Part shown: piece after piece, positions 1 to 64,000 of the stretch
Numbering within the stretch: the first letter of the stretch is position 1
Layout: every line of letters starts with the position of its first letter
Position numbers and translations under genes: made by a program
Notes under the pieces: generated by a model
What the model saw: the letters and a program-made list of their open reading frames with translations, nothing else
What the model was told of the DNA's origin: nothing
Databases searched by the model: none
DNA from: Mya arenaria
Taxonomy: Eukaryota; Mollusca; Bivalvia; Myida; Myidae
Direction of reading: 5' to 3'
DNA length: 64,000 bases
NCBI RefSeq assembly: GCF_026914265.1
Contig: NC_069129.1
Span: 15,487,571-15,551,570, forward strand

Positions 1-384
1 TCTCAGTCAATATCGGGAAAAATACAATATTAAGATAAAAATGCACTATTTCGGACTATAAATTAGGGGAGTCTAACCCCCACCCCGGTCCAACATTTTA
101 AGCCATTCAATTTCTGTTCTGAGGGAGGGACGGATGTGGAAAGATTAAGCCCATGAGTTTCACGTACCCCTTCTTAAGTCAATTCCTGGATCTGCCACTG
201 ATATCTGTAATCAGATTTGTTGTTTCATAATGTTATTGTTCCTTTAAACAGTTTAAACCTTTTATGTCATCAACATAAACAGACGCATGTTCAGTAAAAA
301 AATACTCTGTATACAACGTTCTCGTACTCCAGAGCGATGATGCTATGCATTATATTTATCACCATCTGACTGACTGAGTAACTG
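1..384. other. Non-coding, nothing recognised
   Basis: AT-rich sequence without a supported gene, RNA or repeat boundary. Confidence 0.4.
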
Positions 385-730
385 CCAAAACTTTTCCGTT
401 TAAAGAGACTCTCTCATGTTTTGGCACCAAACATATTTTTTCTCGTAATGCATCTGAAAACACTTACATGTATATTTATTTTACTCCTTGGTACTGAAAT
501 TGCAGAAATAACAGTAACCAGGTTGATTTTCTTACTTCAATTGCATTTTTTAAAAACGATTGAAGTAATGGAAGTTATTGGTTTATCACGTGATTATGTC
601 AATCAACTGATTGTGCAACAGCCTTTTGTTGAATCGGATTAGTAACGCATTTCCAAATATTGGACTTCAAAGACTATATGTTAGCACATATCAACATTTA
701 TTGAAGGGTTTCAGCCATCAATAGCTTAGC
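385..730. repeat. MITE-like repeat, copy 1 (family shared with 20.8 kb)
   Basis: From about 400 the sequence aligns with 20,760-21,060 in the same orientation. Shared landmarks are CTCATGTTTTGGCACC, the TAATGCATCT block, GAAATTGCAGAAA versus GAATTGCAGAAA, and the CCTTTTG...TTGGACTT stretch. The 20.8-kb copy has matching inverted ends and this copy seems to lack the right end. The 73-codon open frame inside it is not considered a gene. Confidence 0.5.
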
Positions 731-925
731 TTTAACACTTCGTTTGATACGCCATACATCTATAAAATCCAAGTAAAAGATGCATTTTTAAAACCCTTAA
801 CGCTTCGCTTATATTCACTCAAAAACTCATGTTCGAAAGATTTAAAAAAGTATGTCATAATCATATCCTCTTTAGCGGCTGAGGAAGCCGGTCCAAACTA
901 TTCACATACTTTCCGAGTTTCTTAA

Positions 926-2790
926 TACGAGGGTATAGCCAGAAGTTCGTGGAATTCCTTAATACAATCAACACATTTCAATATTTTTCAACGAACGTCA
1001 CCTCGCTATAAAATCTATTTCAGCTGTAAATGACATAGAAAACTTCAAACTGATACATCAAATATAAAGGAAATTACAGCTTTTTCATTAACATGAGATC
1101 AGTATAGCCCGCGCAGTTCAAACGTCAGAATCTGACGTCAACGTCATAACTTATCAAAGAAAGAGCCGTTCGCCGCAATACAACGTCGAAGTCTCGCTAC
1201 CCACTGCCGCTAAATGTCACTAAACCACTCTGACTTGTAAAAATACAGGCGTGTCTGAGCTTCACTCTGTAGCGCCTGAAAGTCATTGAAGCGTTTACCT
1301 TTAGTTCACATTTAAGTTTCGGAAATAGGGCAAAATCGCATGGTGGTAGGTCTGGCGAATAAGGGGGGGGGGGGGGTGGGGAAGGATCTCCGCTTCAAGC
1401 TGGATTGTCGCGGTAGTATGTGCCTCCTCCGATCTATGCGCTGATGCATTTTCCTGGTGAAGAATCCACCCATCATGCAACGCCAGTGGTCTTTTAAATG
1501 CCATCGCCCTCTACAAGTCAGGCCTCAAAACCTTAAATGGAGAACATAACTGAGGCTTATAACATTTGTCGCGTTTTGCGTACTTCGTCAAATATAATTA
1601 AAACTAACACTTATTCAATCCCATATTTTTAATCATAAACTTTTTAAAACATTGTTTTATGCAGATTTTATCAAGTCCTAAATATTGATAAAAATGAATT
1701 TTGTTATATATCACTTTACCTTTTAGTAGGAAGCACCCGTCACAGAGTGGCTCTGCGGAACTGCATGGAGTAGGATAACACCGTGCACATCAAAGAAGAA
1801 AATGAACATATACTTTCCTATCGAGCAGGATGGTCGTGCCTTCTTCGGAGGCGGGGAACCGGTAGTCTTCCATTGACTGCTTTGCTGTTTTGTCTCAGGG
1901 TCGAAATAAAACAGTCAGGTTTCATCGCAAGTGACTATCTTCTCAAGAAAACGGTTTCCTTCCTTTTAGTACCGAGCTAAGAATCGGCGTGATTCCCGTA
2001 CTCTTTTGCTCATCTCATCTTCTGTCAGCAGCCGTGGAACCCAACGCGCACTCACTCGACTCATTTCCAAACTGTCTTTCATTATCCTCCGTACCGACCC
2101 ATAACTCATGTCCAACATCTTGCATATTTCATAAAGAGTGACTCGACGATCAGCGTCAACGATGTTTTTCACGGCCTCGACGTCACACACCGTAGTTTGT
2201 GAAACCGGTCGCCCAGACCTCACGTCGTCACAAATGCTTTCCCGCCCCTCACTGAACCGCTTGTGCCACTTGTAAACGAGCATTCGCTTCACTTGAGTTT
2301 CACTCGATGCTTCATTCATCAGTTTAAGTGTTTGCGATGGAGTTTTCCCTAGGTTTACACAGAACTGTATCACTGCCCGTTTTATCAATCTGTCTTCTGG
2401 CGTCATTTTAAACAAAATTTAACTATTCCGTTCAAGCTAAAATGTTTCCTTTGAAATAAACAAACAAACGCACTGACTTAAAACTTCACTTCATCACACG
2501 TTATTAACGTCACGTCAAATGTGCAAACCTTCGCGCCGTTTTATTGGTTTCAATGTGATTGGTCAACAAAACAATATATTGCCATGGGTTATTTTAGCAA
2601 CTGCGGAGGAATGCGCGACCACCTGTTTCCATAGTGATCACTACGTTGTCGTTATAACATGCTTTACGATGAATCTCGCATTCTTAATTTCAAATTACCT
2701 GATTATTATTGTATGAAAGTTTAAAAGATATGCTGCATATTGTTTTCATTTTATCAAGCTTTTCCACGAACTTCTGGCTATGCCCTTGTA
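926..2790 (-). mobile_element. Mariner-family (Tc1/mariner) DNA transposon, decayed
   Basis: Both ends are visible. TACGAGGGTATAGCC at 926 continues into AGAAGTTCGTGGAA, and the reverse complement lies at 2762-2790 with 27 of 29 positions identical. Each end is bordered by TA, the expected target duplication. The element (928-2788) is about 1.86 kb, longer than the usual ~1.3 kb. It has ~380 bp of non-coding sequence ahead of the transposase start, ~215 bp after its end, and an AT-rich insertion inside the transposase. The transposase is broken, so the copy is inactive. Confidence 0.85.
1144..2406 (-). pseudogene. Mariner transposase, inactivated
   Basis: A DDE transposase that would cut and paste its own element. 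The first ATG is at 2406. About 146 intact residues give the N-terminal helix-turn-helix half, including RSGRPVS and RVSARWVPRLLTEDE. A stop follows at about 1966, then the same frame resumes and carries the first catalytic Asp in TCDET, where the next Trp is TGA. The frame runs on through FDVHGV...HAVPQSHSVTGASY. An AT-rich insert occupies roughly 1545-1730. Beyond it WILHQENASAH aligns with the usual HxDNAxxH block, with Glu where the second Asp is expected. A poly-G/C run near 1361-1380 shifts the frame before the third-Asp region (SPDLPPCDFALF). The C-terminus WFSDI-stop-RQWVARLRRCI ends at 1144. Confidence 0.85.
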
Positions 2791-3705
2791 TATAAATCTC
2801 TAAATTTGCCAAATAAAATTCAACATGGGTAAACAATTATAAAAAAAATACGTATTTTATGTATTGTAACATATTTATAAAAAATAGTCACTTGAATCAA
2901 ATGAACATTTTTAATGTACTTTCTTTCTCGCGGAAAGTGGACATTTCATCTTACTCCAACAAGTGTGGGGTATGGTTGATTCTCTTCGTGACTGAAATCA
3001 ACTTTTTTAAACACTTGGTGCATTTCAAATGTAGTCCATATAAACATCCCCTTCAGATTCTTTGACGATTGCATTTCCATGGGAGATCACTGCGTAGGAT
3101 AAACATACAAGTGTTGTTTAGCCACACTGTGGTTTCAATTATGTCAGGGGCGTAGCTACCCCTCTATTCATGAGGATTCATAAATGTGCTGGGGGTTCGG
3201 GGCAAACTTGAAAATTTTGAAAACCATGGTGCAATCTAGTGCATTCTGGGCGTTCCAATGTGCATTATTTAGTACTGGAAAATAACCAGTTTTAGATTCA
3301 TGTAGTCAAGTTCGCATACTGCAACTTTGGTTGATTTTTTTTTGTAAGAATCATGTGGATTCAGCCGCGTATTCACGTATAGGCGGCTACACGCCTGTAT
3401 GTTGTGCATATGAATGTATAATTTGGTTTAAATGATGCATCCTTAATATAACACCTCCTTGCTGCTACACCAATAGAAACTTCATGGGATGTTAATAGTA
3501 AAAGAACTAGCACTGACGTTCCCATTTTTGTCTGGGTCATTTAAATAATAGAAAACAATTTACAAGATAAACAAATTTGTTTTGACTTCTTTAATGAATT
3601 ATATAAAAACATTCTAAAAAGATATCACGACACTTTTAAACAATAAGTATGGTTGTTAATTAAACAGTATGCTAGCTTTTTTTACAGCGGTCTTAAAAGG
3701 TGTAT
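2791..3705. other. Non-coding spacer
   Basis: AT-rich sequence between the mariner and the first TTAAAGCTGCA MITE. The 68-codon open frame at 2859-3065 shows no protein-like features. Nothing else is supported. Confidence 0.4.
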
Positions 3706-4058
3706 TTAAAGCTGCAATCTCACCGATTGATCGTTTTGACTACCGGTACTCTTTTATTGTTTGTCTATAAATGGACATTTTTTTTGCATAAATGTCTAGA
3801 CCCAATTTTAAGTGATATAAGACTGCTGAAAAAAAGATCAGATTGCAGTTTATCATATTTATGTTAAAAAAATGATGTTTTATGGCTAAAAGCATTACGA
3901 ACAATTTAATGTAAATGAAATTTTCGGCACTTTTACATTTCTGATGGTTTCTATTGTGAATTATCTAATATGACTGAATTAAAGGAATGATAACCAAATC
4001 AGCAGATTTTGAGACAATTTTGTGTCTTAACTGACAATCTGTAAGAGTGCAGCTTTAA
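3706..4058. repeat. MITE, TTAAAGCTGCA family, copy 1
   Basis: Starts TTAAAGCTGCAATCTCACCG and ends with the inverted counterpart GTAAGAGTGCAGCTTTAA, 353 bp. The internal part (ATAAGACTGCTGA, AAAAGATCAGATTGCAG) recurs in the 4.5-kb copy. There is no coding capacity. TTAA at the ends suggests a TTAA target, but this is not proven. Confidence 0.75.
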
Positions 4059-4511
4059 GTGTTGATCTAAAGCTTCATATACACATTGTTATATTGTCAA
4101 TAACTGTTTAAAAGGTCTCATGTACTAAATAAGATAATAATTTTCATACAATATCTAAAATTGATCATAATAAATAAAGTACCATTATACCTATTTCTTA
4201 AAAGTGCCGTTTCTCATCTGACAATACCATTCAAAGCCATCATTTCAACTATGAATTTATTTTTAACTTTCAACTTTCTATAGCATATGCAACAAAATAT
4301 ACCAAAAATACAAGCCATGAACAATATGATTGTTCAACTTGCATTATTTTTGACCTTTTGAAACGACCATTTTCCAGTTTTGTCTATTTGTAAGTTATGC
4401 CCTGAGGAATAAAGTATGACTGTATGAATCATAAAAAGCAATAAAAACACTAAAAATATGCCCCAACCCCTGTAATTTCTAATACAGTAGTAAAATCAAG
4501 AAATTAAACAT

Positions 4512-4819
4512 TTAGAGCTGCACTCCCACAGATATACCGTTTTCACAACTTTTTTTGTTTTTGAATGAGCAATTTTTTGCGTAATTATCTGCAAACCAAT
4601 GATAAAAGATTGCTGACAAAAGATCAGATCACAGATTTCATATTTCCGTTCGAAAATTAATGTTACTAACGGTTTAAGAAAAGTGCATAAAACATCAATG
4701 TTTTAACTTAAATAGAAAAATCTGCCATTTAATTTTTCGCAAAAATTGGATGGTTCCAATCCAAGACATAAAATGAGAAAAGTTGTCAAAACGTCCAAAA
4801 TGTGAGAGTGCAGCTTTAA
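4512..4819. repeat. MITE, TTAAAGCTGCA family, copy 2
   Basis: Left end TTAGAGCTGCACTCCCACAG and right end TGTGAGAGTGCAGCTTTAA are inverted repeats, 308 bp. The interior is itself partly palindromic: GATTGCTGACAAAAGATCAG in the left half mirrors sequence in the right half. Confidence 0.75.
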
Positions 4820-5400
4820 CGTTTGAAAGTAACTCTGTTTGCCTCGTGCCCCTAAACAGGGTTTAATTATATTTAATGCCCAGTGGGTTTGTCCCTGTAT
4901 ATTTGATTGTATGATTGCAGTAATGGATACTGGTCTAATTATCTTCTGACAATTTTTCACCAATTTTAAAGAAACAGAAAACACATATTAATCTCATATG
5001 ACGCTGTACAATTTAATCTCATTCATTAGGATGAGAAAAATTCCCTAAAAATATTAATTGTGGAAACATATCTCATTTAAATACATACAGGAAATGGCGA
5101 CATCATTTACCCTTTAGTATGAAAAATGCAGTTTCCTGATATTTGAATAGCGGTTCTTTATTTAAGCATCTCAATTCATTCAACATACACATAGTATGTA
5201 TCAAGTTTCAAAGGGAACCAAATCATCGTAACGATGGTTTTCAAAGCAAATAGATTCACACTCTTGACAAACTTCTTTTCCTAGTTTCAACTTTTGAGAC
5301 TTTTTGATGAGCCTGCACCTTCCCCCTCTTATGCTGTGGCTTCAAGCAATAAAGCTACCAGCTCAAGTTGCACAACTGGTGAACAAGACTGCTGATAGTC
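4820..5400. other. Non-coding spacer
   Basis: No gene or repeat boundary supported between the MITE and the DUF7869-like fragment. Confidence 0.35.
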
Positions 5401-5414
5401 GACAAACTGCACAC

Positions 5415-5675
5415 CTGATGCCATGATAAATCATGTCCATCGACTTCCAGAATGAAGAAATGACGCAGCACAGAATTGATTTCAATTGGACCTCTCTGTA
5501 CTTTCATCCCCTTGTTGTAGTCAAAGACTATATCTAAGTGTGCAGTGCGGGATCTTGAGAAGCTTTCTGAAGTAAGTTTGGCAGAGTGTGAAACTCCTGT
5601 CTACTCATATGCCTGGACACATGTGATCTATGTCTTCTTGTGTGTGCCCAACCTCACCTGAATTTTTTTAGAGGA
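5415..5675 (-). pseudogene. DUF7869-like fragment, frameshifted
   Basis: Read on the minus strand, about 5665-5610 gives EVGHTQEDIDHM. This resembles the VGHTHEDID signature I remember from DUF7869 proteins, which are common in aquatic-animal genomes and often repeat-associated. The frame then breaks. Other frames give RQEFHTLPNLLQKAS and, in 5415-5600, a 62-codon open stretch containing AHLDIVFDYNKGMKVQRGP. The 5415-5600 block is also bordered by AG and GT and follows in phase from the candidate exon at 6553-6659, so it could instead be an exon of that gene. The family call rests on one motif and was not searched. Confidence 0.35.
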
Positions 5676-6144
5676 AGTTAGTGCTTGATTACAAGTCAAT
5701 GTGACAAAACAAGGTCTTTCATTTATGCCACCAAGAACTAGTATTCCAAGTTTCATAACTCCTATGTTAACTCAAAGCAATTGAGCAGAAACTGTTTGGT
5801 AATTAATTTTAAGTCACTGCTTCCACTTATACTATCAGTAATATTGAACGTGAACCGACTGACCCAAATGCTATTCTAAATAATTTTTATGTGCAGAAAC
5901 CTTAATCCTATTGACACAAAAGTAATCCAATTGTATGTCTTCACAAAACATTCTACAACAATATTTTGTCAATTTAACTCAAAGATTGATTATTGTTTTT
6001 TGTCAGACAAACACAGAGATGGCCCTATATCGCTCACCTGATTTGAGAAAGGATTCTAACTTAGTTATTGTTTGGACACTAACTGGACACTTTTGGTCTG
6101 ACTTTATCATGCTGCTGGTGAAAATATTAAAAGTCCCTAAATAA

Positions 6145-6552
6145 TGGGCTTACAAAAACATGAAAAAAATGTATTTGTTTAAAAATTACAAAGGGCCATA
6201 ACTCTTACAATATTTAAGTTTGTATTGAGCAGAATAAAAGGCTTTGCCTAAAATACAAACTTAAAACTATATTTACAAGTAAAACAAAAAAATCTACAAA
6301 TATGTTTTTTGTATCTGGTTTTTGAGAGAGAATGATCGGAAGAAAACATCACACATTCACAATCATATTAAAAAATAATTTAGTTTTTTTTTTTTTAAAT
6401 TATATTCTATTTCAAAAACACTGCAAAAGACAAGACACTTACGTTTCAATTTCTTGATTTAATACATTGATGATTATCAATTCTTATGAAGCGAGATGGG
6501 TCTTACACTCTAACCAGTGCAACGTGCATGTTCTTAGTTGCTCAGTTATTAC
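6145..6552. other. Non-coding, nothing recognised
   Basis: AT-rich, with homopolymer A/T runs around 6380-6400. No supported feature. Confidence 0.35.
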
Positions 6553-9500
6553 CTTTCTTAAAATTCTCCTCTTGATCTGAGCCACGCCAAAATGATGGGA
6601 GATGCTTTTGTTGTCTTTTCCATCGGAATGTATAGCACCTCTGTGTTTCTGTTTGTCTCCTGAAATAGTAAAAGTTTATTAATAATAATCACAATAATAA
6701 TAATCAGTGACTTTTACTGAAATTATTTTCACCGATTGTGCCTTGCACATTGGGGAACAAAGTTGACTTCTGAGGAGAAGATTTTTCCATATAGCAAAAA
6801 GTAGCTCCGCACCCTGGAGCAATGTTTTTTATGAATCAATATCCGGTGAAAAAAATTCATACAGGGTATTGAAACATTTTTTTGCTTCAAATGAAGACTT
6901 TTAAAAAAGATAACTTAACTAGCTCTTCATCATATTAAATAAAAATTAGCAGTCTATGCCGCACACGGAGCCCCGCATTTGATCTTTTACCATAGTTTGA
7001 TTGAGAGTTAAGTTTCACATCGACAAGTCTTTACAGGTCTATTAAAGCTGCACTCTCACAGATTGAACGTTTTGAAAAAGGTTATAATTTTTATCTTGGA
7101 ATGAACCAATGTATGCAAAATGCATGGAAACCTGTGATATAAGACGGCTGACAAAAAATGTCTTTGAATTCCCGTCAAACATGTCCGAACCAAATTCAAA
7201 CTTTGGATAATCACTGTGATTCACGATGAAATTCAGCACTTCTTGCCCAGTATATATACGTTTACTTTAAGCGGAAGGCAAATTAAAACAAACACATTTG
7301 TCCGAAAATTAATCAAACTTTAAATGGTAGTAGAATTGTCATTTGTTCATGTAATTTTCAAGAATCAGGAAGGGAAATAAATGTTCTCATGTTGCCAATT
7401 TAGTCTCGATCATCTAGACGCTTGTATCCAGATTTATATCGTTCATTGACTCTAATTAGAGCGGCTTCATGATTGACACTAGCCGGTTCTTTGATAATTG
7501 TTACGATCGAACAGTGGTTGAAAATGTAAAGTGAGACCAGTTTTTTACCTATTATTGAACAAACTGTTATGTTGGCAGGACTGTCCTCCTCAGCAATGCA
7601 AAGAACAACAATGACTGGCTGGCACTCTGTAAAATGGCGATTAAAACATTATGTCCAATTAAAACTGTCCCATTCTAAACAATCCATCAGCAATATATAT
7701 AAATGAGCTGCGCCATGTGGAAATGTGTCTTGGGAAGTTGACATCATTCCATGTAATGATGTCATAAAGATGAGCAGAAGACATTACTTACTATGCAGTA
7801 AAAGTTCTTACTTTAACAGTAAAGATATCTTTTTTTGAGAAAATTAATCAAAGTGAGCTCTTTTATGTCATGTTTCTACAGTACCGTAGGTCTTGTACAC
7901 ATCTATGTTACATATATAAATAATAAACAGGAATAAAATGAGGAGTTGTGTACACACTAATTCCTCCTTATGTACTGTGTAACTCAAGAAAAACAATTCA
8001 TAATTCTAGTAAAAACAATCCATAATTCTAGTAAATCTCTAGAATTCCCTTACTTTTCTCGCTGTACAAAAATGAATGAGGAGTTGCAAACAAGCAGGGC
8101 CATAAAACTTTTGCCATTTAAACTGTACCACAACAGCAATTTAAAGACAGTGATACTCATTGATGGAATAGGCACTTAGACAGCTACATTTTCTGAGAAA
8201 TGGAGATCAGACTAAATTCTCCAGAGATAATTTATAGCTTTATTGGAAATAAAGAACATGTTACAGTGTTTATGTTAAACCTGTTACTTATCCCTGATTT
8301 AACACAATCATTACCTTCAAAATGGTGATAAAATAAAAACAAATATACCTTATTAAACACTGTTTACTATCACATCTGTACCCCCCCCCCCCCTCCCCCC
8401 TTCTTACATACCTAAGCGGCTCTTACCAAAGTAAAGAATGAAAGGTCCACAAGGCCAATTATAAACCATGAACCATGAGAATCCTGTTTACTAATTTGAT
8501 TTTAAATCACCCAAAAGGCTTTCTACACATAATGGTTCCTTAATTTAAATCTAGCCTCCAAAGTTGTGATTTCATTGAAAGACTTGAGATACCTTATTTA
8601 AAAAAATGACGAAAGGAAAGCTTAAACGCAGAAGTCTGGACGGGTATACGAGCCTGGAAATAAATACACAAAAGCTCACCATGCTGCTAAGGATTCTTAT
8701 ATAATTCCAGGCCCAAGTTCAGCTGGAGATGTTGATTCCACACGGCTGGATAACCGGCCCAGTGCACCCAAGCTTGGCAGTATATCTGCAAGAGGAGGGT
8801 GTATATCTGGGAAAACGCATTTATAATCAATTTGCGAAAGTTCTTATCCGCCATAAGTAGTGAACATGTATGTGGCTTATAGATCATCTGAAATGAAGTT
8901 TAATAAAGGAGACAAGGTTCGGTCTGGGATCTAAACCTGGATTTTGATGCTGAAATTGTAAGTTTTGTTCAAATGAAGTATAAACTTAAAGTGAGTACAG
9001 AGATATCTTGAAGCCCAGATTTATCACTTACCTGAAGTTTGTAGGGCTACAATTTGCTGTAAACTGCAGGAACTGTCCCCATGAGCCTTTTGTCTGTTAG
9101 GGGAATGGTGGCTTAGGTGATTGGTGGTACCACTCTGCATTTCTTATCCACACACAACACAGTGTATCTGAAAATGACAGAGAATGGCCATGCACTTATG
9201 AAAGCTATGCTAGAAATACGCCGTTATGAGTGTATCAGATGACATTTCCACACAGAAATTGTGAGGCCACCAATACAGCAGTACTGACATCAATGACGAA
9301 AACATATATATCTGTCATGGAGCTGTGCTGGTTCTGTGGCGTCAAAACCACTGCAACTTGGCAATTCACTAGAAACATCTTTTCAGAAAAAAGAAACAAC
9401 CAATACTGGGTAGCCTTTGTCACCCAGTGAACACCCAGAGCATCTTGTTACTTTGAGCATCTATTTACTTAGAAGTACAATGTAGCGTCATTAAGATCTC

Positions 9501-9914
9501 AAATTAACAAAAAAGTGTATCCGAAAGCTTTAAATACTGAACGAAGTGTAACTTTGAGGCGGGCTGCGAGCAAATACTTTAAAGGGCAGAAATCTCCCAG
9601 AAGTTTGAAAAGATTATGCAAAGCTCTAGCTTGATGAATTTGGCCCAATTTCAAATTGTTACTCAGTAACACGACGTTGTAAATTTAATCAAACATCAAT
9701 ATAGTTACACAGGAAAATAAGAAATAGCTTTAAACTCTCTCACATTCAAGGCAGAGCGAAACACGAATTGTATTGCGTGTCCAGGGGGGGGGTCCCAAGG
9801 ATATCTTGACGCAACTTACCATAGCCGCCTTGCGTTTTTGTTCACAAAGCCCGCACACACAGTTCATTCTCAGTTTGCATGTTGTGTACTGAAAAGTTCC
9901 AGCTTTCCATGACA
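6553..9914 (-). pseudogene. Unrecognised spliced gene or young pseudogene, four candidate exons
   Basis: Four minus-strand blocks have AG/GT borders and compatible phases: 9820-9914 (SWKAGTFQYTTCKLRMNC then VCGLCEQKRK, Cys-rich), 9032-9167 (HCVVCG, stop, EMQSGTTNHLSHHSPN), 7549-7626 (QPVIVVLCIAEEDSP), 6553-6659 (DKQKHRGAIHSDGK). Phase runs 0, 1, 1, 0 without conflict. The only break is one in-frame TAA at the eighth codon of the second block. The donors are GTAAGT, GTAAGT, GTAAAA and GTAATA. I recognise no family. The blocks are short, so chance openness cannot be excluded. The next compatible block downstream is 5415-5600, and a large stretch without a supported exon separates 7626 from 9032. 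Confidence 0.3.
7042..7170. repeat. MITE, TTAAAGCTGCA family, truncated copy 3
   Basis: Begins TTAAAGCTGCACTCTCACAG and keeps the GATATAAGACGGCTGACAAA block, then loses similarity. No right terminus is found nearby. It lies in the large intron of the candidate minus-strand gene. Confidence 0.6.
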
Positions 9915-11650
9915 CTCGCAATAAACCTATCCATGAATTAAAACAAATAAACAAATAACTACCAGGTAATTATGGAAATATAAATGTCATTTTTTACTTA
10001 AATTATTGATAAATACAAATTATATTGCAGTCAAACTGGATAAAATATCAGGAAAATGTGTCCTGTTCCAAAAAGTGTGTTTTGAAGTTGCAGACAATAG
10101 TCCAAAGACCACGAATTTAAGTGTTCAAACAGGGGCAGGCAAATCTTAAAAAAAAATCAATATTTTAAAACTTAAATAAAACTAAAATTATACAAACCTT
10201 ATATAAATCATGTGTTAACTTGAAAATACATACAAGAATACAATGTACACATAATCAAATGCTACCTCAGAGAAAAAAATTTTTTCAAGAACTACTTAAA
10301 GGGGTACTGCAACCCGCAAGCCTTTCGTTGTGGGCCGACACCTTTAAACCTCTTTCCCGCACATTAATTAAACACGTCTTATGTTTTGTCAGTGCCGGTT
10401 TTGATGACCAGTATAAATCCAAAAGCAGTTTTTCCGCCAAAATTTACCCAAATGATTTGGATGAATGCTTAACAACAAAGTGCAGTGTACACAATCAAAT
10501 AAAGTATTTAGTGTTCCAGAAATAATGAGCAATCTGAAATCTGACCCCTTACATTCCTTAAATATTCACAAAGTGTTAAGTTCTTGTGTTTGTTATCTTT
10601 TTATGATTCAAATGGTAAAAAAATGGTGCAAATGTGAGAAGCCCTGAAGAAGAAAACTGTTATTTTAATAGAAATAGTGATGAAACCACTGACATTATGT
10701 TTACTTAGCAACTAAAGCAACAGACCAACCAGACCTACCAGTATGCTAATCTATATTTAACTGCTAAATTTTAAAAACCCAAAACATACAGATAAGATCT
10801 GTGGCACAGTTGTTTACATTGTGTGATTTAAATGCATATATTTTTGTTGGTGATTAGTTTAAATCCAACTGAAGCAATCTCTTATCAATATAAACCTTAG
10901 TTCATCCAACAAATAAAATATTTGAATGTTAGAAGATTTGTTTTCAGAAGATCAGCAATAATGTTTTTTCTTTAATTGTCTCAATGAAAAATGTAATGTT
11001 CAAGTTTATAGGCGCTGTTTTATCTGAGAATTTCCCTGGGTGTGAACCGCTTACTGTGTCCAAGTTATCCAAGCTGGATCTAAGACATTACTACAATATG
11101 GGCAATTTGCTCTGCCATTTTTATAGATAATACCCGGTAGTGTATTCCAAAGGTATTCTTTTGGTACATTGAACTCACAACAATATTTGAACTTCTGACG
11201 TCCAGCACCGCTGTCAGATTATCTAATACAACCACTATGCCATTGCATGCTCTTTACTGAACGAAAGATAAATGAATACTCACAATTTTGAACAGTATTT
11301 TTTTGGTCACAGCTCTGATAGCAACCTTTTAACCCCACTTAAACCTGTCTTCCCTATTTGGCAAACAGAGAATTTTTAGAAAATTTGTTATCTGATGATC
11401 CTGTAAATTTTGTGTGGATTGACTAAATACTGTTCAAATTTAGCAAATCAAAACTAACATTTTGGGTTTATTCAGTGTAGACCCTAAAATATAAATTTTG
11501 ATTTATAAGTATGTAGGTTTGTTTAAAAGCTCAGTACAGTTTACTTTACTTGCTAAGTTATCCAATTTCTGTAAAAAAATATTACTAAACTTGACTATAA
11601 AATACTGTAGGGGGGCGTGTCGTAAAGTTAAGAAAAAATCCAAATAATGC
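9915..11650. other. Mostly non-coding; possible MITE fragment at 10.28-10.46 kb
   Basis: At about 10,296 a stretch starting TTAAAGGGGTACTGCAACCC has the look of the short TTAA-ended repeats seen elsewhere in the window, but no matching right end was found. The overlapping 101- and 60-codon frames lack protein-like features. The rest is unassigned AT-rich sequence. Confidence 0.3.
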
Positions 11651-14109
11651 AACAGTCAATTGCAGCATGGGCCCCCAAGGTCCTGCTAATAGCGGGGACT
11701 TGACTTTCGGTCCAGCCAATCCCAGGTAAAATTCCCGCTCTGCACAGACAAACAGCTGGTAAAAGCCCTGTCAAATGAATTATGATCATTTCGTAACCGC
11801 TCATTGTTGGTCATTTTGTAACCATTGTGTTAGTCAATTTGTAACCGTTAAGAAATCGAATGGTCATATCTTAACCGTTGACTCCTATAATTATGAGGAA
11901 TTAATTTAATACCATTTGAATTTACAAAATAAGTTTACTGTAAGTATAAGACATAAAAATAACAACATAAACAAAGTTAAATCTAGTAGTTGTATTCCTT
12001 CTTTATTCCTAATAGTGTAGTGTAGTGAAAAAAAATAGGGTGGGTAGGTCGGAATATTTTTTATATTTTTTTATTATTTTTTTTTGATATATTATTGATT
12101 TCAGTAACTGTTGACTCAGAAAGTAAACAAAAATAAAAGTCATCAATTTTCAGGTTTATAAGTAGTTTTTAAACATGTTACATGCTTCAAAGGAAACATT
12201 CTTTATTTGTCTGGTTAAATACTTTTGACAATGATGGTTGGATTTCAACTAAGTTATGGTACACCACTCTGCTATTATTTGAGACTTTCCAGGAACGGTT
12301 TTACTTTTCTTTATGCACCCGTTTGCTTTCAATCACCCTCTGTAGAATACTAACCTCCCTGAAACATAATTACATGAAGAGTGGGACAGCAAATTTACCA
12401 TATAAGCCATCAGCCAAGGAAACCTCAATGCTGTCAAGAGGACCTGGGGGTTCAGGTTTGAAGAACAAGTAACATGCAGGTTTTATTGCCAAAATTGCAC
12501 ACTTAAGTCTGACATATCAATCCGAAAGTCAGTATCTGACACATTTGTATCTGACAAGAAAATATAGTTCAAGAATTGAAATATACCTGCCACACAAGCA
12601 CAAACGTAATTCACCTTAAGAGTTCGGACATTCTATAAATTCGGACATCCATTATTATTTTCAAAAATAATTTATTTTAGGTACCTAATTTTCGGACACC
12701 CAAAGGACATCGACTGAACTTTTACAGTTACTAAGTCTCACAGACAAAAATTATTGATCTTTATCGTTACAATGCCTGGCTAGATTACCTAACCGTATAC
12801 ATCACTGTGATAAGTTAGTTGGTTACTACCCATCCTAAACGATGTATTGCCTGGTGAAAAGGATGTGTGATATATTCAATGGAGGATTAAAGAAACAACA
12901 AGGGCAATGCAGAGATTAAGAAAACACAGACATGACATGTTTGTAAAACGATCTGCCAATTAACTTTGAAACTTGTATCACACTTTAAATATAGACTTTA
13001 TGAAGCAATAATCGTACAGTAATACTCATTGAAACATCAATCATGCCAAGAAATACCAGCCAATTTTTCCACTTTTCATTTCTACACAAGAGCCAATTTC
13101 AGCTACACATTAACCCCTAATTGACCGAGAATCTGACCATGTGTTTAATCATGTTTTCATATCTAGGGAGTTGCTGTAGTTTGGGTCAAGATTTGGAAGA
13201 ATGTATTTAATTTTGCCCAGAAAGACGTGAAGAAGTATCAAGTGTTAACTACAATTAATTAAAATTACAGAGTACTTAATTTAGTAAAACTTATTATTTA
13301 CTTATTCTTAAACAAAAATATGATGTTTTTAATGAGTAACATTATCATTTTAGACATATGACAGAAGTTAATGAAAATGGTATGCTTAACCAACCGTTTT
13401 ATTTGGAATGAAAATGTAACCTATATTACATTATATATGAATCTGGCCGTCTCGTAGGTCGAATTATATTTAAGGGCATGCTTTACTAAGCGTATGGATA
13501 TTGATTTTAAAATGTCAGATTTATTGGGTTCACATTTTTTAACAAAAACACACACTCTTATTGTTCATTTTTAAAGCTTTGTTGTTGTTTTTTTCACTGT
13601 AAAAAATATTGAGTTCGTAAGTATATACGTATACACCATGGAAAATGGGAAATACAAACGAAACTTGAAATATATCACATTGGCGAATCTGAATCTCCGA
13701 ATGTTAAATTTACTTCAATTTTGTTCATATTATCATGAACACATGAGGCGGTTAAAATGCATTTTCGTATAACTGATTGGGATTTGTTTTTGCAATGTTT
13801 CAATCTAAAAAAAAGCTTAGTTTTGTGTTCATCTGGCATTGTCTTCAAACCGTGACCTGTGAAAGAACATGTTTTGACCGACATAAACTCACAACAATGG
13901 TCGCTGTCCTTGAGTGACTCCTTTTCATTAAAATATTGACCCACCCCCACCCCAAATAATAACATGACTCAGAACGATCGTTACTGTAAATAGGTATTTA
14001 ACCCCACCGAACAGAACCGACTATGTTGGTCATTTAATATGTGTGCTCTTAAGTCTTAGTAATACAGGTGGTAATGCTGCAGCTATTGTTGTTGATACTA
14101 CCACTACTG

Positions 14110-14240
14110 CTTCTGCTATTGCCAATGTCAACACCACCGCCACAACACCACCGTCAGCACCACCACAACCACCACCACCACCACCGATGATGATGATGAT
14201 GATGATGATGATAATGATGATGATGATGATGATGATACCC
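14110..14240. repeat. Trinucleotide microsatellites (ACC/CCA)n and (GAT)n
   Basis: An interrupted CAC/CCA run is followed by an almost pure GAT run at about 14,186-14,237. The flanking open frames on both strands (poly-Met, poly-Ser, poly-Val) come from the repeat and are not genes. Confidence 0.9.
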
Positions 14241-14459
14241 CTAAAACTACTGCCGCTCCTGCTGAATTGTTGTTGTTGCCACTTCTACAACAACAGCTTC
14301 TACTATTCCTTCTACTAACTATCATATAACTTCTACTGATGCTGCTCATCTTGCGTTAATCAATTATATGTTGCTGTGAATGAAGGAACTAAGCTTTTTG
14401 TATCAATGCGAAGACCCTTCATTTATCTATTTATAATGAGCGCAAAGTACAATGAACCC

Positions 14460-14721
14460 TTAAAGGGACTGTACACCAGATTCGCACCAAAAAAGTTTTC
14501 TTCTGTAACGAATCTCAGGACAATTATCTAATGGACTGTGTTACGCTTTATCATAATTGTAAAAAAAAAGTACCAAAATGTAAAAAAAAACTGTGTCGGA
14601 GACCGGGTTCTTCAGTTAGTAAGTTTCAATGCATTGTACACATCGATGCCAAGTTTATGTCAGTTTTCGAAAATTTTCTCTTTTTTCCGCTATTTTATCA
14701 TACGGAGTATAGCCCCTTTAA
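14460..14721. repeat. MITE-like element with TTAAAGGG ends
   Basis: TTAAAGGGACTGTACACC at the left is mirrored by GGAGTATAGCCCCTTTAA at the right. Inside, GTGTCGGAGACCGGGTTC resembles the start of a tRNA-like B-box region, truncated. This is a 262-bp non-coding repeat of a kind I recall from bivalves. Confidence 0.55.
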
Positions 14722-14851
14722 GCAGATTTTCAACATCCACAGATAAACAACTCCCCGGTATCATTTTATTAAATATGCATGAGTCATAACATTTTGAGCC
14801 GGAAGTTGATAAGTTCGACTGGGGTTTGTGATTCTATTTGTTTCCAAAAAC

Positions 14852-14977
14852 TTCCTCACGCCGGCCAAATCCTAAGAGCCTCTTATAGAACAATACCGTA
14901 CTCAAGTTGTTAAATTAAACGACTTGATTACGGTATTGTTCTATAAGAGGCTATTAGGATTTGGCCGGCGTGAGGAA
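14852..14977. repeat. 126-bp near-perfect hairpin
   Basis: Arms 14,852-14,907 and 14,922-14,977 (56 bp each) pair with two mismatches around a 14-base loop. The tips are GC-rich (CTCACGCCGGCCAAATCC). This could be a tiny foldback element; a transcript would form a stable double-stranded stem. No target duplication was identified. Confidence 0.85.
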
Positions 14978-16920
14978 AATATTTAGCTGTCGGGGAACTA
15001 AGAAATACAGTTAGTACATTTGTACTTGATGTTTTCAATCTTTAAACATAATTAAACATAATAACAAGAGTGTGGTTTAGATAGTTAAATATTGTTATCA
15101 AGGAGATTGTTCATAAACAATATCAAAGATGTAATGCTTAGCTTAGTTAATTAATAATTATACTTTTTATAGTTAAGAAAATCATGTCAATACTTAATAA
15201 TAAACTATTATTGAATTTTTATTTTTATTTTTGACAAGTGTCGTAATAAACACAATGAGAAGAAGCGTTAAATCTAAGAACCATGCACTATAGAAAGATT
15301 TTTCCGAAAAATGACCAAAATTATTGCTCCCCTGAATTTCATGCTGGTCGTAATGGCCATTAAATGAAATGAATTAGCTGTAATAGCAGATAACTGATAA
15401 AAATTTCATGGAGAACCAAGTCAGTCCTTTAACCCTTAGCACAAAACCACTGAATGGAACATAATGCATATGCTGCTAAAATCCAGGTATATGCTGGCAT
15501 ACAGGGGTTTCCTTCTTAATCGAAAATTGGATAGGATTTCTTGGCATGAAAACAATAAAGTCAACACATTCAATGATACAGGTAACTATTAAATGTGATG
15601 AATTAAAGTTATAAATGCAATACTCAAGTTACAATAAAAAAACACCAGACACATTAATCCTGAATAACAATCTCCATGAGATCCTTGTGGGTATAACTGA
15701 GTTATGTGACGTCACACAATGGGACTGTTTGATCTGAAGCCGATAAAAGGTGTTTATTCATTTCAATGCATGTATAAAATGGTGTTGAATGGGATTTTAA
15801 CTATCTTGATGAAGGAGCTACAGTGACTTATAGGCGTAATAACCATTGATAACTACGGATAAATTAATAAGTGGTAAAATGCAGACATGAAGAAAAAAGG
15901 CAGGTTTACCATACATGTAAATAAAATGTAAAAATGGTTATTTTCTATGAATTCGTAGAGCGAAAAATTAATTATTTTAAGGTGTCCGAACTCTAAGGTG
16001 AAGTACGGTAAATACATTCAAAAAATCCAACTCTAATATTGTCAACTTTACGTACATACATTTCGTAACAAATGCTTTTCGTACCCAAATCACATTCTTT
16101 TCAGGGAAAAAAAGGTTAGGGTCGGCGGGAAAAAATAGGGTCGGTCGGGTAACCTGAAACAGACCTATTTTTTTTATTTGGCCTAACTAATAATTTAAGG
16201 TTGTTTTTTGTCGGTTTCTGATATAAAGTATGCAGAATATGAATCAATTGAGAAAAAAACAGAACAAAATTTTGTTCGTTTTAAACAATTCAAACAAATA
16301 TAGTCAATGAAATAGGTCGAGAATGATCATTTGTGTAAATGTAATTTTACTCAAAAATACATCACGATCAGTCTTTAATTATTGTTTATAAGTAAGCAAA
16401 ATGTAAGAAAATAATTAACATATTTTGGTAGTATAACAAATCATTTCTAATTTAGCATGATATATATATATCTAATAACTATTGAGTAACATAAATTATT
16501 GGCTTGTTACTAGTGAGAATTTGAGTAATGTCTCCCAATTGGTGTCTTGGTTGCTGTGCCATATACATCCAGGTTCGAACAATACACTTAACGAGGTGCT
16601 AAGTGTACTATTTATCACCTTGTTAACTGGTGGTTATTATATGAGCAATTGATTACTTGACGGTTACGAATTGACTAACAGAATGGTTACCAAATAACCA
16701 AGATCAGCAGTTACGAAATGGTAAGGTTACGAAATGACCAGATCCCCGTCAAATGCCCCTGGGGACATCCTAGGTTAGGCCCATTCCCTGTTATCAGCGC
16801 AAAAACAATAACACCGCATTCACTCAGCACTGCCGGTCAACCTGGAAGGTAAAAACATGGCCAATTTCCCCTGCTATCCCCGATAACAAGACCTGGGCGC
16901 CATTGTTACAATTGACTGGT

Positions 16921-19484
16921 GCATAACTGTGGCAGAATAAGGGAAATATTTTATTGTTGCATTTATTATCAAATATGAGAATTTAAGACACATGCAAAAA
17001 GCCACAATACGAATTGGTGATAGTGTTGACAGTTCGTTCTGTTCTGCTATTCAAAGGTGATGAGAATGACTAATGACATGACATTGACAAACAAAATGTA
17101 AGGCATTTGTATCCTTTCGTCTTTTATTTATTAAAATCTGAGATGTTAAGGGAGCAAATCACTTTTTAGATTGGAACATACCAAATAATAATAAGCGACG
17201 ATGTAGTGGTAAACCAAGTTTGCTAGAAATCAATCGAGTTTCTCCAAAATACAAGCAAAAATTACACCGGATGTTGATACTAGTGATTTAGTTTCGGATG
17301 AACAAAATCCGGATAAATCATTTGCTTTACATCCAAAGGGTGGACGATTTATACAACTGTACAAAAGTCATAAAAATAAACGAAAAAACGTTGAATATGT
17401 ATTTTAAACACTAACCAAGTTACCATATTCTTTCCGTAAGAGATAAACGCCATACTGCATAATTGCACGGAGATGGTACCACGGAGATACCCGAAAATTT
17501 CCGTTATATTTCGGAAAGTTAAATTTCTGTAATTATACTTGAAAATTTGGATGCTGATGGTACACGAAATATCGAATTTCCTCATTTCTGTTTTTATGGA
17601 ATGAAACTCCGGGATAATATACAATGAGCTTTAAATAAAGTAAAACAAATAAAAAATGCTTAGTATATAGCTATTTTTGACAAAAATTATGATTTTTTCC
17701 CTGGTCGCCTTAATAGCTATTTTTATGGATACACAAATATACTAACACAAAAGTTTAAGAATATTTTTTTTGATATTAAAAGAGAATAATATTTAAAACA
17801 ATGAAATGATCTCGTAAATAAACATTCAAGCTTATCAACTTACTGTCAATGGACATTTTTATTGACATTTGATACATCAAATCTTGACTGAAAATATTAA
17901 GGAGACCAATTTTTGTCGCCTTAATCCAGCGGTCCCCATAATGCCTAGATTAAAATATATATGGTCACCTTAATATCTGTAGTATATATATATATAAGGG
18001 TTATTTATCAAGCACTGTTATAGGTACCGCCTTGGAACGGTCAGTAAAATGTAAATTTACTGGGGGTTTAAACCAGTTTATGTGCATAAACCTGCTTTGA
18101 TTATCGCTGTACATTACAGGAAATCAATCATATGCGCTGTATATCTTGTCGAATTTGGTAATTGTGTTACTTTTATTTTGCTAGTATATCATTCTAACAA
18201 TGAACCGCGTCTCCCAAAAAAAAATACTGTATTTTATCAGAAATCCTGTCATCGAAGTGGGTAGTGGATTTCGGATAGTTTCTCGACTTTTCTTTTCCAT
18301 TTGGATTTTATCGAAATTAATTGAATAATTTTGAGTGAAGCGGGTTTTGTTGTTAAAGAATATGTTAAACACATTTGTTTTATGTACCAAACAATGCCAT
18401 TCACTACCTTTATCCATGTTTAATTTTACAGCCATGATGCTAGCCTGTACTACATTGCAACGCAGAACCACAAGGCTGCAGGGTGGAATGTTGCAAAATT
18501 ATTGTAACACTGAATAATCATATTATGCACCGGTGATGTTACCAAGATTTTGCATTTAATTTAGAACCATGACAGATGCATGTATATGAGAAAATGCACT
18601 TGCTCAAATCAGCTATTCCGGCAAATGAATAACTTATATAGAATAATAATTTTAATGAATAGCTGGTTAAAAATGATCACTTCTGTTGTTCTGGTTTAAC
18701 AATGTTTGATCTGTGTGTGATATAAAAAGTTCACTGAAATCTAATGTACTGTTTTTATTTTACTTAAATGTCTAAGTGTGGTTTTTATTTTACTAAAATT
18801 ATATGTTCTGTAGTTGTTTCTCTGAAATATGTATTTTCGATTACTATTTTACTGTCAGTGCTCCTGTCTGCTCATTGAATTGTCTTGTTGTTTTTTTAAG
18901 TTAAAAGTTTTTGATCCTGGATTTGGAATATATATTTATGTGTATGTGGTTCATAGTACCAATTTAAAAAAAATCCCTCATATTCATAATACGTAGTTTT
19001 GCTTCTTTTTGAAATTTTGATTAAATATATTTACATGAATTACAACTGTAATCACGATAATGCATTTCAATGTTTTCATGCTGTGCTTATAATAAACTCG
19101 TGTTCATATACCTTTTATTTTAGTTCTAAGTAACAATCAATTTTCACTTAAAAAGACTGTGTTGCCAAAGTTCTTTGATACAAGTTCCATTTAAAGTGTT
19201 TGTTTTTTGTTTATTTATTATTTGTTTAGAATTCATTTCCAATCGGTTTTATTAATAAATGCATTGGCTATGCATGTTTTTTTTATATGATTTAATGATA
19301 TCATGAAAAGTGTCAACGCTAAATGGCCCTATGCCAATAAACAAACACAAAGGAAAAAGCTTCTCTGACACCAGTGTTATAAACAGGAGATGCACAGAAG
19401 GGGATTATCCTGCCCAACATTCTTTAAACTAGGCCTTTAAATTTATCAATTGCTCTTTCCACATTAATTATTACAGCTGCAATA
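16921..19484. other. Non-coding, nothing recognised
   Basis: AT-rich DNA with short TA runs (for example near 17,985) and scattered short open frames of biased composition. I see no gene, RNA or repeat structure that I can support. Confidence 0.4.
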
Positions 19485-20640
19485 CTTTGGACCCTTTTTC
19501 CTTCAATGTCAGTAATTTTGGCAGGTATTTCATCCTAGCACGTTATATGGCTCTCAGGAAAACGACATATATTCTGACAAGGCCCTAACCTGGGTACATT
19601 AGGTATTTAAACAACCTATACACACGGAATGTAATGGGTGTTATTCTGTACACGGCCTTGACCTGGGTACATCATGAACTTAAAGAACCTCTAAACAGAG
19701 AAATTAAAGGGGTGTAATTTTGTAAAAGGCCCCGACCTTGGTACATCAGGTACTTAATCAACCTGTGAACAGTGAAGATATTTGATGTAAAAAAGAGGAG
19801 AGGTAAACCTGACGAACAACTGTTGATATTGCCTAAATAATCCATATACACCAGCGGCGTTAAACCAAACTAGCTATTTGTTTCCCAATGTCAATATCAA
19901 ATATATTATAATGATGTTTATCAAACACTTATTTCATTAAACAAATAATCAGAGAGCAATTCCTTTCTATTCTTAGTAAGCGTTACGCTCAAAACCAACC
20001 CTTGATAGGAAAGTGGCTGTGAGCTGACAATAGCATATATGAAACCTCACCTTTTATAGTAAAGCGTTTGTGAAGTTTTCAATGAAATATATGAAACCTC
20101 ATTATGTATAGGCAAGTGGCTGTGAGGTAAACACTGACATATATACGGAACATAAACTTTCCTTGGCAAGTTAATGTAAGGTGAAAAATTAGAGACATAA
20201 AACGTCACCTTTTCTAGAAAAGCAGCTCTGATGTGAATATTAGCCAATACTTAACTCTACCATTTCTAGGCAAGCAGCTGTGATGTGAACAAAAAACAAT
20301 ACTTAACTCTACCACTTCTAAGCAAGCAGCTGTGATGTGAACAATAGCCAATACTAAACTTTACCATTTCTAAGCAAGCAGCTGTGATGTGAACAATAAA
20401 GGATATAGCTGGGCAGTAAACAAACAAATCAATGAAACCTCACCATTTCTAGGCAAGTGACTGAAGGTTGAACAATGTTCTTTTCGAGGAGGATACCACA
20501 CATTCTACAATAGAATGAAGAAATTTATTGAATGAACAGTTTAGAACCAATCTACATCTTATCGAAACCGATTGATGGGGCCTACTTGATGTCACCCGCT
20601 TAATGAAATGGTCAAAATACAGCGATTATATTCGATTTAG
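19485..20640 (-). pseudogene. Decayed partial copy of the Tudor/CS gene (exon at 31.4 kb and exon at 34.8 kb)
   Basis: 19,485-19,625 aligns along the plus strand with the exon at 31,411-31,542: AGCTGCAATA, then CAGGAAAACGACATATATTC versus CAGGAACGAGACGATCTTTT, then CAAGGCC and CTGGGTACAT. The acceptor-side end of that exon is repeated three times at 19,573-19,800 with a ~73-bp period. 20,425-20,560 matches intronic sequence at 34,512-34,645 (CCTCACCATTTCTAGGCAAG, CACATTCTACAATAGAATGA). Near 20,593 GTCACCCGCTTAATGAAATG resembles the donor end of the exon at 34,825. The order is collinear with the gene. All parts are too degraded to encode protein. Confidence 0.5.
20226..20400. repeat. Short tandem repeat, ~55-bp units
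   Basis: Units of the form AAGCAGCTGTGATGTGAACA followed by CAATACTTAACTCTACCA-like sequence recur about four times, with older diverged units upstream from 19,990. Confidence 0.7.
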
Positions 20641-20759
20641 CTGAAATAAATGAAACGAAAATTTAGAACTGATGTAATCGGGTAAGCGTGAATGTATTAA
20701 TCATGAGCACTCGCCTGAGAGAAAATAGTTTCTTTCTAACATTTGTTTACAACTTTTAA

Positions 20760-21145
20760 CTGCTTTCCCATAAATAGTGGTACTCGCTCATGTTTTGGCA
20801 CCATTTTGTTCCCCGGTAATGCATCTAAAAACAAGTAGATTATAACTGTTCTACTCTTTGATACCGAATTGCAGAAAACAATACCCTTAGAATACAAAAC
20901 AGTTGAAGAGGGGTGCTTACCAACGCTGGTCCAGTCAAGATTTAGAAAAGTGACAATAAAACCTTTTGCTAACTCGTGTTACTTACGCTAAGTATTCAAA
21001 ATCGTGGACTTGAAACATAAAATATCTGATCGTAAACACCATTTGTTGAATGATCTTAGTTTCATCACTCCTTATGATTTGCCAAACTTTATTTCGTCAT
21101 AAAAAGTGCAATTTGCAAAAACATGAGCGAGTCTCTTAAAGGCGT
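20760..21145. repeat. MITE-like repeat, copy 2, with inverted ends
   Basis: ACTCGCTCATGTTTT at 20,781 is mirrored by AAAACATGAGCGAGTCTC at about 21,118-21,136. The interior aligns with 400-720. No coding capacity; the 60-codon minus frame here is incidental. Confidence 0.6.
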
Positions 21146-22248
21146 ATCTTTGTTGCTTGAATAAAGCTTCTATGTTGACATTGTACATGCATTCGATAGA
21201 TATACCTTCTACATAGACATGTTTTATAAGCTTAACCTTTCTTGTCGCCTTCAAAATCGATATTCATAATTTACAGAATAGTTTATCAGAATAGATCAAT
21301 TAACTAAATGAATGAGGCTATCTTTGGGTGTTTGTTTGAAGATATATGCCGCATGCCGTCTGTATGCCAAAATAATAGTTATGGATTCACTTAAAGGATA
21401 GATATATAAATTAGAAAAAGGTATGTTTTATTGTGTATCAATTGTTTAATTATTTTTGTTATTTTTAAGTCTTGTAGCGCGTTACAGAAACTGCTTTACT
21501 GTTACGACATATTTTTGAACACTTTTAAGCAATATATCGTGTTAGCATTCAATTAACCATTTAACAGAATGTTTTAATAACATTTTAAATGTGAGCAACA
21601 TTGTTACGAATTAATTAACATTAAGCTTCAAACTTCCAGACCCGGTATTTATAAAACAGCGTATGATACTTAAGTTAAGTATCATACTGCTCATATGATA
21701 TAATAACTTAAAAAATACTTAATCACTTTATTTTTTATGTATATATATATTTATGTATCACGTTGAACTGTTCTTTAAAATGAACAACTCAGCCAATCGA
21801 TTTAAGTTAGGAACTCACTCAAGATGTGATATGAATACCGGCCCCGACCTCTTGCATTGTGGTCATAAGGCCACAACAAATTGATCATTTGTTCGTCGGA
21901 CTTGCCGCACCTAAAATCCGGAAAACGAAAAAAACAATAAAAAAACTTTTTTTTTTTTGCGCCCGCACCTACTTTTTGGCCGCGCATATTATTTTTTTGT
22001 TTACTGCTGAATTTCCTCTATTTTCTGAACTTCTTTTACATAGAATTTAAACCTGCAACGTCGACTTCGTCTTTTTTTGAAGGTATTTCCAAGCTTTACA
22101 TTCTTCGCGAGCAAAATTTCCTCGTGTCAGGACAAAATCAGGTCCGGGTAACCGCAAAACAGCCTATTTGTTGACAGTCTTTTTTGTCGGGAATATTTTG
22201 CAGGACGACCTGTTGTTATTTATTTCCGGTATTAATTTTCAGGTTACT
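21146..22248. other. Non-coding, nothing recognised
   Basis: AT-rich sequence with a small palindrome around 21,660-21,690 (ATACTTAAGTTAAGTAT). No gene supported. Confidence 0.35.
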
Positions 22249-22364
22249 GGTTACACACCACCATTGTTATTCCCTATATAATTCAATGTAAAGTTATAAT
22301 TTTTAGACAACATTTAAAGGCATTTTGAGCGAATGCAGGCTATGATAACCACATATATTCTTAA
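22249..22364 (+). repeat. 116-bp direct repeat, left copy
   Basis: Starts GGTTACACACCACCATTG and ends ATATATTCTTAA. It is nearly identical to 24,215-24,330 (two or three differences). It begins 356 bp before the triplicated 500-bp unit. Confidence 0.9.
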
Positions 22365-22720
22365 AGTACAAGCTTTAAATTACCTTTTAAGCCAATAAAA
22401 AAGGGGGGTCAAGTTATTCCTAAGAAAAATCACTCCACTTGAAAAACAAACTCTAAAAATTGCACCGTCCGCCATGACAGTTCTTCCAAAATGACCTTTA
22501 ACTATAGGGCAGCGGTTTATGCTTAAATCTCTACTCTAAATGATAAATCAAGCAAGAATAGATACTTAAGGTATAAAAGTTTCAGGAATAATGATAGTTT
22601 TGATTTACAGTGTATTGAGCATGTGAAAACATGTCTATCAATCATAAGAACATTTTTTTTTATTGAGAATTTTCCACACAACGGAAGTACATATGACGTA
22701 ATGGTGACGTCATTCCTATA

Positions 22721-24214
22721 ACTAAACCCGTCCCTGCATTTTTATGAAAAACACTTTCGATTAGTCCTTCATACATAAATACACCCAAAGCTAGCTCAAT
22801 CTGATAGTCTGTGTCAGGTTTTCCAGTTTCACTGCCTGTCACCCAAGTGCCTGTGCGTCTGTATTTTCTAAGGCGTTTTGGCCCAAAATGCCATACTTTG
22901 AGGTTATTCAACTGAACCTTGACTCAAATGGCATTATAGGCATCAAATGGGGCAGTTCTACACATCTTTGCACACATTTCAAGTTCTCGCAGTCAAATTT
23001 TCACCAAATTTGGACATTTTCAGTGCTCGTAAGATTGCAGACGACTCATTTTTAAAAAAAAAAAAAAGGCGAAAGTTGTGAAAACCAGGAAATAGCATAT
23101 TTTGATCAACCGGACAAGATAAATGCATTTAATTGTGAAAATTTTCCAGAAATAGTGAAGTGCAATACATTTCTTACCAAAAATAACACTTTTTAAACAA
23201 AGCAGTTTGGTCCCTTTTAACTAAACCCGTCCCGGCATTTTTTTATGAAAAACGCTTTCGATTAGTCCTTCATACATAAATACACCCAAAGCTAGCTCAA
23301 TCTGATAGTCTGTGTCAGGTTTTCCAGTTTCACTGCCTGTCACCCAAGTGCCTGTGCGTCTGTATTTTCTAAGGCGTTTTGGCCCAAAATGCCATATTTT
23401 GAGGTTATTCAACTGAACCTTGACTCAAATGGCATTATAAGCATCAAATGGGGCAGTTCAACACATCTTTGCACACATTTCAAGTTCTCGCAGTCAAATT
23501 TTCACCACATTTGGACATTTTCAGTGCTCGTAAGATTGCAGACGACTCATTTTTTTAAAAAAAAATAGGCGAAAGTTCTGAAAACCAGGAAATAGCATAT
23601 TTTGATCAACCGGACAAGATAAATGCATTTAATTGTGAAAATTTTCCAGAAATAGTGAAATGCAATACATTTCTTACCAAAAATAACACTTTTTAAACAA
23701 AGCAGTTTGGTCCCTTTTAACTAAACCCGTCCCTGCATTTTTTATGAAAAACACTTTCGATTAGTCCTTCATACATAAATACAACCAAAGCTAGCTCAAT
23801 CTGATAGTCTGTGTCAGGTTTTCCAGTTTCACTGCCTGTCACCCAAGGGCCTGTGCGTCTGTATTTTCTAAGGCGTTTTGGCCCAAAATGCCATACTTTG
23901 AGGTAATTCAACTGAACCTTGACTCAAATGGCATTATAAGCATCAAATGGGGGCAGTTCTACACATCTTTGCACACATTTCAAGTTCTCGCAGTCAAATT
24001 TTCACCAAATTTGGACATTTTCAGTGCTCGTAAGATTGCAGACGACTCATTTAAAAAAAATAGGCGAAAGTTGTGAAAACCAGGAAATAGCATATTTTGA
24101 TCAACCGGACAAGATAAATGCATTTAATTGTGAAAATTTTCCAGAAATAGTGAAATGCAATACATTTCTTACCAAAAATAACACTTTTCAAACAAAGCAG
24201 TTTGGTCCCTTTTA
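22721..24214. repeat. Three tandem ~500-bp units
   Basis: Units start with ACTAAACCCGTCCC at 22,721, 23,220 and 23,720 (499, 500 and 495 bp). They differ by a few substitutions and by the length of an A run. Each carries the same ~60-codon minus-strand open frame (HFGPKRLRKYRRTG). The nucleotide identity is so high that this openness says nothing about selection. I do not recognise the peptide. Confidence 0.9.
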
Positions 24215-24330
24215 GGTTACACACCACCATTGTTATTCCCTATATAATTCAATGTAAAGTTATAATTTTTAGACAACATTTAAAGGCATTTCAAGCGAAT
24301 GCAGGCTATGATAACCACATATATTCTTAA
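24215..24330 (+). repeat. 116-bp direct repeat, right copy
   Basis: Abuts the third 500-bp unit directly. It ends at CTTAA, after which both copies diverge abruptly (AGTACA versus TATAAA). Confidence 0.9.
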
Positions 24331-25539
24331 TATAAATAAACACACTCACCGGTCTGAAAACAATCATTGAAAGTTTTTTGTTCAATTTAAGTTCCATTTG
24401 GGAGACTGTTTAAAGCGTTTTTATTTGAGAAGACCATGGTTCCTTCCTCAGTAGAGATATTTTTCTGGACTTTTAAAAACCGATAATTATTTAATAGGCC
24501 TTTATAAATACATGTAGGTGTCTTTACAGTAGCAGCAGTAAAACGTTGCTACTTTTTATAATGGGATACAAACTATGACAAACGCACGCACGAACATACA
24601 CTAAACAACCTTTGTTGCAACCAAAAAGAGATAACGCACACTAACTTTTGAACTATATGGTGTTTTATTTGGTGTATAGATAATTTACATTGATTTTCCC
24701 CTTGTGTGGCCAACGCCACAGTTACTTAAATTCAAAGGCTGCTTAATATCTCCCTTTATCAATGATGTTTTAACAATATAGTTTGGTATCATAGTATGGA
24801 GCAAGCTCATGTCGAGGTTAGAATAATGGTTTAAGGGACAAGGTCACTAATGATTATTTTATGAACGCAGTTTCCCCTCAATAACTTTCAAAATAACCAG
24901 TGTGTAGTGGGGGGGGGGAGGACTTCTTGTTAAACAAAACCACGTGGAGAAGTACCACGAAATGTCTTTGTGGGCAATAAATGGTGCGATCTTGTGCATT
25001 AAAGGGGCAATTTTAACCAAATGCTGGTAACTAAATTCTTGTGACATTTTCTTTCCTTCCATAAATAAGTTTAGTCAGAAATGATACATATTGTCGAAAA
25101 CCAAAATAATATTAAAATTACAAGCTCGTCAAGATATGAACATTGTATTTGGAATTCTTACTACCAAGGTCAAAGGCGCTGCTTGCATTTTCAAGGAAAC
25201 TCAAAAGTTAAAGTTGTCACAATAGTCTGATTGCTCGAATATGAACTATTTGTGTTTGAAAATTTGATACACACAAGCTTAAATGAACATAAAACAAAGA
25301 TGAGATAATTATTTATGTTTTTTATTCAAGTAATTAAAAACAATGTTACACTTTTTGTGTTGAATAACATAAAAACGTAAAAACAATTCTGTTGCAAAGT
25401 TAAGAAATTAATGTGAAAATCAGTAACGATTTTATGAAAAATGACAAGAAACAAATTCAAAGATGTTGATGAACAAATCCTGAAATCATTGTAAACGAAA
25501 AGTGTCAGTTTCGATTTTAGAGTCAGTGGTTCCATCAAT
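24331..25539. other. Non-coding, nothing recognised
   Basis: Intergenic sequence downstream of the Tudor/CS gene's 3' end. A poly-G run lies at about 24,909-24,918. No supported feature. Confidence 0.35.
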
Positions 25540-25545
25540 TTTATT
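25540..25545 (-). terminator. Candidate polyadenylation signal of the Tudor/CS gene
   Basis: AATAAA on the minus strand, about 1.3 kb after the stop codon. Another copy lies at 25,321. Chance occurrence in AT-rich DNA is likely enough that this is only a candidate. Confidence 0.2.
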
Positions 25546-26811
25546 GCTTTTTTGTATCAAGCAATGTCAATATAAAATAATCTATTTTTCTTCTCAATAC
25601 AATTGTTTATCCATTTGTACAAAAAAAAATCTTTAATATTTTGAGTCCTCAGTCACCAGCCACTTGCCAACAAATTGCGACTTTAATAGGACGGATGATT
25701 GCCGATAGGAAAAGCGATGAGATTTTCCAAGGACATTATTTTTATATACAGTCTTGATCAGATAGTATGTCGAAACAATTTAATGTTCAGAACAACTATG
25801 TCCTTTTGGATCCCACTTCAGGATTGTGACCTGACACAGGCCAATACAATATGTACAGTTGAGAAAAAAAAAAAACACTATAATACAAACATTTCAGTGT
25901 ATCATTGACCAGAGAAAAACTCCAAAAGACGAGAAAAAAGAAAAAAAACGTTTTCAAATACCTATTCCTAAACCTGGCTAAAACATCTGCCTAAAAAAGA
26001 ACATTTTTTGTTAGTTATCACAAAAACAATCACCGACATGATTTTCAAAGCTGTACTGTGTTTTAACAGATCATTGTACAAAATTACAATTCATTGCTGA
26101 TGAAAGCCAAAGTTTTTTTAAAATTTATAATGTTAACAAAAGTGCAACACAGTTGAACGCAAGGCTCATCCGTTGTTTCAAGGCGAAAAGAGTTATAGGC
26201 ATTGCTGTACATGTGGTTATTGTTTCTGGCAAAACTTGTTCAGGTTTCATTTGATAATCCTGAACGGTCAATAATATAATGTCAGGGCAATTTTGTAAGC
26301 ACGCAAACTCAATACTTCAAAGCCATGAAAATAATCAAACGAGCACAAAAGATGTAAGCAGTAGGCATAAGTCTTAACTATGGTTAAATGCTTTTACAAC
26401 CAAAGAAATTATGAATAGCACGATTACCCACTTCCTACTGCAAAGGTGGATGAAAACACGTGTCCAGCTGTTTGACACAGTTAGACAAGGAGCAAAACTC
26501 AACCTTTTTTACAATGGAACTAGCCACGCATGAGGCAATTGCCATTGTGAGCATGGTTATAAAAAATACTATAACATTTCATTGGCGGGAATAATGTCCC
26601 CTGCTTTAACCTTAAATCAGATCGATGGCCCATTTATGAAAACGTCTATGGTTGGAGCATTAGAGTAAATCAATACGAACCACCTTTACAATCACTTTCT
26701 GTCACGAAGAAGTTAGTGATAATGTCTGTTTGGCAATTTGTCGAATTGGCTATTGGTTTTTCCAACCAAATCTCGATCCACAATCACTTTCAGTCTCAGC
26801 TAGGTTGTGAC

Positions 26812-26917
26812 GTCAGTGTGCTTGTCAAAGTCGTTCATGTTTTCAAATTGGGTTTTGGTAGGCAATGCTGTTAAAATCGTAGTCAGTGCGGTTATCAAAG
26901 TCATCCATGTTTTCGAG
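26812..26917. repeat. Two-copy 70-bp tandem duplication at the 3' end of the coding sequence
   Basis: 26,812-26,847 and 26,882-26,917 are similar (GTCAGTG, ATCAAAGTCATCCATGTTTT versus GTCAAAGTCGTTCATGTTTT), offset by 70 bp. The second copy on the minus strand would encode ENMNDFDKHTD after ENMDDFDNRTD, but the offset is not a multiple of three and the stop codon falls at its start. Confidence 0.75.
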
Positions 26918-27012
26918 GCTGTCGCTTGTGTCCGTTTCCGTATCCTCGGGTTCGCGAACCTGAACCGTTGACTGCTTCATCCCTCGGAACATGGCTTTTT
27001 TCTTCTTTCCCT
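26843..27012 (-). CDS. Tudor/CS gene, last coding exon
   Basis: Acceptor AATTACAG|AGGG at 27,012, then KGKKKKAMFRGMKQSTVQV, an acidic stretch (REPEDTETDTSDSLENMDDF) and QNPI-stop. Length 170 nt. The basic cluster may be a nuclear signal; this is inferred from composition only. Confidence 0.75.
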
Positions 27013-30000
27013 CTGTAATTGGAGAGACTTTTCATTAATTAGATGTATGTCTGGAGAGAAAAAAAATCTTACGTATTCCATCCATCAGCGTTGATTTTTA
27101 TGTAAATTGACGAAACAAATTATATTTAGGGCTAAAATACTAATCGTACACCAGAGCGAAAATGCTTTCCGTATTTACTTTGATGAATGAGAATGTTCAA
27201 ACCAATGGGAATTATTTAATTTTAATAAAACATTTATATGGCGTAATAAAACTAAAGCACTGGGAGAATCGCCTAAATTTGTTTGTTGCTGTTTTTCCTG
27301 ATGCACAAGTTGCAAAACTCGACATTAATTAGACCAAGAGTTATGTTTCTGGCAATATGTAAACCTTGCTTCATTTAAACATCCTTGAACAGTTTGTGAT
27401 TCATTGTAAAGGTGACGATAACATGACTATCACAATACCTCAACTTAATTCCTTCTAAAATGGTTTTTGTCTTTGAAAACAGTTCAGCTAAAAATCAAAC
27501 TAATTGTTGGTTCCATATATGTTCATATAACATACAATACTACAAGGGCAAAGCTGATTTGCATTAGCCAAAATAACAATAGATGGATTTCTTCCAAAGA
27601 AAAGGCTTTTGTTATATATGTAAGAAATATTAGAAAATAACAGCACACTAATGCAACTGAACAACAGTGTTTTACTTGAAAGAAGGAAGGGTCTCTGATC
27701 ATCTTTCTCTTCTGAGTCGGAACTGTCCAGAATATGCTCGCAATCGGCCACCACATTCCCATGCTGAAGCGAATACAAATACATACATACATACATATTA
27801 TTGTTTGCATTAGGGTGGTATCAGTTTTATTTCATGGAGAAGTAATTTGTTGATAGGAAGCTCAGCTAAATCTCAAATGAAATTGGTATCTCTATGAAAC
27901 TAACCATTTACTAAACACATGTATGCAGGAGTAAAATAGTGGTTTAAACATTTGTTAATAAACTTTCATGGAAATATATGATTTTTCGACATTTGAGTCA
28001 CTTGCACACACTTAAAGTTTATGTATAAATTCCTCTAAGCGTATGTTTTCAATATTAATTAATAGCAGATGATATTGAAACAATTCAAACTAATCCTAAA
28101 TAATGTAATCACGGCACAAATCTGAGAAGCAACAATCTTTCAATTCAATCATAAGATTATTTCATCCAGTCAGATAAAACGCAAAATATATTTCAACCTA
28201 TTAAGCATGATCATGTCACTCAAAATAAAGTTTTGTCTTAATGAACATTAGAATGAAATTAATGCTATCTTTAATGGTTTCCAGGTTACACCAAAACATA
28301 AGTTTGGCTTTGGGCTATAAACATCCGTTTTCAAATCTTCTTGAAAAAAAAATCAAGCTTTAATTTATATAAATCCCTTAAAGCGTTGTGTTCCAAGGAA
28401 GGGGCATGGATTTCCAAAATAAATTCTACGAACCTTCACAGTGACAGCAGAAGTCATATTCAGTATTGACAAAAAAGCAAAAACTTCTTTCAAAAATGTT
28501 TAACCCTTGTATCACACTAACCTTGATCTTGTCATGAAGAGGTCGACTCCACATGCCCTTTTCCTGTTTCTTGAGTGACACAAGGACCTCCCGTTGTTTT
28601 ACATGCCACGTACACTTTTCAACACACACTCGGTCATACAGCCGGTAGGTGAACCCGTAGTTGACACCCCTGGATAGGGCCCTGTCAGGGAAATGGAAGT
28701 GGAAACACTCTTAGTTACATAGTTGATAGTTAAAGCTGTAGTTGACGCCACTGGATGTGGCTTTGTCAGTGAAATAGAAGTTATATAGTCGGAAGGTAGA
28801 GATTTACAAGCAAAAAAGTTATAGAAACGACCTTAACACACCTGAATGAGATCGTATCCTCAGTGAAGGTGACAAGATCATGGGCTGCAGGGTTGACATC
28901 ACAAACCTTTATCACCAACAGCATAACAAAGGAGTTCTGATTCCAGCGGACCTCTGGAGCAACCAAACTGAAAAACAAGTTGGTATCAATTTCATGCAAC
29001 AAAACATTATTTCATTTTAACATTTTAACCTTATCCCATCCTCCAAAACTCTCTTCTTTTAAGTTATACACCCCTATTTACCAACACCCCTTGCTTATTA
29101 TATCAAGCAGTTCAAGAATTTACTATAAAATTTAAGTCTTAATTGTTTGTGATTTTTAAGGTTACTTAATTAATAAAACCTAAAAATCAATAAAGATTAA
29201 AAGTAAAAACAAAATAAGTAGTTATTAAGAATATCAGGTAACTCTAAGTAATTTTGCGTTACATAAAAACTTTTAAAGGTTAAAACTGAAAACAAAGTTG
29301 ATAGTCATAAAGAATAGTGGAGCCTTTACCAGAAGTCAAACAAGAAAAGCAATACCTGTCTGACATGGGACCCATATGTTGCATTCCTGGTTTCAAGAGA
29401 AGCCCTCTGATCGGCTCAGAAGGGACCTTGAAGTCAAGGGAAGTCTTAAGGTCTTTACAAAGCTGTTTTGTTGCAGGAGGCATCTCTAGGTCTAAGATTC
29501 TGTAAAATACACACATATTCAAAGGCTTTTAAAGCTTAAAATGTTGATTTGTGACTGGTGGCAGATCCTCTGAAAAACAACAACACCAACAACAACATTT
29601 GAAATCAAGGTAAGGCTTCTTTATGGCTGGTGGTAACTCTTGGTATAAGAGCATTTGAAATATACTCTTTAAAGACATTAAAAGTCGATGGAAGTATGTG
29701 AGCCCCTAAATAGCTGCTTTGTGGCTGGTTGTAGCTCCATGTCTAAGATCATGTACAAAATACTCCCGTATTTGAAATGAAGGGAAGTATAAGAGGCCGA
29801 TACCAAACTGCTTGTAGCTTGTGGTAGATCATAGTCGGTCAACAAACATTTTAAGTCAATGGAAGTATGCCAACCCATACATAGGTGCTGTGTGATATAG
29901 GGCAGGCCTTCATCTGAGATCAGTGCAAACATGAGGGTTGCAATCATGTGGTGCTCTTTAAGGAGGTTCTTGCGTTAACACAAGGCGTACTACCCTTACC

Positions 30001-33000
30001 ATATGGCAGTGATTAAGTGTGCCTTATGAGGAAGGCCATGTGTGTTTACATTATTTGTGTTACCCGTACCTCCTGAGAATATATCTAGTGATCATGTAGA
30101 GCTCAATGAGGAGGGTCTAGGAATCATGTCAGATGTGTTTACTTGACCTGTTGAGAGTTGTGACCATGTGATGCTCTATAAAGAATGTCTTGTATTTAAA
30201 CCAGGTGTGTTACATTGATCTGTTGAGAATGGTGATTATGTGTTGCTCTAGGAGGGATGTCTTGTGTTCCCACTAGGTGTTGTATCTTGATCTGTTGAGA
30301 CTTATTATATTGTGTTCTTTAAGGAATGTCTTGTGTTTACAGCATGTGTGTTATCCTTACCTGTTGAGAATGGTTATCATGTGGTGCTCTATGAGGAAGG
30401 TCTTGTGTTTCCGACGGTTTGAGGCAAAGTGGTCACATTGCTGTACACAAAACGCAATACACTGAAATTAAATTAATAAAATTTTATTTCAGTCTTTAAT
30501 TCAATAAAGGTTTATGTTTCCTTAAAGCAAAATGTTTGTGCTGGTAGGATATTCCACAAGAGCACCTTGTAGTAAACGCCAAAGCGTGTCTGTTTTTTTC
30601 TTTTCCAGTCTAAGAAGGGCCATGACCAGAAAATCATTGAAGCCTAAGTTATGTGTCTTGCTATGTATGTGGGCATTGTCACCGAAAACATGCATAACAA
30701 GAATCTTTTGAATACCTAAAGCAGTTCTAAATTATGACCAAAGTTAATGATTTGCACATGTTAATCTCTTACTTCAGCCTAGTCTATGACCTTGACCTTT
30801 TTCTTTGAAAAACAGACAAGCTTAAAACCTTTGATTAAACCTGTGTTATTTCTGTTTTAAGATATTTTAATAGATACTTAGAATATTGGCATATATATGA
30901 AAAACATTCTAGTATTATGTGTTAAATAAAGGTGATGCATAATTACCAGATCATCATCATATATAGTCTGACATAATATCAAAGTTTGATAATTTAATCC
31001 TTAGGTTTCTCACAATAAACATTGCTACATGTATGGAACACCTACCTTAGGACAATCAGTTTTCTGGAGATTCTTAACAATGGCTTCCATTAATGATTCT
31101 TTCTTGAAATCATCATGACCACTATAATATTTTACAAAAATAAAGTTGTAAGTTGAAGTACAATTCTTCACAGTAGGCATATACATCAATATCAAGTCTC
31201 ATTTACATATATCAAGTCTCATTTACATAACATTTGTTTTTCATTACACACAGTCTGCCTTATAAAATAAAAGGTTTAAATCTGTGTGATTATAGAGTTT
31301 CATAATAAAAAGCATCATTGTACTAAAACTTTAAAAAAGAAACTATTGTTTCATTAGTTGCCCATAAGTTTAATTAATTTCCTAAAGAAGAACAAGAATA
31401 GTTTGCTAACCTATCATGTTGACTAAGAGCTGCAATAAGAGACAGAACTCCTTCAGAAACCGAGTGATCTGTAGCCTTTGACAGGAACGAGACGATCTTT
31501 TGAACAAGGCCATGTCCTGGGTACATCAGGTACTTAAACAGTCTATGAATGTAAAATTTCATTATGTTCCAGTTAATTGAATCAACAAAAACTAAAACAT
31601 CAACACTAACAGTAATTTGTGTATTTCAAGGCGGCACATGTACAAACGTTTCAAGCAAGAACTCCTGCAAAATATTTTCAATCATGTACTGACCAATAAT
31701 TAAGCACGATTAAGTAAGCTTACACAAAACAGCAAGGATAGCATTGGATATGGAGCCCACCAACTGTTGTTAAAGAAAGGTGTTATTTAACTCTTTGAAA
31801 ATATAATCATGTCTTAATCTAAAAGCAATGGACTTTACCCGTCTGATCCTGAGGTCAGAGAAGCAAACGCCTGGCACACAGCTCCCTGCACCTGCAAATA
31901 TAAGGCTTCATATATTAGAACATTAGATGTGTGCATGTTGATGACATATAAAACAAACGGAAATATGAGACTTACAGCGATCTAGTTTAATTATTTTGCC
32001 ATTTTGCTAGTGCCATTTTTTCAACAAGCAGAATGGTGGGTTCCTCTAGCAATTATTTAAAGGTTGTTTTACTTCCAGTAGTTTGACAAATCAATAATTT
32101 GATATATTGTTGCATTATGTACATTATCATTTGAATACAGCGACAAGCCTCTACACGCAGTCACGTTATTTTTTTTTATAAACTACCTTAAAGAAGTTTT
32201 TAAAGAGAAAAGGACAGTTTGAGCAAATACGCCAATTTACTTCACATTCGCAAAAATATTCGAGTGCCAGGAATTTCTGCTCGCATTTTTTTATATTCTA
32301 CTTGCGTTTTGAAATTAGCAACCGTAAAATTCGATCCCCGACTTGTATGTAACAAGCGTGCACAAGTTGATATCAAATAAAGATGAAAATATGCGACTCA
32401 CATGGTACAATAATGCAAAGGTTTGTGACAAATAATGAATATAGGAGACTAATAAAATTAACTAGACATTTTGAACCTCATACAATGTAATGAATGTTGT
32501 GCTTGTTGTGCCAAGTAAAGCCCGTAATTTTGATATAATATGTTATATGTTTGCTCCAGTATTTAACTCGTTGTACAGCAACCATATTCGGTGAAAACAA
32601 TGTAAACCTCAAATGACAAGAGCAACTAATATCATAATGCTAGCTTTTTAAATTAAAAAAATCAATTCTACTACTTTTAACTAGTGTTTGGATTGAATGT
32701 ATCTAAAACAGCTTCCCATATGGCACAAAACAAGACAATTGGTTGACCAATAATTAACAATTTTGTTTAAAGTTTTGATTGTTTATAGACCCTTGTTAGC
32801 ACATCTAATGATAATGCTTCTATATTTTCAAACCTGCTGACACATGGTGGATTCCAGTAGTTCAAATAGAACATCAGTTAAGTCCTGACCTCTGAAGGCT
32901 TCCTGCAGTCTGAAGCAAAAAATAAACAAAAAATGTTATGTTAACACATGTATGCTGAAACAGATTAAACATATAGGCTGAAGTAGAAAAGGTTCACTGG

Positions 33001-36000
33001 CTTCCAACCTAGGTGACCCGGGTAAAAATCCCGTCCTGGTCACATTTGAATTTGGTATGTGGTCATAAAGCCCGACAGGTGGGTTTTTTCGGAACTCCGG
33101 TCACAGAGACGCAGAGAAATGAAATTCTGGAAACTTCTAGAGACCTATCATGCACAAAATTTCGAATTTTGTCCACAACCAACTTACATTGATAATTAGA
33201 TATTTGCACATGAAAAAACTAAACCGACCCTTTCAATTTAATAAATATGATAATATATAACATCATTATAGGCAGAAAACACAATGTCGTGTAGAAAGGC
33301 GTGAAAAACATGAATTTGAAATAAGTATCACAGATGATACTTTTCACCTAAAAATTACACAAGTTCTAGGTTTCATATATTACCTGACTGAGATATTAGC
33401 AGCCTGGGTGATAAAGTCTGCAGCCTGGCGCTGGTAAATTGAAGAAGAATTCTGGAAACAAACAACAGCATAGTGATTAGTCATTGCATTTTTTAAAATC
33501 AAATTCTATACTTTTTCAAAAAATGAATTTGTACAATAGTATACATGTAGTTCTGTGGACACATCAAATTAATCTTTTCTTTACAGATTTTCAAGGGGAA
33601 AATGGGTGAATGAGCTAAAATTATAATTCCATTTCTATTTCAAAGATAAACGAAGTGGCAAAAGCGATTTTGATGAAATTAAAAAATGCATTCTGAAGTT
33701 GTATATACATATTACCATTACATTTGTAATGAATAACACATTTTGCTTTGATGTGTTCAAGTTTTGTGAGCATATTGTCATTATTTATACAGGTTTAGCA
33801 TGAAATCAAATCAATTGTAATGAAACGAGTATCGAATACAATCGAAAATTCCTGATGTGTTCATTTTAACAAGGGATTGTATTTAACATATTTCACAAAA
33901 CTTCAATAATCTGTCTCTATAGTGTAGTGGGTCCGGTCTTAACTACAATTATCGAGCATCCTGCTTCGATGCATTCTGTTTTTCAAACCTTTTTTGGTAT
34001 GGTTCGTTATAAACAAATTTACTTTTTTTGTGAAGTATTATGATATTAATATATTTTAATAAAATCTTCAATATAACAGGTTATTGAATCTTAAGCTGGA
34101 TAACAATTATTTAATATGCTTTTACATGGATAACATGCTAAGATAACTTACTTCATGTGGTGTGCATCATTTTGCAATTTTGATGTGCAATTATTTTCAT
34201 GAAGTATATGTTTTTGTGCTATTTTTTAATAAACAGACAAAGGTTATAGAAATTTACTTACTGTTGCATAAAGCATGACAATAGCATATAAAGAATGTAT
34301 TCCTAAATTATATTATGAACTTTCGATTATTGTCCGATAGAAAATTGAAATACTTGGTCCGATTAGATTTCGCTTTTCGATAGGAAATGGAGTCCGATTT
34401 TCAAACATTACAAATCGCCATAGCGGTAGCTTAACATGAAATTTGAAATTGAAAGTACATTTTCTCATGGTACTATTTTGCTGTAGAGTAAGGTGATAAA
34501 CAAACAAAAATAATGAAACCTCACCATTTCTAGGCAAGAAGTTGAAAGTTGAACAATGTTCTCTTCCAAAAGGATGTCACACATTCTACAATAGAATGAA
34601 GATATTGATTGAACAGTCTAGAAACAATCTGACACTTATTTCTAAATAATTCCAGGAGACAAGATATATCTTTGGAAAAACTACAATGCACTTTCCAACT
34701 GCTTAAAAAATTATATTGTACGCATTCATAAGTGCATGTTCTCCACTAACAGGCACAATAGCAAGTACGATTCATACGTTGTCTTATGTACTCTGTATGC
34801 AATCAACAATGGATTACCTGTCACCCGCTTTGACATAACACAGTAGACACTCAAAGATGGTTTTGTGGATTTCCGGCTGTGTTACCCTGCCCACCATCTT
34901 TACCAAGCTCACAAGTCCTTCTTTTGCAACTGACTCCTGAGTTGTGCTTAAACTGAAATACACATGATGTACATAGGTATTTATGAAAGATAATCTACCT
35001 CATTGTCTACTTTATTGATTGGATCAACTAACTCTGCAGCTGACTTGGAAACAATGTCACAAAATATGTATTTCATTTCATAAAGGTATGGCCAAGTCTT
35101 TGTAAAACAACGCCATTTCAAAATTGATGCTGCCAACAGGGCAACCAGATACATGTACCTCAAAATATTATCTTCAATAAAACAGATATGCAAAAGAACT
35201 GCCTATATAGGACGTTTTATTATTATCACTATATATGTTCACCAAAATTTCGCAAATTGGTTGCTGCACCCGACCTCTTGACTCGAAATCAATAACGGTC
35301 TTCTACTGATCATGACAAATGAATATATCCAAATTCAAATCTTTTTAACAAGCTATTCAACAAACTAACGTTAGAGATCAAACACAAACGTTTGACACCA
35401 CAGACAAAGGCTGTTATCCAGACTTAACAGGTGAAACGAAAATTGGAGAACTTACCTTCCAAGACATTCTGAAAGGATGTTGTAAAGCTCTTCGGCAACT
35501 TTGGTAGCCTTACATAGGTCCTTAAACACACATTTATAGACATACATTAACAAAACTTACTACACTCATATACTTTTCTTACCTGCATCATATTGCATAT
35601 AACTAATTACAGTCGCCAGATGTGATTTAAAATCTTTAAAAAGAAATACTAGCTTTCTTGGGATTCAACAAGTAATGTTTGGTAGAAGACATATAATAAA
35701 GTAAAAGCTATGAAAGTATATGCAGTACTTCAACTCTATTCTTGAAATCACCCTAAATAACCAGTTTTACCTTTTCCCAATACACAGCAGAACAGAGGCC
35801 AGGAATCTTGTTGAGTCTTGAAGGGAACACCCTCTTTCCCGGGGTGGACCGGGGTAACAAGGGCTGTAGACAAAAAAGAATGTAAACTTTAATAGGAAAC
35901 AAGTGGTTGTGTGTATCACTCAAATTGTAAATTTGAACAAAAACATTGTTGAGCAATGTAAATTGACAATTTGGCACAAATTTACCTACAGTTCAGAATA

Positions 36001-39000
36001 CATCCTATTTTTTCAGCCAATTAAATTGCATATAGACAATCATTAAGTACTAGCTAAATCATTAAGAATGTCAACTTAAGCGGGTGTTGAACGTTGTAAT
36101 TAGTAATTGCAAAAAGGTTAGAAAAAAAGAGAAGTTTGCTTTAAAAGTTTCTCAAAATAGAGCAAATTTTTATTATATGTTCCAAGGATGAATACAAAGG
36201 CTTCCACAACCAGCTTTTAAAAACATGAGAAATTAAGCAATGATATTAACAAAAAAAGGTTGTTTCCTCTTAAAACATGCCTTCGCAATGTGATTATGTA
36301 TTTGTACTTCTAATGGTGATTTTGTACCTTGGAGGTAAGCTTTCTTACCAAATTTTTGTACAACAAGACATATGCCTCTCACTAAATATTTTGTATTTTG
36401 TACAGCCTGGTGCTTGTTTGGCAAGCTGTCTCCACACAAGTTCCTGACCAAGATCCCTCTGTGTTGTTCTAAGCTCTACCACAAACTTCTGGCGTCCAGC
36501 GTATTTGGTCTCTTCTTTGGCCTGTACTACCGTGGCAACAAGCGGTCGAAGGTCCTTTTCATTCACAAAGTGTGACATGTCCCATAATGCATCTCCTGCC
36601 CAAATTTCCCAGGTGTCTTCTGTTGTATAAGTAGTAGTTGATTTATGAAATGTAAGCGAACCACTTCCATGAAAACTTCAAAAATACACTTGGAAATATG
36701 CGCTCACTAGGTACAGTTAAATGCAAGCTGTGTATGTATACATGTTTTAAGCATTCGTCCCCTTTTGTACATTTTAAGTTCAATAATTTTAAAAGGTATA
36801 AATAAAACAAGGAAAGTTTTTGCACAGTATGTTTCATTCAATAATCAAACAAAACACTTATCAAAATGTAAACAACTAATATGGGTTCAAATAGTTTGCA
36901 ATACAAACTCGTTTTGAAACTCATTTGGGTGTAAAAAAATGCCAAAAATTGTGCAAAAGTTCATCCCAACAAATAAACTCAGAAAGAGGAATGTTTTCTA
37001 TTGTCAAATGAAATGGACACATAATAAAAAGACATATTTAACACATAACATACCTATTTTCTCTATGTTGGCCAGCTGGCATTCAATTGCCTGTAATGGG
37101 AGCTCAAAGAATTTGTCAACTGGAAATTCGCGCACCTTATCCCGTGGGACAAAGTCAAGGTCGCCGTAGTCAGGGAAAAATATCTCTACTGTGTCATCCT
37201 TCACTGTCTGTATATGGCCCCGGTACCATCTGATACAGAATGATAAAACGTGTAAGTTTTCTAACATATTTCAATAAAACTTTCATCAGTGACAATTGAT
37301 ATAGAAAAGACATGTTCTATTTTCTAATAATTTTCAGAAATTTTCCATATAACTGGCCTAATTGCAATCTGATATAGGTAAGAAGAAAATCATGTAGCTT
37401 TTCATGTGACGTTCATAATATTACCATATGAATGGCCACATTGCCATCTGATATAGGTAAGAAGAAACACATGTAGTTGTTCAAAGGACTTTCAGACTAT
37501 TTCCACATAACTGGCCTTATTGCCATCTGATATAGGTAATAAGAAACAGATGTAGTTGTTCAAAGGACTTTCAGAATATTTCCACATAAATGGCCTTATT
37601 GCTATCTGATATAGGTAAGAAGAAAATCATGTAACTTTTCATGTGACTTTCACAATATTTCCATATAACTGCCATCATTGCCATCTGATATAGGTACGAC
37701 ATATGTAGTTCATCACATATGCCTTTCAGAACATATCTATTTAAATGGCCTCATTGCCATCTATTTAGGTAAGACATATGCAGTTCCTATTAATATGACT
37801 TTGAGAACATATGATTTGAATGGCCTCATTACCATCTGATATAGGTTCGACATATGTAGTTCATCACATATGCCTTTCAGAACATATCTATTTAAATGGC
37901 CTCATTGCCATCTATTTAGGTAAGACCTATGCAGTTCTTAATATGACTTTGAGAACATATGATTTGAATGGCCTTATTACCATCTGATATAGGTTAGACA
38001 TATGCAGTTCATAATATGCCATTCAGAACATATCTATTTACTTGAAAATTTCCATATAACTAGCCTCATTGTCATCTGATATAGATAAGACAAAACATAT
38101 GCAGATTCACATACGTCTTACATGCCTAATATAGTGATATATCTCTACATGCTTACAGTAGTGGCCTTTAATACTTACAATAGTGACCTACCTTTCCATG
38201 CTAAAATAGTGACCTACCTCTCCATCCTAACAATTATGACTACCTCTACATGCTTACAATAGAGGCCTACCACTCCATGTTAACAACTGTGGCCTATCTC
38301 TCCATGATACTAACAATAGTGGCCTACCTGTCCATGCTTACAATAGTGACCTACCTCTCCATGCTTACAAAAGTGATCTACCTCCAAATGTTTTCAATTG
38401 TATTCTACCTGTTCATGCATACAATATTAGCCTACCAGTTTATGCTTGCAATCATGACAAACCCCTTAATGCTAACAAAAGTGACCTACCTCTCCAGGTG
38501 ACAAAAGTGACCTACATCTCATGCTTATTAAAGTGGCCTAACTCTCCATGCTTACAATAGTGACCTACTTCTCCATGCTAACAATAGTGACCTACATCTC
38601 GATGCTTACAAGTTTGATCTACCTACCACTCCATGCTGACAAAAGTGACTTACTTCTTCATCCTAACAATAGTGACCTACCTCTCCATGCTGACAATAGT
38701 GACCTACCTCTCCATGCTTACAATAGTGACCTACCTCTCCATGCTAACAATAGAGACCTAATTCTTCATCCTAACAATAGTGACCTACCTCTCCATGCTA
38801 ACAATAGTGACCTACCTCTCCATGCTTACAATAGTGACCTACCTCTCCATGCTAACAATAGTGACCTACCTCTCCATCCTAACAATAGTGATATACCTCT
38901 CCATGCTTACAATAGTGACCTACTTCTCCATGCTAACAATAGTGACCTAACTCTCCATGCTAACAATAGAGACCTAATTCTTCATCCTAACAATAGTGAC

Positions 39001-41523
39001 CTTACTCTCCATGCTGACAATAGTGACCTACCTCTCCATGCTTACAATAGTGACCTACCTCTCCATGCTAACAATAGAGACCTAATTCTTCATCCTAACA
39101 ATAGTGACCTACCTCTCCATGCTAACAATAGTGACCTACCTCTCCATTATTACAATAGTGACCTTCCTCTCCATGCTAACAATAGTGACCTACCTCTCCA
39201 TGCTAACAATAGTGACCTACCTCTCCATGCTAACAATAGTGACCTACCTCTCCATGCTAACAATAGTGACCTAACTCTCCATGCTAATAATAGAGACATA
39301 ATTCTTCATCCTAACAATAGTGACCTAACTCTCCATGCTTACAATAGTGACCTACCTCTCCATGCTTACAATAGTGACCTACCTCTCCATCCTAACAATT
39401 GTGATCTACCTCACCATGCCTACAATAGTGAACTACCTCACCATGCTTACAATGACCTACAGCTCCATGCTTACAATTGTGGCCTACCTATACAAGCTTA
39501 CAATAGTGACCTACCTCTCCATCCTTACAATGACCTCTTCATGCTTACACTGGTGACCTTCCTCTTCATGCTTACACTGGTGACCTACCCCTTCATGCTT
39601 ACAATGGTGACCTACCTCTCCTTCTTTACAATAGTGACATACCTCTTCATCCTTACAATAGTGGCCTACCACTCAAAGCTTACAATAGTGACCTACCTTT
39701 TCATGCTTACAATGATGCTTACAATGGTGATCTACCTCTCCATGCTGAAAATAGTGACCTACCACTCCATGCTTACAATGGTGGCCTACCTCTCCATGCT
39801 TACAATAGTGGCCCACCTCTCCATGTTGAAAATAGTGACCTACCACTCCATGCTTACAATAGTGACCTACCACTCCATGCGTACAATAGTGGCCTACCTC
39901 TCCATGCTTACAATAGTGGCCTACCTCTCCATGCTTACAATAGTGGCCTACCTCTCCATGCTTACAATGGTAACCTACCTCTCCATGCTTCCAATAATGA
40001 CCTACCTCTCCATGCTTCCAATAATGACCTACCTCTCCATGCTTCCAATGGTAACCTACCTCTCCATGCTTACAATAGTGACATACCTCTAACTGCTTAT
40101 AATGTTGGTGTACCTTTTCATGTTAACAATAGGGACTTACCTACTGGTAACAATCGTGACCTACCTCTCATCGAAGGAGGCATACTGGGCTAGACAGTAT
40201 TTTCCAACTTGTGGTTCCTGTAGGACATCATCCTCCTCCTGTCTCTCAACATACGCCCCTATCTCGACCATAAGACTTTCCAGCCTGGAATACAATACAA
40301 TGTCAAGAGCTGGGACTCATTTTTAATAAAATACACCAATGCGACAGCTCCGCATTGAAGACGGATGTTTTATTTAAAGATGCAATTTTTCAAACCTAAG
40401 ATTTGAGCTAGTGACCTAGTTTTTTTAACAAAGAAGACCCATATTAATACTTATCACAGATATACAACACATATAAATAACCTGATCAGATTTCAACAGA
40501 AACTATTCAATTTGTGTATGGAAAAAATCACAAAAGGGCAAATTATAAAGATCCTGAAAATACAATAATTGACTTTGATGCTGACGTGTCAATAGTGTTT
40601 GTGCTAGGGTGAAAGCTTGCGTGCGTGTGTGTTTATATGTATGTAAACTTATTAAATGTAATGAAAATTGGATATTTTTTTGAATATCCTGCAGAGAAAA
40701 AACTGCATTTATTTCTTGAGATTTGTGATTAGTGACCTAGTTTTTGACCTGGCACACACACACAAACACACACACACACACACACACGTACACACACAAA
40801 GACAACAATGATAGTATGTGTTCAACTATATTTACAAACGTTCAAGACTACATGTACAGAAGTATTCTTACAAAGTTTAAGAACACTTGGATAAAAACAA
40901 TTGAATTCATGACAGGTGAAAATATTTCCGAAGATTTTTGTGACCTTATTTTTGACGTGATTTGACCTATATTCACAAATGTTCATTACAGCATGTTAAC
41001 AAGTAATTTGAGAAATTTATAACAATTGAACATGACTGTTGACTTTATGACATTGAATTAAAACTTATAACGCAGAAATGTTAACACCCGCCCGCCCGCA
41101 CAATCACGATACAAAAGCATTTCTCTTAATTTTAAACTTAAATTGGCATTTTTGATACATATTTCTATCAATGCATTATCAGCATCAAAGAGAAATCACA
41201 TGTTATTGCAGGAATAAGGACACGACACAGATGTGCTTCACATTTACATTCAATGACTTTTACTTCAATGACTTTTACTTTTGAGTCTCAATGACTTGTT
41301 TTGTCTGCATTTATTTCATTAGTCAATGAAAAACAGTAATATAATAGTGGAGTTAAATAAGAAGAAATCCATTAATTGTGCTTACTCTTCCAATTTCTCA
41401 TGTCTCTGTATATATAGATGATCTGGGGTGTGGACAGATGAGATCACTACCTTATGGGAGGGCCTGCAGGCTGGTAACACATCAGTCAACAGCTCCTGGC
41501 TCATCCTGTGTATGGAAAATGAG

Positions 41524-41561
<38 letters not shown>

Positions 41562-41668
41562 AACCACCACCACCATAAAGTATCACCACCACAACCACCA
41601 CCACCACCACCATCATCAGTATCACCACCACCAATACAGCCACAATCATCAGAAAGATCATCATTGTC

Positions 41669-41700
<32 letters not shown>

Positions 41701-43125
41701 GTACACCAACACACTTAAATCTTTAAACAACCTGAAGTTTTGTAAGTGTACATTAAATGTGTTTAAAATTGAAAACCAGTTTTGGAAAATATATAGAATG
41801 TACAGTAAAATGAATTAGAAGCATATTATACTACACATTATACATATTGTATATATATATATAAAGTCAATTGCTTGATCAAAGCCACAGTTGATTGTCA
41901 CTAGACATAATTATTACATGAACCAAACGTCCTATTGCATGGATCTATTTAAAGAATGATAAACCTGATATCACTGCTTATTTTCAAAACAGGAAGTTAG
42001 ATCAGTGTTATATTCACCTCTAAATGGCTGAGAGAAAAATATCTTGAAGGGATTTTTTGTTAAGACAGGTAACAAGATAGTTATGTTTAAATTCACTTAG
42101 GTGCATGTTATTTAATTAAAGTAAATATTATGAAGCAATTTTGTGTCAAATTGCCTTCGTAATATTTGTTATCTTTAAATTACATTTCTTAATGATTCTG
42201 TCCCATAAGCCATATGTACATATTGTCTCTTCTGTTTTTCAGATGTAAATCTTTAATTAATATGAAATATATGATATTTGGTATGAAAACAATTGTCATT
42301 TTATAAGGAATTCATTTATATTCTTTATAATGTAGAACCTTTAAATTATATGCAATATTTCATACATTTTATTTATTTCCTTTTACATCTGAAGGGTTTC
42401 ATAAAGGTTCCTTATTCTTAAACGAACTGTTATGTCTTGTGGCTACATGTTGTCTATGATTTTAACACCTTTATTATTTTATGTTCTAGATAATCTTTAA
42501 GCAACAGGCTTTGCTAGACAAAAATTGATAAGCCTGAGTGAGACATTTCAAAGTTTCCTGTTATTTTTTAACCTTTTAAAACAACAATATGCTGGATATA
42601 AAAGCCTATAAGAGTCACTTTAATTCCGGACTTTGAATTGTATGGTGTTCCATTACATTAGTTTAGACATTGTGTTACAAAAATTATTTTATACTTTGTG
42701 TGTGTTACCAAAGTAAGGACATTGTGTTACAAATATATATTTTTAGGAACAGTTTAATAAGTGTGTTTAATAATTTGTGTTACAAATTTAAAATACTTCA
42801 ACACTTATGCTACAAGAATTATTGATGACACTGTATAAATTATTTCTATGGGTGTTCCATAGAACTGTATACATGTGTTTATATTGTGGAGATAATTAAA
42901 AATTTAGAACATTCATTGTGAGTTGTGTCAGGAATTTTATCCACACATTCACGTCATAATATAAACACCAGACTTACTATGCAAATGACATGTTAAGGTT
43001 ACTAAATGTAAAGCATTTTTAACATGTATGTATATTAAACTTCTAACATTTTTCTCTTGTAAAAATGTTGCTCCTAATATTGTTAACATATAATGTTTAA
43101 TTTGAATTATAAGTTAAATCAACCA

Positions 43126-43160
<35 letters not shown>

Positions 43161-46100
43161 TTGTGTTTTATCAATATTATTATATATTTACATTCTCCCA
43201 GTTCTTTGTGTAGATTACACTTGATTTTCATATTGTACAACACACAAAGAGTTACGACGTCATTGTTTATTTCAATATTGCACTCCGATTGGATAAGCAT
43301 GACATCATTTAACCAATGATATATGACGTTACAAAAATCAGGTTTTCTTTAATACAAACATATGTTGTCAGTTACACTTTTTAAAGAACAAATACTCAGA
43401 GCATACGGCTTATTTCTAGTGGCAATGAAAATATTTTGTACATGTAAAAATAAGTATTGATCACATTTATTCTTCTTATGCTGTATAAACGCAGTAATGC
43501 AAGCGAGCAAATGACCAAAAAGCGCTGGTGCGTTCATACAGCATAAACTCAAGAAAAAATGCGATCAATCATTAATTAATAATAATAGTTAATGTATTTA
43601 TTGAAACACATTAAACATGGCAGTTTGAGCCAACAGGGTTTGACTCTACTTGACTTTTGAACACATACATGCAATGAAATGTAAACATACACATACTAAA
43701 AAGTTAATGTATGTTAATATTAAAAGAAGCACACATCAATAATTATATAAAACAATATAAGTTTATTATACATTTTGGTTTTTAAGATGGAGCAACAAGC
43801 GGAACAATTGCTGTCTCTACGTTTGTCCCGTGTTTTGGAGGACATCGGGGTGAACAGGTACATGATCGCCAGGAGGAGGAGGACGTTTCTGATGATGGAG
43901 ACAAACATGAAAATCAAAAATACATTAAGCAATGCTAAATTGTTAAGCAGCGCTAAATGTTATCATTTTGGCAGCCAGAGTGAAGGAACTACAACCTTTG
44001 GCATGCAATCAGACTTAGATACATTGTTATGCTCTGATTTCCCTGTCATATTGGACTGGGATGAGTGGCAGCAGGGAAAGCCTCAACTCCTTGTTGTCAA
44101 GACAGACCAGTTCCCACCCCAGCACTGTTGGCTGCAATGGCTGAGACCTGACATTCCATTACCAGAGACACAGGTCATACTTCCCAGTGAGGTGATAGAC
44201 AATGAAGGCAGAGTGCTGCATACAAACTATCAGGTGGAATTACATGAGACTATCAGACAACTTAGCTCAAAAGGCGAAGTAGTGCAACATGGGCCATCTA
44301 GAAGCTGGAATGAAAATGATTTTGTAATTGCCCATCATTGTTGCAGTCTCCCAAACGATTGTCAGTTCCTGTTCCACAGACCCCGGCCTGGATACTGGCC
44401 CAGAGCTGACACACTTGCCAGGGCCAGACAAGTTGGAGTGTTTCTGGTGCCACAGGGATATTCCGAGTGTCCTTCAAGACCAACCAGATGTGGCTCTACT
44501 GCACTTCATGTCACCCCAAATAACCTATACTATCCACAGTCAAGATGGGAATGGAGGTTTTCTACATCAATGATGGAAAGATTACTGATGTTTGACATGA
44601 ACACTGTGCAGTACAAGACATATGTATTCATTAAAATATTGAGAAAAACTTTCTTAAAGCCTGTTGTTGGAGACCGTCTCAGTACATTTCACATGAAGAC
44701 TGCAATGCTGTTCACAATAGAGACCTATCCACCAGAGATATGGAGAGAAGAAAACCTTGTACAGTGTGTGATCTACTGTCTGACCACACTTCGCAGGTGG
44801 CTTAAGTTGAAACACTGCCCACACTACACTATAGCTAGAGTGAATCTTTTAACAGGGAAACTATTCAAACATGAACTCCCAAGATTGTCTGAAGAGCTTT
44901 CCTCCTTAATGGAATCCAATATGCCCTACATTCCACAGATAGACATGGATTTACTTGGAGACAAGATGCTGGCTATAAGCAGAAGCCTTGTTCCTGGAAG
45001 TAACGAAAGGAAGAAAAACAATCAACGGATCCTATTTAATCTGAATGGAGCCTACAAAGAAACAAGAGTAATATGGCATACACCTGTCATAACTTACTTT
45101 TCTATGTACACTTGGGATGAGATCAATGCACTCATTATACAACATCTTCACACTTTACAACAAATATCCCAAAATGGGACAGCCTTGGAACAAGAAACAG
45201 CTACAATGAACATGCCTCTGTTGTATAGTCTATTTGCCTCCCTCCTAGCCTCAATGTCTATCCACATAGGACAATCAATTACACAGGACATTCTCCACCT
45301 ATACCACCTGTCCTTTGACTCTGACCTTCTGTCCAGTAGACTAAAGTTTGCCTCCATGTTGTACTGCAATGGGCAGTATGATGCAGCAGCAAACTGTCTG
45401 GTCTACTGTGAGGGACTGCTGGGGCCAGAAGTGTGGCAATCATGCAGATGTAAAGGCAGAATTCCCCCCATACCCAGCAGTAAGTTCCTAGACAAGACTG
45501 AACAGTCCTCTAATAAAGACATACTACAGAAGTTTACTGCCATGTGTGTATGTTTCATGCCTCAAGAAATGTGCTGTGTACCAGAACACCTGGTGTATGA
45601 AATGTTCAGAACTGTAGGAGATGAAGACAGGAAACAGAGACGCCCAGCAAGTTTTTATGAGTGGATGGACCTAGTCATGATTGACTGTATCCCTTTCCTC
45701 TACTATCTGCAGTACCTCACATACAGGCAACTGAACATGCGTTATAGGAAACATGCAGCCCAAGAAAAGCTTCACCACTATATACATACGGACAGTCAAG
45801 GCCATGGTCACATAGACACAGCATTAAACATGCTGGGCAACTGCTATGAACTTGAAAACAGACTGGATGTTGCATGGAAATGCTACTCAAAATCTCAAGA
45901 AATCTACCCAAGAAATAATGCAGCCAATTGGCATGTGGCCAGAATAGTGCATCAGCTAGTCGACAGCTCATACATGCCATATCCCCCGGCGGGGGAAAAA
46001 ATCCCCCGGAATTTCGATCCATCCCCCGGTCTCCCAGCGGGAGATAAAAATCCCCTGATATTTAAAATTATTTTTATTTTATTTATTGTTCATTATATTT

Positions 46101-49100
46101 GTTTAATTTTTTATTTTATTTTTTTTTTTAGAACTTTTACATGAGGCAATAATGACAAAGTAAGTGAAACCACAGTATGTGGGTGAAACTGAATGTAAAG
46201 AAACAACTCCACAAGGGTGAAATGCCAAAAGGAAACTTTTACAACAAGTGATCAATTAATTTGTAGTAATTATCAAAGGCAAAGAAATATTACTATTTTG
46301 GAAGGAAGAAATTAATAATTTTTATTCTATTCTCTTATTGTCTGAAAGTCATCAAGCTGATAGAATTAAGCACAATTTTTTAAAAGACTTTGGAGGAAGG
46401 TAAATTTAATTTATTTGTCTCGAAAACATATTTTTCTAATGACATATTTTGTTCTGCAAGTGCATTACAGTATGACATGTGACAGTGAGTGTATCATAAG
46501 AATATGATAAATCATGACATAAAATAATTCTGTATAATGAAAAAGTTAAGAGGTTTTCAAAGCAAACTATATGTGAATACATTTTTTCGTACTTGCGTCT
46601 AAAAATACTTTAAAATTTCGCCAACTTAGACCTGCTAAAAAAATCCCCCTGAATACAACCAAAATCCCCCTGAATTTTCAGCCTTTTGAACAAATCCCCC
46701 TGAATGGTCTCCAGAAAATATGGCATGTATGACAGCTTAATACTACAATATTGATGTTTATAACATAACTTATGGCGCAGGAGTGATATAACCCCATGCA
46801 ATTATTTTTATATATAACTAGTGTAATAACTATGCAAATTAGGTAACTGCAACACAGAAAAATGTATTCCTACGTGCTGTCAAAAAATGTAAACAAACAT
46901 AAGAAACAATGTTTCAAAAGAGAAATCATGTCGGTGTCAGCAAACCAAATTCCACAAAGAAACCAATGGTGAAGAAGGCTGGGCTTAAATCAAACAAACA
47001 CCTCCCTGATCACAGCGCTAGAGATGATAGCAATGTTCATGGGAAACAGATTATTTATGCAAACATCGGTACAAAAAACATTGCATCTGTAAACAACTAT
47101 GGCCACATAAATCCAAATCAACACAAGGAAATGTCAAGCATTCTGTAATCCAGTCAAAATATCCGTCTACTTTATTGCAAAATGCTCATTTTAGGCAGTT
47201 CACCAGCAATGCTCAAGTTCACACATTGTCACATTCACTGATTCCACATCAAATCCCACTTTTTCTGGTGGATTTTACAACATTTATGGTGCTCCAATTA
47301 ACTGAGGTAATGTCCTTGTGCACATCCATCAAAATCCATGCTGTAATCGACCACTCAGCCTATGAGTCAGCGTCACAGTAGTTTTCAATAGTGCGAATTT
47401 GACTGTGACGCTGACTCATGTTCTTTTTAAACTTAACCGCCGAATGACATGTACACAATCACGTGATTACTAATGACGTCTCCCAGTTATGACATTGCTC
47501 TTTTGATCGTTTTGCTTGATTTAAATGGACTGAAATATGTATTTTTGTTCTTTTTAAGTAAATCCTTTGAGACCTGATTTAATTTTTTTATTTTTCATAA
47601 ATAGTTTCTATGTCGGGCTATTTTCTTTCCTGCGGATGAAGCATTCTAATAACACACAATGTAAATACTTCGCACTATGACAAGAGAAGTGTATTGAAGA
47701 AACTTTGACCTAGATTTCTACCATAAATGAGTTATGTTATAAATAGAATCTTAAATTCTTGTTTATTTTGTATCAAATTCATTAAACTCGTCATTTAAAA
47801 CGATAAAAACTCAGCAAAGCCTCGTTTAATAAATTGGATATAAAATAAACACTCATTTGAGATCCTCTGTATAACATTGAAGCATTCAAGTATTGAAGAT
47901 ATCCTGACATGTGAATATGCAACATATTAAATTGAAAACAAGAGCTGTCACAGTATGTGACAAATGCCCCCGAATGTGACATTGACCTACGAACAAGGTC
48001 AGTACATGAAAAGTTGATCTTGCCTTTACGTGTCAAATACATATGGCAAGTTATTTCAAATTGCCTCTGAACATAAAAAAATACCACCCATACTTGACAA
48101 CCTACACTGTTATGTCCTTATATTCAGAATTCCCTTGTGAATAAACACTTAGTGTACCTTTCACCTTAGAGGTAGGGACATGGGTCTTGCACACGACACG
48201 CCGTCTTCGTATGTGGAACACATGTAGCAAGTTATTTTAAAATCTGTCCATACAAGAGAAAGTTACAGCCCGGACACGACAACCTATACCCTATGTCCTT
48301 GTATGCAGCACTCCATTGTGAATAAACACTAAGTGTGACCTTGACCTTTGAGGTAGGGACACGGGTCTTGCACGCGACACGTCGTCTTGGTATGTGGAAC
48401 ACATGTGGCAAGTTAATTAAAAATATGTCCATACAAGGGAAATTTACAGCCCGGACACGACAACCTATACTCTATGTCCTTATATGCAGCACTCCATTGT
48501 GAATAAACACTATGTGTGACCTTGACCTTTGAGGCAGGGACACGGGTCTTGCACGCGACACGTCGTCTTGGTATGTGGAACACATGTGGCAAGTTATTTT
48601 AAAATCTGTCCATACAAGAGAAAGTTACAGCCCGGACACGACAACCTATACTCTATGTCCTTATATGCAGCACTCCATTGGGAATAAACACTAAGTTTGA
48701 CCTTGACCTTTAAGGTAGGGACACAGGTCTTGCACGCAACACGTCGTCTTGGTATGTGGAACACATGTTGCAAGTTATTTTAAAATCTGTCCATACAAGA
48801 GAAAGTAACAGCCCGGACACGACAACCTATACTCTATGTCCTTATATGCAGCACTCAATTGTGAATAAACACTAAGTGTGACCTTGACCTTTAAGGTAGG
48901 GACACGGGTCTTGCACGCGACACGTCGTCTTGGTATGTGGAACACATGTGGCAAGTTAATTTAAAATCTGTCCATACAAGAGAAAGTTACAGCCCGGACA
49001 CGACAACCTATACTCTATGTCCTTATATGCAGCACTCCATTGTGAATAAACACTATGTGTGACCTTGACCTTTGAGGTAGGGACACGGGTCTTGCACGCG

Positions 49101-52100
49101 ACACGTCGTCTTGGTATGTGGAACACATTTGGCAAGTTATTTTAAAATCTGTCCATACAAGAGAAAGTTACAGCCCGGACACGACAACCTATACTCTATG
49201 TCCTTATATGCAGCACTCCATTGTAAATAAACACTAAGTGTGACCTTGACCTTTGAGGAAGGGACACAGGTCTTGCACGCGACACGTCGTCTTGGTATGT
49301 GGAACACATATGGCAAGTTATTTTAAAATCTGTCCATACAAGAGAAAGTTACAGCCCGGACACGACAACCTATACTCTTTGTCCTTATATGAAGCACTCC
49401 ATTGTGAATAAACACTATGTGTGACCTTGACCTTTGAGGTAGGGACACGGGTCTTGCACGCGACACGTCGTCTTGGTATGTGGAACACATGTGGCAAGTT
49501 ATTTGAAAATATGTCCATACAAGAGAAAGTTACAGCCCGCACAAGACAACCTATACTCTATGTCCTTATATGCAGCACTCCATTGTGATTATCACTAAGT
49601 GTGACCTTGACCTTTGAGGTAGGGACACGGATCTTGCACGCGACACGTCGTCTTGGTATGTGGAACACATGTGGCAAGTTATTTTAAAATCTGTCCATAC
49701 AAGAGAAAGTTACAGCCCGGACACGACAACCTATACTCTATGTCCTTATATGCAGCATTCCATTGTGAATAAACACTAAGTGTGACCTTGACCTTTGAGG
49801 TAGGGACACGAGTCTTACACGCCACACGTCATCTTGGTATGTGGAACACATGTGGCAAGTTATTTTAAAATCTGTCCTGTCGTGTCCGGGCTGTAGCTTT
49901 CCCTTGTATGGATAGATTTTAAAATAACTTGCCAAATGTGTTCCATATAACAAGATGACGTGTCGCAGGCAAGACCCGTGTCCCTACTTCATAGGTCAAG
50001 GTCACACGTAGTGCTTATTCACAATGGAGTGCTGCATATAAGGACATAGAGTATAGGTTGTCGTGTCCAGGCTGTAACTTTCCCTTGTATGGACAGTTTT
50101 TAAAATAACTTGCCACATGTGTTCCACATACCAAGACGACGTGTGGCGTGCAAGTCTCGTGTCCCTATCTCAAAGGTCAAGGTCACACTTAGTGTTTATT
50201 AACAATGGAGTGCTGCATATAAGGACATAGACAATAGGTTGTCGTGTCCGGGCTGTAACTTTCTCTTGTATGGACAGATTTTAAATAACTTGCCACATGT
50301 GTTCCACATACCAAGACGACGTGTCGCGTGCAAGACCCGTGTCCCTACCTCAAAGGTCAAGGTCACACTTAGTGTTTATTCACCATAGAGTGCTGCATTT
50401 AAGCATAGAGTATAGGTGGTCGTGTCCGGGCTGTAACTTTCCCTTGTATGGACAGATTTTAAAATAACTTGCCACATGTGTTCCACATACCAAGACGACG
50501 TGTCGCGTGCAAGAACCGTGTCCCTACTTCAAAGGTCAAGGTCACACTTAGTGTTTATTCACAATAGAGTGCTGCATAAAGGACATAGAGTATAGGTTGT
50601 CGTGTCCGGGCTGTAACTTTTTCTTGAATGGTCAGATTTTAAAATAACTTGCCACATGTGTTCCACATACCAAGACGACGTGTCCTGTGCAAGACCCGTG
50701 TCCCTACCTCAAAGGTCAAGGTCACACTTAGTGTTTATTCACCATAGAGTGCTGCACATAAGCATAGAGTATAGGTTGTCGTGTCCGGGCTGTAACTTTC
50801 CCTTGTATGGACAGATTTTAAAATAACTTGCCACATGTGTTCCACATACCAAGACGACGTGTCGCGTGCAAGAACCGTGTCCCTACCTCAAAGGTCAAGG
50901 TCACACTTAGTGTTTATTCACAATGGAGTGCTGCATATAAGGACATAGAGTATAGGTTGTCGTGTCCGGGCTGTAACTTTCTCTTGAATGATCAGATTTT
51001 AAAATAACTTGCCACATGTGTTCCACATACCAAGACGACATGTTGCCTGCAAGACCCGTGTCCCTACCTCAAAGGTCAAGGTCACACTTAGTGTTTATTC
51101 ACAATTGAGTGCTGCATATAAGGACATAGAGTATAGGTTGTCGTGTCCGGGCTGTAGCTTTCCCTTGTATGGACAGATTTTAAAATAACTTGCCAAATGT
51201 GTTCCATATAACAAGATGACGTGTCGCAGGCAAGAGCCGTGTCCCTACTTCAAAGGTCAAGGTCACACGTAGTGTTTATTCACAATGGAGTGCTGCATAT
51301 AAGGACATAGAGTATAGGTTGTCGTGTCCAGGCTGTAACTTTCCCTTGTATGGACAGATTTTAAAATAACTTGCCAAATGTGTTCCACATACCAAGACGA
51401 CGTGTGGCGTGCAAGTCTCGTGTCCCTATCTTAAAGGTCAAGGTCACACTTAGTGTTTATTTACAATGCAGTGCTGCATATAAGGACATAGAGAATAGGT
51501 TGTCGTGTCCGGGCTGTAACTTTCTCTTGAATGATCAGATTTTAAAATAACTTGCCACATGTGTTCCACATACCAAGACGACATGTTGCCTGCAAGACCC
51601 GTGTCCCTACCTCAAAGGTCAAGGTCACACTTAGTGTTTTTTCATAATAGAGTGCTGCATATAAGGACATAGAGTATAGGTTGTCGTGTCCGGGCTGTAA
51701 CTTTCTCTTGAATGGTCAGATTTTAAAATAACTTGCCACATGTGTTCCACATACCAAGACGACGTGTCGCGTGCAAGACCCGTGTCCCTACCTCAAAGGT
51801 CAAGGTCACACTTAGTGTTTATTCACAATGGAGTGCTGCATATAAGGACATAGAGTATAGGTTGTTGTGTCCGGGCTGTAACTTTCCCTTGTATGGACAG
51901 ATTTTAAAATAACTTGCCAAATGTGTTCCACATACCAAGACGACGTGTCGCGTGCAAGACCCGTGTCCCTACCTCAAAGGTCAAGGTCACACATAGTGTT
52001 TATTCACAATGGAGTGCTGCATATAAGGACATAGAGTATAGGTTGTCGTGTCCGGGCTGTAACTTTCCCTTGTATGGACAGATTTTAAAATAACTTGCCA

Positions 52101-55100
52101 CATGTGTTCCACATACCAAGACGACGTGTCGCGTGCAAGACCCGTGTCCCTACCTCAAAGGTCAAGGTCACACGTAGTGTTTATTCACCATAGAGTGCTA
52201 CACATAAGCATAGAGTATAGGTTGTCGTGTCCGGGCTGTAACTTTCCCTTGTATGGACAGATTTTAAAATAACTTGCCACATGTGTTCCACATACCAAGA
52301 CGACGTGTCGCGTGCAAGAACCGTGTCCCTACCTCAAACGTCAAGGTCACACTTAGTGTTTATTCACAATGGAGTGCTGCATATAAGGACATAGAGTATA
52401 GGTTGTCGTGTCCGGGCTGTAACTTTCTCTTGAATGATCAGATTTTAAAATAACTTGCCACATGTGTTCCACATACCAAGACGACATGTTGCCTGCAAGA
52501 CCCGTGTCCCTACCTCAAAGGTCAAGGTCACACTTAGTGTTTATTCACAATTGAGTGCTGCATATAAGGACATAGAGTATAGGTTGTCGTGTCCAGGCTG
52601 TAGCTTTCCTTTGTATGGACAGATTTTAAAATAACTTGCCAAATGTGTTTCACATAACAAGATGACGTGTCGCAGGCAAGACCCGTGTCCCTACTTCAAA
52701 GGTCAAGGTCACACGTAGTGTTTATTCACAATGGAGTGCTGCATATAAGGACATAGAGTATAGGTTGTCGTGTCAAGGCTGTAACTTTCCCTTGTATGGA
52801 CAGATTTTAAAATAACTTGCCATAAGTGTTCCACATACCAAGACGACGTGTGGCGTGCAAGTCTCGTGTCCCTACTTCAAAGGTCAAGGTCACATTTAGT
52901 GTTTATTTACAATGGAGTGCTGCATATAAGGACATAGAGTATAGGTTGTCGTGTCCGGGCTGTAACTTTCTCTTGAATGGTCAGATTTTAAAATAACTTG
53001 CCACATGTGTTCCACATACCAAGACGACGTGTTGCGTGCAAGACCTGTGTCCCTACCTTAAAGGTCAAGGTCACACTTAGTGTTCATTCACAATGGAGTG
53101 CTGCATATAAGGACATAAAGTATAGGTTGTCGTGTCCGGGCTGTAACTTTCTCTTGTATGGACAGATTTTAAAATAACTTGCCACATGTGTTCCACATAC
53201 CAAGACGACGTGTTGCCTGCAAGACCCGTGTCCCTACCTCAAAGGTGAAGGTCACACGTAGTGTTTATTCACAATGGAGTGCTGTATATAAAGACATAGA
53301 GTATAGGTTGTCGTGTCCGGGCTGTAACTTTTTCTTGTATGGACAGATTTTAAAATAACTTGCCACATGTGTTCCACATACCAAGACGACGTGTCGCGTG
53401 CAAGACCCGTGTCCCTACCTCAAAGGTCAAGGTCACACTTAGTGTTTATTCACCATAGAGTGCTGCACATAAGCATAGAGTATAGGTTGTCGTGTCAGGG
53501 CTGTAACTTTCCCTTGTATGGACAGATTTTAAAATAACTTGCCACATGTGTTCCACATACCAAGACGACGTGTCGCGTGCAAGAACCGTGTCCCTACCTC
53601 AAAGGTCAAGGTCACACTTAGTGTTTATTCACAATGGAGTGCTGCATATAAGGACATAGAGTATAGGTTGTCGTGTCCTGGCTGTAACTTTCTCTTGAAT
53701 GGTCAGATTTTAAAATAACTTGCCACATGTGTTCCACATACCAAGACGACGTGTTGCGTGCAAGACCCGTGTCCCTACCTCAAAGGTCAAGGTCACACTT
53801 AGTGTTTATTCACAATTGAGTGCTGCATATAAGGACATAGAGTATAGGTTGTCGTGTCCGGGCTGTAGCTTTCCCTTGTATGGACAGATTTTAAAATAAC
53901 TTGCCAAATGTGTTCCACATACCAAGATGACGTGTCGCAGGCAAGACCCGTGTCCCTACTTCAAAGGTCAAGGTCACACGTAGTGTTTATTCACAATGGA
54001 GTGCTGCATATAAGGACATAGAGTATAGGTTGTCGTGTCCGGGCTGTAACTTTCCCTTGTATGGACAGATTTTAAAATAACTTGCCACATGTGTTCCACA
54101 TACCAAGACGACGTGTCGCGTGCAAGACCCGTGTCCCTACCTCAAAGGTCAAGGTCACACTTAGTGTTTATTCACCATAGAGTGCTGCACATAAGCATAG
54201 AGTATAGGTTGTCGTGTCTGAGCTGTAACTTTCCCTTGTATGGACAGATTTTAAAATAACTTGCCACATGTGTTCCACATACCAAGACGACGTGTCGCGT
54301 GCATAAACCGTGTCCCTACCTCAAAGGTCAAGGTCACACTTAGTGTTTATTCACAATGGAGTGCTGCATATTAGGACATAGAGTATAGGTTGTCGTGTCC
54401 GGGCTGTAACTTTCTCTTGAATGGTCAGATTTTAAAATAACTTGCCACATGTGTTCCACATACCAAGACGACGTGTTGCCTGCAAGACCCGTGTCCCTAC
54501 CTCAAAGGTCAAGGTCACACTTAGTGTTTATTCACAATTGAGTGCTGCATATAAGGACATAGAGTATAGGTTGTCGTGTCCGGGCGGTAGCTTTCCCTTG
54601 TATGGACAGATTTTAAAATAACTTGCCAAATGTGTTCCACATAACAAGATGTCGTGTCGCAGGCAAGACCTGTGTCCCTACTTCAAAGGTCAAGGTCACA
54701 CGTAGTGTTTATTCACAATGGAGTGCTGCATATAAGGACATAGAGAATAGGTTGTCGTGTCCAGGCTGTAACTTTCCCTTGTATGGACAGATTTTAAAAT
54801 AACTTGCCACATGTGTTCCACATACCAAGACGACGTGTTGTGTGCAAGACCTGTGTCCCTACCTCAAAGGTCAAGGTCACACTTAGTGTTTATTCACAAT
54901 GGAGTGCTGCATACAAGGACATAGGGTATAGGTTGTCGTGTCTGAGCTGTAACTTTCCCTTGTAAGGACAGATTTTAAAATAACTTGCTACATGTGTTCC
55001 ACATACGAAGACGTCGTGTCCTGTGCAAGACCCATGTCCCTACCTCTAAGGTGAAAGATACACTAAGTGTTTATTCACAAGGGAATTCTGAATATAAGGA

Positions 55101-58100
55101 TATAACAGTGTAGGTTGTCAAGTATGGGTGGTATTTTTTATGTTCAGAGGAAATTTAAAATAACTTGCCATATGTATTTGACACATAAAGGCAAGATCAA
55201 CTTTTCATGTACTGACCTTGTTCGTAGGTCAATGTCACATTCGGGGGCATACGTCACATACTAATATCTTGTTAATACTAATTCAGATTTACAAATTTAT
55301 AAATTGTACAAAATATTGTTTCAATTGTCTTCACTCAATTGTCTATCGCCTTGGTCACGATATAATGACAATTTCCTTTTTGCTGTTGTTACGTTGTAAT
55401 TTTCTTAACATGTTACAATGTACGTTAAAATTGTTTTTTTTATGTCTCATGATATGTAGAATATATATGTCGACTCAACATTTACAGACTTCCATCGCTT
55501 GATTTGACGTGTTTTCTAATTTCAGACTCCAAATAGCCAAAATGTGGCTAAAAACTGTTGTTACGATGTTTCATTTCAAAATTACCCCTTTTTTAACATA
55601 AAAAATACAAAAAAATACTGGAAAATAATTGTATCAGATATCTTGAGCATTGAGTAAGCAATTTAGTCTTCTTTCTGTAGCTGGTTATTTCATTTGAATT
55701 GCATAAAAACTGACGGAGTACTACTAAAATAACTGAACCCACCATTTCGTTACCAAAATCTAGCTTTTTCAATTCAGGGATACAAAATGGCCAAAATTTC
55801 TTAGCAATATGGTATTTTGTGAAAATATGAACATCAAATGGAAGAACTATAACTCATTTATCAATAGCAATAAGAAATTTATACATAATACCTACATTAC
55901 CAAATTTATTATACGCCTAAGTATGCACCCAAAAATACAGAAAATTTTGTCCCATCCGTAGACGCATGTTTTTCCCAGCAAGGAATATGCTTAGCATATA
56001 ACCAACCAGGCAGATTTTGCATTTCCATTCAGTGACCAAATATATTATTTGTTGCATCAATATCTGATTGTAATTCGTAAATATGAAGCTCAACATGTCA
56101 ATGTCCCATCCGTAGACACCATGTCCAATCCGTAGACACACATAAAATGCTCAGAATTTGCATATATTAAGCTCATTTTAGGCAGTTCACCAGCAATGCT
56201 CAAGTTCACACATTGTCACATTCACTGATTCCACATCAAATCCCACTTTTTCTGGTGGATTTTACAACATTTATGGTGCTCCAATTAACGGAGGTAATGT
56301 CCTTGTGCACATCCATCAAAATCCATGCTGTAATCGACCACTCAGCCTATGAGTCAACGTCACAGTAGTTTTCAATAGTGCGAATTTGACTGTGACGCTG
56401 ACTCATGTTCTTTTTAAACTTAACCGCCGAATGACATGTACACAATCACGTGATTACTAATGATGTCTCCCAGTTATGACATTGCTCTTTTGATCGTTTT
56501 GCTTGATTTAAATGGACTGAAATATGTATTTTTGTTCTTTTTAAGTAAATCCTTTGAGACCTGATTTAAATTTTTTATTTTTCATAAATAGTTTCTATGT
56601 CGGGCTATTTTCTTTCCTGCGGATGAAGCATTCTAATAACACACAATGTAAATACTTCGCACTATGACAAGAGAAGTGTATTGAAGAAACTTTGACCTAG
56701 ATTTCTACCATAAATGAGTTATGTTATAAATAGAATCTTAAATTCTTGTTTATTTTGTATCAAATTCATTAAACTCGTCATTTAAAACGATAAAAACTCA
56801 GCAAAGCCTCGTTTAATAAATTGGATATAAAATAAACACTCATTTGAGATCCTCTGTATAACATTGAAGCATTCAAGTATTGAAGATATCCTGACATGTG
56901 AATATGCAACATATTAAATTGAAAACAAGAGCTGTCACAGTATGTGACAAATGCCCCCGAATGTGACATTGACCTACGAACAAGGTCAGTACATGAAAAG
57001 TTGATCTTGCCTTTACGTGTCAAATACATATGGCAAGTTATTTCAAATTGCCTCTGAACATAAAAAATACCACCCATACTTGACAACCTACACTGTTATG
57101 TCCTTATATTCAGAATTCCCTTGTGAATAAACACTTAGTGTACCTTTCACCTTAGAGGTAGGGACATGGGTCTTGCACACGACACGCCGTCTTCGTATGT
57201 GGAACACATGTAGCAAGTTATTTTAAAATCTGTCCATACAAGAGAAAGTTACAGCCCGGACACGACAACCTATACCCTATGTCCTTGTATGCAGCACTCC
57301 ATTGTGAATAAACACTAAGTGTGACCTTGACCTTTGAGGTAGAGACACGGGTCTTGCACGCGACACGTCGTCTTGGTATGTGGAACACATGTGGCAAGTT
57401 AATTAAAAATATGTCCATACAAGGGAAATTTACAGCCCGGACACGACAACCTATACTCTATGTCCTTATATGCAGCACTCCATTGTGAATAAACACTATG
57501 TGTGACCTTGACCTTTGAGGCAGGGACACGGGTCTTGCACGCGACACGTCGTCTTGGTATGTGGAACACATGTGGCAAGTTATTTTAAAATCTGTCCATA
57601 CAAGAGAAAGTTACAGCCCGGACACGACAACCTATACTCTATGTCCTTATATGCAGCACTCAATTGTGAATAAACACTAAGTTTGACCTTGACCTTTAAG
57701 GTAGGGACACAGGTCTTGCACGCAACACGTCGTCTTGGTATGTGGAACACATGTGGCAAGTTATTTTAAAATCTGTCCATACAAGAGAAAGTAACAGCCC
57801 GGACACGACAACCTATACTCTATGTCCTTATATGCAGCACTCCATTGTGAATAAACACTAAGTGTGACCTTGACCTTTGAGGTAGGGACACGGGTCTTGC
57901 ACGCGACACGTCGTCTTGGTATGTGGAACACATGTGGCAAGTTATTTTAAAATCTGTCCATACAAGAGAAATTTACAGCCCGGACACGACAACCTATACT
58001 CTATGTCCTTATATGCAGCACTCCATTGTGAATAAACACTATGTGTGACCTTGACCTTTGAGGCAGGGACACGGGTCTTGCACGCGACACGTCGCCTTGG

Positions 58101-59211
58101 TATGTGGAACACATGTGGCAAGTTATTTTAAAATCTGTCCATACAAGAGAAAGTTACAGCCCGGACACGACAACCTATACTCTATGTCCTTATATGCAGC
58201 ACTCCATTGTGAATGAACACTAAGTGTGACCTTGACCTTTAAGGTAGGGACACAGGTCTTGCACGCGACACGTCGTCTTGGTATGTGGAACACATGTGGC
58301 AAGTTATTTTAAAATCTGTCCATACAAGAGAAAGTAACAGCCCGGACACGACAACCTATACTCTATGTCCTTATATGCAGCACTCCATTGTGAATAAACA
58401 CTAAGTGTGACCTTGACCTTTAAGGTAGGGACACGGGTTTTGCACGCGACACGTCGTCTTGGTATGTGGAACACATGTGGCAAGTTATTTTAAAATCTGT
58501 AAATACAAAGGAAAGTTACAGCCCGGACACGACAACCTATACTCTATGTCCTTATATGCAGCACTCCATTGTAAATAAACACTAAGTGTGACCTTGACCT
58601 TTGAGGAAGGGACACGGGTCTTGCACGCGACACGTCGTCTTGGTATGTGGAACACATGTGGCAAGTTATTTTAAAATCTGTCCATACAAGAGAAAGTTAC
58701 AGCCCGGACACGACAACCTATACTCTTTGTCCTTATATGAAGCACTCCATTGTGAATAAACACTAAGTGTGACCTTGACCTTTGAGGTAGGGACACGGGT
58801 CTTGCACGCGACACGTCGTCTTGGTATGTGGAACACATGTGGCTAGTTATTTTAAAATATGTCCATACAAGAGAAAGTTACAGCCCGGACACGACAACCT
58901 ATACTCTATGTCCTTATATGCAGCACTCCATTGTGATTAACACTAAGTGTGACCTTGACCTTTGAGGTAGGGACACGAGTCTTACACGCCACACGTCATC
59001 TTGGTATGTGGAACACATGTGGCAAGTTATTTTAAAATCTGTCCATACAAGGGAAAGTTACAGAGCCGGCCGGACAGACGGACGCACGGACGGATTTTAA
59101 TATGCCCACCTTCGGAGGCATAAAAAATAATGAGACTTACTCTGTTTTGAGCATCAGTGCTCTGGGAATGTGGACGTTCCCTTGAATCATCTTGAACAGT
59201 CGCTCCAAGTG
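26843..59211 (-). CDS. Tudor, ARM-like and CS-domain protein gene, 19 3'-proximal exons (5' end outside window)
   Basis: The visible exons join to about 697 codons. Order of domains: a short lead-in, an extended Tudor domain (exons at 40,165, 37,054 and 36,404), a linker, a helical region of about 260 residues resembling armadillo-type repeats (35,520 down to 29,356), a CS/p23-like domain (28,842 and 28,522), an acidic Ser-rich stretch and a Lys-rich then acidic tail ending at 26,843. Tudor domains bind methyl-arginine on partners such as PIWI proteins, and CS domains bind HSP90-type clients. In animals the Tudor plus CS pairing is known from TDRD12/Yb proteins, whose helicase part would lie upstream of this window if this is that gene. 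The ARM-like middle is not what I know of TDRD12, so the identity stays open. All joins keep phase except 36,404 to 35,863. The first visible exon starts at an acceptor, so earlier exons lie beyond 64 kb. Confidence 0.8.
27676..27763 (-). CDS. Tudor/CS gene, acidic Ser-rich exon
   Basis: Borders GCTTCAG|CATGGG and TCAA|GTAAAA. Encodes HGNVVADCEHILDSSDSEEK, a possible casein-kinase-type acidic patch. Phase 0 in, phase 1 out. Confidence 0.7.
28522..28669 (-). CDS. Tudor/CS gene, second CS-domain exon
   Basis: GVNYGFTYRLYDRV and CTWHVKQREVLVSLKK, followed by WSRPL, fit the second half of a CS (p23-like) beta-sandwich ending with the usual Trp-containing strand. Acceptor TATCCAG|GGG; a second in-frame AG lies 15 bases upstream. 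Donor AAG|GTTAGT. 148 nt. Confidence 0.8.
28704..28800 (-). repeat. Decayed duplicate of the acceptor region of the CS exon at 28,669
   Basis: 28,711-28,790 aligns at roughly 75% with 28,630-28,710 across the exon/intron border (GTAGTTGAC at 28,738 against 28,657, period 81 bp; CACTGGATGTGG against CCCTGGATAGGG). A partial third unit may begin near 28,785. The copy lies in the intron just upstream of the true acceptor. Confidence 0.7.
28842..28967 (-). CDS. Tudor/CS gene, first CS-domain exon
   Basis: LVAPEVRWNQNSFVMLLVIK followed by HDLVTFTEDTISF matches the start of CS domains (P-x-V-x-W-x-Q, then alternating hydrophobic strands). Acceptor TTTTTCAG|TTTGG, donor TTCAG|GTGTGT. 126 nt, phases 2 to 2. 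Confidence 0.85.
29356..29499 (-). CDS. Tudor/CS gene, exon before the CS domain
   Basis: Encodes ILDLEMPPATKQLCKDLKTS and then PIRGLLLKPGMQHMGPMSD, the link between the helical middle and the CS domain. Acceptor TTTTACAG|AATC, donor GACAG|GTATTG. 144 nt. Its first ~70 nt and its acceptor are copied several times in the upstream intron. Confidence 0.8.
29530..29930 (-). repeat. About five decayed tandem copies of the acceptor side of the exon at 29,499
   Basis: Translated on the minus strand, the units give ILDMELQPATKQLFRGSHTS (about 29,690-29,760), DYDLPQATSSL, DEGLPYITQHL, DLPPVTNQH and ELPPAIKK, against ILDLEMPPATKQLCKDLKTS in the true exon. Spacing is roughly 70-96 bp. Stops and lost splice borders make them non-functional. 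Confidence 0.75.
29935..30360 (-). repeat. About five decayed tandem copies of the donor side of the exon at 30,361
   Basis: Units such as CTGTTGAGAATGGTGATTAT and CTGTTGAGAGTTGTGACCAT repeat the true border CTGTTGAGAATGGTTATCAT at 30,361, each followed by a GCTCTATGAGGAAGGTCTTG-like block. Period is roughly 65-80 bp. Some units keep GT at the donor position (near 30,150 and 30,063) and others have lost it. Confidence 0.75.
30361..30461 (-). CDS. Tudor/CS gene, helical-region exon
   Basis: CIAFCVQQCDHFASNRRKHK then FLIEHHMITILN. Acceptor AATTTCAG|TGT, donor AACAG|GTAAGG. 101 nt, phase 0 to 2. Confidence 0.8.
31046..31121 (-). CDS. Tudor/CS gene, helical-region exon
   Basis: GHDDFKKESLMEAIVKNLQK, amphipathic helix-like. 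Acceptor ATTATAG|TGG, donor CCTAAG|GTAGGT. 76 nt. Confidence 0.8.
31411..31542 (-). CDS. Tudor/CS gene, ARM-like exon
   Basis: LFKYLMYPGHGLVQKIVSFL then ATDHSVSEGVLSLIAALSQH reads like two helices of an ARM/HEAT-type repeat. The acceptor is CATTCATAG|ACTG, chosen over an AG 10 nt further in because it keeps the frame. 132 nt. Confidence 0.8.
31839..31891 (-). CDS. Tudor/CS gene, ARM-like exon
   Basis: VQGAVCQAFASLTSGSDG, the typical small-residue helix of an ARM repeat. Acceptor TTTGCAG|GTGC, donor GACGG|GTAAAG. 53 nt. Confidence 0.8.
32834..32909 (-). CDS. Tudor/CS gene, ARM-like exon
   Basis: LQEAFRGQDLTDVLFELLES then TMCQQ. Acceptor TGCTTCAG|ACTG, donor CAGCAG|GTTTGA. 76 nt. Confidence 0.8.
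33000..33125 (+). repeat. Possible tRNA-derived SINE fragment
   Basis: CCTAGGTGACCCGGGTAAAA and ATCCCGTCCTGGTCAC resemble a worn tRNA A/B-box region, followed by GTATGTGGTCATAAAGCCCG. No clear A-tail or target duplication. It lies in an intron of the Tudor/CS gene. Confidence 0.3.
33384..33451 (-). CDS. Tudor/CS gene, helical-region exon
   Basis: NSSSIYQRQAADFITQAANI then SVR. Acceptor TTTCCAG|AATTC, donor GTCAG|GTAATA. 68 nt. The frame is fixed by the 41-nt exon upstream. Confidence 0.75.
34262..34302 (-). CDS. Tudor/CS gene, 41-nt microexon
   Basis: Acceptor AATTTAG|GAAT and a perfect donor ACA|GTAAGT. It encodes IHSLYAIVMLYAT and is needed to join the exons at 34,825 and 33,451 in frame. 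The alternative, direct joining, gives a poor frame. Confidence 0.65.
34512..34645. repeat. Intronic segment shared with 20.43-20.56 kb
   Basis: Contains CCTCACCATTTCTAGGCAAG and CACATTCTACAATAGAATGA, as at 20,440-20,520. It lies between the exons at 34,302 and 34,825. Confidence 0.7.
34825..34952 (-). CDS. Tudor/CS gene, ARM-like exon
   Basis: STTQESVAKEGLVSLVKMVG then TQPEIHKTIFECLLCYVKAG, a clear pair of ARM-like helices. Donor AAAGCGG|GTGACA keeps phase with the microexon. A second donor 7 nt downstream (GACAG|GTAATC) would shift the frame. Confidence 0.75.
35456..35520 (-). CDS. Tudor/CS gene, helical-region exon
   Basis: DLCKATKVAEELYNILSECL. Acceptor TGTTTAAG|GACC, donor GGAAG|GTAAGT. 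65 nt, phase 0 to 2. Confidence 0.8.
35771..35863 (-). CDS. Tudor/CS gene, linker exon
   Basis: The preferred frame gives GKRVFPSRLNKIPGLCSAVY then WEK, which joins the next exon in phase. Acceptor GTCTACAG|CCC, donor AAAAG|GTAAAA. 93 nt. The join to the preceding Tudor exon is off phase by one, so an extra small exon or another donor is missing from this model. Confidence 0.6.
36404..36619 (-). CDS. Tudor/CS gene, third Tudor exon (extended-domain end)
   Basis: EDTWEIWAGDALWDMSHFVN then RQKFVVELRTTQRDLGQELV fits the staphylococcal-nuclease-like half that closes an extended Tudor domain (W...F..L...VEL.....D...ELV). Acceptor ATACAACAG|AAGAC. The 3' limit is uncertain: GCT|GTACAA at 36,404 is used here, and a stronger GTAAGA lies about 55 nt downstream. 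Confidence 0.75.
37054..37229 (-). CDS. Tudor/CS gene, Tudor core exon
   Basis: WYRGHIQTVKDDTVEIFFPD then YGDLDFVPRDKVREF and LPLQAIECQLANI. The WYR, F-x-DYG and LP-x-QA-x-ECQL motifs are hallmarks of extended Tudor domains, including the aromatic-cage Tyr and the conserved Asp. Acceptor TGTATCAG|ATGG, donor AAAATAG|GTATGT. 176 nt. Confidence 0.92.
37330..38110 (-). repeat. About ten tandem copies of the acceptor region of the Tudor core exon
   Basis: A ~78-bp unit repeats with landmarks GATATAGG at 37,371, 37,450, 37,529, 37,608 and 37,687, then at less regular spacing to 38,075. On the minus strand most units read TATCAG|ATGGCAATAAGGCC, against TATCAG|ATGGTACCGGGGCC at the true acceptor (37,229). 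The array fills the intron side of that acceptor. Confidence 0.85.
38130..40164 (-). repeat. 27-bp minisatellite built from the donor site of the exon at 40,165 (about 70 units)
   Basis: Plus-strand unit: CTAACAATAGTGACCTACCT followed by CTCCATG. The true border at 40,148-40,172 reads GTAACAATCGTGACCTAC|CT and continues CTCATCG, matching 22 of 23 core positions. On the minus strand units therefore carry GGAGAG|GTAGGTCACTATTG, a good donor sequence. The unit length is a multiple of three, which produces a 514-codon plus-strand open frame with a nine-residue repeat (NNSDLPLHA). That frame is a by-product and not a gene. Confidence 0.9.
40165..40284 (-). CDS. Tudor/CS gene, exon entering the Tudor domain
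   Basis: ESLMVEIGAYVERQEEDDVL then VGKYCLAQYASFDER, the first Tudor strand (G-x-x-C-x-A-x-Y...D). Acceptor GTATTCCAG|GCTGG, donor GAGAG|GTAGGT. 120 nt, phase 2 to 2. Confidence 0.88.
40751..40798. repeat. (CA)n microsatellite
   Basis: About 48 bp of mostly CA dinucleotides. Confidence 0.9.
41522..41706. repeat. (ATC)n and (ACC)n trinucleotide block
   Basis: A pure CAT/ATC run at 41,524-41,560 is followed by mixed CAC/CAT triplets to 41,703. The His-rich and Met/Val-rich frames here are artefacts of the repeat. Confidence 0.9.
43125..43158. repeat. (AAT)n microsatellite
   Basis: Eleven or so AAT triplets. Confidence 0.9.
43455..43571. repeat. Imperfect hairpin upstream of the cGAS-like gene
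   Basis: Left arm 43,455-43,493 (TCTTATGCTGTATAAACGCA at its inner end) pairs with right arm 43,529-43,571 (TGCGTTCATACAGCATAAAC at its inner end), with a few mismatches and a ~35-base loop. It lies about 215 bp before the start codon of the next gene. It may be a tiny foldback element. Confidence 0.7.
43744..43752 (+). promoter_or_regulatory. Possible TATA box of the cGAS-like gene
   Basis: TATATAAAA lies 35-43 bases before the ATG. If used, the 5' leader would be only about 10-20 nt. Such motifs are frequent by chance in this AT-rich DNA. Confidence 0.2.
43787..46144 (+). CDS. cGAS-like / Mab-21-domain nucleotidyltransferase (single exon)
   Basis: Predicted 785-residue protein from the first ATG; the four codons before it begin with TTG and are not used. 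GSQSEG at residues 62-67 is the nucleotidyltransferase GS motif, and SDLD at 75-78 gives the two acidic metal ligands. NDFVIAHHC (Asp178) fits the third acid. Then come RPRPGYWP, the VFLVPQG block, EWRFSTSMMERLL and LSTFHMKTAMLFTIE, which are conserved in Mab-21 folds. The last ~100 native residues look like tetratricopeptide helices (YELENRLDVAWKCYSKSQ). Relatives (cGAS, cGLRs) sense nucleic acid and make cyclic dinucleotides. Whether this one is catalytic or ligand-activated is not visible. The gene lies antisense inside an intron of the Tudor/CS gene. Residues after about 727 (YMPYPPAGEKIPRN and a hydrophobic tail) come from an inserted repeat. Confidence 0.88.
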   Translation: MEQQAEQLLSLRLSRVLEDIGVNRYMIARRRRTFLMMETNMKIKNTLSNAKLLSSAKCYHFGSQSEGTTTFGMQSDLDTLLCSDFPVILDWDEWQQGKPQLLVVKTDQFPPQHCWLQWLRPDIPLPETQVILPSEVIDNEGRVLHTNYQVELHETIRQLSSKGEVVQHGPSRSWNENDFVIAHHCCSLPNDCQFLFHRPRPGYWPRADTLARARQVGVFLVPQGYSECPSRPTRCGSTALHVTPNNLYYPQSRWEWRFSTSMMERLLMFDMNTVQYKTYVFIKILRKTFLKPVVGDRLSTFHMKTAMLFTIETYPPEIWREENLVQCVIYCLTTLRRWLKLKHCPHYTIARVNLLTGKLFKHELPRLSEELSSLMESNMPYIPQIDMDLLGDKMLAISRSLVPGSNERKKNNQRILFNLNGAYKETRVIWHTPVITYFSMYTWDEINALIIQHLHTLQQISQNGTALEQETATMNMPLLYSLFASLLASMSIHIGQSITQDILHLYHLSFDSDLLSSRLKFASMLYCNGQYDAAANCLVYCEGLLGPEVWQSCRCKGRIPPIPSSKFLDKTEQSSNKDILQKFTAMCVCFMPQEMCCVPEHLVYEMFRTVGDEDRKQRRPASFYEWMDLVMIDCIPFLYYLQYLTYRQLNMRYRKHAAQEKLHHYIHTDSQGHGHIDTALNMLGNCYELENRLDVAWKCYSKSQEIYPRNNAANWHVARIVHQLVDSSYMPYPPAGEKIPRNFDPSPGLPAGDKNPLIFKIIFILFIVHYICLIFYFIFFFRTFT
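45969..46731. mobile_element. 763-bp MITE inserted in the 3' end of the cGAS-like gene
   Basis: Perfect 14-bp terminal inverted repeats, CATACATGCCATAT at 45,969-45,982 and its reverse at 46,718-46,731. They are flanked by a 6-bp direct duplication ACAGCT (45,963-45,968 and 46,732-46,737). A 15-bp TIR with a 4-bp duplication CAGC fits equally well. Subterminal AATCCCCCTGAA-like motifs recur at both ends, as in some hAT- or foldback-type elements. No transposase. Confidence 0.9.
46738..47183. other. Non-coding; one unexplained open frame
   Basis: 46,909-47,148 (+) is an open 79-codon frame with a Lys/Asn/His-rich product (KPNSTKKPMVKKAGLKSNKH). There is no homology signal or splice context that I can use, so it is not called as a gene. 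Confidence 0.3.
47184..48850 (+). repeat. Segmental duplication, copy 1
   Basis: From GCTCATTTTAGGCAGTTCAC onward this is nearly identical to 56,171-57,837, at a constant offset of about 8,987 bp. The first ~750 bp is not satellite and differs at only about five positions. The left boundary is abrupt. The rest is the start of a satellite element, matched monomer for monomer including private variants such as AAAGTAACAGCC. Confidence 0.9.
47362..47419. repeat. Perfect 18-bp-arm hairpin containing TGAGTCAGC
   Basis: ATGAGTCAGCGTCACAGT pairs exactly with ACTGTGACGCTGACTCAT around a 22-base loop. Each arm holds an AP-1/MARE-like TGAGTCAGC. In the duplicate (56,349 onward) one arm has a G-to-A change (GTCAACGTC). 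Confidence 0.85.
47938..49876 (-). repeat. ~181-bp satellite element, orientation A, block 1
   Basis: Opens with ACAAGAGCTGTCACAG and AAATGCCCCCGAATGTGAC. Then come a diverged monomer and about ten ~181-bp monomers carrying GTGACCTTGACCTTTGAGGT, GGTCTTGCACGCGACACGTC and CTATGTCCTTATATGCAGCA. Elements with unique ends and a tandem core are known in bivalves (for example pearl-type and Helitron-associated satellites). I cannot assign this one to a published family. The minus-strand open frames of ~66 codons in each monomer are by-products. Confidence 0.9.
49877..55275 (+). repeat. ~181-bp satellite, orientation B, block 1 (head-to-head with the preceding array)
   Basis: Orientation flips inside AAAATCTGTCC|TGTCGTGTCC, with most of one spacer lost. 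About 28 monomers follow, ending in the same diverged terminal unit as the left end, read in reverse (GTCACATTCGGGGGCAT...GTCACATAC). The whole 47,938-55,275 region is therefore one large unequal inverted repeat bounded by identical termini. Confidence 0.9.
55276..56170. other. Spacer between satellite blocks
   Basis: AT-rich. Contains short repeats of CCATCCGTAGAC/CCAATCCGTAGAC at 55,955, 56,103 and 56,124. No gene supported. Confidence 0.4.
56171..57837 (+). repeat. Segmental duplication, copy 2
   Basis: Second copy of 47,184-48,850, with about 99% identity over the non-satellite part as judged by eye. See copy 1. Confidence 0.9.
56925..59128 (-). mobile_element. Complete tandem-core satellite element, orientation A, block 2
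   Basis: Left terminus ACAAGAGCTGTCACAG, about 11 monomers, then the other terminus: a GGACAGACGGACGCACGGAC run and ATATGCCCACCTTCGGAGGC followed by ATAAAA. It ends roughly 12-15 bp from the splice donor of the exon at 59,141. It has no protein-coding capacity. Confidence 0.8.
59141..59211 (-). CDS. Tudor/CS gene, first visible exon
   Basis: HLERLFKMIQGNVHIPRALM then LKTE, 71 nt. Acceptor CTTGTTTCAG|CACTT, donor ACAGA|GTAAGT. Phase fits the exon at 40,284 exactly (GA|G). It lies in a ~150-bp island between two inverted satellite elements. It begins at an acceptor, so the gene continues upstream beyond 64 kb. Confidence 0.75.
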
Positions 59212-59276
59212 CTGAAACAAGAGGCATACACAACTGTTTGAGCGCAAAGAGAAAAAAGACTTTCCTTGAATCAATT

Positions 59277-62200
59277 TTTATGCGCCGAAGGTGGGCATAT
59301 TAAAATCGCACTGTCTGTCAGTCCGTCCGTCCGGCTCTGTAACTTTCCCTTGTATGGACAGATTTTAAAATAACTTGCCACATGTGTTCCACATACCAAG
59401 ACGACGTGTCGCGTGCAAGAACCGTGTCCCTACCTCAAAGGTCAAGGTCACACTTAGTGTTTATTCACAATGGAGTGCTGCATATAAGGACATAGAGTAT
59501 AGGTTGTCATGTCCGGGCTGTAACTTTCCCTTGTATGGACAGATTTTAAAATAACTTGCCACATGTGTTCCACATACCAAGACGACGTGTCGCATGCAAG
59601 AACCGTGTCCCTACCTCAAAGGTCAAGGTCACACATAGTGTTTATTCACAATGGAGTGCTGCATATAAGGACATAGAGTATAGGTTGTCGTGTCCGGGCT
59701 GTAACTTTCTCTTGAATGATCAGATTTTAAAATAACTTGCCACATGTGTTCCACATACCAAGACGACATGTTGCCTGCAAGACCCGTGTCCCTACCTCAA
59801 AGGTCAAGGTCACACTTAGTGTTTATTCACAATTGAGTGCTGCATATAAGGACATAGAGTATAGGTTGTCGTGTCCGGGCTGTAGCTTTCCCTTGTATGG
59901 ATAGATTTTAAAATAACTTGCCAAATGTGTTCCATATAACAAGATGACGTGTCGCAGGCAAGAGCCGTGTCCCTACTTCAAAGGTCAAGGTCACACGTAG
60001 TGTTTATTCACAATGGAGTGCTGCATATAAGGACATAGAGTATAGGTTGTCGTGTCCAGGCTGTAACTTTCCCTTGTATGGACAGATTTTAAAATAACTT
60101 GCCACATGTGTTCCACATACCAAGACGACGTGTGGCGTGCAAGTCTCGTGTCCCTATCTCAAAGGTCAAGGTCACACTTAGTGTTTATTTACAATGGAGT
60201 GCTGCATATAAGGACATAGAGAATAGGTTGTCGTGTCCGGGCTGTAACTTTCTCTTGTATGGACAGATTTTAAAATAACTTGCCACATGTGTTCCACATA
60301 CCAAGACGACGTGTCGCGTGCATAAACCGTGTCCCTACCTCAAAGGTCAAGGTCACACTTAGTGTTTATTCACCATAGAGTGCTGCATATAAGCATAGAG
60401 TATAGGTGGTCGTGTCCGGGCTGTAACTTTCCCTTGTATGGACAGATTTTAAAATAACTTGCCACATGTGTTCCACATACCAAGACGACGTGTCGCGTGC
60501 AAGAACCGTGTCCCTACTTCAAAGGTCAAGGTCACACTTAGTGTTTTTTCATAATAGAGTGCTGCATATAAGGACATAGAGTATAGGTTGTCGTGTCCGG
60601 GCTGTAACTTTCTCTTGAATGGTCAGATTTTAAAATAACTTGCCACATGTGTTCCACATACCAAGACGACGTGTCCTGTGCAAGACCCGTGTCCCTACCT
60701 CAAAGGTCAAGGTCACACTTAGTGTTTATTCACAATGGAGTGCTGCATATAAGGACATAGAGTATAGGTTGTTGTGTCCGGGCTGTAACTTTCCCTTGTA
60801 TGGACAGATTTTAAAATAACTTGCCAAATGTGTTCCACATACCAAGACGACGTGTCGCGTGCAAGACCCGTGTCCCTACCTCAAAGGTCAAGGTCACACA
60901 TAGTGTTTATTCACAATGGAGTGCTGCATATAAGGACATAGAGTATAGGTTGTCGTGTCCGGGCTGTAACTTTCCCTTGTATGGACAGATTTTAAAATAA
61001 CTTGCCACATGTGTTCCACATACCAAGACGACGTGTCGCGTGCAAGACCCGTGTCCCTACCTCAAAGGTCAAGGTCACACGTAGTGTTTATTCACCATAG
61101 AGTGCTGCACATAAGCATAGAGTATAGGTTGTCGTGTCCGGGCTGTAACTTTCCCTTGTATGGACAGATTTTAAAATAACTTGCCACATGTGTTCCACAT
61201 ACCAAGACGACGTGTCGCGTGCAAGAAACGTGTCCCTACCTCAAAGGTCAAGGTCACACTTAGTGTTTATTCACAATGGAGTGGTGCATATAAGGACATA
61301 GAGTATAGGTTGTCGTGTCCGGGCTGTAACTTTCTCTTGAATGATCAGATTTTAAAATAACTTGCCACATGTGTTCCACATACCAAGACGACATGTTGCC
61401 TGCAAGACCCGTGTCCCTACCTCAAAGGTCAAGGTCACACTTAGTGTTTATTCACAATTGAGTGCTGCATATAAGGACATAGAGTATAGGTTGTCGTGTC
61501 CGGGCTGTAGCTTTCCCTTGTATGGATAGATTTTAAAATAACTTGCCAAATGTGTTCCATATAACAAGATGACGTGTCGCAGGCAAGAGCCGTGTCCCTA
61601 CTTCAAAGGTCAAGGTCACACGTAGTGTTTATTCACAATGGAGTGCTGCATATAAGGACATAGAGTATAGGTTGTCGTGTCCAGGCTGTAACTTTCCCTT
61701 GTATGGACAGATTTTAAAATAACTTGCCACATGTGTTCCACATACCAAGACGACGTGTGGCGTGCAAGTCTCGTGTCCCTATCTCAAAGGTCAAGGTCAC
61801 ACTTAGTGTTTATTTACAATGGAGTGGTGCATATAAGGACATAGAGAATAGGTTGTCGTGTCCGGGCTGTAACTTTCTCTTGTATGGACAGATTTTAAAA
61901 TAACTTGCCACATGTGTTCCACATACCAAGACGTCGTGTCGCGTGCATAAACCGTGTCCCTACCTCAAAGGTCAAGGTCACACTTAGTGTTTATTCACCA
62001 TAGAGTGCTGCATATAAGCATAGAGTATAGGTGGTCGTGTCCGGGCTGTAACTTTCCCTTGTATGGACAGATTTTAAAATAACTTGCCACATGTGTTCCA
62101 CATACCAAGACGACGTGTCGCGTGCAAGAACCGTGTCCCTACTTCAAAGGTCAAGGTCACACTTAGTGTTTTTTCATAATAGAGTGCTGCATATAAGGAC

Positions 62201-64000
62201 ATAGAGTATAGGTTGTCGTGTCCGGGCTGTAACTTTCTCTTGAATGGTCAGATTTTAAAATAACTTGCCACATGTGTTCCACATACCAAGACGACGTGTC
62301 CTGTGCAAGACCCGTGTCCCTACCTCAAAGGTCAAGGTCACACTTAGTGTTTATTCACAATGGAGTGCTGCATATAAGGACATAGAGTATAGGTTGTCGT
62401 GTCCGGGCTGTAACTTTCCCTTGTATGGACAGATTTTAAAATAACTTGCCAAATGTGTTCCACATACCAAGACGACGTGTCGCGTGCAAGACCCGTGTCC
62501 CTACCTCAAAGGTCAAGGTCACACATAGTGTTTATTCACAATGGAGTGCTGCATATAAGGACATAGAGTATAGGTTGTCGTGTCCGGGCTGTAACTTTCC
62601 CTTGTATGGACAGATTTTAAAATAACTTGCCACATGTGTTCCACATAACAAGACGACGTGTCGCGTGCAAGACCCGTGTCCCTACCTCAAAGGTCAAGGT
62701 CACACGTAGTGTTTATTCACCATAGAGTGCTGCACATAAGCATAGAGTATAGGTTGTCGTGTCCGGGCTGTAACTTTCCCTTGTATGGACAGATTTTAAA
62801 ATAACTTGCCACATGTGTTCCACATACCAAGACGACGTGTCGCGTGCAAGAACCGTGTCCCTACCTCAAAGGTCAAGGTCACACTTAGTGTTTATTCACA
62901 ATGGAGTGCTGCATATAAGGACATAGAGTATAGGTTGTCGTGTCCGGGCTGTAACTTTCTCTTGAATGATCAGATTTTAAAATAACTTGCCACATGTGTT
63001 CAACATACCAAGACGACATGTTGCCTGCAAGACCCGTGTCCCTACCTCAAAGGTCAAGGTCACACTTAGTGTTTATTCACAATTGAGTGCTGCATATAAG
63101 GACATAGAGTATAGGTTGTCGTGTCCAGGCTGTAGCTTTCCCTTGTATGGACAGATTTTAAAATAACTTGCCAAATGTGTTTCACATAACAAGATGACGT
63201 GTCGCAGGCAAGACCCGTGTCCCTACTTCAAAGGTCAAGGTCACACGTAGTGTTTATTCACAATGGAGTGCTGCATATAAGGACATAGAGTATAGGTTGT
63301 CGTGTCCAGGCTGTAACTTTCCCTTGTATGGACAGATTTTAAAATAACTTGCCACATGTGTTCCACATACCAAGACGACGTGTCGCGTGCAAGTCTCGTG
63401 TCCCTACTTCAAAGGACAAGGTCACATTTAGTGTTTATTTACAATGGAGTGCTGCATATAAGGACATAGAGTATAGGTTGTCGTGTCCGGGCTGTAACTT
63501 TCTCTTGAATGGTCAGATTTTAAAATAACTCGCCACATGTGTTCCACATACCAAGACGACGTGTTGCCTACAAGACCCGTGTCCCTACCTCAAAGGTGAA
63601 GGTCACACATAGTGTTTATTCACAATTGAGTGCTGTATATAAAGACATAGAGTATAGGTTGTCGTGTCCGGGCTGTAACTTTCCCTTGTATGGACAGATT
63701 TTAAAATAACTTGCCACATGTGTTCCACATACCAAGACGACGTGTCGCGTGCAAGACCCGTGTCCCTACCTCAAAGGTCAAGGTCACACTTAGTGTTTAT
63801 TCACCATAGAGTGCTGCACATAAGCATAGAGTATAGGTTGTCGTGTCCGGGCTGTAACTTTCCCTTGTATGGACAGATTTTAAAATAACTTGCCACATGT
63901 GTTCCACATACCAAGACGACGTGTCGCGTGCAAGAACCGTGTCCCTACCTCAAAGGTCAAGGTCACACTTAGTGTTTATTCACAATGGAGTGGTGCATAT
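59277..64000 (+). mobile_element. Tandem-core satellite element, orientation B, block 3 (continues past the window)
   Basis: Starts with the inverted counterpart of the 59.1-kb terminus (ATGCGCCGAAGGTGGGCATA, then GTCAGTCCGTCCGTCCGGCT). About 26 monomers of ~181 bp follow without reaching the other end. From about 59.6 kb the monomers form a higher-order repeat of 1,625 bp (nine monomers). Confidence 0.9.

Follow-up and report, generated by a model that had tools for sequence, protein, structure and literature searches.

How does an intron come to consist of little more than repeated copies of its own splice borders, and how would the working splice sites be chosen among them? The question is raised by a Tudor-domain gene on the minus strand of the window, a stretch of 64,000 nucleotides of the Mya arenaria contig NC_069129.1, in which the first intron modelled spans 2,935 nt.

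The first intron of the Tudor-domain gene

Our analysis recovered both flanking exons, their strand, the intron length and the two arrays proposed in an earlier sequence-only reading. The segments are listed in transcript order, a slash marking the splice junction in motifs:

40165..40284, minus strand: E1, upstream Tudor exon, ending in ...GAT GAG AG/ (phase 2)
38109..40169, minus strand: donor-border array, about 75 units of the 27-bp sequence GTAGGTCACTATTGTAAGCATGGAGAG, the first of which, with 5 exonic bases, is the genuine exon-intron border
37230..38108, minus strand: acceptor-border array, 11 copies of TATCAG/ATGG(C)AATGAGGCCAT... at a spacing of 66-92 bp, with the real acceptor at the end
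37054..37229, minus strand: E2, downstream Tudor exon, which contributes its first ~16-24 bases to the acceptor unit as the exonic half

The spliced peptide of E1 and E2 (with E3) matched Pfam TUDOR at 3.9e-18, and the E1/E2 junction, which was placed by Tudor homology, is spanned by the alignment to solved Tudor structures. The junction residues FDER/WYR lie inside the domain, the exon halves of the border units are coding and conserved, and E1 showed 95.8-100% identity to its counterparts in the seven further copies whose E1 has an open frame.

Wrap-around alignment divided the donor array into 75 units of 22-32 bases. The likeness of the units to the real borders, proposed earlier from the letters alone, exceeded that in shuffled sequence: the 24-base core of the donor unit occurred 50 times in the window at up to 3 mismatches and not once in 100 shuffles, and the best single copies of the donor and acceptor borders (z 8.3 and 4.6, respectively) were matched by none of 100 dinucleotide shuffles of intron 1, which ruled out chance similarity. 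The real donor is identical to the majority unit at 5/5 exon-side and 15/17 intron-side bases, and ungapped similarity ends beyond the 5 exonic bases (5 of the last 8 and 7 of the last 20 identical). The 30 exonic bases alone did not rise above shuffles in the best-single-copy search at either end (z -1.7 at the donor, 0.1 at the acceptor). The exonic share at the acceptor rests on an anchored test, in which the start of E2 was compared in register with a majority unit written by eye; 12 of the first 16 bases were identical (reached by 0 of 20,000 permutations), 14 of the first 20 (p 5e-5) and 17 of the first 32 (p 0.00065).

The retention of splice motifs had been overstated. Rather than mostly keeping GAG/GTAGGT, the donor units have GT in 58 and GTAGGT in 37 of the 72 aligned 27-column rows, and the 9-mer GAGGTAGGT occurs 26 times, real donor included; among the 12 acceptor-type borders (real one included), said mostly to keep TATCAG/ATGG, 11 have AG and six have ATCAG/ATGG. 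The extent of the fill, conversely, had been understated, as the two arrays abut at about 38108 and leave almost no unique sequence in the intron. A plus-strand frame of 516 aa (38542-40092) was rejected as coding sequence and read as a stop-free by-product of the 27-bp period.

Border copies in a second intron and across the gene family

Exons E3-E15 were chosen by visual inspection of the sequence and with an exon scan, and were afterwards found conserved in paralogs. Border self-copies were present in two of the 12 modelled introns, introns 1 and 12, in each case at both ends, and in none of the other ten. Introns 3 and 11 of this set are uncertain because of the exon 3 end and the E11-E12 join; a 14th exon had been wrongly placed and was kept out of the set. 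In five of the seven copies compared, a GTAAG donor closes exon 3 after 230 or 229 nt, and this donor is absent from the window and 15.365-Mb copies, so that the end first drawn at 36349 is doubtful; the frame of the window copy seems to be broken after exon 3. E11 and E12 join out of frame in the 15.65 Mb copy, the one open-frame copy where the join was read, and an exon may be missing there. The second intron with border copies, together with two relics, is composed as follows:

30361..30461, minus strand: E12, open in frame and joined to E13 in phase 2; its last ~50 bases belong to the intron-12 donor unit
29932..30360, minus strand: donor-border array of intron 12, with five ~72-bp copies, all diverged, and part of a sixth; the unit has about 50 exonic and 22 intronic bases
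29500..29931, minus strand: acceptor-border array of intron 12; its copies are strongly diverged and for the most part represent the exon-13 start
29356..29499, minus strand: E13, placed by sequence and conservation in paralogs
20027..20505, minus strand: relic, beginning with a segment that resembles exon 7 (20505-20417) and continuing as seven further ~52-bp copies of the donor border of that segment
19555..19769, minus strand: relic, in which the exon-11 acceptor border (~74 bp) occurs three times

Three paralogs match E12 from end to end at 97-100%. The intron-12 donor border reached z 18.9 against shuffles, with z 11.7 for its exonic 30 bases alone, and the acceptor border z 8.0, its exonic 30 bases alone scoring 26 against a shuffle maximum of 25. 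Five acceptor copies scored at least 22 and three at least 34, the lower threshold lying near noise, as one further score-24 match sits in the donor array. The relics lie ~14 kb from exon 7 (34525-34585) and ~12 kb from exon 11 (31411-31542), respectively, and diverged paralogs bear border copies at other exon borders too. The earlier proposal that both borders spread into the intron by amplification thus gained support from the coding, conserved exon halves and from its recurrence in intron 12 and at other paralog borders.

The copies compared are paralogs found in the same genome (1.216 Gb, 18 contigs). E2 had nine DNA matches, window included, all on the contig that carries the window; acceptor units were present in all nine copies and the donor array in seven, while the 5.4-5.7 kb upstream of the other two yielded neither E1 nor the array. 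The donor unit had 373 matches in the genome, and those listed all lie on the same contig within the two regions of the gene family; as none of the listed matches falls outside them, we rejected the insertion into the intron of a minisatellite that is mobile or dispersed. E1 was present in all 11 stretches fetched for donor-unit matches, although these were chosen for holding the unit, which biases any statement that every E1 has an array and leaves the nine E2 copies as the unbiased set.

The seven donor arrays comprise 57, 74, 74, 74, 75, 77 and 119 units; over 296 exon bases, any two of the copies that carry them show 0-11 differences. The array edges are conserved while the core changes: initial and terminal units hardly differ among the seven, and the window has runs of at least eight identical units in common with its closest copy only, its shared runs with the other five being no longer than five units. 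Four array-bearing copies, with 74, 74, 77 and 119 donor units, keep an open frame across E1-E9 (341 codons). Among the six pairs that these form, pN/pS was 0.12-0.32 in the five having synonymous changes; the remaining pair showed 0 synonymous and 4 non-synonymous changes.

Origin of the arrays and choice of splice sites

We consider it likely that neutral minisatellites were seeded on the splice borders and confined by selection on the exons, with the outermost sites used, which would make this a two-sided 'mirage' intron; neutral slippage seeded at splice sites also fitted best among the options offered by the sequence-only reading. By chance, short tandem duplications would have spanned the exon-intron border at each end, yielding a donor unit of 5 exonic and 22 intronic bases and an acceptor unit of roughly 24 exonic and 54 intronic bases. 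Slippage or unequal exchange could then have enlarged both arrays until they met, growth being possible only into the intron because the exons would be shielded by selection, and at either end the outermost copy would remain the working splice site, anchored at the slowly changing array edge. The mutational steps and their direction are our reconstruction, in which the ancestral intron was presumably short or lost a unique middle. Since only 5 exonic bases lie in the 27-bp unit, amplification at the intron-1 donor end may have started just inside the intron and reached the border later.

Splicing is predicted from the sequence to use the outermost donor-acceptor pair. Of 549 donor-acceptor pairs in the window copy, 548 are closed or out of frame, and the sole open pair is the outermost; every decoy tested (49 donors and 10 acceptors) leads to an in-frame stop, which speaks against the suggested slippage between equivalent sites. 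Recursive splicing at AG/GTAG units was set aside for its low acceptor scores (best 3.6 vs 6.6 for the real acceptor). Scoring the units as splice sites on a human-type weight matrix, an earlier suggestion, placed 32 decoy donors level with or above the real donor and five decoy acceptors above the real acceptor. As so many decoys equal or outscore the real sites, a factor other than site strength must choose among them.

A regulatory role, in which the arrays bind U1/U2 without being spliced and slow or regulate intron removal, setting for example the Tudor level through stop-containing transcripts, appears unlikely from sequence. The strong decoy donors, the stops in all 59 tested products and the persistence of the arrays in four open-frame copies fit such a role, but the donor 9-mer is no better conserved than the remainder of the unit (identity 0.880 vs 0.885), which leaves the earlier idea of competition for U1/U2 unsupported as well, array length varies about twofold among near-identical copies, and four of the seven readable copied borders in intron 12 have lost GT or AG. 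The arrays are more plausibly without function. We regard as very unlikely that they serve as a buffer, with spare copies rescuing the gene after an outer site mutates and the exon gaining whole units. It is the copy at 28.95 Mb on the same contig that brings this reading into play: a GT to GA substitution there abolishes the outer donor and, with it, an in-frame TAG, and 24 nt farther on the following unit has a TAG/GTAAGT donor that is in frame and stop-free and would add eight residues. This is one case, however; the first unit carries a stop in the seven other E1 copies with an open frame, and the 28.95-Mb copy may be a pseudogene because of a 1-nt deletion in exon 3.

Scarcely probable, and the least so of these readings, is the birth of the intron from an exon segment that carried AGGT and was tandemly duplicated (Rogers-type), the arrays being left-overs of the founding duplication. 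The mostly exonic units of intron 12 agree with it, and the available part of the amphioxus globin paper proposes a related route for mirages (PMC3087553). It predicts, however, that donor and acceptor units derive from one segment, and the two are dissimilar in both introns (five similarity scores reached by 300, 300, 299, 252 and 64 of 300 shuffles); moreover, the donor unit of each intron includes 22 non-exonic bases.

Neutral border minisatellites, our preferred reading, could be carried further: splice borders may be preferred seeds for tandem amplification here, introns may be reduced to two facing border arrays, and loss of the outer site along with its stop codon could shift the working site inward, in steps of a full unit, and make coding sequence of the repeats. 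We offer this extension tentatively and doubt it more than we favour it; the 28.95-Mb sequence would allow such a step.

The two-array intron is in any case a natural test of how cells pick correct splice sites, since in the window copy one donor would have to be chosen despite 32 as strong or stronger and one acceptor despite five stronger. The four open-frame copies form a dose series, in donor units, for asking how the strength of a site is overruled by its position and by the exon context. Competing 5' splice sites are treated in the available part of PMC5585400.

Comparison with known border repeats

The earlier statement that no described intron class has this layout was wrong, for amphioxus 'mirages' are minisatellite-like duplications of exon-intron borders, published for the globin gene BflGb6 (PMC3087553; 3 and 6 copies) and for PGBD5 (PMC3902484). 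According to the accessible sections of these reports, regular splicing is undisturbed, as judged by RT-PCR. All mirage cases that our searches turned up are cephalochordate. As in those sections, the tandem units in Mya span a real exon-intron border inside a gene; many, not all, keep AG/GT; and copy number varies while cluster edges escape homogenisation, here between paralogs and not haplotypes. In amphioxus, too, 5' as well as 3' borders can be hit. Adh3, attributed to Canestro 2002, is said to be a further amphioxus case.

Human segmental duplications hold variable internal tandem repeats at exon-intron boundaries (PMC2812944). As far as the available part of that paper goes, they resemble our case as minisatellite expansions at the borders of recently duplicated genes, with units averaging about 30 bp, but they alter exons or create introns with transcript support and average 4 units. 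The multiplication of splice signals through tandem duplication is also shared with the Rogers model. Potato RdRp reportedly gained an intron in this way; unlike in that model, donor and acceptor units are unrelated here, and the intron was therefore not made by one duplication.

What sets the Mya intron apart from mirages, as the accessible text presents them, is that both borders of one intron are hit and the arrays fill it entirely, that it holds about 75 donor units (57-119 in paralogs) instead of the few copies of BflGb6, and that a second intron repeats the pattern, as do diverged paralogs at other borders. Our literature searches found no published case of a two-sided, whole-intron, many-copy border array. 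The known kind is a rare lancelet border repeat, and the two-sided, large, whole-intron form is new in the literature searched; it extends border minisatellites to the case in which both ends and the whole intron are taken over, and in which they persist in genes under selection.

Layout of intron 1 and its two arrays

In the Tudor-domain gene on the minus strand of the window, the intron separating the first two modelled exons, E1 and E2 (intron 1), is 2,935 nt long and composed of two arrays.

Exons and arrays of intron 1, in window coordinates
40284-40165, minus strand: exon E1, first half of the Tudor domain
Donor to ~38109, minus strand: donor array, 27-bp unit, ~75 copies
~38109 to acceptor, minus strand: acceptor array, 66-92-bp unit, 12 borders, the real one counted
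37229-37054, minus strand: exon E2, second half of the Tudor domain

E1 and E2 together encode one Tudor domain with a phase-2 junction (FDE-R|WYR). The joined peptide matched Pfam TUDOR (E 3.9e-18), and the alignment with solved Tudor structures ran unbroken across the junction. Since both span it, the exon ends represent old coding sequence, and the splice sites can be placed with confidence. The two arrays abut: the stretch separating the final donor unit from the first acceptor border can be read as the upstream part of the acceptor unit.

The sequence-only reading had described this intron as made largely of copies of its own donor and acceptor borders. With a query of 30 exon and 30 intron bases and 100 dinucleotide shuffles of the intron as the control, border copies were recovered above chance (donor z 8.3, acceptor z 4.6), which bears out the description for the borders as a whole; with the exonic 30 bases alone, the best-copy search in intron 1 was negative at the donor and acceptor ends. 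The exonic share of the donor unit is the last five bases of E1 only, while the first 16 bases of E2 matched the majority acceptor unit at 12 positions, a value reached in none of 20,000 permutations. The 24-base core of the donor unit occurred 50 times when up to three mismatches were allowed, and none of 100 shuffles contained it.

Distribution of the arrays in the gene family

The unit search covered 1,216,080,610 bases in 18 contigs and returned 373 matches in all; among the matches listed, the donor unit occurred only on C8, the contig with the window (C8:15487571-15551570), at 14.82-15.66 or 28.71-29.01 Mb. Eleven fetched stretches provided 12 more E1 copies (13 with the window), all with a donor array within 80 bases after E1 under a six-mismatch criterion, in a set biased by picking the stretches for containing the unit. 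Frame stops or shifts were present in 5 of the 13. The unbiased set comprised nine exon-2 DNA matches, all on C8 and with 97-100% identity: acceptor units accompanied every one, and E1 with the donor array seven. At 28.709 and 29.003 Mb, the 5.4-5.7 kb upstream of exon 2 yielded neither E1 nor the array. Donor-array sizes in seven copies were 75, 74, 77, 74, 74, 119, and 57 units, and pairwise these copies differed at 0-11 of 296 exon bases. The first and last units were nearly identical across these copies; identical-unit runs common to the window were 8-14 units long with the closest copy only and no longer than 5 with each of the rest.

The 14.89- and 15.60-Mb copies (L011, L014) carry ~3 kb of other sequence inside the 27-bp array, an inverted array block faces a normal one at L009:4058-4616, an exon-3 match directly follows the E1 donor array with no exon-2 match between them at L017:8346-9855 (= L020:46-1555), and exons 4 and 5 occur twice in the 15.440-Mb copy (L025:4885-7760).

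An open frame across E1-E9 (341 codons) with GT-AG introns was identified in the copies at 15.440, 15.60, 14.89, and 15.65 Mb, whose later exons were partly covered only. Five of the six pairs among them had a pN/pS of 0.12-0.32; the sixth showed 0 synonymous and 4 non-synonymous changes. The exon-3 donor is absent from the window (36392-35864) and 15.365-Mb copies, in both of which the modelled frame is broken after exon 3, and present in the other five compared. The copy hosting the intron of the sequence-only reading may thus be damaged; an array layout identical in kind also occurs in copies that, from their sequence, look intact. In the 28.95-Mb copy (L018, C8:28951500-28953900), the outer E1 donor is GA, not GT, a change that also abolishes an in-frame TAG. 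The next unit, 24 nt on, offers TAG|GTAAGT in frame and stop-free, and its use would add the predicted insert KVTIVTNR. This copy may be dead because its exon 3 has a 1-nt deletion.

Other introns of the gene and the surrounding window

Thirteen exons were modelled, and the 12 intervening introns were tested for copies of their own borders; introns 3 and 11 are uncertain in this test because the end of exon 3 and the E11-E12 join are unsettled. Only intron 1 and intron 12 (30360-29500) contained such copies, each at both ends. None of the remaining ten had a border above its own shuffle maximum; the intron-9 donor came nearest, its exonic part tying with that maximum (22 and 22, z 3.3). If the two array types were independent, the chance of both falling in the same two of 12 introns would be 1 in 66 by our own arithmetic. 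The intron 12 borders exceeded the shuffles with z 18.9 (donor) and z 8.0 (acceptor), and with the exonic 30 bases alone the donor reached z 11.7, and the acceptor scored 26 where the shuffles peaked at 25. These arrays look older than those of intron 1. The donor side holds five copies and a partial sixth, with GT kept in three, and the acceptor side three to five depending on the threshold, with AG lost in both copies that have a readable border. Both arrays were present in five of six copies examined, window counted, the sixth stretch being without the exons. The acceptor border of exon 11 forms long arrays in diverged copies, with 18 and 23 repeats in the adjoining stretches L009 and L023 (C8:14.81-14.83 Mb; one copy in their overlap is counted twice) and 8 in a third, L020, which also contains exon-12 donor copies. 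A relic at 20505-19555 combines an exon-7-like segment, seven further copies of the exon-7 donor border, and three of the exon-11 acceptor border; the distance to the corresponding exons is 12-14 kb.

The 5' end of the Tudor gene was not found. At 43751-46144 (plus strand), a single frame of 797 codons, which matched Mab-21_C and TPR, is directed away from this gene, and a 181-bp satellite occupies 48096-64000 (tandem-repeat rows by TRF of 9.8 and 77.9 copies), where reading frames suggest more than one orientation switch and an interruption by unrelated sequence near 55-57 kb. Two downstream exons at 28522-28953 (minus strand) resemble a CS (p23-like) domain; Pfam CS matched the second alone (2.4e-4), and the first may belong to the same domain. 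The reading frame at 1966-2418 (minus strand) presumably resembles the start of a mariner/SETMAR-type transposase.

Splice-site choice and comparison with known systems

Scored with a human-type matrix, 32 decoy donors (inner copies within intron 1 of the window copy) equalled or exceeded the real donor and five decoy acceptors exceeded the real acceptor. Each of the 49 decoy donors scoring 6 or more, and ten decoy acceptors, would add a stop; the eleventh lacks AG. Only one of 549 donor-acceptor pairs, the outermost, is both open and in frame. Conservation was no higher in the nine donor columns of the unit (0.880) than in the other 18 (0.885). We conclude on sequence grounds that the arrays are tolerated, not retained for their splice sites. 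The outer sites, we infer, must be chosen through exon context.

Intron birth by one AGGT duplication is unlikely, its defining feature being absent because the donor and acceptor units are unrelated. The intron 1 layout is of the type called mirages, a name given to minisatellite-like duplications of exon-intron borders in amphioxus. Tandem units there span 5' or 3' exon borders (PMC3087553, PMC3902484), and 3 and 6 units are reported for BflGb6 (PMC3087553). No published two-sided mirage intron was found in the searches made of open-licence literature, a scope outside which the founding Adh3 paper lies. In contrast to the amphioxus mirages as described in those papers, the Mya intron is affected at both ends and filled by the arrays, its copy number is far above the 3 and 6 of BflGb6, and the pattern recurs inside one gene family.
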